Source: Neoconidiobolus thromboides FSU 785 (lineage: Eukaryota > Entomophthoromycota > Entomophthoromycetes > Entomophthorales > Neoconidiobolaceae). From it: a stretch of 64,000 nucleotides of DNA. Positions 1 through 64,000 of the stretch are shown piece after piece. The first letter of the stretch is position 1. Each line of letters begins with the position of its first letter. Both the position numbers and the translations under genes were made by a program. A model generated the notes under the pieces. That model saw only the letters and a program-made list of their open reading frames with translations, searched no databases and was not told the origin of the DNA. The stretch lies in contig MU626329.1 in assembly GCA_025603075.1 (NCBI GenBank), forward strand, positions 33,102-97,101, read 5' to 3'.

Positions 1-40
1 AAAAGATAGAAAAAGTGATGAAGTCAAAAAACACTCCCAG
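1..40 (+). mobile_element. MITE-like element, copy 1 (cut by window edge)
   Basis: Only the right end of the ~105-bp repeated element is present. It has the diagnostic GTGATGAAGTCAAAAAACAC stretch followed by CTCCCA. The left part lies outside the window. Confidence 0.7.
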
Positions 41-376
41 ATTGTATTAAAAAACATCACTGATTAAACCGACAGCCAAATAACGCTTTTCAATATAGTG
101 TTAGTTTTTAATTTTCTGAACACCCTTTTCAAACCAAAAAGGTATACAATGTTTTGTTGTTCTTAATTGTAAAATAGAGTCAATTAATTTATAGTGAAAG
201 TAAAAAACTTTAGATAGAAAAGAACTCTTTATTAAAATTTTAAAAAGCAAACTACTATTTAGCCTACAGCCTACTTTGCACAAATTAAAAAGTCAGATTA
301 CTTAGAAATCGCCTTATAATATTAAACCTATCAAAAATTATAATGAGTATAATAGTTTATCAATTTCAATACAGAC

Positions 377-474
377 TATGGGAGTGCTTTTGTGACTTCA
401 TTTTTTCCATTTTTAAGCACCATTTGTGGAAAATTTGTTAATAAAACTCTTGAACACAAAAACACATCTCTTTA
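377..474 (-). mobile_element. MITE-like element, copy 2
   Basis: Reverse-oriented, near full-length copy. It starts TATGGGAGTG, carries TGACTTCATTTTTTCCA, and ends AACACAAAAACACATCTCTT. The central AGCGCT is mutated to AGCACC. It lies in intergenic DNA 70 bp upstream of tRNA-Asn. Confidence 0.85.
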
Positions 475-543
475 TGAAACCCAAGAAAATTGGTAAATAT
501 TAGCTAATTATATATACTTGCACATTACTAAGATAAATAGTAA

Positions 544-617
544 GCTCGTATGGCGCAATTGGCTAGCGCGTTCGACTGTTAATCGAGAGGTTGCTGGTTC
601 GATCCCAGCTATGAGCG
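544..617 (+). tRNA. tRNA-Asn (GTT)
   Basis: A 74-nt cloverleaf. The acceptor GCTCGTA pairs with TATGAGC, the D arm reads TGGCGCAATTGGCTAGCGC, the anticodon loop contains GTT, and the T arm is GCTGG-TTCGATC-CCAGC. No intron is seen. The following T-rich run could act as a Pol III terminator. Confidence 0.95.
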
Positions 618-969
618 TCTACTAAATGTAGTTGCTACTATTTTAAAAATGTTTTGTTAAATGTAAACTTTAAAAACGGTAAAAGTTTGCTGAATTTGGT
701 ATTATTTAAATTCAGCTATAAATCAAAAACGTTCAATTACAAGCTATTTTGATGCTTTTTAATAAAGTCTTTTACAAAAATACTTAATAAATCAAATAAA
801 TAGTAATACACATTTTAGTTATAATATTTTTTATAAAATGTGAAGCAATTCAACTGAAAATAAGCAAAAAACTATTGAATCCGACTGGAAAACCCTGCAA
901 TTATAAATATTCAATAAAATTTTGCTTGTAATGAATAGCAGCCATTAAACTGCACAACAAAAATTATAT
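618..969. other. Intergenic, no feature seen
   Basis: AT-rich spacer between two convergent tRNA genes. No ORF of note and no element copy was recognised. Confidence 0.6.
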
Positions 970-1051
970 GATCAGGATGGGATTCGAACCCACGCCTCCG
1001 AAGAGACCGCGGCCTTAACACGGCGCCTTAGACCAACTCGGCCACCTGATC
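970..1051 (-). tRNA. tRNA-Leu (AAG)
   Basis: On the minus strand, acceptor GATCAGG pairs with CCTGATC. The D arm TGGCCGAG, a long variable arm and the T arm with GGTTCGAATCCC identify a type II tRNA-Leu. The anticodon stem that pairs is CCGTG with CGCGG, which leaves loop TTAAGGC and anticodon AAG. A TAA reading would need a register in which the stem does not pair. Confidence 0.93.
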
Positions 1052-2611
1052 CTTTTATCTATTTAATAAAATAATACTATGTTATTAATTTTGTTTTTAA
1101 TCAAATTATTAAATCTTATTAAAGCTAGTATCTTTTATATTTGAGATAGTTTAAATGTATTTTATATAATACGTGCTTTTTCAAAAGTTTTAATACAATA
1201 GAATAAATGCTAAGTATAAATTTATATTTAAAGTTTGAAGTTTATTATTATTCATCCAAGTGGTTGTAATATTTATTGTCAAGTCACTAACATTATTTAA
1301 AAGAACTCATAAGGATCAATAATTTTAATAAACTAAAAAATATCCTTATACTGTGAATCATTTTAACTAAATTTACTTCTATATCATTTGTTTCAGTATA
1401 TAGGTCTAATATCACAACTCCATATTGAATTAAAGGTTGTTAAATTAATAGTAAATTAATTATTTTAATTGGTTATTCATATTTCAAAATTCAATAACTT
1501 CCAAATCCAAAAAATTAAGCATATAATATGAAACTCCACTTGAGTTCATTGTTGTTACATTTTGTTCATATTATTTAATTTGAATAGCTGCCCATAATAG
1601 TATTATTTAAGAATTATAGTTCAAAGCTTCGGAACCTTTTGATAAAATAGCATATGGGAATGTGTTTTTGTATTCAAGAATTTTACTAATAATTTTTCCA
1701 CTCAAATAGCGTTTAAAAGAAACATCACCATATCGTCTAGAAAACACTTTATGAAATCGAGTTATAATCCTAACCAAAGGGCTAAAGCTAACGCTTTAGC
1801 TCTAAAATAAGGTCAAGAAATATGCTATATAATTGATCTAAAAATTCAATATACATATTCTTATTAAAGTTCTTTATTCGTTTATTTCTATTACTAAATT
1901 GAGTGTTACAATTCTTTATTTACTTTGATTTATATATTAACCTACTTGTTATACTCCATTTAGTTATTACTTTATCTTTAAAAAAATAATTATAGAATAT
2001 ATATATCTAATATATAAAGATAACGATTAATGGGGGATAAGCAGATAATCTTCGTTGTCTTGTTAATATGAAATTAATGAATTTTTATGTCATAATTAAG
2101 ATCCGGATTAATTTATTGTTTATAATCTAAAACTACAAGATACTCCATATAGTAAAGTCAAAACTACTCACTATGAATTAAAAATTAAAATAAAACTTAG
2201 TTTTACTAAGATGATAAGGAGATTGAAGGTATATTTATAACATCAATATATGAAGTATGAAATTGACATGCATTATTTGAATTTAAAATATTTAGGTAAG
2301 TTGTTTTGTTTTTGTATTGATACTGCTGCTTTATTATCATTTTCTTAATTACATATAACTAAAATTAAATGGGGATAAAGCTGTATTTAATTTAGTTATT
2401 AATGTATAGATTATCTAAAAATAAAAAATCGAGAATTCAGAGGTCAGCTGAAATAAATAGATTCAGTGCACTTAGAAATAATTAACAAATTAAGATATTA
2501 ATATCACATTAAACAAAAGCTCATAGCTTTGGTAAATTGTACTCATAAAACACAGCATTATAAATCAATTAAATCTGTCGCTTTTTATTTTTATTTTTAA
2601 TAATTAATATC
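1052..2611. other. Intergenic with one MITE-like copy
   Basis: AT-rich spacer upstream of the first receptor gene. It contains a shortened element copy at 1653-1732. No coding sequence was recognised. Confidence 0.6.
1653..1732 (+). mobile_element. MITE-like element, copy 3 (internal deletion)
   Basis: Both ends are present (TATGGGAATG ... CATCACCATA) and so is the core TTTTTCCACTCAAATAGCG. The roughly 25 bp containing TGGAAAAAGTGATGAAGTC are missing. The copy at 40524 has a similar deletion. Confidence 0.85.
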
Positions 2612-3649
2612 ATGATTTTATCAATAGGACAAAGTATACAGGTGGTGGTGGCAGTTATAGGATTATTCTTAAATGTAATAGTTGGACTTGTTGTTAGTAT
2701 TGGCCTAGGTTTGAAATCAACTGATTTAATATTAATCTTCATTATTGCTCTTCTTGATTCTTACTATTACCTTCATAACATAGTGAGAATGATCTTAATA
2801 GGAGTTGAATATTTAGTGGTAGACTCAAACAGATTAAACCCAGATCCTTCATGGTGGTGCCCTTTTGATGCTACAATTGATATGTCGCTTTATCTAGCTT
2901 GTATTGAATTAGTGGCCATCCTTAGTTTTATGCGATATTTAAGTATTTGTAGGAAAAAGAATCTGAGTCCCATTGTTTGGTATTCTATTGCTGCATTCTC
3001 TTTTTGTACCAATTTCATTTTTTCTTTAGTTTATATTGGTAATGGGTATTATAAGTGGTCTGTTACTGAATTAGTATGCGTTACAGGAAATGACCCTGAA
3101 TCTACTAATGTTGGTTACATTCGCTACTATAATTTTTGGTTCACTAGTTACACCGTACGGTCCTTTATTTCCCTTGTTATTATAGCATTTTCTTATTTCA
3201 ATATGACTACTGTTTATTATGAGAAATTATCTTCATCAGGAGATATACTAATGAAAAACCAACTTAAATCTAAAGATGAAGACTTCAAGCCTCAGCATAC
3301 TTCGCAATATTTCAATACAAGTGGGATAGAAAATTATAATGTGCAAAGGAACCAAATTTATAAGCAAAAATGGTTCACAGTCCTAAAATTAATGGGTGCG
3401 ATTCTTGCTTATTCTATTTGTTTAATTCCAGATATCACTTTTAACATCATTAGGTTGCTTCCAGATAGCTTCCCATACACAAACATAACTACCGACGTAT
3501 TCACAGCATCCAACTTACTTTTAAGTTGTTATGGGTTGGTTAATTCGCTTTTTGTATTACTTTCACATGATCCTTCTAAGCGATATCTCGCTTTTAAATT
3601 AGAATGTTTTGTCAATAACGTTAAAGGATGCCTTGGTTTTGATTGTTGA
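2612..3649 (+). CDS. Seven-helix class A-like G-protein-coupled receptor, paralog 1
   Basis: The 345-residue protein is intronless and has seven hydrophobic segments (about residues 10-33, 38-65, 88-110, 120-143, 174-198, 258-281, 297-318). Class A features are visible: WWC with Cys83 at the head of helix 3 and Cys156 in the second outer loop (a likely disulphide), MRY at 107-109 where DRY normally sits, CLIPD at 270-274 in place of the helix 6 CWxP, and SHDPSKR after helix 7. There is no helix 7 lysine of the kind that binds retinal, so an opsin role is unlikely. It is the first of five paralogs and lies 1.3 kb upstream of a same-strand copy. The ligand is unknown. Receptor function is inferred from topology and motifs. 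Confidence 0.88.
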   Translation: MILSIGQSIQVVVAVIGLFLNVIVGLVVSIGLGLKSTDLILIFIIALLDSYYYLHNIVRMILIGVEYLVVDSNRLNPDPSWWCPFDATIDMSLYLACIELVAILSFMRYLSICRKKNLSPIVWYSIAAFSFCTNFIFSLVYIGNGYYKWSVTELVCVTGNDPESTNVGYIRYYNFWFTSYTVRSFISLVIIAFSYFNMTTVYYEKLSSSGDILMKNQLKSKDEDFKPQHTSQYFNTSGIENYNVQRNQIYKQKWFTVLKLMGAILAYSICLIPDITFNIIRLLPDSFPYTNITTDVFTASNLLLSCYGLVNSLFVLLSHDPSKRYLAFKLECFVNNVKGCLGFDC

Positions 3650-4930
3650 AAGTTTAAAATAAAAGTATTAGATATGTCTTCTATCTACATATTATTTGTA
3701 ATTGTTTAGACATTATTGAAGTTGATTTGGGTAAATTAAGAAATCACGTGTTTATATAGCTCAAAGATTTATACATGTGATGTTATAGCTCAGGTTCTCA
3801 TTTTACATCAAGTAAAATAAAGTAGTGCTATATCACTCATGAAAGAAACACTTATTCATAAAGCTTCCATGGTTATAAAATCTAGTACTTTGGTTCTATT
3901 AATTAAAGAAGCATCCTTATAATAAGGCTATTTTTCCATGTATATTATTCATTTTGAACAAAAATATGCAAATGCTAACTTATAGTAATTATGCAATATA
4001 AAAACCATGAATAGCTTTGGCTCACCAAAAAAATTTAATTATTCTAAGAAATTGTTATAATAACTATAATTTTAAAGTCATCCCATGATAAATGTATTTT
4101 GGATAAAACCAGATTTAGCGCCTTTATTACCATAATTATTCAATCTATATAAACACAAAGTATTGACGTTTTACATCTTTGTTCTTACTATACTCAAAAT
4201 AAGCTAAAACACCTTTTAGAAGCACCATGCACTATTATACATTTCATATGCAGAATATTTTCTTTGTAACTAGACATTCAAGCTAGTGTATTTTAATTTT
4301 TGCCACTTTAAACCACCACCAAAAGCTGTTCTATTTTATCAAACCAATGATAGTATAATATTAAATTTATCTTGAGATACAATTTGCTTCAGGATACCTT
4401 AACAAAATGGCCTTTATTTAGGCAAATCGTAAATTTTCGTAATCTAATAGTTTACGCAACTACTAATAATATACATAGTTTAAAATTTAATAAAGTATTT
4501 AGTATAAACTTTTACATATGTATATTAATTTACACTTATCTAATGCCATTCGAAATAGCTTTGATAAGTCACCCAGTTATACAAAATATGAAGGTCTAAA
4601 ATCCGCTATTTACGCCCAATATGAGGATACCTTTTAAACTTTAATTGTGTAGCAGTTTACCGCTCATTTTAAAACATAAAAATAGAGAACTAAGCTACTA
4701 TCCAGTATAGATAACAAATCATTGATTATAAAAACTACTGGTAATTGATACACAATTAAAGTTAAAGAGCTGGAGAATAAATAATATGAATATGAAACTG
4801 AGTTATGATATAAAAAGAATAAAGTGTAAATAAAAACCACGAATATTTTTTTGTTTTTACTTGTTTTACTACATTTGAATATCACAATTAAAACTTACCT
4901 GGCCTATTAATATTCAACTCAAAGCTCTAA
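3650..4930. other. Intergenic between tandem receptor genes
   Basis: AT-rich spacer. The two short open frames here (4372-4599 plus and 4664-4885 minus) have no recognisable motif and look like chance ORFs. Confidence 0.6.
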
Positions 4931-5977
4931 ATGATATTGACTACAGGACAGTGCTTACAGTTAGCTATAGCAATAATAGGACTTGTTTTAAATATAGCGG
5001 TGGGCCTTGTTGTTGGCTTTGGTTTAAAATTAAAGAGCCCAGATTTAAAGCTAATGCTAGTTATGTCAATATTGGACACTTATTATTATATTCATAATAT
5101 AGTGAGGATAAGTTTAATAAGTTTGGAATATTTAATGGTTGACACGATAGATTTAAATCCTGCACCACTGTGGTGGTGTCGTTTTGATGCTACCATTGAT
5201 ATGGCGTTGTATTTAGTATGTATTGAATTGGTAGCCACCCTTAGCTTTATGCGCTATTTAAACATATGTAGGAAGGTAGATATAAAGCCAACTAGATGGT
5301 ACTTAATTGGGCTCTTTTCTTTTATTTCCAATTTTTCGTTCTCGTTGATATATATTTATAATGGTTATTACAAATGGTCGTCAACAAAGTTGGTTTGCAT
5401 TGTTGCTGAAAATCCCAATAACAATTTAACCTTTAAAAATTACTATTACTTTTGGGTATCAAATTATCTATTTCGTTCTTTATTATCACTCCTTATCATT
5501 TCTTTTACTTACTTCAGCATGACAAAAAAATATTTTGAGATAATATCATCAAGAGATGGTTTGTTTAAAGCTCAAGGGAGTTATAGTACTGAAAGGTTAA
5601 GCCATATACATGATAGTTCTCAATATTTACATACAGGTGTAAATGAAACCTATAGCTTGAAAGGTCCAAATTTATTTAAGCAAAAATTATTTACAATAAT
5701 GAAGCTTTTCGGCGCTATATTTGCTTACACCATATGTATTACACCAGATATTGTCCTAAATATACTAAGTCTTCTTCCAGGTGGGTTGGAGGGTTTTGGT
5801 GTAGATATTAGTCTTTCTGTATTTTCTAACCTTTTGTTAAGTTGCTATGGAATAATCAATGCTTTGTTTGTTTTGCTTTCCCATGATCCCTCAAAGCGAT
5901 ATATTTATAATCAAATAGAGTACTTTGTGAAAGGCACCAAATCCTACAATAACCATCAGACTTTGATTCATCAATAG
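4931..5977 (+). CDS. Seven-helix class A-like G-protein-coupled receptor, paralog 2
   Basis: This 348-residue intronless protein is a close relative of the gene at 2612. It shares the short outer N terminus, WWCRFDATIDMALYL at helix 3, LSFMRYLNICR at the inner end of helix 3, NGYYKWS in the second outer loop, and SHDPSKRY after helix 7. The inner loop 3 (about residues 205-255) is polar and diverges, as expected where G-protein coupling is set. It is arranged head-to-tail with paralog 1, which suggests tandem duplication. A membrane sensor is inferred; the ligand cannot be read from the sequence. Confidence 0.88.
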   Translation: MILTTGQCLQLAIAIIGLVLNIAVGLVVGFGLKLKSPDLKLMLVMSILDTYYYIHNIVRISLISLEYLMVDTIDLNPAPLWWCRFDATIDMALYLVCIELVATLSFMRYLNICRKVDIKPTRWYLIGLFSFISNFSFSLIYIYNGYYKWSSTKLVCIVAENPNNNLTFKNYYYFWVSNYLFRSLLSLLIISFTYFSMTKKYFEIISSRDGLFKAQGSYSTERLSHIHDSSQYLHTGVNETYSLKGPNLFKQKLFTIMKLFGAIFAYTICITPDIVLNILSLLPGGLEGFGVDISLSVFSNLLLSCYGIINALFVLLSHDPSKRYIYNQIEYFVKGTKSYNNHQTLIHQ

Positions 5978-7124
5978 GCTATTGTATATTAATTTAAAAT
6001 TTTAGTATTAGAACTTCAGAAAGTTTAATTAATTCAAATATACTATAAATCACAAATAAAATTACACATATCTTCTTGATTTAAAACTTTGAAATATCTA
6101 CTCATCATAGCCATTAGTTTTATGTTATATACTATATATATTCCATATAGCTAATTAAAAAGCACTTTTAATCAAATATTCAAAGGTATATAATGAGAAG
6201 GATATGGTGATATAGAAAAGCGGTAAAGCCTATTTACAACGATGTTGGGCTATAAAAGTAATACAAGTGTTATTTTGATAAATATTAACGTTAAATTTAA
6301 CCCACATTCTATCAACTATTGTTAATATTCTGTTTACTAATAGAATATATTACCTGAATATGGCAATGTTTGTTGTTAACAGCGTGCTTTTTTATTACCG
6401 TAGAGTGTATTATATTATCCTGATTTTTGAGATAGAGATTAGACAAAATGAATATTTAGTAAATATTCAACAAGTTTAATGTAATTCTAAATTATTTACT
6501 CAAATTTTTTGATTGAAATATGGGATAAGATTCATTCCGAAATTTTTTTATTTAGTGCTCTTGTTCACTTTTAATGTAGTATAAAATTCAGAAGAAATCA
6601 GTTAAATACTGAAACAAAAAGGCATTCATATATAATTGCAATGTTAAAATTAATTCATTAATTATTAATCATTTTAAATTTTCGTATATTCTTAAGCATT
6701 TAATAATCCTAACAAATAAATAAATAAAAATAAAAACATAATACTACTTATAGAATATAACCCATTATTTTTTATAGTATTGCATCTTCAGCTGTGGTTA
6801 TTTTCGTTTCAGTTTAATAATAAATTAGTCATTTCCATATATTTGTTTATTTTCTAGATAAATCTCAAGTGGTAAGGATATAAAATTGTAATAGAGATAA
6901 ATTTTTACAGCAAAAATATATTTGTCTTTGAACAAAGTAAACCATTATTCATTCAGATAAGAATTTGGTTTTTTTTAGTATAAAAAATAACCATGCATAT
7001 AGGATTGCCTTATAGTTTATTATACATTAGCCCAGCTATGACTCAAAAGCTATAAGCATGTACTTTAGTAATAACTTAAGTGTATTTAGATCCAAAATTG
7101 ACTCTTGGCTAAACGAAGGTAACA

Positions 7125-7203
7125 ATCCTGAAAGCAACCACATCAGGGTATCTTTAAAGCTGTATTTTAAGCACAAGGCCTTAGACTACTTGGTCGAGTT
7201 TAC
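7125..7203 (-). pseudogene. Decayed tRNA-Leu
   Basis: Read on the minus strand, the first 25 nt align without gaps to the intact tRNA-Leu(TAA) at 10888, with 18 matches, six transitions and one transversion; GTCTAAGG is unchanged. The anticodon arm is also recognisable (CTTAA retained). The T arm has lost the GGTTCGAACCC box and the acceptor no longer pairs, so it should not be functional. Confidence 0.7.
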
Positions 7204-7425
7204 TTTTTAATTATGAAGATAGGACTTAGATTTCAAAAAAATACTATAGCAAAAAATGGTTAAATCTGTACTTAAATTTTATATCAAAAATAATATAATG
7301 AATTTTATCTATAAACTAAAGGGCGGAGACTAAAAACATAGCTATAAACTGGATCTATCCACTAATTTATACATACTTTTCTTAACTAGAGTTTTTATAA
7401 TTCTATTACATAAAACTTTCAAACA

Positions 7426-7529
7426 TATGGGGGTGTTTTTTTGATTTCCTCACTTTCTCTATCTTTTAAGCATTATTTGAGCGAAAAATTCATTAGTAAA
7501 ATTCTTAAACATAAAAATACATCCTCGTA
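7426..7529 (-). mobile_element. MITE-like element, copy 4
   Basis: Full-length reverse copy, TATGGGGGTG ... CATCCTCGTA, with TTTTAAGCATTATTTGAGCG at its centre. Confidence 0.85.
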
Positions 7530-8013
7530 TTTTTGTGATAACATAATCATAACAATGATACTTTATACTATTTTTTGAGGCTGTCAATTCATCATAAAAA
7601 CCATGATCCTTTAGATGGTGTTCTCGTTATACAAATATATAGACTCGTGGATTCTTTAAAGCGCCATATTTCTAGAATAGTAATTGTTGGTTAAAACAAT
7701 AACATTGAATATAATATTACATATTTTTAATAAAGTTATGTCGCTGAAACTTTTTATTTTTGTTAAATTCACCAATAAAAAAGTGGCTCGATAGTACTTA
7801 AAAAGAATTGAAAAGAACACTATCTTAAGAAGAGGAATAAGAGGCAGGTGACAAAGCAAAAATATATTATAAACGGACATAATCTATAGATTATTGCAAA
7901 AAAAGGAAGACACTTAATTCAAAGAGGCATATTTAAAATAAGAAAATTAATAGAATAGCATATTTGTGATTTAAATAAAGGGTAATTTTAAACTTTAATT
8001 CATTTTTGATGAA

Positions 8014-8022
8014 TATATAAAG
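8014..8022 (+). promoter_or_regulatory. TATA box
   Basis: TATATAAAG lies 65 bp upstream of the ATG of receptor paralog 3, a normal core-promoter distance in this window. Confidence 0.55.
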
Positions 8023-8086
8023 GAAACTTCAGATTTTTTGTTAAACAATTTTTAGATTAATTTATTTTTAACTATTTAATTTAAAA

Positions 8087-9115
8087 ATGGAGATGCTTAG
8101 TGGTCAGATAGCAATGATAATAGCCTCAGTTATTGGGCTAGTTCTAAACTTGTTAGTAGGAGCGATTGTCACTATTGGTTTACAATTAAAAAGTATCGAC
8201 TTAAAAATGATAGCGATCATTTCACTCACCGATATCATTTTTTATTTTTGGAATATACTAAGGGTTATTCTTAACAGTACAAATTTAGTACCAATAGCAT
8301 TTGATATTTTACACCAAACCCCTACCTGGTGGTGCCCATTAGATTTTGTTATTACTATGACCTGCTTAGGCACGTCAGTGGAATTAGTTGCAATTCTAGG
8401 GCTGATTCGCTATACAAAAATTTGTTGCCAAAAGGAATTACCTTCATACGTCTGGTATGGTCTAGTAGTTTTGTCATTTTCGCTATCGATAGCCTTAGCG
8501 TTAGGAAATGAATATTATGGGTACTATTTTTGGTCAAGGACTCAAATGTTTTGCTTGGTAGCGATAAATACTAATATAGCAGAGGGATTGTTAAATTACC
8601 AATATTATTTGATTTTTTATTGTTTTTATGCTATTAGAAGTATTATTGCTTTAGTTATTATTGCATTTTGCTATTTCAAAGTTACTACTGTCTATCGCCA
8701 AGCCCTTAAATCAACAATAACTATTAATTTGAAGAAGAAAACTCAATTATCTGACAGTATAATTAATCAAAATAATGATTCGGAATTCATTCCAAGTAAA
8801 GATAGCGTAGAAACATTTGAAAGTGAAAGTCCGGAAGAAACTGCAATAATGCATCGCAGCCACAATCTAAAAATAAATCGTAATTTTGCTACTATTAAAA
8901 TGATGAGTGCAAGTTTAGCATATATGATTTGCTTGTTACCTGATGTTATCCTTACTATTCTTGATCTTGGTTTTGATTCATACCCTGGCCCTTCTGTAGC
9001 GACTGCTTCTAATGTCTTACTTTGTTTTACAGGAGTAGTGTCTGCTCTCTTTGTCCTCTTATCTCATGCTCCTTCACGAGAATTTCTTGTGAGACATGTT
9101 AGATCAATGTTTTAG
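8087..9115 (+). CDS. Seven-helix class A-like G-protein-coupled receptor, paralog 3
   Basis: This 342-residue intronless receptor belongs to a second subgroup with the gene at 11153. The two share YYGYY in the second outer loop and SHAP rather than SHDP/SHEP after helix 7. It keeps WWCP at the start of helix 3, IRY at its inner end, and CLLPD in helix 6. Inner loop 3 is long, charged and Ser/Thr-rich (about residues 210-265), a plausible site for phosphorylation. A TATA box lies 65 bp upstream. The function is inferred to be a plasma-membrane receptor for an unknown signal. Confidence 0.87.
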   Translation: MEMLSGQIAMIIASVIGLVLNLLVGAIVTIGLQLKSIDLKMIAIISLTDIIFYFWNILRVILNSTNLVPIAFDILHQTPTWWCPLDFVITMTCLGTSVELVAILGLIRYTKICCQKELPSYVWYGLVVLSFSLSIALALGNEYYGYYFWSRTQMFCLVAINTNIAEGLLNYQYYLIFYCFYAIRSIIALVIIAFCYFKVTTVYRQALKSTITINLKKKTQLSDSIINQNNDSEFIPSKDSVETFESESPEETAIMHRSHNLKINRNFATIKMMSASLAYMICLLPDVILTILDLGFDSYPGPSVATASNVLLCFTGVVSALFVLLSHAPSREFLVRHVRSMF

Positions 9116-9558
9116 ATAAAAATTGAAATAATATTTTTTCTTATAGTAACTATCTCTTTACTTTTTTTTCTAGGCTATCATAAAGTTACAATATTAATCT
9201 AATGAAAAACCCCAATTATTTCACTTATATCAGATTAATAAAGATTATCAACTTATTTCTATTAATGTATAATTAATGTTTTTCTTCATAGTATTAGAAA
9301 TTAGTTGGAACAATTTGAGATAAATCACCTGTTTTTTATTCTCATGAGTTTTTCCTCCAAAATAATTAATAAGGTAAAATGCTTAATGTGTAAAAGGTGA
9401 TATCAAACTATAATACAACAAATTTTTACGTGGTAGACTACATTAGTCAAAAACTTTGGATGCAAATGCCCTACCATGATATTTTTATTGTACTAAAACC
9501 CATAATAGCATCTATTATGTATCATGTGTTTTTGTGTGTATGCAATTTAAGGTTTTGA

Positions 9559-9655
9559 TATGGGGATGTCTTTGTTTAAGAATTTTACTAAAAAATCCTG
9601 CTCAATAGCACTTTAAAAAGGTAAAATAGTTGAAACCTAAAAGGACACCCCCATA
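9559..9655 (+). mobile_element. MITE-like element, copy 5
   Basis: TATGGGGATG ... GGACACCCCCATA. The ends are well preserved. The centre is degenerate (CTCAATAGCACTTTAAAAAG). Confidence 0.85.
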
Positions 9656-10503
9656 TTTATCTTTGAGCATTTAGGGTCATAAGCTTCAAATAAAAATTAA
9701 TTTTCAAAAATTACCATCATTAGCAATTTAGATAAAAAATATATATCTATTTAGTATTTATTGCTAATTCTTTAAAAGTTTTTTAAACCTAAAGTATAAA
9801 AACATCATAAATATGTATTTAATTTAGATTATAAATATATGGCCCTTTCAATGATATGTTTATCGCATAATAAGTACTTATTGTATAACACTAAAATATA
9901 AATAACGTACAAATTAATCATCTGACCCCTTTAATCATTTGATCCGTACTGCCAAATTTACTGAATTTTTTGAAACCAAAATTTTCAATATAATAAGCTG
10001 GTGAATTAGTATAATGTTAATGTTCAAACATATATAAAGAAAGAAAGAAATATTACGATCTATTAAGAAAATTATATTTATAGCTTAGATACTTGCTGTT
10101 AACCATCGTTAGAATCATTTTGAAATTTAGCAATAATTGGTCAAGAAGGATAAGGTTTTGTAAAATTGAAGTTATTTAAAAATCAATGTTTCAGGAATTA
10201 AAATACTATACAATATAATGTAATATTGTATTGTATGTGCTAAATAGCTCTGCTCTATAGTTTTATTTTTACTAACAAAGATTCTTCACTAAATATCCTT
10301 ATTGTTGTTTTATTTAACTTCATGCGAAAATACTCAAAACTTAGAATTAAATGATTAAAGAGACCAAAAAGATTAATTTGTACATTATTCAAATTTGTTG
10401 TAAGTTTTGAATTTCATTTAATTTTTTTACCTTTTTTCATTATAAACACTTTAAAATAAGCCCATTATTAATAATAAACATTTTAATAAATTAATAGAAA
10501 TTA

Positions 10504-10607
10504 TATGAGGATATATTTTTGTATTTAAGAGTTTTACCAACAATTTTACACTCAAATAGCGCTTAAAAGATGGAAAAAGTAATGAAGCCAAAAAAATCAT
10601 TCTCGTA
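10504..10607 (+). mobile_element. MITE-like element, copy 6
   Basis: TATGAGGATA ... TCTCGTA, with intact CACTCAAATAGCGCTTAAAA and GATGGAAAAAGTAATGAAG. Confidence 0.87.
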
Positions 10608-10887
10608 GAATCTTTTAAATTTTCTAAATGAATTCAACTCAAATTATGACATTCAAATAGGTATAACTACATTCTATCTATCGGTTAATTAAGAATATAC
10701 CACTTTTATATATATTTTAACCTTGGTAACTAACAAATGGCTTCCGCCTTGTCTCTTAGTCCTGCATTGTTTTAGCTTCATTAACAGAGAACATTTGCAA
10801 GCCTTCAACTTTCCACTTTAAAATAATCTTATTGAATCTATAGATTTTAAATAAAAATTATATAATTTAATTAGACAAACTAAAGGG

Positions 10888-10969
10888 GTCAATTTGGCCG
10901 AGCGGTCTAAGGCGTTGCACTTAAGATGCAATCTCGAGAGAGGCGTGGGTTCGAACCCCACAGTTGACA
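10888..10969 (+). tRNA. tRNA-Leu (TAA)
   Basis: Acceptor GTCAATT pairs with AGTTGAC (one G-U pair). The anticodon stem TTGCA/TGCAA encloses CTTAAGA, giving anticodon TAA. It has a long variable arm and a GTGGG-TTCGAAC-CCCAC T arm. The open frame that runs through it is not a protein gene. Confidence 0.95.
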
Positions 10970-11152
10970 TAATATTTTATATTGTCTATTTTAATACTAG
11001 TTATGTATTAAAGCCACTAATAACTGACCGATATAATAATATGAGAAAAGATAGTGCTAATTTTAAAAATTATTCTTCATATTTCTTTATTAAAATAAAT
11101 TTTATTCTGAATATATATATAAGAGAAGAGTGTATCCTTTAGAAATAAAAGA

Positions 11153-12175
11153 TTAAAGTAAAGAATTTGTTGAAAAGATCTTATCAAAAGTATTAAAAAA
11201 ATAGGTCCTAGTTGGAGCATGAGAAAATAACACGAATAGGGCAGAAACAATACCAGTGCAGCTACATAATGAATTGATTGCCGTTTTTGCACCAGTACTA
11301 AAGCTGACTCCCAGTACTAATACTGTAAAGGTTTGAATTGCATCGGGTAATAAACATAGAACATAAGCTAAAGTTGGTGCTATTAATTTTAACATTTGAA
11401 CTGCTCTTTTTATTCTACTACTTGTAGAACATTGGTTAATTATTCTTATATTTTGATTATTATCTTCAACGTTTAGATCTTCTTTAAATTGTGAATAATC
11501 TAATCTATTATGGTTGCCTTGACTTGAATGTGTTAAGGATTGTCTTATTACCTTGCGATAGGCTCTAGATATACTAAAATAACAAAACGTAATTATAGAT
11601 AATGAGATCAAATATCTTATCACAAAAATAACAAAGTAGATGTCATAATATAAGACATTACTTAATTGGTTAGGATCTTCAGGGCCGGATGGTGTATATG
11701 TAGTTGGTAAACAGTACATTTTCGTTGCTGACCAGCCATAATAGCCGTAGTAATGATGAATCGAAACTAACGTAAAAGAAAGTGAAACTAAAAATAAGGC
11801 CATACTATAAAATACGTAATTTGGTATTGGTCTATTTACAAAAATTTTGCAGTATCTCATTAAACTCAATACTGCAACTAAATCAATAGATAGCTCTAAT
11901 GTTGGTAAGGTTATAGTCACATCATAAATACACCACCATTTTGGTATTTGAATTAATGAATCGCTATTTACTAGTATTATATCGCTATTTGATAGTATAG
12001 TCCTTAATATATTGTTTGAATAATAAACAATATCATTTAAGGCGATGATTAAAACCAATATTAAATCGGAGTTGCTTAATTTTAAACCTATAGCAACAAT
12101 TGAACCAACTAACAAATTCAATATCAAACCTATCATAGATATTATTACTAACACAATTTGACCTAGATGTAGCAT
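11153..12175 (-). CDS. Seven-helix class A-like G-protein-coupled receptor, paralog 4
   Basis: This 340-residue intronless receptor starts MLHLGQIVLV and has a very short outer N terminus. Helix 3 begins after WWC and ends LSLMRYCKI. The second outer loop carries HHYYGYYGWS and a Cys. Helix 6 has CLLPD, and the sequence after helix 7 is FSHAPTR. It pairs with paralog 3 as a subgroup but lies on the opposite strand, with tRNA-Leu(TAA) between them. The inner loop 3 is polar. The ligand is unknown. Confidence 0.87.
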   Translation of the reverse strand: MLHLGQIVLVIISMIGLILNLLVGSIVAIGLKLSNSDLILVLIIALNDIVYYSNNILRTILSNSDIILVNSDSLIQIPKWWCIYDVTITLPTLELSIDLVAVLSLMRYCKIFVNRPIPNYVFYSMALFLVSLSFTLVSIHHYYGYYGWSATKMYCLPTTYTPSGPEDPNQLSNVLYYDIYFVIFVIRYLISLSIITFCYFSISRAYRKVIRQSLTHSSQGNHNRLDYSQFKEDLNVEDNNQNIRIINQCSTSSRIKRAVQMLKLIAPTLAYVLCLLPDAIQTFTVLVLGVSFSTGAKTAINSLCSCTGIVSALFVLFSHAPTRTYFFNTFDKIFSTNSLL

Positions 12176-14019
12176 TATATATCGTATATAAATTTTAAAA
12201 AAAGTGAAAAGTAAAAATAAAATATTTTGCTTATTTTATATTTTAAATACTTAGCGAACCTCAACTGGTTTTTTGGTCATCAAGTCATATGAACAGAAAT
12301 TTGTATCTTCACTAGAATAATTTTTAATCAAATAAGAGTACTATTATTGGAGAAAGTTATAAGCTTATTAAATTTTGATGTATAATATTACTTCATTCTA
12401 TCAGCTATTTGATATATATTATTATGCTTATAAACGAAAGTACAGCATTAATTTTACAGCAAATTTTTTAATTGTTTATACAGATTTAGAAGTAACTTAC
12501 TAATTTACTCAATTAATCTTTAAAAAAAGAAATTTGAAAATAGCCATTTTTGCACATCAAATAAATTGAATTTCGAAAATCTGGATAATATTTCATTAAA
12601 AGATCATAATAAACATTGACCATATTCACCTTAATTTTCTATCATTAAATTAAGCATTGTCATAAATTTACCAAAGCACACTAATCTAAAACCTTGAATT
12701 CAGCTGACATGATATTGAAGTTTATTCTATTAAAGCTCACCAGTTTATCACTTTTAGTAATAAATGCAACCCATTATGTTCTTTGAAATTGAGTCATGCA
12801 ATGGAGTTATCTAAATTTATATTATACAGTAGGGATATGAAATGTTAAATTTATTAAACAAGATATTATCGAAATCAAAAGAGGTGGAAGTAAATATATA
12901 ATTTTAGAAAATATACTAACTTTTTCATCTACTTTTATAATAATATTTTATTATTTTATTATATGAATTTTGAACCCATTTCAAGCATTAAATTTTAATA
13001 ATTAAAAGTTTCTATCTTTAAAATAATCAAATATTGAGAAGCACTTAAGATATATAAATATATTATTTCATAAATTATCATATTACGGTTCCTTATTAGT
13101 TCCTGCTTTTATATTTTACATAAGGTTAAGTCAATATTTTATACAATTTGTAAAATTCTAATTTCTTTTACGTTTTAGTAAATTTACCATTAATATACTT
13201 TTTTGAAATATTCTAATTTTATATATTTATCCTATATAATAAGTTATTAATAAATGTATTAATAATATAAAAATCAAGTTGAATTTATATAATCAAAAAA
13301 CTAATACAATTTGAATGAGTTTCTTAAATTGTTTCAATTTTAAAAATGGTCTAAAAGTATATATTTAAGTCCAGACTTCTAAGGTGCAAAAAGTATTAAA
13401 ACATTAGTGGTTTTTTCGGCAATTACAGTTGTTCAACCTAAATAAGCCTTAACTCAATTTGATTTTTTATATTACCTGCTATTCTAATGAATATCTCTTC
13501 TCTTCATCTTTTACAGATTTATGATAAGAAATCACTGGGTAAGTTTTTAAGTAAACTAGCTTTTTAGATATTTATGAAATTTATAAAAATTATTTATAGT
13601 TTAATAAAGCCGCTTTTAAGACCCGCTACAGTCAAAATAATATATAAGCTTTGGAGTGTCAGGATTAAAATAAGGCGTGTGGGTATCTTCACTTATAAAG
13701 ATTCTACAAAAGATAAAGGCTCCAATTGATCGGTACCTCACTTTTGCGTTGGATGGTACATATATTGAAAAAAAAGGTGTTTGTTGAGGGATCAGGCGGC
13801 TAGGCATAAATACTTCAGATATTAAAGCTCTATACAAATGACTCATTAGCCCTTTTCAAAAATATATCCTCATTCTATAAACTACTTACTCATAATAGTG
13901 AGTTTATTTTAAAAAAAAGATATGAGAGCGTTTATTTTAAAATCTTGAAAGGTCAAGGCCCCAAGTGTTTCATTTATCAACATAAAAAATTATATACAGA
14001 GATAACGCTCCAGGGACAA

Positions 14020-14113
14020 TATGAGGATTCATTTTTTTGATTATTCTTTCCTTTTTTATAATATAGAATTAAAAAATTGTCAGCTAAATGCTTAAATAAA
14101 AAAGATATTACTA
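14020..14113 (-). mobile_element. MITE-like element, copy 7 (degenerate)
   Basis: TATGAGGATT at one side, and AAAAAATTGTCAGCTAAATG with CTTAAATAAAAAA at the other, match the reverse consensus in order. The centre is eroded, so this is probably an old copy. Confidence 0.55.
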
Positions 14114-14394
14114 TTTTAAAACTAAAGTTCTTGTAAAATTCGTGTAGTTTAACTTCAATTAACTTAAATTACATTGTAACCGTTTAAAATTTAATTTCCT
14201 CCTATTTTGATTAAAAAATCCTTATACAAATATAACGCCATTTGTTATCTAATTCAATAGAAATAAAGATTTGAACCGTTAGGATTATTAATGATGTTTT
14301 TTTGAAATGAACAGCTACTTACAATAATTGTTTTCAAATGATATGACTATTTTTAAAATATTAATACAGTTTAACAGTATTACACAATACAATG

Positions 14395-14494
14395 TATGAG
14401 GATACTTTTTTAGCTAAGAATTATATCAATAACTTTTCTATTCGATAACAGGTTAAAAACAGAAGAAGCAATGAAGTCAAAGAACATGCTCATC
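14395..14494 (+). mobile_element. MITE-like element, copy 8
   Basis: TATGAGGATA at the start and GCAATGAAGTCAAAGAACA near the end match the consensus. The core is diverged. It lies about 140 bp past the stop codon of the DEPKKD-repeat gene. Confidence 0.7.
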
Positions 14495-14630
14495 TTATAG
14501 TTTAGAGTTTTTAATATAACTACCAAAACACTATAAATCAAATTAGATGATCAATAATACAAAATCATAAAAATACGTAAAAAGTAAATGTTTAAGAAAC
14601 TTTATTAAAGAAAAGAAGGGTTTAAATAAT

Positions 14631-15407
14631 CTAAAGGTCTAAATCTAAAGCTGGATAAGTCTCTTTCTTTGAGTCATCCTTCTTAGATTCGTCTTTCTTT
14701 GGTTCATCTTTCTTTGGTTCATCTTTCTTTGGTTCATCTTTCTTTGGTTCTTCTACTTTAGGTCCATCCTTTTTAGGTTCTTCTACCTTAGGTTCATCTT
14801 TTTTTGGTTCATCTTTCTTTGGTTCATCTTTCTTTGGCTCGTCTTTCTTTGGTTCATCTACTTTAGGTTCATCTTTCTTAGGTTCATCCTTTTTAGGTTC
14901 ATCCTTTTTAGGTTCATCATCCTTCTTTGGTTCATCTTTCTTTGGTTCATCTTTCTTAGGTTCATCATCCTTCTTAGGTTCATCNNNNNNNNNNNNNNNN
15001 NNNNNNNNNNNNNNNNNNNNNNNNNNNNNNNNNNNNNNNNNNNNNNNNNNNNNNNNNNNNNNNNNNNNNNNNNNNNNNNNNNNNTCATCCTTCTTAGGTT
15101 CATCATCCTTCTTAGGTTCATCCTTCTTAGGTTCATCATCCTTCTTTGGTTCATCCTTCTTAGGTTCGTCATCCTTCTTTGGTTCATCTTTCTTTGGTTC
15201 ATCTTTCTTTGGTTCATCTTTCTTTGGTTCATCAGGTTTACCAGTTGGACCACCAGTTCCAGCTTCACAAGTACCAGTTACAGTAGTAGTAACTTCAACA
15301 GTTTTTACAGTACGAGTAATAGTTTCAGTAACAGTTTTACATTTTTCGGCACTGATTAAGCTAATTCCAGCTAATAAAAATAAGGCAACTGGTAAACTGT
15401 ATTTCAT
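14631..15407 (-). CDS. Secreted DEPKKD-repeat protein
   Basis: The product starts with a signal peptide (about residues 1-20, ending ISAE). A short segment with two Cys and a Thr-rich TVTETITRTV motif follows, then a Gly/Pro linker. The rest is tandem 5-6 residue units DEPKKD/EPKKD, with EPKVE variants near the C terminus, and it ends in an acidic ALDLDL tail. The repeat is charged and disordered, as in fungal wall or adhesin-like proteins; function is inferred only. A 100-N assembly gap sits in the repeat, so true length is unknown. The Thr motif is shared with the divergent neighbour at 16156. Confidence 0.8.
   Translation of the reverse strand: MKYSLPVALFLLAGISLISAEKCKTVTETITRTVKTVEVTTTVTGTCEAGTGGPTGKPDEPKKDEPKKDEPKKDEPKKDDEPKKDEPKKDDEPKKDEPKKDDEPKKDXXXXXXXXXXXXXXXXXXXXXXXXXXXXXXXXXXDEPKKDDEPKKDEPKKDEPKKDDEPKKDEPKKDEPKKDEPKVDEPKKDEPKKDEPKKDEPKKDEPKVEEPKKDGPKVEEPKKDEPKKDEPKKDEPKKDESKKDDSKKETYPALDLDL
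14985..15084. other. Assembly gap (100 N) in a tandem repeat
   Basis: Exactly 100 N inside the DEPKKD repeats, probably a placeholder length. The reading frame happens to stay open across it. Confidence 0.98.
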
Positions 15408-16155
15408 TTTTTAAAGTGTTCTAAAACTTAAAAGTAATAATAAAGTGGTTTAATATAATTTAGTATAATAAAAGATTAATGGGTTTTATTTAGTTTTTAT
15501 ATTATTTGATATCCTATTGATCTTCTATCGTATATTTTGAAAATTAATTCTTTAACTGAGATTTTCTTTAACTGAGATTTTCTTTAACGTTTAAAGTTTC
15601 TTCCAAGTTTTCTACCTTTCAGTTGATATTCACTTTAAATTAAGATTTTTATAACTCCATAATGGTCATCAATTTCACCATTTTGATCTCTTTTGATCAA
15701 CTATTAAAGAAGACTATGATAAAATATAATATTAAACTCGGAATTAATTAATGTTAATTTTATAAAATATAAAGATAAAACAAATAATGAAAACGATAAA
15801 CTTGGCTTATCATTAAACTTCGGTAAAAATAGGAATTAAATAATAATAAAAAATTGTAATTTTAGTTTTTCTTGTCATCTTCTTTTTTTAAATTTAATTT
15901 TATTATTACAAGTATTACTTTAACATTTTGTTTTTTTCCTTATTCAATTACTTACTAGTATTATTATTATAGGTAGCTGGTGCTGCTTTTGGTTGATCCA
16001 CAAATACTTATTACACTAGCTTTTGATCAAGCTAAATATTACCTACCTTGTAGATTGAATCACAAGAAGCTAGTTAGAAACTAAAAATATAATATGTATT
16101 ACTTTATAGCATTATAATTTAACTTCATACTAATATAGTTTTGTTTTTAGAATAA
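15408..16155. other. Divergent intergenic region
   Basis: This 748-bp spacer separates two divergently transcribed secreted-protein genes and must hold both promoters. It carries a direct repeat of AACTGAGATTTTCTTTAAC-like sequence near 15550-15590. No ORF was recognised. Confidence 0.55.
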
Positions 16156-17688
16156 ATGTACACCAATACCATAAATTTAATATTGATAGCTGCCATTCTG
16201 GGGAATGTAAATTCAGTAGTCCCAGATACAGAAACTAATAATGTTAGAAAAATACATCGTCATATAAGATATGGTTGTCATCCATACACTGAAACAAGTA
16301 CTATTGATTATACTGCTACCAATACCATAACAAGAACCGTTCCAGCTTCTAATTGTAAACCATGTACTAAAACCACTCTTACTTCTATTATACCAAAAAC
16401 AACTACTGAATATTATACCTCCACTAAATATCCAGAAGATTGCTCTCCACCTTGTATTAAGAGTATTACTAGATTTAATGATGTAACTATCACTAAAACA
16501 ATGACTGAAACTCTTCCTCCTCAACCACGTACTTATACTGAGTATGTTGATTATACTGTTAGTAAAACAAAAACGGTTACTTTACCTGCAGCTACTAAGA
16601 CAAAAACCATGTATAATGATGTAACTCATACGATTACTAATGTTAAGACGGTAGCGCCTGAGGCCAAGACAGAAACCAAATATGTAGACTTAACAAAGAC
16701 CCAAACAAAGACAAAAACGGTACCAGCAGCTGAAAAAACAGAAACAGAATATGTGGATATTACTACTACTGTAATCAAAACAAAGACGGAAGTACCAGGA
16801 GCACAAACTGAAACTAAGTATATTGATTTAGTTGTAACTAACGTTGTAACTAAAGTATTACCACCGATCACGGCAACCGAAACTAGTTACGTTGATGTGA
16901 CTCATACCAACACTATAACTAAGGAGTTACCTCCACCTATTGGAACGGAAACTACTTATTATGATGTGATTCACACCAATACAGTTACCAAGGAGCTACC
17001 AGCACCTACCGCAACTGAGACTAGTTACTATGATGTAACTCATACTAATACCGTTACTAAAGAGCTACCTCCAGTAACTGAAACTGAGACCAATTATGTT
17101 GATATAACTGAAACTAAGATACAAACTAAGACCATTGAACCAAATCCAAGTTCAACCACTGTTTATGTTGATTTAACAGCTACAGTAACTACCACAAAGA
17201 CAGAAATACCTGGGGCTCAAACAGAAACCAAATATGTTGATTATACTCATACCAATATAGTAACTAAAGAACTACCTGCAAAAACTGAAACGGAAACTAC
17301 ATATCTTGATGTGACTCATACCAATACAGTAACTGAAAAGTTGCCAGAGATTACTTATACCGATATTAAATATATTGATTTAACAACTACCAAAACCGTT
17401 ACTGAATCACTTAATGCACCCATAGCTACTGCTACTGAAACTGTATCATTAACAGCTACTTCCACATTAACTAAGACTGTTTATCCAAAGGTTACTGTCA
17501 CTAATACTATACCGATTACAAAAACGGAAACTGAAAGAGTGACTGTTTATCCAACTGAAACCCGAACTGTTACTGAAGATGTTACGTATACTAAAACAAG
17601 AACAGAATCGGTTGTACCAACTACTTGTACTCCTATAAAGAGATATTATGATGATGTTCCACTTTATGAGTATAACTTTGATGAATAA
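16156..17688 (+). CDS. Secreted Thr-rich tandem-repeat wall-like protein
   Basis: The 510-residue product begins with a hydrophobic N terminus (about residues 1-20, a likely signal peptide). A Cys-containing region follows (YGCHPYTET; NCKPCT; CSPPC). About a dozen imperfect 30-32 residue repeats then fill the protein, with the core YVDVTHTNTVTKELPP preceded by TETET. Such Thr-rich repeats suit O-mannosylated extracellular stalk or adhesin proteins. No catalytic domain or GPI-like tail was seen; the C terminus is acidic and aromatic (YEYNFDE). It is divergent from the DEPKKD-repeat gene, which shares the TVTETITRTV-like motif, so the two may be related in origin. Confidence 0.8.
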   Translation: MYTNTINLILIAAILGNVNSVVPDTETNNVRKIHRHIRYGCHPYTETSTIDYTATNTITRTVPASNCKPCTKTTLTSIIPKTTTEYYTSTKYPEDCSPPCIKSITRFNDVTITKTMTETLPPQPRTYTEYVDYTVSKTKTVTLPAATKTKTMYNDVTHTITNVKTVAPEAKTETKYVDLTKTQTKTKTVPAAEKTETEYVDITTTVIKTKTEVPGAQTETKYIDLVVTNVVTKVLPPITATETSYVDVTHTNTITKELPPPIGTETTYYDVIHTNTVTKELPAPTATETSYYDVTHTNTVTKELPPVTETETNYVDITETKIQTKTIEPNPSSTTVYVDLTATVTTTKTEIPGAQTETKYVDYTHTNIVTKELPAKTETETTYLDVTHTNTVTEKLPEITYTDIKYIDLTTTKTVTESLNAPIATATETVSLTATSTLTKTVYPKVTVTNTIPITKTETERVTVYPTETRTVTEDVTYTKTRTESVVPTTCTPIKRYYDDVPLYEYNFDE

Positions 17689-18587
17689 GTCAGTTTATAG
17701 TCGAATAATTTTTTAGATCTTAAGTGATTCTTGTTTCCCTTTGCTCAAACCTCTCTTGGTCTTTGACTACTAGTTTTTTTTATCCTCCTCCCCTACACTT
17801 TGATATTATTATGGTCTCTTTTATTTCAAATATATTTTTATTTATTAGCTTAGCTAGATTGTTTATTATTTTCTAATCTTTTGTTGGTTAGCATGTTATT
17901 ATAATAGATAATATTATGTTATATTTATTAAACTCATAATTTATAATAGTTACCATCATGCTATATCACTAGGACCATCTATTATTATTATAGATAGTGT
18001 CATACTGTATTAAATTTATACATTATTATATCATTTCTAGCTAGGTTGATCTCTTAAGATAGCTATTAATGCAATTAGATGATTTAAAAGTATAATGATA
18101 ATTAATAATATGAATGATAAATTTACTCATTTAAAAAACGAAATAACGATTTTTTGTTAATTTTAAATAAAATTTAAATAAATTTAATAAAAAATTCAAA
18201 AATCACTAGATTGTTGCAATAATTTAAAATATAAAATATAATTTTTGTCAAATATTAGACTACAAGCGTTCATTCTAAAATATTATAACTTTAAATAACG
18301 TTACGTTTGATAAAAAAGGGGCTTCAGAATACCTTAAACAGCCTTATATTTGAATATTTTTTCTTATATCTGTTGTAAAAGATTAAACCTACTGATAAGA
18401 TTTCGATTTTATATCTAAAGAAACAATCAAAAAAAAGTAAATAGCTATTCCTATATACTCGTAATAAAAATAAATTTAACACATGAGCCCAGCTCATAGC
18501 CTACCTGATATCGAGAAGATTGCATCCTACTAGTTATACTGGATGGATATATTTATTAAAATACATTTATTGATAGAGACTAAAAAT
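17689..18587. other. Intergenic, no feature seen
   Basis: Starts with a pyrimidine-rich 3' flank (CCTCCTCCCC near 17785), then AT-rich DNA up to tRNA-Asp. No gene was recognised. Confidence 0.6.
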
Positions 18588-18659
18588 CTCTCGAGCGGGG
18601 AATTGAACCCCGGTCTCCCGCGTGACAGGCGGGGATACTCACCACTATACTACCCGAGA
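18588..18659 (-). tRNA. tRNA-Asp (GTC)
   Basis: On the minus strand, acceptor TCTCGGG pairs with CTCGAGA. The D arm reads TAGTATAGTGGT, the anticodon loop is CTGTCAC with GTC, the T arm is CGGGG-TTCAATT-CCCCG, and the discriminator is G, as expected for Asp. No intron. Confidence 0.96.
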
Positions 18660-19530
18660 CTTTATATTCTGTTGCTAAAAAATATATATAACATTTTTGA
18701 TTTGTTATAATATCAAAACGAAACCACCTGAAGTAGAAAGTTTATGACAGATTCTATCTGACAATTTTAAGTCTCACGTTTTCTATAACAAACGTAGAAT
18801 TCAGTAGCAATAGATACAAAACTATAAATTTAGGGATGTATTTTTGTGCTTGAATTTTATTAACAATTTTTCCACTCAAATAGCGCTTGAAATGATAGTC
18901 AAAAAAAACATTCCCATTTATATCATATTTTCAATCACACACTTTTTGCCCATCAAAAAATAATAAATTATGTCCGTGACTGTATTTTTATAGAAATAAG
19001 AATATGAATTTTATGCATAGTTTAAAAAGAACAAATAATCGGTATATCTAAACCAATATTAGCGCTTATGTACATCTTTGTCTCTTTAAACTAAGTATTT
19101 AAGCTATAGTTATTAGATATATGTATGCTACACCTTTATAGTGAATGAAAGCTGATCAAGAGTTTAGGCTAAAATTCAAATTAAATCCCAACTCAATGGA
19201 AAGGGATACTGTTCTGAGGTCAACCGCTAATTCATTGATTTATGAAGTTAAGAAATGAAATGTAAAGCTTATTTTATAGGATTTTTTGAACATCATCTAC
19301 ACAATAGCTTTTTGCATGTTTTTGGTGTAAATGTTTTTGATGTAAACATTTCAATATATTAAAAAGCTATTCTTAGTATTATATTTGAAAATACATAATC
19401 ACAGTTTTATAATTTTATTTAAATCAAAATACAACTAAACACAATGGGTCAAACAACTCAATGAAGTATGGTATTTGAATAATGAAATATTAAAGATTAA
19501 AAAAAAGTTAGTTTATTTTAATACATAAAA
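18660..19530. other. Intergenic with one MITE-like copy
   Basis: AT-rich spacer with the element at 18831. A short imperfect direct repeat, TTTTGGTGTAAATG / TTTTGATGTAAACA, occurs near 19320-19350. Confidence 0.55.
18831..18919 (+). mobile_element. MITE-like element, copy 9
   Basis: TAGGGATGTATTTTTGTG at the start, an intact TTTTTCCACTCAAATAGCGC core, and a CATTCCCAT end. A small internal deletion removes most of TGGAAAAAGTGATGA. Confidence 0.85.
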
Positions 19531-20577
19531 TTAATTATAAAAACACAAGCCAAGGCAGGTTCGAATATCAGATACAAAACATTCAATTTTAAAAGAAAGA
19601 TGGCGTCTAGATGGTTCATGAGATAATAAGACAAAGAGTGCATTGACTAACCCACAACATGTTAATAAAAGATTAGAACCAGAAATGGCAGTGAGATCAA
19701 AAGTAAAATTATAGGTACCCATTAGGATTAAATTAGTAACATTTAAAAATATATCTGGCATTAGACAAACAGAATAAGCAAAAATTGCTCCTATAAGCTT
19801 TAATGTTGTGATTAACTTTTGTTTCCTTACTGCTTTCTTTTGCGATTTGTAGTCATCTACAATGTTAGTCCCGGCTTCATAGTATTGGGAACTATCTTGG
19901 CTATTGATTACTTTAATACTGGACTTGATTTGTGCTTTTAGAATTATATCTCCAGAAGATGAAATGATCTCATAATATTCATTAGTCATATTAAAATATG
20001 AAAAAGCAATAATTATTAAAGAAAGGATTACACGGATAATATAATTTGAAAGCCATACATAATAATATATCTTAAATACCTTATATGAAGAATCTGGGTT
20101 GTCACCAGGTATACATATCAAGCCACTAACTGACCATTTATAAAATCCGTTATGTAAATATACAACTGCGAATATGAGGTTTGTAAAAAAAGAAAAAGAA
20201 GCAATAGAATACCATATAAATCCATTGATATTTTTCCTCTTACAAATACTCAAATACCTCATAAAACTTAAAATCGCTACCAATTCGACACAAGAAAGGA
20301 ATACAGTCAAGTTGACTGTTGAATCATAAGGGCACCACCATGATGGCTGTGGATTTAATTTATTTGTAATCACAAGGTAATCTATATTAATCAAAATTGC
20401 TCTTACAATATTATGAACATAAAAATATATATCGATCAATGATATAACTAGAATTAGTATTAGGTCAATGCTCTTTAGCTTTAACCCAAAGCTTACTACC
20501 CCGCCTACAATTAAGTTCAATATTAACCCTACTATTGAAATTATAAGCTGAATTATATGCGCTATACTTAAGCCCAT
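19531..20577 (-). CDS. Seven-helix class A-like G-protein-coupled receptor, paralog 5
   Basis: This 348-residue intronless receptor is closest to paralogs 1 and 2. It has WWCPYDST before helix 3, LSFMRYLSICKRKN at its inner end, NGFYKWS plus a Cys in the second outer loop, YFNMTNEYYEIISSSGDI after helix 5, and SHEPSRR after helix 7. It is about 7.4 kb from paralog 4, separated by repeat-protein genes and tRNA-Asp. The full set of motifs and open frame suggest a working gene. Confidence 0.88.
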   Translation of the reverse strand: MGLSIAHIIQLIISIVGLILNLIVGGVVSFGLKLKSIDLILILVISLIDIYFYVHNIVRAILINIDYLVITNKLNPQPSWWCPYDSTVNLTVFLSCVELVAILSFMRYLSICKRKNINGFIWYSIASFSFFTNLIFAVVYLHNGFYKWSVSGLICIPGDNPDSSYKVFKIYYYVWLSNYIIRVILSLIIIAFSYFNMTNEYYEIISSSGDIILKAQIKSSIKVINSQDSSQYYEAGTNIVDDYKSQKKAVRKQKLITTLKLIGAIFAYSVCLMPDIFLNVTNLILMGTYNFTFDLTAISGSNLLLTCCGLVNALFVLLSHEPSRRHLSFKIECFVSDIRTCLGLCFYN

Positions 20578-21730
20578 TTCTTTTCTTACTTATACAATTA
20601 GAGTTATAGGCTAAAATATAATACTGAATATGTTATAAATGATTGTTTTATATTTAAAAGTTTACAAAAAATAGCAAAAGAAGCTTTTGATAGAGTTAAT
20701 GTTTTTATATCATATAATATGTTTTAATTGTGCTTGTAATGTAATCGAATTAGAAAATATTTGGAACTTAATAAATTGCTTAATTCACATGAGTTATGAC
20801 TGGGCTATATATATTTATTAACAGTTTAAAGCATAAATGTGTATAAGATGACCTTATGCATATATCTAATTCTAAAAATAAAGTAATTTTGGATATTATT
20901 TTCATGCTTTTCAAAAAAACACATTCAATTATTATTGTATCGCTCCTCTCTTTTTTGCTTTAAAGGTAAAGAAAAACATAAATGATAATAATGGCTAGAG
21001 CCTTATTTAATTCAATATCAAATGAACATTTCAGGTACTATATCAAATATTTTTAAAAATCCTGGATTACAAAAAGCATGTATAAATTGTCTAGAATACC
21101 ATAAAACTAAATACATAAATTTACATTAAACTAAAAAGAACATGACTTATCCATAATTGAGGTTTAATTTTTATAGAACTATTAAGTGTAAAGATAGGTT
21201 ATTTTTTTAAATTATTTGATTGATGCTGAAATTTTATTTTTTGCTCGATCACATATTTAGGACTGACCTTATTTTAGGACGACAATGTGTTTTCATTTAT
21301 TATTTTGATTCCTTCTATTATCAACGATAGTGTAATTTCAAGATGTACATAATATACCAAAAAGCTCATTCAAAATTGAGTTATCAAGTTATTAAATAAG
21401 CAAAGTCATAACAATATGCCATCTATACCATTTAATAGCCTGCCATACATAATTTAAATTATTTAGCCTTTTTTACTGTCTTCCTGAGACGAATTATGGG
21501 GTACTAAATAAAATTAAAGATAAATTATACACTTGTCATAATCATAGTCGTTTTAAAATGAACTAACATAAAATTTTAATATCTCATTTGTGTAGTGGAT
21601 TGATTTATGAAACCAATACATGGTTCTAATCTAATATTACAAAACAGTCTTCCTTTATCATTTGAATTTAACATTATCATAAGACTTTATGTAAAATGTG
21701 TAATAAAGAGGTGATTTATTGCTATAGCCA

Positions 21731-21831
21731 TATGAGTATGTGTTTTTTTGTTTAAATTTTACTGATAGCCTTTCCACTCAAATAGCGTTTAAAAATAGAA
21801 AAAGTGATGAAACCAGAAAAATATCCACATA
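21731..21831 (+). mobile_element. MITE-like element, copy 10
   Basis: TATGAGTATG ... ATATCCACATA, with the TTTCCACTCAAATAGCG core and AAAAAGTGATGAAACCAG. Confidence 0.87.
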
Positions 21832-23042
21832 AAAAATTAGGATTTTCTGTTAGGTTAATTCTCTTAAGTATGATATTTATTCTTTTGTATGTAATTTTAT
21901 GTCTTGAATTTAACTTTAGATTTTTATTTGTAAACTGTCTAAAAAACTTATAGAATCATTAAACACTATTTTCTAAAATATATATAGCGCTTAAATAGGA
22001 TTTTAGGATATTTTTATATTTTTATCCTTGAAAGAACCAAACGACTCCTAGGTGGTTATTGAAAAATGAAAATAACAAAAGCAGTAGAGAGGAGAGGAGA
22101 GCTACAAAACAAGGAATTTTCGCTCTGTAGCATTATATGAACAATTCATGAAGGAGGTTGAAATTGAATAAAAAATCTCATTTTTGAAATTATAGCTTAT
22201 ATTTAATAATAATACAATTATATCGATTATAATTAAATTAAGTGTCATTTCAGCAATTTTTAAGTTAAATCACAGTATAATTTTTAAATTTTGATTACTA
22301 TAATTGTTTTTGCACTGCACTTTCCAAACTATTTTTTGGGCGATTGTATTATATTGGGCAATTATTTTTGACGAGAAATCTAAAGATTTTAAAAAGGTGC
22401 AAAGATTACTGTTACACAAAAGAGTTCGCTGTAGAAGACTTTATTTTAAATATAGTTTTATAACGACTATTTTGGTTTGGTAATAGCTACATGCAGAAGT
22501 TAAAATTCATAGTCATAATACTCAAAGCTTATTTTTAGCCCTTTCCTTTGGATTATTATATAAATAAAAAGATAGATTAAAAATAAACAGTTTTAATACC
22601 TCTCCTGTAAAACCCGAAAAAGGTTAAAGTAAATTCTATTGTATCCTTAATTTGCTTTTTTTAATAAAATACTTCTATAAGACTTTTTGACATTTAAAAA
22701 TAGGGGTGATCTGGGAACTTAGAATAAATTTTGTGTAGTGAATTGAAAGTTAAAGTATGGTTATGTTGTACAAATCAAGTACTTTGAAAAAAATTAAGAA
22801 TGATGCAACTTAAAAAATTAAATTAACTTTTTGTGAATTTTAGGAATATACTAAATTATTATTCGTAGAAAATCCAATTTTAAAGCTTGGATTAATATAA
22901 TATATTTAATTCCATAATACACTAAAATAACCCGGGAGCCTAAAGTATACCAAAAAAATGTTATTCTTCTATCCTAGAAACAGGTGACGAAATTAAAAAT
23001 AGACCAGGTACTTAAAGGTGGGAGGTTAAACCGAAGTTAAGG

Positions 23043-23050
23043 TATAAATA
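23043..23050 (+). promoter_or_regulatory. TATA box
   Basis: TATAAATA lies 79 bp before the ATG of the CAP-domain gene. Confidence 0.6.
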
Positions 23051-23128
23051 CTCCAGGATTGCATCTAAAACAAAATAACTCATTTGGTTCTCTTTATACA
23101 ATTACGTTGATATCCATCTCATAGCAAA

Positions 23129-24061
23129 ATGAAGTTGTCTTTTGTCTGTTTTCTTATTGGCTATATCAGCAGTGCTGTAGGACATGTCGAGCAAATTGGT
23201 GAAAACGAGAATACTCAAGGCCAAGTTCCATTTAAAGCATTAAACAAAAGAGGCTATCAAGATTCCCCTAAACCCGTAACCGTATACCAGTATAAACCAA
23301 TGGGGTATGTTACTGTCACCCAAATAAGAGTAAGCACTGTGATAAAGACAGTAACCGCAACAAATGATATGTGCACTCAAACCTCTAATGGCTCAAAACC
23401 AAAACCAAGTGAGCATTATACCTCTTCAGTCCCTACCTTATATCCTTCTTCCGTACCAACAAATGGTAAACCCAAACCAAGTCAGTATTATACTCCTTCA
23501 ATCCCTATTTTATATCCCTCTTCTACTTATACCACCTCCACTCCTTCTAAACCAAGTAAGACCGTTTCTGATTACAAACCTAGTGAGACTGCTCCAAGTA
23601 ACAATGGTAGCTTTGATGAAAGAAGTATTGAAATGCTGTGCAGAGTCAATGCTTTACGTGCTGAAGTAGGAAAAAAGCCATACAAATTTGATAAACGTCT
23701 AATTGACGCAGCTCAAAAACATTCTGAAGATCAAGCAGCTCAAAAGCAGATGTCTCATACTGGAAGTAAAATTCCATATTTCCTCGACCGTATAAAGGCA
23801 GCTGGGTATCCAGCTAAAGATGGATCAGAAAACGTTGCATGGAACCAAAGAACCGTTGCTTGGGTAGTTGATTCCTGGAGAAAATCATCAGGACATTACC
23901 GTGCTATTATTGGAGATTATGAATGTTTTGGTTGGGGTGAAAAGAACTTTTATTGGACTCAGACTTTTGGTAGCGGTGCTGCCTGTTCTGAGGCTGTTGT
24001 TCCATATTGTAAAAATTACCCAGCTTGGAATCCAAACGACATTTGGAATTATATTAAATAA
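23129..24061 (+). CDS. Secreted CAP/PR-1-like protein
   Basis: This 310-residue protein starts with a signal peptide (about 1-18). A Thr/Pro/Ser-rich spacer follows, containing two or three copies of KPKPSxxYTxSxPxLYPSS (about 85-150). The C-terminal CAP domain runs from about 165 to 295. CAP hallmarks are visible: SHTG, SENVAW, SWRKSSGHYRAI with the conserved His, and a closing WTQTFG. The domain is single-exon. Fungal CAP proteins are secreted and some bind sterols or fatty acids (the yeast Pry group); which ligand applies here is not known. The spacer may be O-glycosylated and hold the protein in the wall. Confidence 0.92.
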   Translation: MKLSFVCFLIGYISSAVGHVEQIGENENTQGQVPFKALNKRGYQDSPKPVTVYQYKPMGYVTVTQIRVSTVIKTVTATNDMCTQTSNGSKPKPSEHYTSSVPTLYPSSVPTNGKPKPSQYYTPSIPILYPSSTYTTSTPSKPSKTVSDYKPSETAPSNNGSFDERSIEMLCRVNALRAEVGKKPYKFDKRLIDAAQKHSEDQAAQKQMSHTGSKIPYFLDRIKAAGYPAKDGSENVAWNQRTVAWVVDSWRKSSGHYRAIIGDYECFGWGEKNFYWTQTFGSGAACSEAVVPYCKNYPAWNPNDIWNYIK

Positions 24062-25315
24062 ATATAAATAATCTATTTGTAAATTTAATAATATACATTT
24101 TAATTCCTTCAGACATATTTTTTAGAAAAATTTCCTTACTAAAATGCTACTTTTTATATAATTCCATTTGTGAAGCAAGTAGTTAAAACTTTACTAATTT
24201 CACTATACTTTTTTTGAGGGATTAAGTGCTTAAAGTAATGTTTGTTAAAAGTATAATATCAACTGAAATGTATTTACAGGAAAATTAATGAGGAATCACT
24301 GTAGATAGTAGCCAGGGGTTCTACGTACTTTTAATTTTATTATGGGCTAGAACATCAACTTAACTGTATTTCTATTGGATTTCTTATAAACGATGCTAAA
24401 AATTATTGAACTAGTGTTCATGTTATCGATTTTATTGTTTCAAATGAAAAACTCATAGAAGCTTTGGGGGGGCAATCTAATTAGCAAGAATAGTAGTTTG
24501 CAATCCAATTAAGCCTAATAGTTATTCCAAGGCTCCATACCACCCATGAAATTAACACTGTATCCTTCATTAGAAAAAAACACCTATTCGCCTATTAGTA
24601 TCACTTATAATTAGTCGGGTATAAATTTGATTAAAAATACAAATGAGTTTACTATAGGCTTGCATAGCCGAGTAATATAAAAGGACTAGAACAAAGTACT
24701 GAATTTAGATTTTTTATGGGTTCCTAATTTGAGGCCCCCTTACATAGGCCTCCTGTTTATCTATTGTTATACTCATTTGGTCAATAAGATATTTGCGTTT
24801 TTGAATTTTGAATATTCTCAAGCTTTTAATCCAAAAACAAGATTATATGAGGATGTACTTTTATGTTTAAAATTTTTACTAAATTTTCTGCTCAAATAGC
24901 GCTTAAAGGATGGAAAAGTGATGAAATCAAAAAAAACATCACCATATTTTATTTGCTAAAATGGTAGGTAATAAAAATGAGGCTCCAAAATAGAAATCAT
25001 TTCTCTTAGGTAAGCCAAAAACAAAATTTAGCAAATTTTAGTCAATAAAATTTAATAATTGGGAACTATATAAGAATTACATCTTTTCCAAAAGAATCGT
25101 TAAACAGTAAACAATTAATAAGATACATTTGAAAACTTAGAGTATTTGCAATAGTTTCACCTCATCCTGTTATCTAATTGTTATTCTGTTTACGAAGGAG
25201 AATATTAAAAGTTTGAAATCAATAAAACAAGAGCCAAAATTCAATAAAACAAGGGTCAAAATTTAAATAAGATGTTTTTTTGTAAATTAATGTATGACTT
25301 TTAATCAGCGGTTAA
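24062..25315. other. Intergenic with one MITE-like copy
   Basis: AT-rich spacer with the element at 24846. A small GAGGCC...GGCCTC inverted repeat lies near 24731-24752. Confidence 0.55.
24846..24946 (+). mobile_element. MITE-like element, copy 11
   Basis: TATGAGGATG ... CATCACCATA, with CTCAAATAGCGCTTAAAGGA and TGGAAAAGTGATGAAATC. Confidence 0.88.
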
Positions 25316-25825
25316 TTAAAGAGCAAGTTTAAGTTGAACACGTAAAACTTGCTTCTTGTTTGGAGTAGTTACAACACCATCAACGAGGTAGTTACCACCC
25401 GGAATGTTAGAAGGAATATCGATGACTTTAGTAGCAGTGAGTTCACCCTTTTGAATTGGGCATTTAACTTTATCATCCTCAACGTATTGGCAGAAATCAT
25501 AATCTTTATCAATAACAGTGAAGATACCAAGCTTGGCAGTAACATGAGCGTTGGTACCTTTGACAATGTCTTCTTTAACAGTACCAGTAAGGGTGACAGT
25601 AAGCTTTTGTCCTTTCTTTGGTACACGTGGGCTAAGAGTAACACTCTTAAGTTGGAAAGTATCGGTGGTAGAGCCACAATCATAGACTATGTTATCGGTG
25701 ATTGGACGGCAAGCAGCAGAAATGGCGAATTTTTCGCCATCAAAGTAGGCATCAAACTTTGGTTCAATGAAAGCAGAAGCGCTGCTAGCAAGAGCAAAGA
25801 GAGCAAAGACTTGGGTGAATTGCAT
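25316..25825 (-). CDS. Secreted ML-domain lipid-binding protein (NPC2/PG-PI transfer type)
   Basis: The 169-residue product has a signal peptide (about 1-18, ASSASAF). A single ML (MD-2-related lipid-recognition) domain follows. Expected features are the paired Cys (YDCG; FCQYVEDDKVKCPIQKGE), the VTLSPRVPKKGQKLTVTLTG strand pair, and the closing NIPGGNYLVDG. Length matches fungal NPC2-type phosphatidylglycerol/phosphatidylinositol transfer proteins, which carry sterols or phospholipids in lysosome-like or extracellular space. It is intronless, and its GC content is clearly above its flanks, in keeping with a highly expressed gene. A TATAAAAAGG box lies 68 bp upstream. Confidence 0.9.
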   Translation of the reverse strand: MQFTQVFALFALASSASAFIEPKFDAYFDGEKFAISAACRPITDNIVYDCGSTTDTFQLKSVTLSPRVPKKGQKLTVTLTGTVKEDIVKGTNAHVTAKLGIFTVIDKDYDFCQYVEDDKVKCPIQKGELTATKVIDIPSNIPGGNYLVDGVVTTPNKKQVLRVQLKLAL

Positions 25826-25892
25826 TTTGTATAGATTGTTTGTACAGCTAAAAGTTTTAGTACTTTTGACCTTTAACTATGACTTGAATCGT

Positions 25893-25902
25893 CCTTTTTA
25901 TA
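25893..25902 (-). promoter_or_regulatory. TATA box
   Basis: TATAAAAAGG on the minus strand, 68 bp upstream of the ML-domain ATG. Confidence 0.65.
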
Positions 25903-27241
25903 CTTGGTTGATGTCTTACTTTTGTAGGTAGTGTCAAATCTTAAAAGTGTGATGAAATCATAATTCTTTTTAAAAAGTTTGTTATGATGAAGTAGCATAA
26001 TATTATAATAAATGATCTGATCATTTATACAAAAATAAAATAAAATTTTCTTTAATTGATATATTTACTTGAAAACCGAAATTTATCTTACTATTTTAAG
26101 AAACCTTTAGATATATATTATATTATTTTATATAGATTTACTATACCTAATTGAAACTAATATCCTATAAGCTATAAGCAACCATTTTAAAAAACATAAA
26201 ATAGCAACTGATTAGAGGCAAAATATTTAATAGTACATTGGTAAATAAAAAATATTATCAATTTAGGCATAATAACCAAAAACAGGGATAAAACATAAAA
26301 GTGTGACCAAAAGTACCATGTGCTAAATGCAAAAGAAATGTTGGATGCAATTGCATCTCGTTTTATCATAATAAAATTTACTTAAATTGGTAGCTGTTTT
26401 TTATGAAAGTGAAAATAAAATTAAATCCCACATATTATCTTGACCAGGAACTCAAACACTTAGACGTCAAATAACAACATGATGGTATTTGGTTGCAAGT
26501 ATCATGATAAGTTGAATGCGCAGTATACAGTCTACAAAAAGTATTGGGCTTGAAATGACTTGAAGTTAACATGGTTAAAAATGAATGAAAATTTAAATTC
26601 ATTGTTTATTAAAGTACTTTATTCTTTATAAAAAAGATCCTTATAGAAGCGTGTATTATTTAGTAATAATTAATAATGACATGTATTATTAAATGTAATA
26701 TAATACTTATAGTAATTAACTAATTACTGTACATATCTGTGTTTTAATCTTTTTTAAAACTATGATTATATTGTTGGACTATCGTATTGAATAATATAAC
26801 CTTTTTACAGGTATTCTTTTATCTACTTAAAAGCTTTGACCTAATCTCAATATAAATATTTTATGTATAGTTAAAATTTAAAAGCTCTTTATAAGTCAAT
26901 CATGTAATAACGAAAGCTAAAACCTGTTGGAAAGAAACCGAGTTTATAACTTTAAATCAGAAGGTATTTAATTCTTAATTACTCTTTATTTAAGATTTTT
27001 TACTGAGTTATTGGAACAATGATTTTTTATAGTTGAATTCGATTCTTTTAAACCAAACAATCTCTTTTTTATTTAGCATAAATATTTACATTTATATCAG
27101 AGCCCTTTGCACAGCCATTCAACTGTATTTACTAAAATCTTTTGTAAAATGAAATTATTCGAAGCACTGTTTAAAGAGTTGATCAGTTAATCTCGTTTTT
27201 TTATTTGTGAATATGTTTAAAATGAGCTATTTAAAGTAATA

Positions 27242-27343
27242 TATGAGGATTTTTTTTGGCTTAACTACTTTTTCCGTCTTTTAAGTACTGTTTGGGTAAA
27301 AAAATTGTTAGTAAATCCCTAAACACAAAAATACATCCCCATA
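27242..27343 (-). mobile_element. MITE-like element, copy 12
   Basis: TATGAGGATT ... CATCCCCATA in reverse orientation, with TACTTTTTCCGTCTTTTAAG and AAACACAAAAATACATCC. Confidence 0.87.
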
Positions 27344-27927
27344 TAAAAATTTTAGCTCACTTCAATTTCTTATTTTTTTTTAAAATATCTTACTAAGACT
27401 ATTTTGCATTCTATAATAACTATTTGTTTATTCTTATCAAAATAATCTGATTTATACGATTCGTTCTCAAAATTAGTTTGTTTTTGTATTTTTAATATTA
27501 GTAGATAGTTAGAAGATTCTTTAACTTTAAAGATAAGTGATTTTTTTAATATAATTAATTACAACAATAAAAACCGCATATTTTATTCTCACTAAATTTA
27601 TGCAAAATAAATATTCATTTATTGTTAATAATTTTAAGTTTTAAAGTTAAATCAAATAAACAAGCTTTTTAACTATAAGTTTTATACTAGTATTTTAACA
27701 TATATAGTTTTTCAGTTTTTAAAAGGCATTAGAATATCCAAACTTTTTTGATACATATGATCATATTATCTGATTTAGATGTTTCATTTACCACTTATTT
27801 TATAAGCTCTGCCCTTCAATCAACCTACTATTCCTATTGCGTTTTTTTAGACAAAAATCCAGGTATAGGCTCACCTTTGCCCTACTCTACCTTAATATTG
27901 AACAGCAAATTTTCTGTCTTGATAGGA

Positions 27928-28033
27928 TCTGGGGATGTATTTTTGTGTTTAAGAATTTTACTAACAAATTTTCCACTCAAATAGCGCTTAAAAAATGGAA
28001 AAAATAATGAAGTAAAAAAAAAACACTCCCATC
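27928..28033 (+). mobile_element. MITE-like element, copy 13
   Basis: A copy close to consensus: GGGGATGTATTTTTGTGTTT, CACTCAAATAGCGCTTAAAA, and AATAATGAAG then CACTCCCAT. It is nearly identical to the copy at 38386, suggesting recent movement. The outermost TATG has become TCTG. Confidence 0.9.
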
Positions 28034-28889
28034 TTCTGGAACATTAAATATTGAGATTTAATTTCTGTAGTGCCAAGGTCATATCCAAACTATCATATGG
28101 CCTATATCAAATCGTTATTTTGCATAACTTAATAATATATTTGCTCTTATGGGCGCAAGGTTTTTTTTAGAAAATTGCAAGTTAAGATTTTTTGAATTTA
28201 TTTTCCAACTATAAGGAACATATTTCCTAATATCCTTGAACACCAGAAGATACAAATATTTTTTTGGAGCATCTTCAAAGCAGTGAAGTAAATGTTAAGC
28301 ATAAATATCAATTTTTTAAATTAGAGTATTCATTTAGAAACTTATTTTAAATAATCCTTAGTTTTTTTAGCCAAGGACTTTGTTACTTCGTGAATACACT
28401 TTGCGAAGACAAAAACCTCATATAATGGTAAATATCTTTATAAAAAACCACGTAAAAAATATGTAGAGCCATCAATTTTTTACAAAATTTGATTAGCATA
28501 ATGAATTTAGTTAATATCTATATTTTTCTACTCCGCATTTCTTACAAAAGAATTTCGAGATACTTTTTTGGATTACTCTAGATTTCAGCTATTTAATCTT
28601 AAAAGATAAGTTGATTTAAAAGCGTAGAAAGTTGAAACTAACAAACTTCAATAACATTACTAGACTTCATTTAAATATATAGATGATTACATAAAGTTTT
28701 ACCAAGGTCTTATATAAATTTCTTAAAACTTTTATAAAAAACTACAACCTTTAGGAATGTCAGTTAGCTTCGGGGTTACCAAATTTAGAACTAAAATGAC
28801 GTTTAAAAGAAACTATTAATTGGTTAATTTAAAAAAGACTCCACGAATTTAAGATAATTATTTTTTATTCATTCAACATTTTATAGAAA

Positions 28890-30035
28890 ATGTCTGTTAC
28901 TTTAGATCCGCCATCACAACTTTTCTTTGAAAGTAATGATTGACCTGTGCTTAAAATTATTATTAACGTTTTATAGGACCTCTTACCAGATCAGCAACTG
29001 AAATTTTAACTTTAAGTAATAATGATTCTGAAGTGGTCACTTTTAAAGTAAAAACAACAAGTCCTAAGCAATATTGTGTACGACCCAACTCGGGTAAAAT
29101 TGAGCCAGGACAAAAAGTGGAAGTAGAAAGTAAATATTATTTTATAAAAATAAAAAATAGTTAGTTTAATTTTCATTTAGTTCTTTTGCAACCATTTAAA
29201 GAAGAGCCACCAGTCGATTTCAAATGCAAAGATAAGTTTTTGGTGCTTAGCGCTGCTATTCCACCAGAATATTCAGACTTTCCATTTTCTCAATTGGTAA
29301 TTAAAAAAGCTCGAATTAAAAGTTTATAATTTTAATTGTTATTTTTAGTGGTCAATTTTGGAACAGCAAAACAAAGGTGCAATTAAAGAAAAAAAGCTTC
29401 GTTGTGTTTTCCTCCCACCTTCAGATTTACCTAAGCCAACGATAAATACTAAAGTATGTTCAATCTATATTTAATTAACCTTATTTATTTTTAAAGGATG
29501 ATTCTTCTCCTATTGCTTCCCCTGAACCTTCCCCTAAATTCAGTACTGTTCGTGAAATTCCTACAATCAAAAGACAACCTGAAGAGAAAAAGAATTTGCT
29601 TCCTAGTTATAACTCAGTAGTTAACAGTCCTCCGCTTAATACGAGTTCTGTAAGTATATTTTATTTGTAAATTTAGTGACGCAAAAATTAATATAAAAAG
29701 AGTGAAGATAGGGAATTAGAATCGGTTAAAGCGGACCTCGAAAAGGTAATTCATTTTATATTGATTCATAATTTATAATTGAAAATTAGTCCAAATCCAT
29801 GATTAAACAACTTGAAGACGATTTAGATGTCTATAAAAATAAACTCAGAGCAAGTGAATCGAAGGTAAATGAGCTTTTATTATATTAAAGTGATAATTTA
29901 TCCTATTTTTAAAAGAGCAATTCAAGTCCACAAGTCACTTCTAACAATCGTGTTGCAGCTAACCCAGACTTAAATATACAAATCTTAGGGGCCGTAGCTT
30001 TGATCTCCTTTTTAATAGGATCTTGGCTTTTTTAA
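28890..30035 (+). CDS. VAP/Scs2-type ER membrane contact-site protein
   Basis: An eight-exon model (28890-28932, 28977-29129, 29181-29296, 29349-29453, 29497-29649, 29701-29745, 29790-29864, 29916-30035) gives 269 residues in one frame with GT-AG junctions. The N-terminal MSP domain (about 1-125) has TTSPKQYCVRPNSG, the strand whose basic residues hold FFAT motifs, and KDKFLVLS. A Pro/Ser-rich linker follows, then a predicted coiled coil (LESVKADLEKSKSMIKQLED) and a C-terminal hydrophobic tail anchor (LGAVALISFLIGSWLF). This is the classic VAP layout. Such proteins sit in the ER and recruit lipid-transfer proteins and phosphoinositide regulators. Confidence 0.93.
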
Positions 30036-30695
30036 AATAAGTACTGCGATTAAACAGTTTCTACAGTATGATTGAATTTAATGCTGGTTTATTTTATGTT
30101 TGTATTAATCCGATTCTATTATCTATTGCCCTTAAATGTTAGCAATATACTACATAAACTGTTTAAGTATGCCTATAAAGTTAATTATTAGCAAGAGTAC
30201 ACTGTTTTTACTTTTTGTTTATTTTTTATAGATATAAAAACTAAGAGTGTGATTCTCATTAAAAACATTCCTTTTTTCGATTTATTACAATATGATATTT
30301 TATTTGTGTAAAATCATAATAATAATTTTAATGTTTTATTAGTTTTACTTAATTCATAATTAATCCAAATTTATTCACTACATAAGAGTACTTTAATTTG
30401 TTTTAGCCTTCTATCTACTTTTAAGCAGCTTAAAACTGAAATAATTGTTAGTAAAATCTTTAAATAAAAAAACATTCTTATGTTGTAAATAATTTTATAA
30501 CCTTATTCTACACTAAGCTTGTATTATTTTCAATTTTCAGTTCTTGATGCTAATAAGGTTAACCATAGACGATAAAAGTATCAAATAAAAAGATCCCTTT
30601 GTCCTTAAATCAATGTAGCAAATCAGAGTGCTTAAATTTAGCATAATGTTCGATTTTTACAAAAAAGGAGGTTGCTTTTTCTATACAAATTTAAA
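30036..30695. other. Intergenic with one MITE-like copy
   Basis: Spacer between the VAP and Air-type genes, holding a degenerate reverse element at 30383. No other feature was seen. Confidence 0.6.
30383..30480 (-). mobile_element. MITE-like element, copy 14 (degenerate)
   Basis: GAGTACTTTAATTTGTTTTA, CTACTTTTAAGCAG and AATTGTTAGTAAAATCTTTA, then AACATTCTTA, match the reverse consensus in order with many substitutions. Confidence 0.7.
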
Positions 30696-32275
30696 ATGAT
30701 GGATTATGATCATGATAATGGAGATTACTATCAATATGGTGGATACACTGATGATGATTCTGATAAGTAAATCCATACTTCGAAACATATCAAATAAGCT
30801 AATTTTAAAACTAGGATAGATAGTGAGACCGAGGAAGCATTGCAAAGTTATTTAAATTACAATAGCTTTTCAGCAACAAATAAAGTAGCAGGAAAAACTG
30901 GTATTGATATTATAACCATCTAAAGTAAATTCCTAATAAATATAGAAAAATCAAAAGAAGAGAAAAGAATCATTGCTATTGATGATGACAGCGACTCAAA
31001 ATACAATATCAAAAAGAAAAACAATATTGTAATTGACCTAACTAGTAATTTAGAGCCAGGTGAAATCATTAACTCTAGTGATATTGATGTTGATGAAAGG
31101 AATGAAACGATAAGTATTTCATCAGATGACGAAAGTAATGAAAGCGATGATGGAGAACAGCGTAGCGTTGTCCTTGAAGCTAAAGAGATTAAAACTAGCG
31201 ATATACAAGCTGATAAAGATTTCTTAACTAGTCAAGCTAAAGTAAATCATTAAGTAAAAAAAATATTTTAATAATATGTTGTAGGAGAAGGGTAGATATT
31301 TTAATTCAGTGCCTATGGCTAAAAAGTGCTTTAAATGTGATGGAGATCATTTACAAGCTAACTGCCCAGTTAAAGTAAAAGCGATTACCTTTAGTATAAT
31401 TAACAACTGAACATATTTAGGACTCCTGCACTCTTTGTGGAAAACGTGGACATATTGATAGATATTGTAGTTTATTACTTATGTGCTTTAACTGCAAAGA
31501 AAAAGGACATAGAAAAGAAGTAAAGTCATATTAAATTAAACTATGGATGTTAATGTTTTGATATAAGGACTGTAAAAATGAGTTTGTTAGACCAGGGTGC
31601 GAACAATGTGGGAGTATAATTCATAGTTCATTGGTAAGCTTACCGATTTATAAATTTAAGGTCTAATAATATTGTTTTAGGAATGTACCGAGTTTTGGAG
31701 GAAATACAAAATTAAAAGAAACATCAGAACAGTAATTGAATATACTAACATCATATATTATATTAAATTATAGATTAACTTGCCTACCAAACTCTGCTCT
31801 TTATGTGCAGGTTCTGATCATGTTCATGATGTAAGTCTGATAAAAGTAACATCTTAAATTTTAAAAAAAATAGGAATGTGAAGGCAAAAAAATTAGCAAA
31901 GAATCAGCGTTTAAAGATATAGCAGATATTCTTTTTCAACAACGTATTAATGGTATCAATATTAGAAGAAGTTCAGGTTCTGATCCAAATCATTTTTATT
32001 TTAAAACCCCAATAAAGGGTAATAAAGGGTTTTTTAAAAATAGGTCTCGTTCTTCAGGAGGGAGAAGTAGGCAATATGGTGCTTCACATAGGGAACGCCA
32101 ACGTAACGTTGAAGAATGGGGAGCCAGTAGAGGACAGAATGGAGGACATAGGTCTCAATATCGCAGTGCTTATAATAGCTATAATAATCATGGAAGTGAT
32201 TATCGTAGCCAAAATCAAAATAATAACTACTATCGCTCCTCTAGACCTCACGGAGGTTATAATGGCAATTCATAA
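30696..32275 (+). CDS. Air1/Air2-type CCHC zinc-knuckle protein (TRAMP complex)
   Basis: A multi-exon gene with introns of about 40-60 nt. The acidic, Ser/Asp-rich N terminus begins MMDYDHDNGDYYQYGGY. Five zinc knuckles follow (CFKCDGDHLQANC, CTLCGKRGHIDRYC, CFNCKEKGHRKE-DC across an intron, CEQCGSIIHSSLEC, CSLCAGSDHVHDEC). The C-terminal tail is Arg/Ser/Gly/Asn/Tyr-rich and ends GGYNGNS. The five-knuckle string matches yeast Air1/Air2, the RNA-binding subunits of the TRAMP polyadenylation complex that feeds the nuclear exosome. Other CCHC proteins are possible but five knuckles and this spacing favour Air. Exon ends in the middle are less certain. Confidence 0.85.
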
Positions 32276-33647
32276 AAAGACATAGATTAGTAATAGAGCT
32301 TAAAACTAAATTCGATGGTATTTTAATATAGCAATTTGAAATGGAGGTAACTCAAAAATGTTAGGTAAATTTTGGCCTCGTTTTAAAAAAAGGGATAGTA
32401 TTTTTTTAAAAAAACAGTTTAAACATTTAACTCTTTTTTAGGTATTGTATCTTACCATCGGTTTCTCTTTTTATAAATAAAGCTTAAGCAGTATACCATA
32501 TTGTATTTATTATTTAAGTTATTATTACGAAAGTTATGATTTATTATTGTTTTATTTGCTTCTCCAAGCTATAAAAGTTAAACGTTAGCATAAGCGAGAG
32601 GATACTTTGTCTAAATTAAACATATCTACTCTATAGAGCATTATACAATCTTGTTTTAATTAAGGTATTTTGCTTAATATGATATAACCTCTTAGATAAG
32701 TTTGCCTGTTTAAAACGTTTATTATCAATTTAAAACAAGGCTTTTTTGACATAGTCCAAACAATATAACAAGATGTAAGTAACCATAAATGTTTGTAGAA
32801 ACAGTAAGAGTTTATTAACAAAAAGCTTAAAATGGTATGAAGTTAATACATTGATTTTGTTTCTGAAAAGCATTCCAAAACACCGAAGTAAAAACCCAAA
32901 ATTTACTTAAATAATTGCCAAAAACAATGAGTTTAAATTAACAAATAGGGCTACTTTTCGATTTTCTTCACACATTTTTTAAATATGCCCATTTATAGTT
33001 GATAGACGTAAAGTCATTTGGCATTAAATGTAAAAGTTGATAAAATGAAATGATTAAATAGTTTTGACTATTTGTATTCTTAAACCTGAAACCTAAGCAA
33101 ATGATAAAAACTAATAAGTAGGCTTTTAGAGTGAAATATATTCTGTAAATAAAGTATAACTTCAAAAATGACATATTGTAAACACCTCTTTATTGGGCTA
33201 AACAACTATATTTAAGTGTATTTTTGTTAAGATTGCAATTATTCTGGAAGACTTAATTATAAAAAATAGTTAGCAACAGTTTAATAAAAAAGTTATAAAG
33301 TAGTGGATTTATGCACTAAATAGCCTCCATTGATCTTAAAGTAATTAAATTCATGTGTGATAATTTACTAACAAAAGTAAATTATAAGTGTACCTAAATA
33401 AATTTAAAGTGGAAAATAAAAGCCTTGTTTAAAATATATTATTTAAGATGAAGTAATTGATGGCTTATAAAAATCTGATGTATTGTGAAAAATGGATAAG
33501 TTGTAATTGCTATAGAACTACGTTAAAAAATAAAGTATATAAATAAGCAGAAAACGACTTCAAATTATCATCAAACTACATCAATATATTTATTATACAT
33601 TTTTATACACTCAATAATATATTTATTACAACGATCGAATAAAAAAA
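32276..33647. other. Intergenic upstream of the collagen-like gene
   Basis: AT-rich spacer. The minus-strand frame at 32968-33174 has no motif. The last 120 bp hold the core promoter of the next gene. Confidence 0.55.
33536..33545 (+). promoter_or_regulatory. TATA box with downstream shared motif
   Basis: TATATAAATA lies 102 bp before the ATG. Downstream, TATCATCAAACTA (33566-33578) is identical to a motif at the same place in the promoter of the paralog at 38913. Confidence 0.65.
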
Positions 33648-35147
33648 ATGAAATCTTTTATCACTGAACTTATCCCTTTCTTAGCTATTGCTTCAGCCTT
33701 AAACTTGCCCGAAAGTAACAATGTAGCTAACAACCAAGCAGTGGCGGCTAAAGGGCATGGTTATGGAACTAAACCAAGTACTGGATACGGAAGTGGTCTC
33801 AACTATGCCAATAATCCATTCAACTCTCCAGAACTTTTACAAGCATTCTATCAATATCTTTGCAAATATAGGGGTTATGGATGTAATTATGTAAGTAGAC
33901 CAGGATCATCAGGAACCCCAGGATCAAGTGGAACTCCAGGATCATCAGGTACTCCAGGTTCAAGTGGAACTCCAGGGTCATCAGGTACTCCAGGGTCATC
34001 AGGTGCCCCAGGGTCAAGTGAAATTCCAGGATCAAGCGGAACTCCAGGGTCATCAGGAACTCCAGGATCAAGTGGAACTCCAGGAACATCAGGAACTCCA
34101 GGATCAAGTGGAACTCCAGGATCATCAGGTACTCCAGGATCATCAGGTACCCCAGGATCATCAGGTACCCCAGGATCAAGTGGAACTCCAGGCTCAAGTG
34201 AAACTCCAGGATCAAGTGGAACTCCAGAGTACTCCACCCCAGGATCAAGTGGAACTCCAGGGTCATCAGGAACTCCAGGATCAAGTGGNNNNNNNNNNNN
34301 NNNNNNNNNNNNNNNNNNNNNNNNNNNNNNNNNNNNNNNNNNNNNNNNNNNNNNNNNNNNNNNNNNNNNNNNNNNNNNNNNNNNNNNNNNNNNNNNNNNN
34401 NNNNNNNNNNNNNNNNNNNNNNNNNNNNNNNNNNNNNNNNNNNNNNNNNNNNNNNNNNNNNNNNNNNNNNNNNNNNNNNNNNNNNNNNNNNNNNNNNNNN
34501 NNNNNNNNNNNNNNNNNNNNNNNNNNNNNNNNNNNNNNNNNNNNNNNNNNNNNNNNNNNNNNNNNNNNNNNNNNNNNNNNNNNNNNNNNNNNNNNNNNNN
34601 NNNNNNNNNNNNNNNNNNNNNNNNNNNNNNNNNNNNNNNNNNNNNNNNNNNNNNNNNNNNNNNNNNNNNNNNNNNNNNNNNNNNNNNNNNNNNNNNNNNN
34701 NNNNNNNNNNNNNNNNNNNNNNNNNNNNNNNNNNNNNNNNNNNNNNNNNNNNNNNNNNNNNNNNNNNNNNNNNNNNNNNNNNNNNNNNNNNNNNNNNNNN
34801 NNNNNNNNNNNNNNNNNNNNNNNNNNNNNNNNNNNNNNNNNNNNNNNNNNNNNNNNNNNNNNNNNNNNNNNNNNNNNNNNNNNNNNNNNNNNNNNNNNNN
34901 NNNNNNNNNNNNNNNNNNNNNNNNNNNNNNNNNNNNNNNNNNNNNNNNNNNNNNNNNNNNNNNNNNNNNNNNNGGAACTCCAGGATCAAGTGGAACTCCA
35001 GGGTCATCAGGAACTCCAGGATCAAGTGGAACTCCAGGATCAAGCGGAACTCCAGGGTCATCAGGAACCCCAGGCTTTTCTGGACATTATCGTAGTTATA
35101 GACGTAAGAATAATCATGGCTCTTATGACCGTTATGGCGTTTACTAA
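33648..35147 (+). CDS. Secreted collagen-like GSSGTP-repeat protein
   Basis: The product starts with a signal peptide (MKSFITELIPFLAIASA), then a short Gly/Tyr/Asn segment with two Cys (CKYRGYGCNY). A long run of six-residue GSSGTP units follows, with EIPG, APG and ETPG variants. The tail is SGHYRSYRRKNNHGSYDRYGVY. The period-three Gly with frequent Pro resembles collagen (G-S-S-G-T-P), so a triple helix is possible but not shown. A 685-N gap lies in the repeat; frame is kept on both sides, so the total of about 499 residues is approximate. Two relatives lie downstream. A role as an extracellular or spore-wall protein is inferred. Confidence 0.85.
   Translation: MKSFITELIPFLAIASALNLPESNNVANNQAVAAKGHGYGTKPSTGYGSGLNYANNPFNSPELLQAFYQYLCKYRGYGCNYVSRPGSSGTPGSSGTPGSSGTPGSSGTPGSSGTPGSSGAPGSSEIPGSSGTPGSSGTPGSSGTPGTSGTPGSSGTPGSSGTPGSSGTPGSSGTPGSSGTPGSSETPGSSGTPEYSTPGSSGTPGSSGTPGSSXXXXXXXXXXXXXXXXXXXXXXXXXXXXXXXXXXXXXXXXXXXXXXXXXXXXXXXXXXXXXXXXXXXXXXXXXXXXXXXXXXXXXXXXXXXXXXXXXXXXXXXXXXXXXXXXXXXXXXXXXXXXXXXXXXXXXXXXXXXXXXXXXXXXXXXXXXXXXXXXXXXXXXXXXXXXXXXXXXXXXXXXXXXXXXXXXXXXXXXXXXXXXXXXXXXXXXXXXXXXXXXXXXXXXGTPGSSGTPGSSGTPGSSGTPGSSGTPGSSGTPGFSGHYRSYRRKNNHGSYDRYGVY
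34289..34973. other. Assembly gap (685 N) in the GSSGTP repeat
   Basis: N run inside a near-perfect 18-bp tandem repeat. Codons on both sides are in the same frame, so the gap size was probably estimated. Confidence 0.98.
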
Positions 35148-36641
35148 ACTTAAATCTCCCGTTTTATTGTAATAAAGTATTTAAAATTCATCAACTGTTT
35201 AAACTATGCTACTACAAAATAACCTTAAAGTGTCATAGAATAGCAATTTACGTTTATGATTGATTTTAAAATAATATATTGGTATCGATTATTTTTAGCA
35301 ATTTTTCAAGTAAAAATGGCAATTTTTATTAAAAATAACCATCTTAGGCCAAAGAGGACAACACTTTAATATAATAGAGAACAGCCCGTATTTTATGTCT
35401 TTTTAGCTATATAATGTTATGGATCAATTATACTATTATTTATTATATTATATTGATTATTACTTTTAAGCAGTATATAGTTTATTATCGCACTCTTTAT
35501 AGTAATTGAAAGTCTAATATAAATATATATTTTTGAATACTTTTTTCACTTTATTGTTATACTTTGACTTTATAATAAAATAGACTGATATTACAAAGGT
35601 AGCTAAGAGTTTTGTGCCAGTTTTTAAACATTTGAGAGTGTTTTTTGGTTTCATTACTTTTTCCATCTTTTAAGCGTTATTTGAGTGGAAAAATTATTAG
35701 TAAGATTAGATACAAAATACATCCCTATACACGGCTATAACATCAGAAATATCAAAACGTAAAACAAAAGAGATTTAATTGCAATTTATTCTAAATGATA
35801 TTTAAATTGAATAATAAAAACCAGTTTTAATAACACATACTAAAAATACAACTCTTTAATTTTATTGACGTAGCTTTTGATTTTTATTTTAATTAGTGAA
35901 AGATTTAGGAGTAGTGTCCTTTAAAGGACTAAAAAATGAGTATATATTTTAAATTATTTTCAATTATATAATCTTAGTAAATATTACTTAAATGTTAATA
36001 TCCAAACACTTAATATATACTTATTTTTATAATTCTAGCTATTTCCCTCATCATATTTTCTAATAATTTTTTTAAACCCATAAACTATCATTTTAAAAGT
36101 GGAGTTAGTTATTTGATCGTTTTTGTTAGTTGAAAATTTAGTTGTTTTCACATAGTATAACATTTTATACTAGCAGTGTTGTACTTTTATATGACTAGTT
36201 TTAGTGTATGATGTGATTATACTTTCCTTATAAACACTGTTTTGTGAAACGCTTTGTAATGACCACTTCAATTTATAGACAATAGCTTCATTATTTTATA
36301 ATATCTAAGTAATTTAAATTATGAAAATAATGTATAGGCTATACTATCTATTCAAACTCTCTTATCGATTTGTTCCACTTTTTAGTAGTTATAATCATTT
36401 TGGAATTTTCATAAGACTCCTGGCTACCTTATATTTTAAGACAGAAGTAGTATTATGATTCAATGTTAACTATATCTAAGCTTGAAATACTTATACACTC
36501 AATTTTAAAATCGACAATTATTCACATAAAGTTACTGCTTTATTATATTTTTAAATAATGTTACCATTCTTAAACTAAAAAAGTGACAAATTATTGAATA
36601 AAAATTTCAAATGTTTGTTATAAAAAGCAGGATATCAAAAT
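35148..36641. other. Intergenic with one MITE-like copy
   Basis: AT-rich spacer with the reverse element at 35631. No other feature was seen. Confidence 0.6.
35631..35729 (-). mobile_element. MITE-like element, copy 15
   Basis: GAGAGTGTTTTTTGGTTTCA, TTTTTCCATCTTTTAAGCG, TTATTTGAGTGGAAAAATTA, then CATCCCTATA, in reverse orientation. Confidence 0.88.
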
Positions 36642-37098
36642 CTAGTAAGCATCATAATGACCATAAGGGCCATCATCTCTTTTAGCAAAAAGACCCCAAG
36701 GGTACCAGAAAAGCCTGAGTTATCAGAAGATCCTAGCTGTTACAGGGTATCAGAAGGTTCTATTACTGATTTTCCAGGAGCGTCAGAAGAGCTTGGCTTT
36801 TCAAAAGATCCTAGAGCAGCTGAGAAGCCTGAATTAACAGAAGACCTTCAAACTCCTGTTTTACCTCGAGTACCCGAGGAGTTTGGACTATTACAGGATC
36901 CTGGTTTTCCTGGAATATTCGAATAGTCCAGTTTGTCCTAGCGTACTCGAAGGTCCTGAGTAACTAGTCCTTGCCTTAATTTCATAATCATATCCTCTAG
37001 CTATTACTACTTGGTTGCTAATTACATTTATTTCTAGGCAAATTTAAGGCAGAGGTAGTAGCTAAAAATAGGATAAAAATAACAATAAAAATTTTCAT
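36642..37098 (-). pseudogene. Decayed collagen-like repeat gene (inverted)
   Basis: On the minus strand from 37098 the sequence reads MKIFIVIFILFLATTSALNL, the same signal peptide as the genes at 33648 and 38913. A frameshift about six codons later is followed in another frame by NQVVIARGYDYE, matching NQAVAAKGHGYG. Degenerate Gly/Ser/Pro units with stops follow. Just before a stop at 36642 the family tail is recognisable as GPYGHYDAY (compare GSYDRYGVY). Multiple frameshifts and stops make it a pseudogene. The open frame on the opposite strand here is its antisense shadow. Confidence 0.82.
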
Positions 37099-37352
37099 AA
37101 GCTATAATCGATTACTAAGTGTAGATTTGTATGGAAAATTTGTATTAAGTAGCTTGATATTAGTTTGAGGTTGCTTCTTGTTTATTTATATAATCTACTG
37201 TTTAAGGTTATTTTATTAAATTATGAATTACTTGCCCTTTATGATACATTGTATTAGTATAATTTGGTAATTATTATTTTTATAAACGATGAATTTTAAA
37301 TATTTTATTGCTTCACTTTATAACTTGGTATGCTAATAATTAAATCCATCTG

Positions 37353-37399
37353 AAGGATTCTTAGTCAAAAACTCCTCGAATTTTGGCTAAGAAATCCTT
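37353..37399. repeat. Inverted repeat / hairpin
   Basis: AAGGATTCTTAGTCAAAA and TTTTGGCTAAGAAATCCTT pair with one bulge and one mismatch around a 10-nt loop. Function is unknown. Confidence 0.7.
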
Positions 37400-38385
37400 T
37401 AAGCATTTTCTGTAAAATTGAATGAATACAATAGCCCTAAATAGATATCAGTCGAAGGTTGTATTATTATAGAAAAATACGAGAGGATATAGGTCGTTTT
37501 ACTAAAACTTTACAGCTACTGCCCTTTTATAGTAGACAAATAAGTTCATGCAAAAATCTCTAGTTCATCCAATATTTCTCCCAGTAAAGAGGGAAGAAGG
37601 CGAAAAAAAAATCTCTTTCAAGCATCTTCTATCCAAAAACTATCATAAAGTTTTATAAATAGCCCAGAGATGGAACCTATCTGAAGCAGATGGCTTTTTA
37701 AGCTTAAGTTTTAAACCGGAACCTATTTATTTTCAGGCATATATCTTATACTTTATATTAATTTCAATTAAATACAACATATTCATCAATATATTATAAA
37801 TATAAAATTCATTTAGCTTATGTTTTCTAAAGTTCAGTCCTTATATTTCTTTAAAAGAATGGCTTATTTTTACTTTCAAATGAATAACAAAAATATTTAT
37901 GAAGTATTTTTGTTTCAAGCTTAACTTTTAAGCCTGGTTTTTAAAGTTTTTAATATAAGTATAGCTTTTGCAACTTTACTACTTTTAGTAATAATTCTTG
38001 TAAGCAAACTATGTATCTAATTTTTTTTAAAGCTTAATCCAAATTTTAAATTTTAAATCAAAAATCCTTAAATGAACAGTCAAGTTGTAAAAAAGCTGCA
38101 ACAATAGTGATTAAGTTTTTTAAAGTGATTACATTAAAATGGTCTTATAAAAAGTTTTTAAATATAATTTTAAATTAAGAACCATTTTTTCAAAGTTAAA
38201 TTCTACATTGAATGCAATAAATCGAAAATAAGTTAATTTAGTTTCATAGTAACTACCTTTTTAGCTAAATAATGATTTTTTTAATGACATTACATAGATT
38301 TAAAATTTAAGCCAAGAACAAAATTTACAAAGTTTAAGCTTAAAATAAAAATAATTTAGGCTTAAAATTTAATCTTGAAAATAAA

Positions 38386-38490
38386 TATGGGGATGTATTT
38401 TTGTGTTTAAGAATTTTACTGACAATCTTTCCGCTCAAATAGCGCTTAAAAAATGGAAAAAATAATGAAGTCAAAAGAAACACTCCCATA
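38386..38490 (+). mobile_element. MITE-like element, copy 16 (best consensus copy)
   Basis: A 105-bp copy running TATGGGGATG ... CACTCCCATA. The outer ~10 bp are imperfect terminal inverted repeats, and TA at each end could be the target duplication. The centre CTCAAATAGCGCTTAAAAAA is flanked by TTTCC and GGAAA, making the whole element an imperfect palindrome. Confidence 0.92.
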
Positions 38491-38817
38491 TGATTTATAG
38501 TTCAAAATTAAGCCAAAAGTTCCTTGTTTTGAATAGTTCCCATCTGTTCTGGGTTGCTCAAAATTTCCCAGTAGTAATTTTTAAGCATAATGAGATACTT
38601 GAATGGTCCTTGGTTAAAATTAACGAAAACTTCTAGATAAGGTTATTCTTATTAGACCAGGTTACTATCCGATCAAATAGAGCTATGAAGCGGAATAATA
38701 AAACATTTGTTTAAAAATCATCATTTATAATGAAGTAATTGGTGACTTATACCAATACAGTGCATCATGAAGGGTGGGTAAGTTATAATAATTATAATAA
38801 TATTTCAAAAAATGTAA

Positions 38818-38825
38818 TATATAAA
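38818..38825 (+). promoter_or_regulatory. TATA box with downstream shared motif
   Basis: TATATAAA lies 87 bp before the ATG. TATCATCAAACTA at 38848-38860 repeats the element seen in the paralog at 33648. Confidence 0.65.
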
Positions 38826-38912
38826 CAAATAGAAATTTAGCTCAAGCTATCATCAAACTATCTCAATATCAATATTCTACATATAAATATGCTGAACAGT
38901 CTATTATAAAAT

Positions 38913-39224
38913 ATGAAATCGTTTATTGCTATCCTTATCTCGTTCTTAGCTATTGCCTCTGCTTTAAATTTACCCGAAAGTAACAATGCAACTAGTAGTC
39001 AAGGGGTGACTGCTAAAGGATATGGTTATGAAACTAACCCAAGCATTAATTCTAAATGCCATCAAGTAAATGAATCAAAATCATCAAAAACACCGGGTCA
39101 ATCAGGAGAGCCAGGAGAATCAGATCAATCAGGTCAACTAGGAAAATCAGGAGAACTAGACCAATCAAGTCAATCAAGCCAACCAGAAGAATCAGGAGAA
39201 TCAGGTCAATCAGGGTACTATTAA
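38913..39224 (+). CDS. Short relative of the collagen-like repeat protein, truncated
   Basis: This 103-residue product shares the signal peptide (MKSFIAILISFLAIASALNL), the PESNN stretch and the KGYGYETNPS stretch with the gene at 33648. Its repeats have changed to looser Ser/Gly/Gln/Glu units (SGEPGES, QSGQLGKS). It stops after SGYY. The family tail is still legible directly downstream in another frame (KKDSYGAYNRYGV), so a frameshift has cut the C terminus and the ancestral stop is gone. The promoter is well conserved, so it may still be expressed as a short secreted peptide, or be an early pseudogene. Confidence 0.7.
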   Translation: MKSFIAILISFLAIASALNLPESNNATSSQGVTAKGYGYETNPSINSKCHQVNESKSSKTPGQSGEPGESDQSGQLGKSGELDQSSQSSQPEESGESGQSGYY

Positions 39225-40688
39225 TCAAGAAGGACAGCTATGGGGCTTACAACCGTTATGGTGTTTGCCAAACCTTGAGTTTGATTTTATTAGAATAAAC
39301 ATTTTGAATTTCAATTTGATGATTTATTCTTTCAAGTTAAGGTTGGCAATATAATTCGAAAAATATAACAAAGTAGTAGCTTCATACAAATAATTGAATG
39401 TCTTGAAATTGTAGTATTTGAGTGTTCTAGGCATGGATACGATAAATGCAGAATTATAGTATACTTTGAATTTATAGTTTTTGCTATTCCTATTTACTAA
39501 TAACCAGCTTAAGCTAAAATTAGTGATGCTTTTACTGCAATAAGGAAATAAATATAAAGCTATAACAATACTTTGCGTTAAAGTATAATCTCAAATAATT
39601 TAGTATAAGTACTCATTTAAATTTATGTATTTTTAGCCATGTAGAGTATATACCAAAAATATTACCATTTATCATACTTTTTAACTATTACTTTAAATAG
39701 CTAATATTTTGTTACGTTTTCAAAAAAATTAAAATACATTTGTGACTGTTTCAAAAGTTTGTAATACTGGTTGAGCTCATAATAAATTAAACCAATATTA
39801 AAAGCCAGTATCTTTAGATCAAGTTAAAAAGTATTTGGCATTAAACTATATTTATGTACATTTCAGCTATATTTTAATTAGAGTCATCTTTAAAGATAAA
39901 TGAAAGTATGAAAAAACATGAAAAAACAAAAGCATAGAAAAATTTTATTGATCAATGTTACTTATTCAATTCTATAAACTTGGATAATCATTTTATAAGA
40001 CATAAAAATATATTTCTATATCGCTTTTAATTTATAGAAATACAATCTATAGTAATTGCCACAGTTATTAAAACAAATTGGAATTTTTTAGGTAATTATT
40101 TGTTTTTTAATTTATAACAAAAATCAAAAAATAGATATATAAAAGTTATTTAATTTAAACAACTATGGCAACTACTATGGCTTGAATACTCATAACCTAT
40201 TGAATTTTCATTTACTTGTCTTTTTACAAACATTTTGCTAGTATTTTTAAATATTTATTAAAGTTTGAATATAGCAGTTAATCTACTTTCATTTTTTACT
40301 AAATAATGGAATGATTAAGCTCATTTATTTAACATTATAATCAAAAATAATAGTTTATTATTTAAAATAAAAAATGTCTTAATTTTATTTTAAAGAATAA
40401 TGATCATAACACTAAACTTGACTAAAAGGTTACCAGTTACAATTTTAAAAATTATCATTTCATAAGCACTCCTCGCTATTTACATTAAGAAATAATAATG
40501 AAAAGTTTACATATTGTTAAACATATGTAGATGTGTTTTTTTGTCTAATAATTTTACTAATAGCTTTTTCACTTAAATAATGCTTAAAAACACTCTCATA
40601 TAACAATATAAATTAGTACAGTGCTATTTGTTAAACAAATCTAGTTTAGTAAAATAAATAAAAACTAATCTGAAACAATACAACAAAG
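39225..40688. other. Intergenic with one MITE-like copy
   Basis: Begins with the out-of-frame tail of the preceding gene (to about 39285), then AT-rich DNA with an element at 40524. Confidence 0.6.
40524..40600 (+). mobile_element. MITE-like element, copy 17 (internal deletion)
   Basis: TATGTAGATG ... CACTCTCATA, 77 bp. The TGGAAAAAGTGATGAAGTC section is missing, as in the copy at 1653. It lies 89 bp upstream of tRNA-Leu(CAA). Confidence 0.85.
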
Positions 40689-40770
40689 GGTGATTTGGCC
40701 GAGCGGTCTAAGGCGTCGCACTCAAGTTGCGATCTCGAAAGAGGCGTGGGTTCGAACCCCACAGTCACTA
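40689..40770 (+). tRNA. tRNA-Leu (CAA)
   Basis: Anticodon stem TCGCA/TGCGA with loop CTCAAGT gives CAA. The D arm, long variable arm and T arm are nearly identical to tRNA-Leu(TAA) at 10888. Acceptor GGTGATT pairs with AGTCACT using two G-U pairs. No intron. Confidence 0.94.
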
Positions 40771-41313
40771 ATTTTTAGTTATTTTTTAATAAACTTTCAG
40801 ACTATATTGGCCTTGATTCCTTAATTACTTTAGTTTGTATCATAAATAATAAACAGTGATTACTTACAGACTTGAGCTATCGGTTGCTGTAGAAAATATT
40901 ATTTGTGTGTAAAAATCAAATATTTTTTTGTAAAAATATTAACCTGTAGCAATACTTTAACATCACCAATCAGATCTTTCAAAAAGAGATGATTTCTTAT
41001 GAAATGATCTTACATTTAATAAATGCTACTTAGATTATTCACCATGGTTCCTTACTTCATGTATGATTTAAATATTTATAAGTGGCTTCAAATTTATTAT
41101 CGTGACAATCGATTAGTTACCAGTATAAATTCAATTGATTTTCATGTTAAATAAACCACCTAAAATTAGATTACAATTAGTTAATGCTACTAAAGAAATT
41201 GACTATAAATACTCATACTAAAATATTCATAATTATAAAAACAGAAATCGAAAATTTATTAAAATTAACCAATTTAACATCTTGCTGGTCAAAGATACAA
41301 ATTCTCTCACATA
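40771..41313. other. Intergenic, promoter region
   Basis: AT-rich spacer. Holds a TATA box at 41204 for the next gene; otherwise no feature was seen. Confidence 0.6.
41204..41211 (+). promoter_or_regulatory. TATA box
   Basis: TATAAATA, 103 bp before the ATG of the Gly-rich gene. Confidence 0.5.
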
Positions 41314-41715
41314 ATGAAGCTCAACTTATTAGCCATGCCATTTTTAACCTTAAGTATCCTATCTATTCCTTTACAACTCCCACCTCAACCTCATACTCAA
41401 AATCTAGAACGTCGACAATTTGAAATGTTAGCTAGCGCTTTAGGTCCTATGATTGGTAATATTGCTAGTGGGGTAGCTAATCAAGTGGTACAAGGCATAG
41501 CTCAAGGGGGTGGTGGTGGAGGAGCAGGTAATCCATTGGGTGCTTTAATGGGTGGAGGTGGTGGCGGGGAGGGGGGCAAAGAAGGCGGTGGAGGCAATCC
41601 TTTAGCTGCTTTGATGGGTGGAGGTGGTGAAGGGGGAGGTAACCCATTAGCATCCTTAATGGGCGGCGGGGGTGGCGATATGCTATCAGGCTTATTAGGG
41701 GGATTGATGGGATAA
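41314..41715 (+). CDS. Small secreted Gly-rich protein
   Basis: This 133-residue product has a signal peptide (about 1-20) followed by LERRQF, which could be a dibasic processing site. Three imperfect repeats follow, each GNPLxxLMGGGGG, ending MLSGLLGGLMG. The glycine runs come from GGTGGTGG-type codons, giving local GC well above the flanks. No domain was recognised. Its stop codon is only 3 bp from the stop of the opposing kelch gene, so the two transcripts must overlap at their 3' ends. Confidence 0.75.
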   Translation: MKLNLLAMPFLTLSILSIPLQLPPQPHTQNLERRQFEMLASALGPMIGNIASGVANQVVQGIAQGGGGGGAGNPLGALMGGGGGGEGGKEGGGGNPLAALMGGGGEGGGNPLASLMGGGGGDMLSGLLGGLMG

Positions 41716-41718
41716 ATT

Positions 41719-43173
41719 TTATCTAGGCTTAGATAAAGGATTTGGTAATAATTTATCATCCATATCAATATTTGGATTAATTAAAGTCTTTGAATATCGT
41801 ACACTTTTATGATGTTGTAAAGTAAATAAATCTTGTTGAAATTGTAATTCATTTGATATATTATTATTTGGTTCCCATATTGGGTCTGGGGAATCCCATT
41901 CATAAACAATATTATTAATATCATCAGAGGAAGTCATAGCAGTTTCTGTTAATGCTTTTTGTTGACTATTGTTATCTTTGTTTTTACGATTGTTTCTTCT
42001 TTTTATGTAAAACACTACTATCGTTGCTAAGGCTAATAGTAACAAAAAACTTGCTATGGAAATGATTAATATTAAATACAAAGGCATTCCTTTAGTGGTA
42101 TTATCCATTGATAAACTATTAGTTGAAAGTGGTACGAATTCACTATTAAAAGTCAACGTATTTTGATTTAATAATAATAGATTCTTATTATTATTATTCT
42201 TTGTATAACCAAAAGCAATAATAATATAAGGATAGTAATTGACAATACAAGGACGATAGCCTATAAGATTGTTCTCATTCAAATTGCTTATTTTAGTCCA
42301 TTTAAACTCTCTTAGATTTAAAATATAAAGTTCTTTGGAATATTGAGTATAATTGGTATCATAAATCCCACCTAATAATAGCAATTCATTCTCATTTAAT
42401 TGTACTAATTTACTACCGATCCTTGGCTTAGGTAAATCTCCTTTCAAATCTACTCTTGTAAACTCATAACTAGTTGTATTTAAACTTAATAAATGATTTA
42501 AAGGTATTAAAGTATTATTGAAATATCTACCACCTAAATAATAAATTGCATTATCTTTTTGATTTATAATTGAACAATGATCCATTCGTTTATCTTGGTA
42601 TAAATTACTTTTCATGTTTGTCCATCCTCTTTCATTATTAGAATAAATAAACAAATCTTCATCTACCGTCATAGTAGTGTTATTTAACATACCCCCATAT
42701 AAAATAAATTTATCATCATCTTTAGGATCTTTATTCCAAGTAGCTAAGTAAGGGAATAATAACTCGTCATTACTGGCTTTTAAATTACTTTTACTATCCT
42801 TGGTAAATAGTTGGTTTTTGGAATTGAAGAAATAGAAGTTATTAGTATTATTAGCTCCAGTATTACTTTTTTGATTTGAACTCAAAAAATAAATATCATT
42901 ATAATTACTACCACGAGATATCAAATTGGGATACATCATGGAGATTTTATTACTAATACTTAAATAATGCCAATTACTTTCATAGATAGTGAAATTTTGG
43001 TTTAAATTCAAATAAATGATATCTTCAAATAACTCATTGTTTAATTGTCCTCCCATATAATATATTGTATCATCAATGATTTCACATTCTCCTCCATAAA
43101 AGTTGTTACTTACTTCACTGATTGCTAATTTAGTAAAATAGCTTAGTATTGTTAATATAAAAACTTGTAACAT
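41719..43173 (-). CDS. Kelch-repeat single-pass membrane protein
   Basis: The preferred start is at 43173, giving MLQVFILTILSYFTKLAIS as a signal peptide and about 484 residues. An ATG 23 codons upstream (43242) is in frame, but AT-rich TATA-like sequence lies between the two. The outer part has several kelch-type units with YYMGGQ, YGGMLNN, YYLGGR and LLLGGI motifs, which predict a beta-propeller. It is followed by one transmembrane helix (about LYLILIISIASFLLLLALA), a basic stop-transfer KRRNNRKNK and a short inner tail. No catalytic residues of galactose oxidase were identified. A cell-surface or wall-sensing role is a guess. Confidence 0.8.
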   Translation of the reverse strand: MLQVFILTILSYFTKLAISEVSNNFYGGECEIIDDTIYYMGGQLNNELFEDIIYLNLNQNFTIYESNWHYLSISNKISMMYPNLISRGSNYNDIYFLSSNQKSNTGANNTNNFYFFNSKNQLFTKDSKSNLKASNDELLFPYLATWNKDPKDDDKFILYGGMLNNTTMTVDEDLFIYSNNERGWTNMKSNLYQDKRMDHCSIINQKDNAIYYLGGRYFNNTLIPLNHLLSLNTTSYEFTRVDLKGDLPKPRIGSKLVQLNENELLLLGGIYDTNYTQYSKELYILNLREFKWTKISNLNENNLIGYRPCIVNYYPYIIIAFGYTKNNNNKNLLLLNQNTLTFNSEFVPLSTNSLSMDNTTKGMPLYLILIISIASFLLLLALATIVVFYIKRRNNRKNKDNNSQQKALTETAMTSSDDINNIVYEWDSPDPIWEPNNNISNELQFQQDLFTLQHHKSVRYSKTLINPNIDMDDKLLPNPLSKPR

Positions 43174-43242
43174 TTTGTCTAAAACTACTAATGTTATAAT
43201 AAAAAGGTATAAAAAAATACAATCGACCCTTAAACATAACAT

Positions 43243-44238
43243 TCTTTATCTATTTGTTATATACAATTTGAACTCAAGCCTCAATTTTAATTATGTATGA
43301 GCATTGATAATAACCTTAAAATTTCGAACTTATTTTCTATTTTATTAAATTCAATCATATCCTTTTTCATGTACATAATTTTTAATCATTAAATTAAACT
43401 ATTTTATTTAAAAATTATGAAAATATAAGTTTTCCTTATTGCATATTATTTTTAGAATTGACGTGGCTATGGCGATGCTTATTAAGGCTTCATAAGAAAT
43501 AGTAGATTATAGGAGCCTCAGCTGCACATTGTCAGAGATAGTAGACGGCCAGACAGAGATCCTGTGAGATCTTACAGCTACTCTTTGATTTTGAGTCTAA
43601 AGTAGAAAAGGAAGAATTCTTTTGCCAAGATTTTGATTCAGAAATCTTGCATAATATCCTTTGATATAGGAAAATCAATTTGTCCATTGCATGATTTGAA
43701 ATATTATAAAGATAACTGTTTTATTACTGTTTAAATGAAATTTTAGTATTAGTTAAATAAATCTAAATCTTTATACAATTTAATTTTAGTTTAATTAAAT
43801 TTAAAGTTATTACGCCTTTTTTTATATCATTTTGTTGATTTTAACAGTTTAATTAAATGACAATTGTATTGATTATTTTCAATTCATAAAAATGTATGAA
43901 AAAGATTAATTCCTTTGCAGTATGTGTCTGTAAGTAATAATTTAAGGAATATAATTAAATTTCGATCTCCGAGGTGTGTCTACTAGCTCTATTAAAATGA
44001 TAAAAAATAAAATAAAAAATCGAAAGACTTATTGTATAGCTTATATTGAAATATATACCTGATAATATAATACAAACTTAAAACAATATTTTTTTATCCC
44101 TTAACTTTACTCTCAGTCATATCCTCAAAATCAGCCTAATTTTTTCTGCTTAATTCATCCACCAATCAAATTCTACTCAATATTCATGAAAAAAGTCTAA
44201 TATTGAGAATCATTTTGGCTTTCCTTTAATTTTCCAAA
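43243..44238. other. Intergenic with a possible exon relic
   Basis: Mostly AT-rich. A GC-richer patch at about 43450-43590 reads, with stops, like an Arg/Ser-rich RNA-binding protein tail and is preceded by an acceptor-like TTATTTTTAG. Confidence 0.5.
43450..43590 (+). pseudogene. Possible relic of an Arg/Ser-rich protein exon
   Basis: In one plus-strand frame from 43462 the sequence reads RGYGDAY, stop, GFIRNSRL, stop, and then RDSRRPDRDPVRSYSYS. The composition is unlike the surrounding AT-rich DNA and resembles SR/RGG protein tails. No intact gene surrounds it. This is a weak call. Confidence 0.3.
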
Positions 44239-45638
44239 ATGAGCAATCCAACTTCTAAAGTGGACGAATTGAGTACCGAAGCTACCTTACGATTGACGTT
44301 ACAAAATGAAATCAATGAATTAATGGGTACCGGTATTCAATATTATCAACAAAAAAAATTTGAAGCTTCAGTAACTTATTTATCTCAAGGAGTAGCTTTA
44401 ATGTAAGTTTTTAAACAACTAATCGATTGATTGTTATTGAATTAATTGAAATAAATAACATCTCACTTGAAACTAACTTTTAATTTCAGTGAACAAGTAT
44501 ACGGTCCAGTATCATTGATGAATGCTGATGCCTTAGTAAAATATGGAAGAGCATTACTTGAAAATGCGGTTATGAATACAGCCGCTTTAGGTGATAAAAA
44601 AGCAGAAGAAAGCACTGCCGATAATTCAAAAAATCCAGATAGCGTAAAAGTAGAAGATGAAGAAGTATCCGAATATAGTGGTTCCGAAGATGAAGGTTCC
44701 GAAGAAGAGTTGCCTGACATGCGAGGAAAGTTCTTTAGTTTTGGTGCAGATATGGATTTAGCTGAACTAGAAAATGAGCAACCTGAAGAAAATAGAGTAC
44801 CTGAACAAGAAGTCGAAGAAGAGGATGATTTTTCCTTAGCTTGGCAAGCTTTGGATTCAGCTAGAGTCATTTATGAAGAATATATCGAAAAAAAAGAAAG
44901 TGGTAATGAAGCACCTGTGCAATGTAGTTCAACTACAATAATTGAAGATAATAATAATACAAAGTTACATAATATCCGTGTCAAATTATTCGAAGTTTAT
45001 TTAATATTGGGTGATGTTTCCCTGGAATCAGGTATGTCTTTTTTTATTTTACTAATTTTTATTTATTAAAAATAATATATAGAAAACTTTGAACAAGCAT
45101 TAAATGAATACCGATCTGCTGTAGTTGTTCAATATACTTGCTTAGAACCACATGATCGACGATTTGCAGAAGCTCATTATAAGATAGCGGTAGCTTATGA
45201 GTATTTAAATAAAACAAAAGAGGCCAAAGAAGTATTATCAACAGTATTAGATATCCTAGATTCACATATAGAAACATTGAATGAAAATCAAAAGGAAGAA
45301 ATTATTGAATGTAAACAATTAACTAAAGAAATTAATGATAAGGTAAGTTTTTTAAATTTTAGACTATTAAATAGATCAGATTTTAAAATATGAATTATTG
45401 ATTTCTTCTTTAGATAGCTGATTTAGATCATGAAGAAAGTTTACCAGAAGCAGTAACTCAAATGGCAAAAGAAATTTTTGCTAAAGAATTTGAATTTCAA
45501 GGCCCACAGGAAAATGCTATTCCAATTAATCAATTAGTTAAACGCAAATTACCAACAAATGAAGATATTAAAGAAAGTAATACAAATGATAATACAAAAA
45601 ATAATGATACAAAAGAGATTAAAAAGCATAAAAATTAA
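44239..45638 (+). CDS. NASP/Sim3/Hif1-type histone chaperone
   Basis: Four exons (44239-44402, 44490-45031, 45083-45342, 45414-45638) encode 396 residues with GT-AG junctions. An N-terminal TPR begins about residue 20 (GIQYYQQKKFEASVTYLSQG) and continues in EQVYGPVSLMNADALVKYGR. A long acidic insert (about 90-155) interrupts the second TPR, which is the hallmark of the SHNi-TPR fold. Later TPRs are NFEQALNEYRSAV and EAHYKIAVAYEYL. The tail is basic (KRKLP ... KKHKN). NASP-family proteins bind H3 or H3-H4 and help nuclear supply of histones. It is convergent with the CDK7 gene, 96 bp apart. Confidence 0.88.
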
Positions 45639-45734
45639 AAATTATATAAAAAATATAAATTAATAAAATCAAATAAAAATTCAAGTTGTTTGCATTTTAT
45701 TTTAAATATCTTTTTAGTATAATAATTTAAATTT

Positions 45735-47288
45735 TTATTCTTTCTCTTGCTTTGTTGGTGCCTTTGTAAGTTTAGGTAATAGCTCGGGAGCAGTTGGATG
45801 GGGTTCTAATTGAAAATAAGGATGGGAAATAGCCTAAAGAAATAGAAAATAAATAACAAGTAATTCGATGTTTTTTAGATACTTACTTCTGTAGCTGTAA
45901 TTCTTTTCATTGGGTCAAATAAAAACATAGATTCCATAAGGTCCAATGCTTCGTTAGTAGCTGCTTTAAAAATCATTTTAAATGGTGTCTTTTGAATAGG
46001 TTCATGTTTTAAATAATGTTTTAATTGTGTTCTGCCCTAAATAGTTGATATATTAATAAAAACATTTGATAATAATTGTAATAATAAACATTCCAAAACT
46101 CAATTAATAGAAATAAAATATTAATTTAAAACCTACCGGCCAATCCTCATCAGTAGGAGTACCTAAAGCAGAATAAATAGTATCTAGTTGTTGGAGTTCT
46201 GATTCTCCTGGAAGGAATGGAGTACGCAGCATAAGTTCAGCAAATATACAACCAACAGACCACATATCAATACCAGTACCATAACTTGTAGCTCCATAAT
46301 ATAATTCTGGGGCTCGATACCAACTATTCATTTTTTATTAATTCTTGAAATCAAGTACATGAAAGTGTTATTATTATTGTTACCTTGTTACTACTTGTGA
46401 AGTCATTGGATATGGCTCTCCAAATTCTCTAGCTAAACCAAAATCAGCTAATTTTAATACACCATCACTAGCTAATAATAGATTGTTGGGTTTTAAATCC
46501 TAAATAGGAGATTCAATATAAATAAACTATACAATAATAATAATTATGTAGTAATAATATTGAAACTTACTCTGTGTAAAATATTATTATCATGACAAAA
46601 TTCTAAACCCCTTAAAGTCATTAGCATCCAAGATTTAATATCTGATGGCATAAATACTAAATTTTTATCTTTTATAACTTGCTCTAAATCCGATTCCAAA
46701 TACTCTAAGATTAAGTTTAAACTAGTTTTATGCATGTAAACTTCAATTAACTAGAAAAATAAAAATAAGAATTTAATTAACTAAAATAAATAAATAAAAA
46801 AATAAAAATGATTTTAATACTTACTTCAATAATATTTGGATGGGATAATTCTTTTAAGCATTTAATTTCTCTAATGGAAGATATATCTAATCCATTTTGC
46901 ATTTCTTGAACTTTAATCTTTTTAATAGCTACCTTTCTACCAGTAATTTTTTGTTTTCCTAATAATAATAAAACTTTATTAATAATCATTTTATATCCTT
47001 CTTTCCTCTTCACTCACCTAAATAAACCACAGCATAGGTACCTTCACCTAACTTTCTATCTTTTAGATAACCTTCTTCGTCATCGTGATCCGAGTTATAT
47101 AGCTCTTCTTTATTAATGGTAACTGATTTATTATGATCTCGACTCTCTTTTTCTTGTCGATAGGTATCTTCCATATCTTCAGTTTCACTACTAACTTCAT
47201 TTTCATTGATTTGGGCAATGTCATCTAACCCAATTTCATATTCTTTTAAAGGATCTTCTAAGTTTTTAGTTAAATTTGGGGAACTCAT
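45735..47288 (-). CDS. CDK7: Cyclin-dependent kinase 7 (TFIIH kinase, Kin28/Mcs6 type)
   Basis: Seven exons (47018-47288, 46825-46958, 46571-46750, 46384-46499, 46137-46323, 45887-46036, 45735-45833) give 378 residues. The kinase domain has [18 protein letters not shown], a helix C with [12 protein letters not shown] in place of [24 protein letters not shown], a T-loop with [10 protein letters not shown], and [30 protein letters not shown] and GTPTDEDWP match the CDK7 group rather than CDK1. The family phosphorylates the RNA polymerase II tail in TFIIH and activates other CDKs. An acidic N-terminal extension of about 75 residues is longer than usual. It shares a 133-bp divergent promoter with the PIG-T gene. 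Confidence 0.92.
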
Positions 47289-47421
47289 TTTTTTTATATT
47301 TGAAATTAAAATAATTAAAAAAATAAGTAAATGTTTGTAATTCCATTTTTTTTAAAATATAATTTGAATTTTGCTTGCATCACTTTGAAATTTTTTTATC
47401 TTTTTTTAAATAATTTTTAAA

Positions 47422-48505
47422 ATGAAACAAATTCAGCTGATACTAATACTCATATTTCAATTATTAGCCATCCAATCTCAATTCAATGAAAAACTAACTA
47501 TCAATAAGTTAAATAATCGATATACATTATTGAATTTAAATTTACAACTAATTGATAACTACCCAACCACAAGTAATTTCCATCTTTTTTCTACTAACTC
47601 TTATTAAACATCTTTTTCGTTTAGCTGGCGGTATCAATAGATATCATTTAATCCGTCGATCTCTTAGCGAAATCATATTACAAAACCAAATCTCAGAATT
47701 AGATTTAAAATTCACTCGAGGGGTTTGGAATAGTGTCCATTATGGATCAGCAAAGAAAGACTATAGTATCAGTAACTCAGGAGTACAATTGGTAACTTGG
47801 TTTAACATTACTAATAATAAAGAGTTCAATGAAAAGTGGGAACAAACAACTAGCTCTTTATCGGGTATGTTTTGTACAGCATTGATGAAGTTTAATAGTA
47901 AATTGAGTACAGTGAAACCAAAATTTTGTTTTCAAAGAGAAGAAAAAGAGGAATTGGAAAAAAACAATGAAAGTAAGTAAAAACAGTATTTTATTTTATC
48001 TTATTTTATTTATCTATTTTATAAATAGATGTAGGCTTTTTACATATTTCGGAAGATATATGTACTGAAAATCTAAGGCCCTTTATTAATTTATTACCCT
48101 GCAAAAATAAGTTTGGATTAGCTAGTTTATTAGCACCCAAATTAATTTATGATACTAAATATCACTCAATGAGAATCAATAGTAAAGCAGTTTGTTTGGT
48201 AAGTTAAAAGTTTTATTATCATTAATAATATTGATATTTATTTATTTGTTTTTATTCTTATTTTTTAGAGAGAAAAATGTAATAATATTAATGACTATAA
48301 TTTAAAATTACATTTGACATTAACTTTGGTATTTGATACGAGTTTAAAATTTAATAGTAATGGGGAAAGTATTGAATTAAGTAAATTCATTAGTAATGAG
48401 TTCAAAGATTGTAAACTATCTACTAGGAGTGAACTTATAATTAATGATAATATATATAATCTAAAAAAAGATAATGAAAAACAAAGTATTAAAGATTTAG
48501 TAATT

Positions 48506-48547
<42 letters not shown>

Positions 48548-49211
48548 CAAATAACAATTCAACGAAGAATTATAGATTTAAATAATTTACATGGAACAAT
48601 AGAGATTGAAATACAAAATCAAAGTAATGAATTTATCTGTGGAGTTTATTTACAAAATTTACCGTGGATATTGCAACCGTATTTGTCCTCTATGAAAATG
48701 GCAATTAACGAAAGAGAATTTAAATCAATTGATTTCAATCAATTAAATAACTCCAATAAGACAATAACAAATATAGTTAATTTATCTTATCAACCAGCTA
48801 AAGATCAAGAATATTTATCTAGCTTAGAATTGAAATTAAATCTAAAGCCAAAATCAAAAGTTACATTAAGACTCAATTTTATTGCTAAATTTTTGTCGAT
48901 TAATCAATATCATCCAGATTCTCAAAAAGGTTTTTCTATTAGGTAATATTATTTAATATCATTCTTTTGTATTATTACATATTAATCTTTTTTATTCTAG
49001 TGCTGGTATTTTTACCGTATTAAATAACAATAATGACCTTAATCCTTATTATTACACCACAAACTTAATATTATTTTGGCCTACCCCTGACTTTTCAATG
49101 CCATATAATGTAGCTACTTTTACGTGTACAATCTTTGCATTATTATTTGGAGCCATATTCAATGCCATTCATAGGGAATTTTATTTAATTGAAAAAGTAA
49201 AACAAAATTAA
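47422..49211 (+). CDS. GPI16: GPI transamidase subunit PIG-T/GPI16
   Basis: Five exons (47422-47572, 47625-47972, 48029-48198, 48269-48942, 49001-49211) encode 517 residues. The N terminus is a signal peptide (ILILIFQLLAIQS). PIG-T hallmarks are FTRGVWNSVHYG, LSGMFCTALMKFNS, EDICTENLRPFINLLPC (the CTENL region with the Cys expected to bond with the catalytic subunit), and a lumenal beta-rich body. One transmembrane helix near the C terminus (ATFTCTIFALLFGAIF) is followed by a short basic tail. An AAT run adds about 13 Asn (48509-48547). The complex attaches GPI anchors to proteins in the ER. It is convergent with the FANCL gene. Confidence 0.93.
48509..48547 (+). repeat. AAT trinucleotide run coding poly-Asn
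   Basis: Thirteen or so AAT units in the PIG-T coding sequence, in frame. Confidence 0.9.
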
Positions 49212-49355
49212 ATAAAAATAGTAAATATGATAAAAATAATTGTAGGCTTTGTAAGAAGTTATTATTATCATTATTATTCAATTTCAATTTCGGAAATGGA
49301 TAAGAGCTAGTTAATAATACTTTAATAAGTTTGATATTCTATAATTATAATAGAT

Positions 49356-51079
49356 TCAAGTTACCGTATCACAATAAGGACATTTGCCAAACCAAACATG
49401 ATAACTTTGTCTTGAAGTAGGTAAATGTTTAATAGCCTATATTTTGACAATTTGTTATTAAAATTTAATCATTCTTAATATAAAATTACTTGTAATAAAC
49501 ATTGATGATGATAAATTTTATTGCAATAATTATTACTACAAACAAAAGTTGGGGCTTGAGACTTATCTAATTTTGTTAAATATTCCTCTGAATTCATTTC
49601 TTCATTTAAATAACTAATTTCGGTTTTATAACAATAACAGATACCACATTCAATAGTAGGTTGACCGTTATTTGTTGTAATTGCACGTTGAAATTGAAAA
49701 TCAATTTGTAATATTTGTATTAAATTCTTATAAACAGTAAGTGAAGTATCCCTATAATTTTAAAAAAGGTGAACTAATTTTATAATATAATATAATATAA
49801 TATAATATAATATAATATTATATAATATAATATAACACAATATAATATAATATAATATAATATAATATAATATAATATTATATAATATAATATAACACAA
49901 TATAATATAATATTAAAATTCTGCTTACCATTTCTCTACATTCTCTTTTAATTTCTGATTCCATTTGACTACTTTATTACCAAAAAATAGAATCTTTGGT
50001 AGATTAAAAGGTTTTGATGGAGCAATTTCAACTTGTAAAAAACTCAATTCTTCAATTTGTATTCTTCTAATACAATCTTTAGTCGTAGCTGGATCTGGTT
50101 CAATTATTTTACAATTATCATCTAATTCTTGTAAGATTCTATAAAAGTCAGTGTAACTAAAAATTAACTAATAAATGTGTTAATAATATTACTATTTACA
50201 ATTTAGTAAATAATTAAAATTTACTCGTTTAACCTCAGGTAATATTAATTCAAACCATAATTGCTTTTCATTTTGTTTACAAATATTATTCAGTGCTAAC
50301 ATCTGTTGACTATATTTAGGTAAATTGATATCAATTACCGGTGGTATTTTTGGATATTCTGAACTTATTTCTACTTGTATTAAAAATAATTTATTAATAT
50401 ATCTATAATATGATATATTGTTTCTATTAGTATTATTGTTTATTTAATATTGAATTTAATTACTCGAATTCAAATTGAAATTTATTAAAGTGTTGATTTA
50501 AATTAACTATTTTATTCCAACCAATAAATTCCAATTCATTGACTAAAATTGGTAAATAACTTGGTAACTGTCTTTTACTTAAAGTTCTATGTTCTATTGA
50601 ATTATTCTGTTTTAATAATACTATATCTGAGTCCCTTTTTTGATACTAAAATAAATCAAATAATTAAGTATATATTAACATAACAAATTGAATATTCAAT
50701 ATTACTATTTCATTTTCTATTTCTTTCCAAAATAAATCCAAATTATTATGTTGTTTTAATTTCTATATTTTCTACTTTAAGTGTTGACTGTTATTCAATT
50801 TACTAAACTTACAATTTCTATAATATCATTATAAGGTTCTAATAGCATCTTTAATTCATCATCAAATGTAAACTTAATTCCCAATTGACTTAATGTTTTA
50901 TGATTATTTTTATTATATTCTTTAGTTAATTGAACCTGTAAATAATATTCATGATTCTAAGTTGAAGATTAAGATATTTTATATAAGCTTAAAAAAGTTA
51001 AAGACATTACAAGTAAACAAATAAAGCCATGCCATCTCGTCAAGTCAATGTTGGCGGGTAGTAAAATTTTAGAAAACAT
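49356..51079 (-). CDS. FANCL: FANCL-type RING E3 ubiquitin ligase
   Basis: A multi-exon gene; exon 1 (51011-51079) starts MFSKILLPANIDLTRWHGFI, followed by exon 2 from 50935. The central region has the URD-type double RWD layout: DFYRILQELDDNC and a later segment with LPKILFFGNKVVKWNQKL. The C terminus is a RING/PHD-like zinc module: CGICYCYKTE, CSNNYCNKIYHHQCLLQA, TSRQSYHVWFGKCPYCDT. The TSRQS...FGxCPYC signature is specific to FANCL, the ligase that monoubiquitinates FANCD2/FANCI in DNA crosslink repair. Middle exon ends were not all fixed. An intron holds an AATAT satellite. FANCL is absent from yeasts, so its presence here is notable. Confidence 0.87.
49785..49915. repeat. AATAT microsatellite with ~65-bp higher-order unit
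   Basis: Runs of TATAA/AATAT pentamers. The interruptions AATATTATATAA and AATAACACAA occur twice in the same order about 65 bp apart, so the array has duplicated as a block. It lies inside a FANCL intron. Confidence 0.85.
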
Positions 51080-52647
51080 AAAGTTAAAAAAGAAAAAGAA
51101 AAAAGTTTAGTTGAATCTTTTTCAACTAATATGATTGTAAAAATGAAATCTCAACATAAATAAATGCAAATTTTTATTAAATATTATTATAAATACAATC
51201 CTATATCATCAATCATTGCACCCCTAATCAAATTATGAAAAGTGGCGCACCCAAGACTGTTGACACTAACCTTCTCTCATCTCTTTACGGCTTAATAGTT
51301 TTCACTGAATTAAAAACTTAAGTGCTTTTATAGAAATGTTGATTTTTTAAGTGTTGTAAAGCTTTATCATGTGAACATCCATCCTATTAAATAGAGACAT
51401 TTTTGGTAATTTGATATTGTGGGTTTAATTAAGCATTAGAAATGACATGTGTGGATGTTTTCTAGGATTGAATGTGGGATTTAGATCTTTAAAAACTAAA
51501 ATATTCTTTGCAAGTTTAAATTCAATTGTTGCATTATTTTAACAAATTGTTATGGTAGAAGTAGTTTTTAACATTTGTAAAAATCTATTTTGATATTTTT
51601 ATTATCGATATACTATAGTAAATATTAATTCATGCGTTGGTTTCATATAAATAGTGGGATTTATTTCTCTTATTCTATTATTTGATTTAAAATCATGATA
51701 CTATTTAAAAAGCTTGAGTTTCTATCTTTGTAAAATATGGAAGCTGGTAATTTGTGTAATTCAATTTATTTATGTTAAGCGATACCATTTATAATCCAAT
51801 TTTCAAAGATTATATATTCAATGCAAATAATTTCAAATTTCTAATTAACTATTTTTTGGTTAGAAATATCAAAATGGAATTTAGTTAAAGAATTGATATT
51901 GAAGTTAAGTTAGGTAAAGCTGTAAGATAGGAACCAAAAAAATAAAAAAATAATAACTATTTTGAGTAAGAATTCCCCTTTGACTATTTACCAAGTGTAT
52001 TCGTTGAATATACTCGATTTATTCAAAATATTGACTTTGCTCTTGTTTTTAACAATTTCTACTATGGCTGCATTCTTTTGGAAGCCAGCTTAGTACTTAC
52101 TTTTATTGAAACTGAATGGTATAATAGTGAATTGATTGAGCAATTGTTTAACTTGGTTAAAAATACTAGGAAAAAGAGCAAAGATATGAGTTTTTAGGCT
52201 ATAATCTATAGTATCTATCATTTTGTTTAGTTGTTTTAGTGAAGATATAGTACATTGAATACAATAGTATTCATTTATGATATGAAATTAGTTTTTTATA
52301 TAATAAAAAAGGTTCAAAGTAAAAGAATCTTACCTTTAGTAATAAAATGATACAAAACTAGCTCTCAAGGCTTTTAATAATAATAATTAGAACCAAATAG
52401 ATTTTTATAACAGATAAAGTAATAATAAAAATTCTTGGTAATTCTTATTTTGTTAATCTTGTCTAATCTTATCTAATCTTGTCTTCTTCTATAATAAAAA
52501 AGTAACGCTAAAAACAAGATATAGTTTGTCGTTAACTACAAAATGAATTACAATATTTATACTTAATTTCATTCAACATCAATTATCAATCTCTTATTTA
52601 ATAATACTATGCTATTTTTTATTAACAAAATAAAATTCTTCTATTGT
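51080..52647. other. Intergenic with a coding-like remnant
   Basis: AT-rich spacer between FANCL and TRM112. A plus-strand frame from 51970 to the stop at 52197 has no start Met but protein-like composition (see separate entry). Otherwise nothing was seen. Confidence 0.5.
51970..52197 (+). pseudogene. Possible gene remnant of unknown family
   Basis: An open stretch of 75 codons reads EFPFDYLPSVFVEYTRFIQN and later FYYGCILLEASLVLTFIETE, ending KKSKDMSF and a stop. It is preceded by an in-frame TAA and contains no internal ATG before its last residues. The balanced residue use suggests an old exon. I do not recognise the family. Confidence 0.3.
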
Positions 52648-53215
52648 CTATAACTCATGTTCAGCTAATAACATATTAGCAATACCATCTTTAATTGCGA
52701 ATGGATGTTGACAGTTATTACATACCATTAAACCGGATTTGATTTGAGTCTAAAATAAAAAAATTCCGTTATATTAGTATCTTTTACTCTTCTATGAATT
52801 TTTGATATTTTAAATATTGGGATTTTACTTTTTAGGAGATTGATACTTACCTCTAATAATATATTATGTAATAATCTTAATAAATCTTCATCTAAATGTT
52901 CTGGTAAACTTTCAGGAAGTCCAGGGAGACCTAACTAATAAAATTAAGTAATTAGTGATTACTTCCAAACCTTGTCTTTCTTCTATCTATTATCGTCTAT
53001 AACACTTATTATGATCTATAAAAAAGACTTTTTACCTGATAAGCTGTAATTTTCAATGCATCATAATCAATTCGATCCAACATATTTACAATAAATTGTT
53101 GATTAAATTCTGTATCAATCGATTCTAATTCTACTTGTTCTAATTTCAATGGATAGTTATCCGTTAAACAATTTTTAACATTGCATTTTAACATATTATG
53201 GGTAAGTAATCTCAT
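52648..53215 (-). CDS. TRM112: TRM112 methyltransferase activator
   Basis: Three exons (53036-53215, 52851-52934, 52648-52749) give 121 residues, the usual length. It starts MRLLTHNMLKCNVKNC, the first zinc-binding Cys pair region. The middle has FIVNMLDRIDYDALK and LPGLPESLPEHLDEDLLRLL. The end has SGLMVCNNCQHPFAIKDGIA then NMLLAEHEL. TRM112 is a small zinc protein that holds several methyltransferases active (tRNA, 18S rRNA and release-factor modifying enzymes). The gene lies head-to-tail with NF-YC. Confidence 0.95.
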
Positions 53216-53481
53216 TGTTAATATTTGATATTTGATTTCTTTATTAATAAAAAAAGTTCTTAGATTTTGAACTTAAAAATCCTTAACACAATTTCATATT
53301 TGAAACAATATCTCATTGGCTATTCCACTCAAAAAATATTCAACTATTCCAACATTAAAGATGATGTTTCAATACTATTAAAAATATTCGAAAAATCAAA
53401 ACATCCGCCATAAAAAATTCATTAAATAATCTTAATTTCCTTTATTAATATAAAAATAAGCGTTCATTTTCCTGATCCTAT

Positions 53482-54075
53482 TTAATTTTGCGCCTGGTGT
53501 TGATTACCCTGATGAAACTGGACATTTCTATTTGCTGGCTCTTTTTTAGTAGTTGAATTAGAAATTGGTGCTTCAATAGCTGGGGACACCAAGAGTGGAG
53601 TATTCTGATAACTAGCGGCCATAAGAGAATGAAACTTGGGATCATTAGCTAAAGCATTAAATGACAAATTTTGATTATTTTGAGGAAGGTGAGGATCTGG
53701 ACGAATATAATCATCTCTTGGTAATAAATCGATTAAAAAATCAAATTGATCCGATCGAGCTAAGGCAGCACTCACATCGCTTCTTTGTAAAGTTCTTCTT
53801 CTATTCTCTTCCGCATGTTGCCAAGCGCGGATCGTTATTTCACTAATAAAAATTTCACATGCTTTAGCGAATAAAATAGGCGCTTCACTGGAAATCATTT
53901 TAACTTCACGATCGCTTTTCATGACTTTTTTAATTCTTGCTAAGGGCAATGGCTGTGTTTTAGGATCCAAATCACAGTAATGTGCTGCTTCATATTCGTG
54001 CCCCCAAAATTGTTGTAATAGATATTGGAGTGTATGCCCTTTAGATACAAAGCCAGCTGGGTTCATATTGTTCAT
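53482..54075 (-). CDS. HAP5: NF-YC/HAP5 subunit of the CCAAT-binding complex
   Basis: A single-exon gene for 197 residues. The histone-fold core (about 45-125) has LPLARIKKVMKSDREVKMIS, APILFAKACEIFISEITIRA, TLQRSDVSAALARSDQFDFL and a closing IDLLPRD, all matching NF-YC. FWGHEYEAAHY precedes it. The C-terminal tail is Gln/Asn-rich. NF-YC pairs with NF-YB and then NF-YA to bind CCAAT boxes. Its own upstream region has several CCAAT boxes, so autoregulation is plausible. It is divergent from the zinc-HIT gene, 278 bp apart. Confidence 0.96.
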   Translation of the reverse strand: MNNMNPAGFVSKGHTLQYLLQQFWGHEYEAAHYCDLDPKTQPLPLARIKKVMKSDREVKMISSEAPILFAKACEIFISEITIRAWQHAEENRRRTLQRSDVSAALARSDQFDFLIDLLPRDDYIRPDPHLPQNNQNLSFNALANDPKFHSLMAASYQNTPLLVSPAIEAPISNSTTKKEPANRNVQFHQGNQHQAQN

Positions 54076-54085
54076 TCAAGTTTTG

Positions 54086-54322
54086 ATTGGTAGACAGTAT
54101 AAGAGTTGGTCCAATGGAATTCCACTCTTTTATACTTTAAATATTGTAAGATGATGAAAGTGATGATATTATTGGTGGGGTAATGTTACAGTTTTTATAA
54201 TGATTGGCCAAGATTAATGAATTAGAAGTGAATCTTGAAAATAATTCAATATTAATTGGTCGACAATGACTTGGCTTGTGATTCCCATTACATGGCTTGA
54301 AATTAAGTAATCAAGTGATTGG
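54086..54322. promoter_or_regulatory. Cluster of five CCAAT boxes in the HAP5 / zinc-HIT divergent promoter
   Basis: ATTGG (CCAAT on the HAP5 strand) at 54086-54090, 54203-54207, 54255-54259 and 54318-54322, plus CCAAT on the plus strand at 54111-54115. The one at 54203 reads TGGCCAATCA, close to the ideal NF-Y site. Confidence 0.6.
54127..54134 (-). promoter_or_regulatory. TATA box of HAP5
   Basis: TATAAAAG on the minus strand, 52 bp upstream of the HAP5 ATG. Confidence 0.6.
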
Positions 54323-54353
54323 ATTATTAATATTAACTTAATTTTCGATAAAA

Positions 54354-55650
54354 ATGATTAGCGAAATTAATACCAATAACGATAATAAAGAAGATAAACA
54401 ATGTAGAATGTAGGATAATATAGACTAGTAATAATAAAAATTATTTAACAATAGTTATTTTTAGATGTTTTAAATCGAAAGGAAATTATTCTTGTCCAAA
54501 ATGTAAAATAATGTATTGCAGTTTAACTTGCTATAGAAATGAAGTAAGTCTCTTTTTTTAACAATTATTGTTTTTAATTATAAAATATTAATGTATATTA
54601 GAAACATCTTCAATGTTCTGAAAAATTTTATCAACAACAGGTAGAAGAAGGTTTTCAAGGATTAACTATTGATGAAGAAGAAAAAGAAAAGATGATTAAA
54701 TTATTAAGAAGGTTTGAAGAACAAAGTATGGATAAGGAAATTGATATGAAAGACTTAGAAAACTATTTTTTGAATGGAGGAGAAGGTAACTTAATTGTAC
54801 TAATTACAATAAGAAATATTTGTTTTAATTATTGATGTTTTTATATAAAGAAGAAGAAATTTTTGATAAATTTGAAGGAAAGAATTTAGATGAATTAACT
54901 TATGATGAAATATGGAATGAATTAAGCGAAAAAGAAAGAGATGAATTCCAACAATTAATAAAAAACAAAGAAAATATTGGTGATATAATAGAATTTGATT
55001 TGCCTTGGTGGGAATCTAAAGAAGCTGAGATTAGATTTAAAAAAAGAAATAATTTAATTGATATTCAGCCAGTGAAGTTGCCATCAAACTTAAATCATTC
55101 AATTATTATGATTAAAGTAATTAATTTAGCTTATACTTATTTTATAACTTATCGATTATTTGGGGGTGATTTGAAGCAAAATCAGATAGAAAATATACTC
55201 TTACCCCTATTACCAACAATTCTAAAAAAAGATCATCAATTTAATTTAATGGAATTGCATCATTATTTACTAACTAATCCGGAGTGTATCAACTTGTTAG
55301 AAAATAGAGAGACAGTATATTTAGGATGGAAGGATGTTAGTTTAGTATTTAGTCGATGTTTTCATAAATTAAAGAAAAAGAAGTTAGTATCAATAGTAGA
55401 AGTAGATCTGGAAATAAAAAACCAAGAAGATAATGAGTTTTATGTTTTATTAAAAGAATTATATAAAGTGAGTCAAATGAAGTGTCATAGCAACCAACAA
55501 GAAATGAGACAATTACAGATGAGTATTAAATTCTTATACACTTATTTAATCTCTTGTTTTATCCAACCTAATCATGAAATTATGCAAATTTGGTCCAATT
55601 ATTTATTGCAAATTCAACATTTATTATTAGAAAATCAATTTACTCAATAA
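54354..55650 (+). CDS. Zinc-HIT protein, ZNHIT2-like
   Basis: Four exons (54354-54409, 54465-54543, 54602-54785, 54851-55650) encode 372 residues. The zinc-HIT finger spans about residues 17-47: CRICFKSKGNYSCPKCKIMY, then CSLTCYRNEKHLQCSE. A charged helix follows, then a region with DLPWW near residue 135 and a helical C terminus. Overall length and the WW motif point to ZNHIT2, which works with the R2TP chaperone in assembly of U5 snRNP and related complexes. Other zinc-HIT families (Bcd1/ZNHIT6, ZNHIT3) are less likely. The exon 4 acceptor was chosen because it keeps the frame. Confidence 0.8.
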
Positions 55651-55761
55651 AATACAACAAAACAAAATAAAATAACACAAATAAAAATAAAATAAAATAA
55701 TACGAATAAACAATAATAGAATCAGTTTTTTATTTAATTTATTTACTATAAAGATTGTTAT

Positions 55762-57318
55762 TTATTCTTCTGGTATATTTTTATTAGCGGGTGGTGGAGT
55801 TAGCATAGGATTTGGTTTCAAAGGTAATAAATTAGGAGTATTAGGAGTGGAAATGGGTAGATTTTCGATATTAGGAAATTGTAAATTTAAAAGTGGTAGT
55901 ATATCATCTTTTAAATCATCTAAAATAGTTTCAAACCCAGATCTAGTCCTTAACAAATCAATCCCATAATTCCATAATTCATTTAATTGTTGTTTATTAT
56001 TACAAAAAGAAGTCAACTCATTTAATACCTGTTCTGTTAAATTAGGTGTATTATTTTTAATTAAATTATTATTATTTAATCGATTAATTTCAAATAAAAA
56101 CCCAGATTGATTGGGTAATAGTTGAATTAAAATCATACCAGATGGATGCATATATTGAGTTCTTTCATAATTGCTTTTAGTATATGAATAAGTAGCTTTA
56201 ACTTGTGAATGACTTAAATAATTATCTTGTTCTACATCTAGAACAAAATTAAATTTTTTCATTACTAATCTACTAAAAAAATTATCAGGTATAGCTGCTT
56301 TAATACCAGGTATAATTAGGTGTTGTGTAATAGATATTAAATTAGGTGGATTTAAACTATAATTTATAATAATTGGACAACGAAATGGATACTCATTAGA
56401 AATTAATGGGGTTTGAGAAACAGGTGTTTCAATCAATTTCAAATGACATTTTTCTGCAACTCTTGACCAAGTTTGTAATAAATCTTCAATTAATCTAGAA
56501 GTACATCCTAACCAATGAATTTGAAAATGATAGGCTAAATTAATATTATAAATTGAATCATAATGTAAATAACATATTTCTTCTCGACTAGATTTTTTAT
56601 TTATATCTAAATCAATTGTTACACTTTGTGATAAATTAATTATTATTTGATTATTATCTTGTAAATCCATAGGATTATTATCTAAATTTAATATATGATT
56701 GTTATTTGTATAATTATTATTTGTGTTACTATCATTTGTATTATTTATATTATTATTGTTATTATTTATATTATTGTTATTATTATGATCATTTGAACTT
56801 GATGAATTAGGTCTGGTATTTCTAAACCAAGATAAATTAGTTTTATTTTGACTATTATTTTGATTATTATTTGATAAACAATAGTTGTTAGTAAATATAT
56901 AAAAGAAATGTCCATCTAAAAAAGAATGATGTTTTCTACAATGAATAAATAAACCTCTTTTCATCAAATCATTTCCAAATTTAACAGCTTCTTCTCGAGT
57001 ATTGATATTATTTATATTTCTTATTATCCAATCTACAATTTCATTACCAACCATACAATTTTCATAATTAATTAAATGCCATCGACGATCCATTATTTTT
57101 AAAGTACTTTGATTATTTTGCATTGCTTGAGCAATTGAACTTAACTTAGATTCTTTGCTTAATTTGTCTGATGAATTCATTAAATGGAATCCGCCTCTTC
57201 TTTTAATAATTGTATTTTTCATTTTTCTAGCTTCACTTCTTAAATAGGCACTTGGTGTTAATGTTGTAAATTGAATATTTAATTGATTTATACTAGTTTC
57301 TAATCCTTTTTTTTGTAG

Positions 57319-57377
<59 letters not shown>

Positions 57378-57462
57378 CACTGTTAGATTGTTTCATTACT
57401 TTTTGAAATTGTTCTAAAAATTTAGAAAAACAAGTTAATCTAAATTCTTCATCATCTAATTG

Positions 57463-57497
<35 letters not shown>

Positions 57498-60400
57498 TAG
57501 TACAATCAATAGGTAATAAAGCAAATCTTGCTCTCCAAAACCTTAAACCTTCAGTAATTTCTTCTTGATAACCAGATATTAAATGATCTAAATAATTCCA
57601 ATTATAAGCATTTAAATTAGGATATGAAAATACGATTTCTCTTCTTGTATATGAATTTCCTGTTTTTGGCCATATTTCTCCAATATATTTAATTGCTCTT
57701 GTTGAATGTTGTATTCTTCTTACATATCTTTTAACTTCAATATTTTGTCCAGATGGATCATATGTTAATCGATGGATATGGTTACCCATACTAAGATAAG
57801 TTGGTTGCATATAATTTATTGTGTCCGATAAATTAAATTGATCATTGTTATTACTATTGTTATTATTACTAATATTTATATTATTATTATTATTTAATAA
57901 ATTACTATTATTATTATTAAATAATTTGATATTATCTTCATCAGGTTGAAATCCACTAACTACTTTTTGAGGTTTGTTTAAATCATTATGATTATCAAAT
58001 ACAATTAATTGAAAGCCTTGAGCTAATCTTTGACTAATTAACTCTTTTAAAAATAAAATTACATTATATTTTATAACTTCTTTTTCTCGGTTATAATCTA
58101 AATTCTCATCATTAGGGGAAACCGTATAAGTATATTCTTGATAAGATTCAGATAATTCATCTAATGTAGGAAAAGAATCTGTAGTTAAAGGTAAACAAGC
58201 AGGAGAACATAAAGAGATCCATTTAGTTGTTTCTTTAAAATTGCTTTTTAAATAAATATGCCGCCATCTTCCCATAGGATTAGTTATTGGTAAATTATTT
58301 TTAGTTATATTACATGGATTTAATATAATTTGTTGATCTAGATTACGTGGATTATTAATTTTTGGTGACATTTTTCCTAAAAATTTATATGTTTCACTAA
58401 CAGGTGAAGATCTATAAGAACCATTATAACTTTCTTTTGGTGATGTATGAAAACTTCTTGGTTCTGGTCTTTTAAAAGATACAATTGGCATTGGTTTACT
58501 ATTTGTTATTAATGTTGATTTATTATTAATATTATTTATGTTGTTTAACAAATTATTATTATTATCTAATAAATTATTATTAATATTATTATTTCTATTT
58601 AACAAATTACTATTATTGGAATGAGGGGAGTTATTGTGTTGTTTCATTACATCATTGATAGTCATTGACCTAGGTAAACTACGAGAAATTGGTGAAGATA
58701 AAGAATCTAAATTTAATAAATTTATTTTTTCTTCTAAACTCCTTAATGCTTCTTTTTCATTAATCAAATTAGGTGATAGTTTTTGCTCTGATTTACTATC
58801 GATATTTAATTCTTTATTGTTGTTATAATTATTATTAATTGTTCTAAGATGAGATTTAATCCTTATTTTTCGTTTATCTGTTCCACAAAATATTTGAGAA
58901 TCATATTGTTCATAAAAAGATTGATATTTTAATAAAGAGCAATTATTATTATTATTGTTTTGGTTATTATTATCATTATCATTGTCATTACTATTTTGAT
59001 TGTTATTATTATTTTGTTCATATTCTTTATCATGAAATAAATTATCCGTTGATTTAACAGTAATTTGATTCAATTCATTTGAATTTGAATTTGAATTTGA
59101 ATTTGAATTCGTTAATAAATTAGTTTTACTTAGTATTAAACTATTACTTATATCTTTGGTATTAAAATTAAGATAAGGAATTGGAAAAATAGATTTAGAT
59201 TCCCCATGAATACCAATACTTTGTAAAGTAGGTAATTTACAACGAGGTATAAAGTTATTATTATTATTTAAAGATAAATTAGTATAATTATAATAACTAA
59301 TTTCCACCCAATGAGGAATAGCAAAATAACTAAATTCCTTATTATTATCTAAATATTCATCTTCATCTAAAAATAGTAAATCTCGATTTTCTAATTTTAA
59401 ATCATTTTGTCTTGTATCAAACAAATCTTGTCGATTTGATTTGCTATTATCTGTTCCAATACTCAATCGATCTAATTTAATGTTATTATTACTATTATTA
59501 TTACTACTGTTATTATTGATATTAATATTAGTGGATGGTATTTTTGATTGAAATTGAAATAATGGAGTTATATGATAAGGTGGTTTAGATAGACAAACTA
59601 AATCTAATGATATTCCATTATCATTCATTCTTTCAAATGTCATCCTTAATAATTTTTTATCTACTTGAAATAATCCATTATTAGGAGTAACTACCATTAC
59701 ACATAACCCAGTACGAATTAAATCCCTATCTACATAATGACGATCAAATCCATTTAATGCTAAGTTCAATGCTTCTAATAAATTCCCATTACCACTCTTT
59801 GAATTTTGACCAATAATATCAATTTTATTGTCATTTTGAACTTCCATTATATTTTTTAAATAGTACATAAATTCTAATTTAATTTGTTTAATTAAACTAC
59901 TCCATTCATTTCGAGTTTCAAAATCTACTACTACTTTATAATAATCTTTAAAGTATTGACCACTCGATTCTAGTTGTTCTGCATTAACTAATTCGGCTTG
60001 TTCAGCTGTATAAAACATACGATTAAATAAAATAATACTAACTACATGATTAGTTCCTAATTTTTTCCAACGATCCATTAAATCAGGTAAAAAACCATCT
60101 AATATTTTTTCGGAATATAAAAAGCCGTCTTCTTCAAAATCGAACAATTCCGAACTCATTTGAATAAATAGATAATATCTTGCTGATTCTGATCGAAAGA
60201 TTAGTTTGGTATTTTTATCAATAAATCCACAACTATATTCCTCTTCTGATATAATTATATTTTTAATTTGTACTCGAATACATCCTGCATACACTATTTT
60301 TTTTCCTACATGAACACTGCTATGTAATAAACTCATTTTTAATCGCCACATATCATTTCGTCCTAAATATTGATCTTTAAATCCTATTTCAACGTAATCT

Positions 60401-61292
60401 GCTGTTACTTGTCCTTTTTCTACCTTTAAATTAAAAAGGTTGATAAATAATATTATTTAAATTCTTTTCTTTTAACTTTACCTTTTCAACAATGACACTA
60501 GTTCTATTTTTTAAAGCAAATGTATTAGCAATAGCATTAGAAATCGATAATTGTAACAAAGGTTGTTTTGATAATATATTTTTATCTAATGAAGAAGCCA
60601 TAATAATTAATTCATTATGAATCGTTTTCTCTTCTATTTCATATCTTAATAAACAAGATTCTTTTTATAACTAATTATTAAAACTCACTATTTCCATTCC
60701 CTTTTGCATTAATGTTTTTACCATTACTTTTCTCTGGATGATAAATCCTAATTAAATCATTTGGTTGTATTGTTGGGAAATAATCTGGATTTAAAACCAC
60801 TTCATTTTTACTAAATTTATCGTCATGAACCCATAAATTATAAGTAGGAATCTGCTCCTCTGTTCTTCTGCTTTTATCCTCTGATAACAATGGACTTGGA
60901 AACTTTACCTTTTTATCTGAATTATCTTTTTCCATCAATGGCGAGTTAGGCACTGAAAGTTTGAGATTATTGCTACTGGTATTCTTTTGAAATGCTATTG
61001 GTGCCTGTTTTAAAGTGGTTCCATCTATAGATTTTCTATTTGATTTTGAAGATGCAGTGGAATTTCTTTGTATTGTACTTAATTTCATCGTATTTCTGGA
61101 AGCTGTAAAAGTGGAATCAATATCCTTTATTGATGAATCGGTTTCAGGTTCTGAATGGGAAACAAGAAATGGTTAGCTTTAAGATGTAAATTGAAAACGT
61201 ACCAAGTTTTTAATTATCTTACCTTCTTTAATTAAACCTAAAAATCCAGTACGAGAACTTGGTTTATTTGATTTATTAGAATTTGTACTCAT
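55762..61292 (-). CDS. IML1: Iml1/DEPDC5, GATOR1/SEACIT GTPase-activating subunit
   Basis: Four exons (61223-61292, 60689-61150, 60482-60660, 55762-60423) give a continuous 1,790-residue frame. After a polar N terminus, LWVHDDKFSKNEVVLNPDYF marks the Iml1 N-terminal domain. A long structured region with VVSIILFNRMFY and GLCVMVVTPNNGLFQVDKKL follows. The DEP domain is clear (RRWHLINYENCMVGNEIVDW to SFLDGHFFYIF). The C-terminal domain has ITQHLIIPG and FNFVLDVEQD. Many Asn runs from AAT repeats are inserted in loops. GATOR1 with Npr2/Npr3 turns off TORC1 by acting on the Gtr1/RagA GTPase when amino acids are short. An ATG at 60351 is internal, not the true start. Confidence 0.94.
57325..57377 (-). 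repeat. AAT trinucleotide run coding poly-Asn in IML1
   Basis: About 18 consecutive Asn codons, the longest of several such runs in the gene (others near 57463-57495, 58536-58615 and 58938-59015). Confidence 0.9.
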
Positions 61293-62001
61293 CCCTACTT
61301 ATTCTTGTCTAAAAATTGAATTAATTCTTATATTAAGCCTAAATTTAATAATAATGAAATAAATACTACAAATGATTAAATTTTTATCAAAAAAATAACT
61401 TTATTCATTTTCACTTACTATATTTGAAACCTTGGAATTTATTTATGAAGTAGCAAAATGTCAAAATTAAAGTTCAATTGTGCAATATTTAGGTAATAAT
61501 TTAATAAACCTTTAGCCATAAATTTACTAAAGTTTAAAGGCTCTAGGCTTTAAAAAAGAAAAATCAGAAGTTAAGAGTAAAAAACCTTTTCTGTTTAACC
61601 CTTGCAAAATTTATTTATTTCTATAGTTAGAAAAAGTGCTAATCGAAAAAAACAATCAAGAAGCTTAAAAGTTTAGAAAATAACATGTGTATGGTAAATG
61701 CTAGTATTAGTATTAGTATTAGAGTTCGGGTTTAGCTCTTGATTAATTAAAACGGTTTAATCAACTTATGTTCACTTATTGTCTAAAACTTAATTCTTTA
61801 CCAAAACGAATCAAAATTTGAAGAAAGTCCTTATCCTTCATGACTACCACCAAAAAAAGTAAACGAATAAATAATAGCTAAAATTCTATGAGAAATAGCA
61901 CTTTTAAATTTTAGCGATAATAAAAAATCAATTATGAGTATGTTAAAAATAACAAATTTTATTCAGTTGTAGGAAAAGAAAATCGAACTCTTTGTAGTTA
62001 C
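61293..62001. other. Intergenic, no feature seen
   Basis: AT-rich spacer upstream of IML1. A short TATTAG run occurs near 61702-61722. No gene was recognised. Confidence 0.6.
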
Positions 62002-62517
62002 TTAATAGCCGATCCCACCAAATCCACGATACCCGCCGTATCCCCCTAACCCATGAAACATCCCACCACACGATTGACAGCCACCGTAACCATGGAATAA
62101 GCCCCCACATGATGGACAAGGAGGTTGTTCTTGCTCGCAAGGAGGCTGTTGTTCTTGTTCACAAGGAGGCTGTTGTTCTTGTTCATAAGGAGGTTGTTGC
62201 TCTGGTTGTTGATATTGAGCATTATCCCCTTTAACGTTAACATTTTGATTTACATAAATGTTTGGATTGGTGGATTGAGGACAGGGTTGTTGTTCTTGAG
62301 GACAGGGTTGTTGTTCTTGTGGACAGGGTTGTTGTTCTTGTGGACAAGGTTGTTCTCCTTGGCCGTAAGCCCCACCACCATAATTTACAGCACCAGATTG
62401 AACACTTGGATTAACATTACCAGCTAAGTTAATGTTATATGGTTGGTGGACATTATTTAAATAAGTACAGTTTACAAAGTAAACAATGGTTAAGGACAAA
62501 AACAGTTTGTTGAACAT
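62002..62517 (-). CDS. Secreted Cys/Gln-rich repeat protein, paralog A
   Basis: The 171-residue product starts with a signal peptide (FNKLFLSLTIVYFVNC). After an Asn/Gly-rich stretch come four CPQEQQP units, the motif PNIYVNQNVNVKG, three EQEQQPPC units, and a Gly-rich tail with CPSCGGLFHGYGGCQSCGG, two CxxC pairs that could bind metal or form disulphides. The C terminus is GGYRGFGGIGY. A paralog lies 1.1 kb away on the same strand. Secretion is well supported; function is unknown, perhaps a crosslinked wall or spore-coat component. TATA lies 67 bp upstream. Confidence 0.78.
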   Translation of the reverse strand: MFNKLFLSLTIVYFVNCTYLNNVHQPYNINLAGNVNPSVQSGAVNYGGGAYGQGEQPCPQEQQPCPQEQQPCPQEQQPCPQSTNPNIYVNQNVNVKGDNAQYQQPEQQPPYEQEQQPPCEQEQQPPCEQEQPPCPSCGGLFHGYGGCQSCGGMFHGLGGYGGYRGFGGIGY

Positions 62518-62583
62518 TATTGTAGAATGTTTGTTAAGTATTAGAACACTTTTTTTAGTGAGGTTTTAAAGGATATGATGTGG

Positions 62584-62593
62584 TTTTTATATA
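62584..62593 (-). promoter_or_regulatory. TATA box
   Basis: TATATAAAAA on the minus strand, 67 bp upstream of the ATG at 62517. Confidence 0.6.
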
Positions 62594-63055
62594 TTTTAGT
62601 TTGTTATATTCGAGCTTCTAAATTGTTTTCATTTATTGATTTTTGAATTAGTTTAAGTTTTTAATAATTTTAGCATGTAGTTAATATTAACTTTATTCTA
62701 TTTTGTATTAAAATTTATTAATTGAATTGATAAGTAATAAGTTTTAGTATGTTTTATACTTCAATCAATGAATTAAATATACTAAAATAGATACTTAGTA
62801 ATTAAGTTAACTTTAAATTATTAACTATTTAAGATATGATCACAAATCCTATTTAAAAGTGATTAAATAAGTTAGTTTAGTTTAAATTTAAATTTTAATA
62901 TTTCGATATTTATTAATATCAATTGAATCACTCAAATTTTATAGAAACCTTATTAAAAGTTCAAAATTATTATGTAGCATAAAAGTATGAATATAATTTT
63001 AAATATTATTTCTACATATAGAAGCAGAAGTCTCTGTTTCAGAGTTTGTAAAAAA

Positions 63056-63160
63056 TATGGGAGTGTTTTTTTTAATTTCATTACTTTTTCCATTTTTTAA
63101 GCACTATTTAAGCGGAAAATTTGTTAGTAAAATTCTTGAACACAAAAATACATCCCCATA
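63056..63160 (-). mobile_element. MITE-like element, copy 18
   Basis: A 105-bp reverse copy, TATGGGAGTG ... CATCCCCATA, with TTACTTTTTCCATTTTTTAA and TTTGTTAGTAAAATTCTTGA. Same length as the copy at 38386. Confidence 0.9.
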
Positions 63161-63646
63161 TAGTAAATAATCAATTGTAGAATACATAGAGTCATTGATG
63201 AGGTATTTTATTATTGAGATTTATTAAATGTTGATTTGTCTTGTCGATTTAAAAGTATTATAAAATGAGTACTTATTAAAGCTTAAATCTGTATGTGTAG
63301 CAAAAAAGAAGTACCTAAATTATAAAAATATATTTAAATTTTATAATAGTATTAATAAATAATAAAAAAGATTTAGACACTTTAAGTTATCCTTAAACAA
63401 AATTTTATTGGAAATTATTAATATAAGGGACCTTTTAAGTATAGAAAAAAGATTTTGAGAAGAGCATTTGTGGTTTATTTTTGTCTTTTTTAAACATAAT
63501 AATCGAATGTTAAGCAACACAAATAGAATACTAGATAAAAAGATAATAGAATATTAACCCCAAACAACATAAAAATAGTTATAAAATATTTTATTTTATT
63601 TTTATCGATCAAGACAAAAAGTTTCTCTTACACTTCTTATCAATTT

Positions 63647-64000
63647 TTAAAAACCATAACCACCTCGTAATCCAGCAATACCTTGAAACATAGCATCAAC
63701 TGCTCCACATGATTGACATCCACCATAACCATGCATCATATTACCGCATGACGCGCAAGGTGTTTGAATTGGCTCTTGCACTTGGTCGTAGATTGGAGTT
63801 GGTTGATCCTGTTCAACTTCAGTTTTATTATCTTCGACGTTGACATTTTGATTTACATAAATGTTTGGGCTGGGCTGAGCGGTTTGTGTGCATGGCTGTG
63901 GTTGTGGTTCAGGTTGAGGACATGGTTGTGGCTGTGGTTCAGGTTGAGGGCATGGTTGTGGTTGTGGTTCAGGTTGAGGACATGGTTGAGGCTGTGGTTC
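63647..64000 (-). CDS. Secreted Cys/Gln-rich repeat protein, paralog B (5' end outside window)
   Basis: Only the C-terminal 117 codons are inside the window. Tandem CPQPEPQPQP units come first, then PNIYVNQNVNV, which is identical to the motif in paralog A. A linker follows, then CASCGNMMHGYGGCQSCG with two CxxC pairs, ending GLRGGYGF and a stop. Paralog A differs in its repeat (CPQEQQP), so the repeat has evolved faster than the flanking motifs. The start and signal peptide are beyond the edge. Confidence 0.78.
   Translation of the reverse strand, partial: EPQPQPCPQPEPQPQPCPQPEPQPQPCPQPEPQPQPCTQTAQPSPNIYVNQNVNVEDNKTEVEQDQPTPIYDQVQEPIQTPCASCGNMMHGYGGCQSCGAVDAMFQGIAGLRGGYGF

Follow-up and report, generated by a model that had tools for sequence, protein, structure and literature searches.

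A TA-preferring MITE family in Neoconidiobolus thromboides and the C element as its candidate parent

The closest described systems are the Tc1/mariner-derived MITEs, such as plant Stowaway, which are short, non-coding, TA-flanked and present in very high copy number. Strict Tc1/mariner insertion does not give matching non-TA dinucleotides around a copy. Here we describe a family of ~100-bp repeats from a 64-kb window (the whole stretch of DNA analysed, part of contig C72) of the Neoconidiobolus thromboides FSU 785 assembly, which comprises 23,116,642 bases in 392 contigs; the source sequence has a GC content of 26.5%. No description of this family was found in the literature, and the initial annotation of the window had likewise known of none: it is a new family, belonging to a known kind, the miniature DNA transposons. 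To our knowledge, the tip TGGGGATGT is peculiar to it.

In published text the N. thromboides genome is given as 13.5% repeats (PMC10515909; eLife version PMC11105155), and 'Unknown' repeats are listed for all five genomes (PMC10515909, PMC11105155). The word 'mite' has 0 occurrences in the main text of PMC10515909, and where MITE-Hunter appears in the text of PMC12387763 it is merely as a tool. This 23-Mb genome is described as predominantly non-repetitive (PMC10515909), yet the sampled window carries copies of one MITE family at intervals of a few kilobases. Here is a compact setting in which to study how a MITE whose enzyme is out of sight becomes this numerous in an early-diverging fungus; the insertions could also be used as strain markers.

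A dispersed family in the window and the genome

A profile built from the window copies matches the window 17 times at E<=0.05, in both orientations and with one copy cut by the window edge (Table 1), while 20 dinucleotide-preserving shuffled windows gave 0 matches. The repeat family is confirmed as real; of the 18 copies in both orientations counted in the initial annotation, the orientations stand and the number falls to 17. Genome-wide, a 33-base pattern of the 5' end (<=3 mismatches allowed) has 1,383 + 1,401 = 2,784 matches and its reversed version 0, a floor, because the pattern misses diverged copies (only four window places satisfy it). The 3'-end pattern of a younger variant has 413 + 384 = 797 matches, and its control 0. 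Extrapolated from 17 copies in 64 kb, the genome would hold ~6,100. At E<=1e-6 the profile has 106 matches in 299,058 non-redundant bases of sampled loci, much of this sample having been picked for MITEs or transposases.

Copies are uniform in length, as annotated before (99-107 bp for most copies): among 73 with both tips placed, drawn from the window and from further loci of this genome, 65 measure 96-103 bp, flanking dinucleotides excluded, with modes at 101 (21 copies) and 100 (20 copies). The tips, TGGGGATGT... and ...CACTCCCA, are inverted, and the ends already noted as shared, TATGGGGATG and CACTCCCATA, are indeed present in the higher-scoring copies. No coding capacity was seen in the copies, again as annotated; a single 83-codon open frame extends into the 27929 copy.

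Across 97 copies aligned together with flanking bases, divergence from the consensus ranges from 5.5% to 34% (median 14%). Recent activity had been proposed from the copies at 27928 and 38386, described as nearly identical. This description does not hold, as the two share 93% identity over 96 nt. Better evidence than this pair comes from a search of the genome, in which 107 nt of contig C88 match the 38386 copy at 100%. RIP was rejected as the chief cause of divergence, with C>T changes found at 18% of CpA, 17% of CpC, 13% of CpT and 24% of CpG.

Table 1. Coordinates of MITE copies and other features (window positions unless a contig is named)
Feature	Position	Strand	Evidence or remark
3' part of MITE, cut by window edge	2..40	+	16.6 bits
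MITE copy	379..470	-	63.0 bits
Short MITE, both tips kept, part of 3' arm missing	1653..1732	+	profile match
MITE, TA/TA flanks	7428..7528	-	profile match, dinucleotide table
MITE, TA/TA flanks	9559..9653	+	profile match, dinucleotide table
MITE, TA/TA flanks	10504..10604	+	profile match, dinucleotide table
Diverged MITE, TA vs TC flanks unmatched	14395..14493	+	profile match, dinucleotide table
MITE, matching TT flanks	18831..18916	+	profile match, dinucleotide table
MITE, TA/TA flanks	21731..21826	+	profile match, dinucleotide table
MITE, TA/TA flanks	24846..24944	+	profile match, dinucleotide table
MITE, TA/TA flanks	27243..27343	-	profile match, dinucleotide table
MITE, matching TC flanks	27929..28031	+	profile match, dinucleotide table
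Diverged MITE	30385..30475	-	41.0 bits
MITE, TA vs AA flanks unmatched	35633..35728	-	profile match, dinucleotide table
MITE named in the initial annotation, TA to TA	38386..38490	+	92.3 bits; TA/TA; 100% match on C88, 107 nt
Short MITE, both tips kept, part of 3' arm missing	40524..40600	+	profile match
MITE, TA/TA flanks	63058..63160	-	3' arm (63053-63098) matches a C element end, 80% over 46 bp
tRNA gene	544-617		75 bp to MITE
tRNA gene	969-1051		500 bp to MITE
tRNA gene	10888-10969		291 bp to MITE
tRNA gene	18588-18659		174 bp to MITE
tRNA gene	40689-40770		99 bp to MITE
Similar open frames, ~340-350 codons	2612-3649, 4931-5977, 8087-9115, 11153-12175, 19531-20577
Repeat-rich open frames	14631-15407, 33648-35147		15- and 18-base units
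Iml1/DEPDC5-like gene	55762-60351		1,529 codons
Inward-facing C end pair	C97:12638-15136
Inward-facing C end pair	C127:15922-18425
Inward-facing C end pair	C34:62608-65348

Each of the window's five tRNA genes lies <=500 bp from a MITE (post hoc permutation p 0.005), partly because of a MITE-free stretch at 40.6-63 kb; genome-wide, 63 tRNA matches were scored. The window also holds five similar open frames that by eye look like membrane proteins (the two that were scanned have no Pfam match at E<=0.001), two repeat-rich open frames with runs of X in translation that are probably assembly gaps, and an Iml1/DEPDC5-like gene with long asparagine runs.

Target duplication and empty sites

Of the 106 profile matches, 73 entered a table of flanking dinucleotides, the others being truncated, duplicated, at an edge or without a recognisable tip, and two of these have no full 3' dinucleotide, leaving 71 scorable copies. 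TA stands on both sides in 48 of the 71, and the two flanking dinucleotides are identical in 53; where they differ (18 copies), the ends may have mutated or been misplaced. Twelve copies in the table come from the window (8 TA/TA, 1 TC/TC, 1 TT/TT and 2 unmatched). An A precedes the TA in 89% of 93 copies. Eleven copies have a 5' dinucleotide other than TA, and five of them carry the same pair on the 3' side (TC, TT twice, AA twice), where 0.44 would be expected; five was never attained in 200,000 permutations.

We also compared joined MITE flanks with sampled DNA of the same genome, so that the empty sites are paralogous. Joined flanks of 12 copies spanned a match (26 rows); six of the 12 were set aside, as their matches appeared from the coordinates to be other MITE copies, and the other six were aligned, four of them being scored by dropping 0-6 bases. 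The L046/L045 pair gives 46/50 identities with 2 bp dropped and <=35 with any other drop, and L035/L035 gives 33/50 against <=28. For L040/L045, blurred by an indel in the flank, we obtained 33 with 1 bp dropped and 32 with 2, and the L039/L038 pair is uninformative (23-26 whatever the number dropped). The two aligned pairs that were not scored gave no clean empty site. A 2-bp duplication thus fits cleanly in two of the four scored sites.

Matching flank pairs and two clean empty sites make the element a MITE whose target duplication is 2 bp long and prefers TA, and the TA duplication claimed in the initial annotation is supported. Among 78 gaps between neighbouring MITE matches, in a sample chosen to be MITE-rich, four are <=8 bp (0.2 expected); two of these are clean pairs sharing one TA (L047, L008) and two overlap.

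The C element and the search for a transposase

Ends of the form TATGGGG(T/G)TGTC(C/T)GAATT also lie outside MITEs, with 111 + 108 = 219 genome matches against 0 for the control. They belong to a second repeat, known from its ends and terminal stretches, for which we coin the name C element. It shares with the MITE the tip TATGGGG(T/G)TGTC and, in three of five printed C ends, the context A-TA-TGGGG. The MITE 3' arm matches three of the five sampled C ends (L036, L040, L032), a match reached by 0 of 1,000 shuffles each and, once the first 11 bases are removed, by 0, 7 and 10 of 1,000. The two alignments printed span 42 bp, ungapped, with 33 and 32 identities (76-79%). The other two sampled C ends (L046, L045) show no match to the 3' arm beyond the tip, nor does the MITE 5' arm match the C element beyond the tip. 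The two elements differ in their interiors, in the number of end matches (219 vs 2,784) and in extent, inward-facing C end pairs being spaced by 1,057, 1,121, 2,499, 2,504 and 2,741 bp (five pairs among 100 listed places).

Among 100 listed C places, 28 have minus orientation and fall in the opening 2 kb of a contig, 21 of them in its opening 600 bases, compared with two on the plus strand in the same zone, ~3.4% expected, and with four of 100 listed MITE places. Minus-strand C ends near contig starts imply that the interior runs off the contig, the pattern expected of a long repeat at which assembly stops. For a 494-base C terminal stretch, the longest open frame of which has 40 codons, the best 40 of 267 candidates were scored; the others listed are 86-95% identical over most of its length. 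From these sequence comparisons, the C element is the best candidate for the parent of the MITE, and a concrete place to seek the enzyme. Another repeat was rejected as parent: an element of ~465 bp with ends TGTGAAAT, at 359-822 of locus L046 (contig C75) and also in L049 (two tandem copies), L045, L040, L041, L037 and L008, adjoins a TATGGGGA motif in L046 and looks like an independent element inserted into a MITE. Its L046 copy interrupts a MITE and has GGGA on either side, which points to a distinct element whose insertion duplicates 4 bp.

DDE_3, a Tc1/mariner-type transposase domain, has 24 matches in the genome, 22 of them above cut-off, and DDE_1 has two. Bare MITE tips bounding a DDE_3 transposase were found at none of the 24 loci (21 of which were examined with 1.5 kb of flank on both sides), the inverted repeats around these loci gave no lead to a MITE partner, and neither DDE_1 locus contains a MITE match. 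HTH_Tnp_Tc3_2 has a single match below cut-off, on contig C52, adjoining a DDE_3 match. Tested transposase families had no match in the C end pairs either; for Transposase_1 and DDE_Tnp_1_7, there and in the genome (0 matches), zeros are uninformative because the controls were silent. Two small contigs, C225 and C162, account for nine of the 24 DDE_3 matches, several with open frames of ~350 codons.

We think it fairly probable that this ~100-bp non-coding MITE, dispersed thousands-fold, spreads by means of a predicted Tc1/mariner-like transposase acting in trans. The element would move by cut-and-paste, mostly into TA, and the enzyme, putatively of the IS630-Tc1-mariner superfamily, would recognise and presumably bind the MITE tips; both tips and enzyme may stem from the lineage of the C element or from a relative since lost. 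The superfamily is suggested by the TA target together with the tip of the C element, which is GGGTGTCC-like and which we take to resemble Tc1/mariner tips. Against this account stand the five copies with matching non-TA dinucleotides and the fact that no transposase could be tied to the tips, and both give weight to another superfamily. We regard the Tc1/mariner derivation proposed in the initial annotation as plausible but unproven.

The strongest competitor is a MITE from a DNA transposon group outside Tc1/mariner that duplicates 2 bp and merely prefers TA. The matching TC, TT and AA flanks favour such a group, as do tips found at no DDE_3 or DDE_1 locus, whereas the predominance of TA on both sides speaks against it, as does DDE_Tnp_4 with 0 genome matches; on balance we find it doubtful. 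Much less likely still is a composite, in which a DDE_3 gene would lie between two inverted MITE copies acting as its ends. At three of the 24 loci (L012, L018, L020) a DDE_3 match does lie between a plus and a minus MITE, 1.9-2.3 kb apart and with outer tips outward, but at this density of MITEs roughly one of 24 loci would be expected to show the arrangement, on an approximate reckoning, the flanking copies differ, with a partial one in L012, and a boundary was demonstrated at none of the three.

Beyond a Tc1/mariner-like enzyme in trans, one may speculate, at long odds, that MITE and C element form a DNA transposon lineage, so far undescribed, within the early-diverging fungi. It would duplicate any dinucleotide while preferring A-TA-T, keep its transposase inside long C elements at which the assembly breaks, and have spread several thousand MITEs through a compact genome of 23 Mb.

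Symmetry of the tips and comparison with known MITEs

The arm-to-arm score of the consensus, with five flanking bases included, was attained by 0 of 2,000 shuffles, supporting terminal inverted repeats; without the first 14 positions, the score was attained by 168 of 2,000. Single-stranded DNA folds of five copies have z values of -0.6, -1.7, -1.4, +0.4 and +1.0, and RNA folds of three sequences -0.9, -1.1 and -2.0. Neither arm shuffles nor DNA folds reveal long inverted arms with a stable hairpin. The tips are inverted repeats and the remainder is weakly palindromic at most: since shuffles reach the inner arms and DNA folds are weak, only the tips are convincingly symmetrical. The imperfect palindrome of the initial annotation is therefore retained for the tips and not for the inner arms, and its term foldback, applied to the whole length, is too strong. 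A foldback element or structured RNA in place of a TIR-type MITE, as pairing tips and a z of -2.0 for the 63160 copy folded as RNA might suggest, is scarcely credible given the inner arms and DNA folds; sequence divergence already hints that old copies lack covariation, and an RNA family was rejected, only tRNAs passing Rfam cut-offs in the window.

Compared with Stowaway-type MITEs, this family differs in the matching non-TA dinucleotides of some copies and in a partner transposase not found here. It shares with these Tc1/mariner-derived elements the short, non-coding sequence, the inverted tips, the TA flanks, the very high copy number, and the lack of a transposase of its own.
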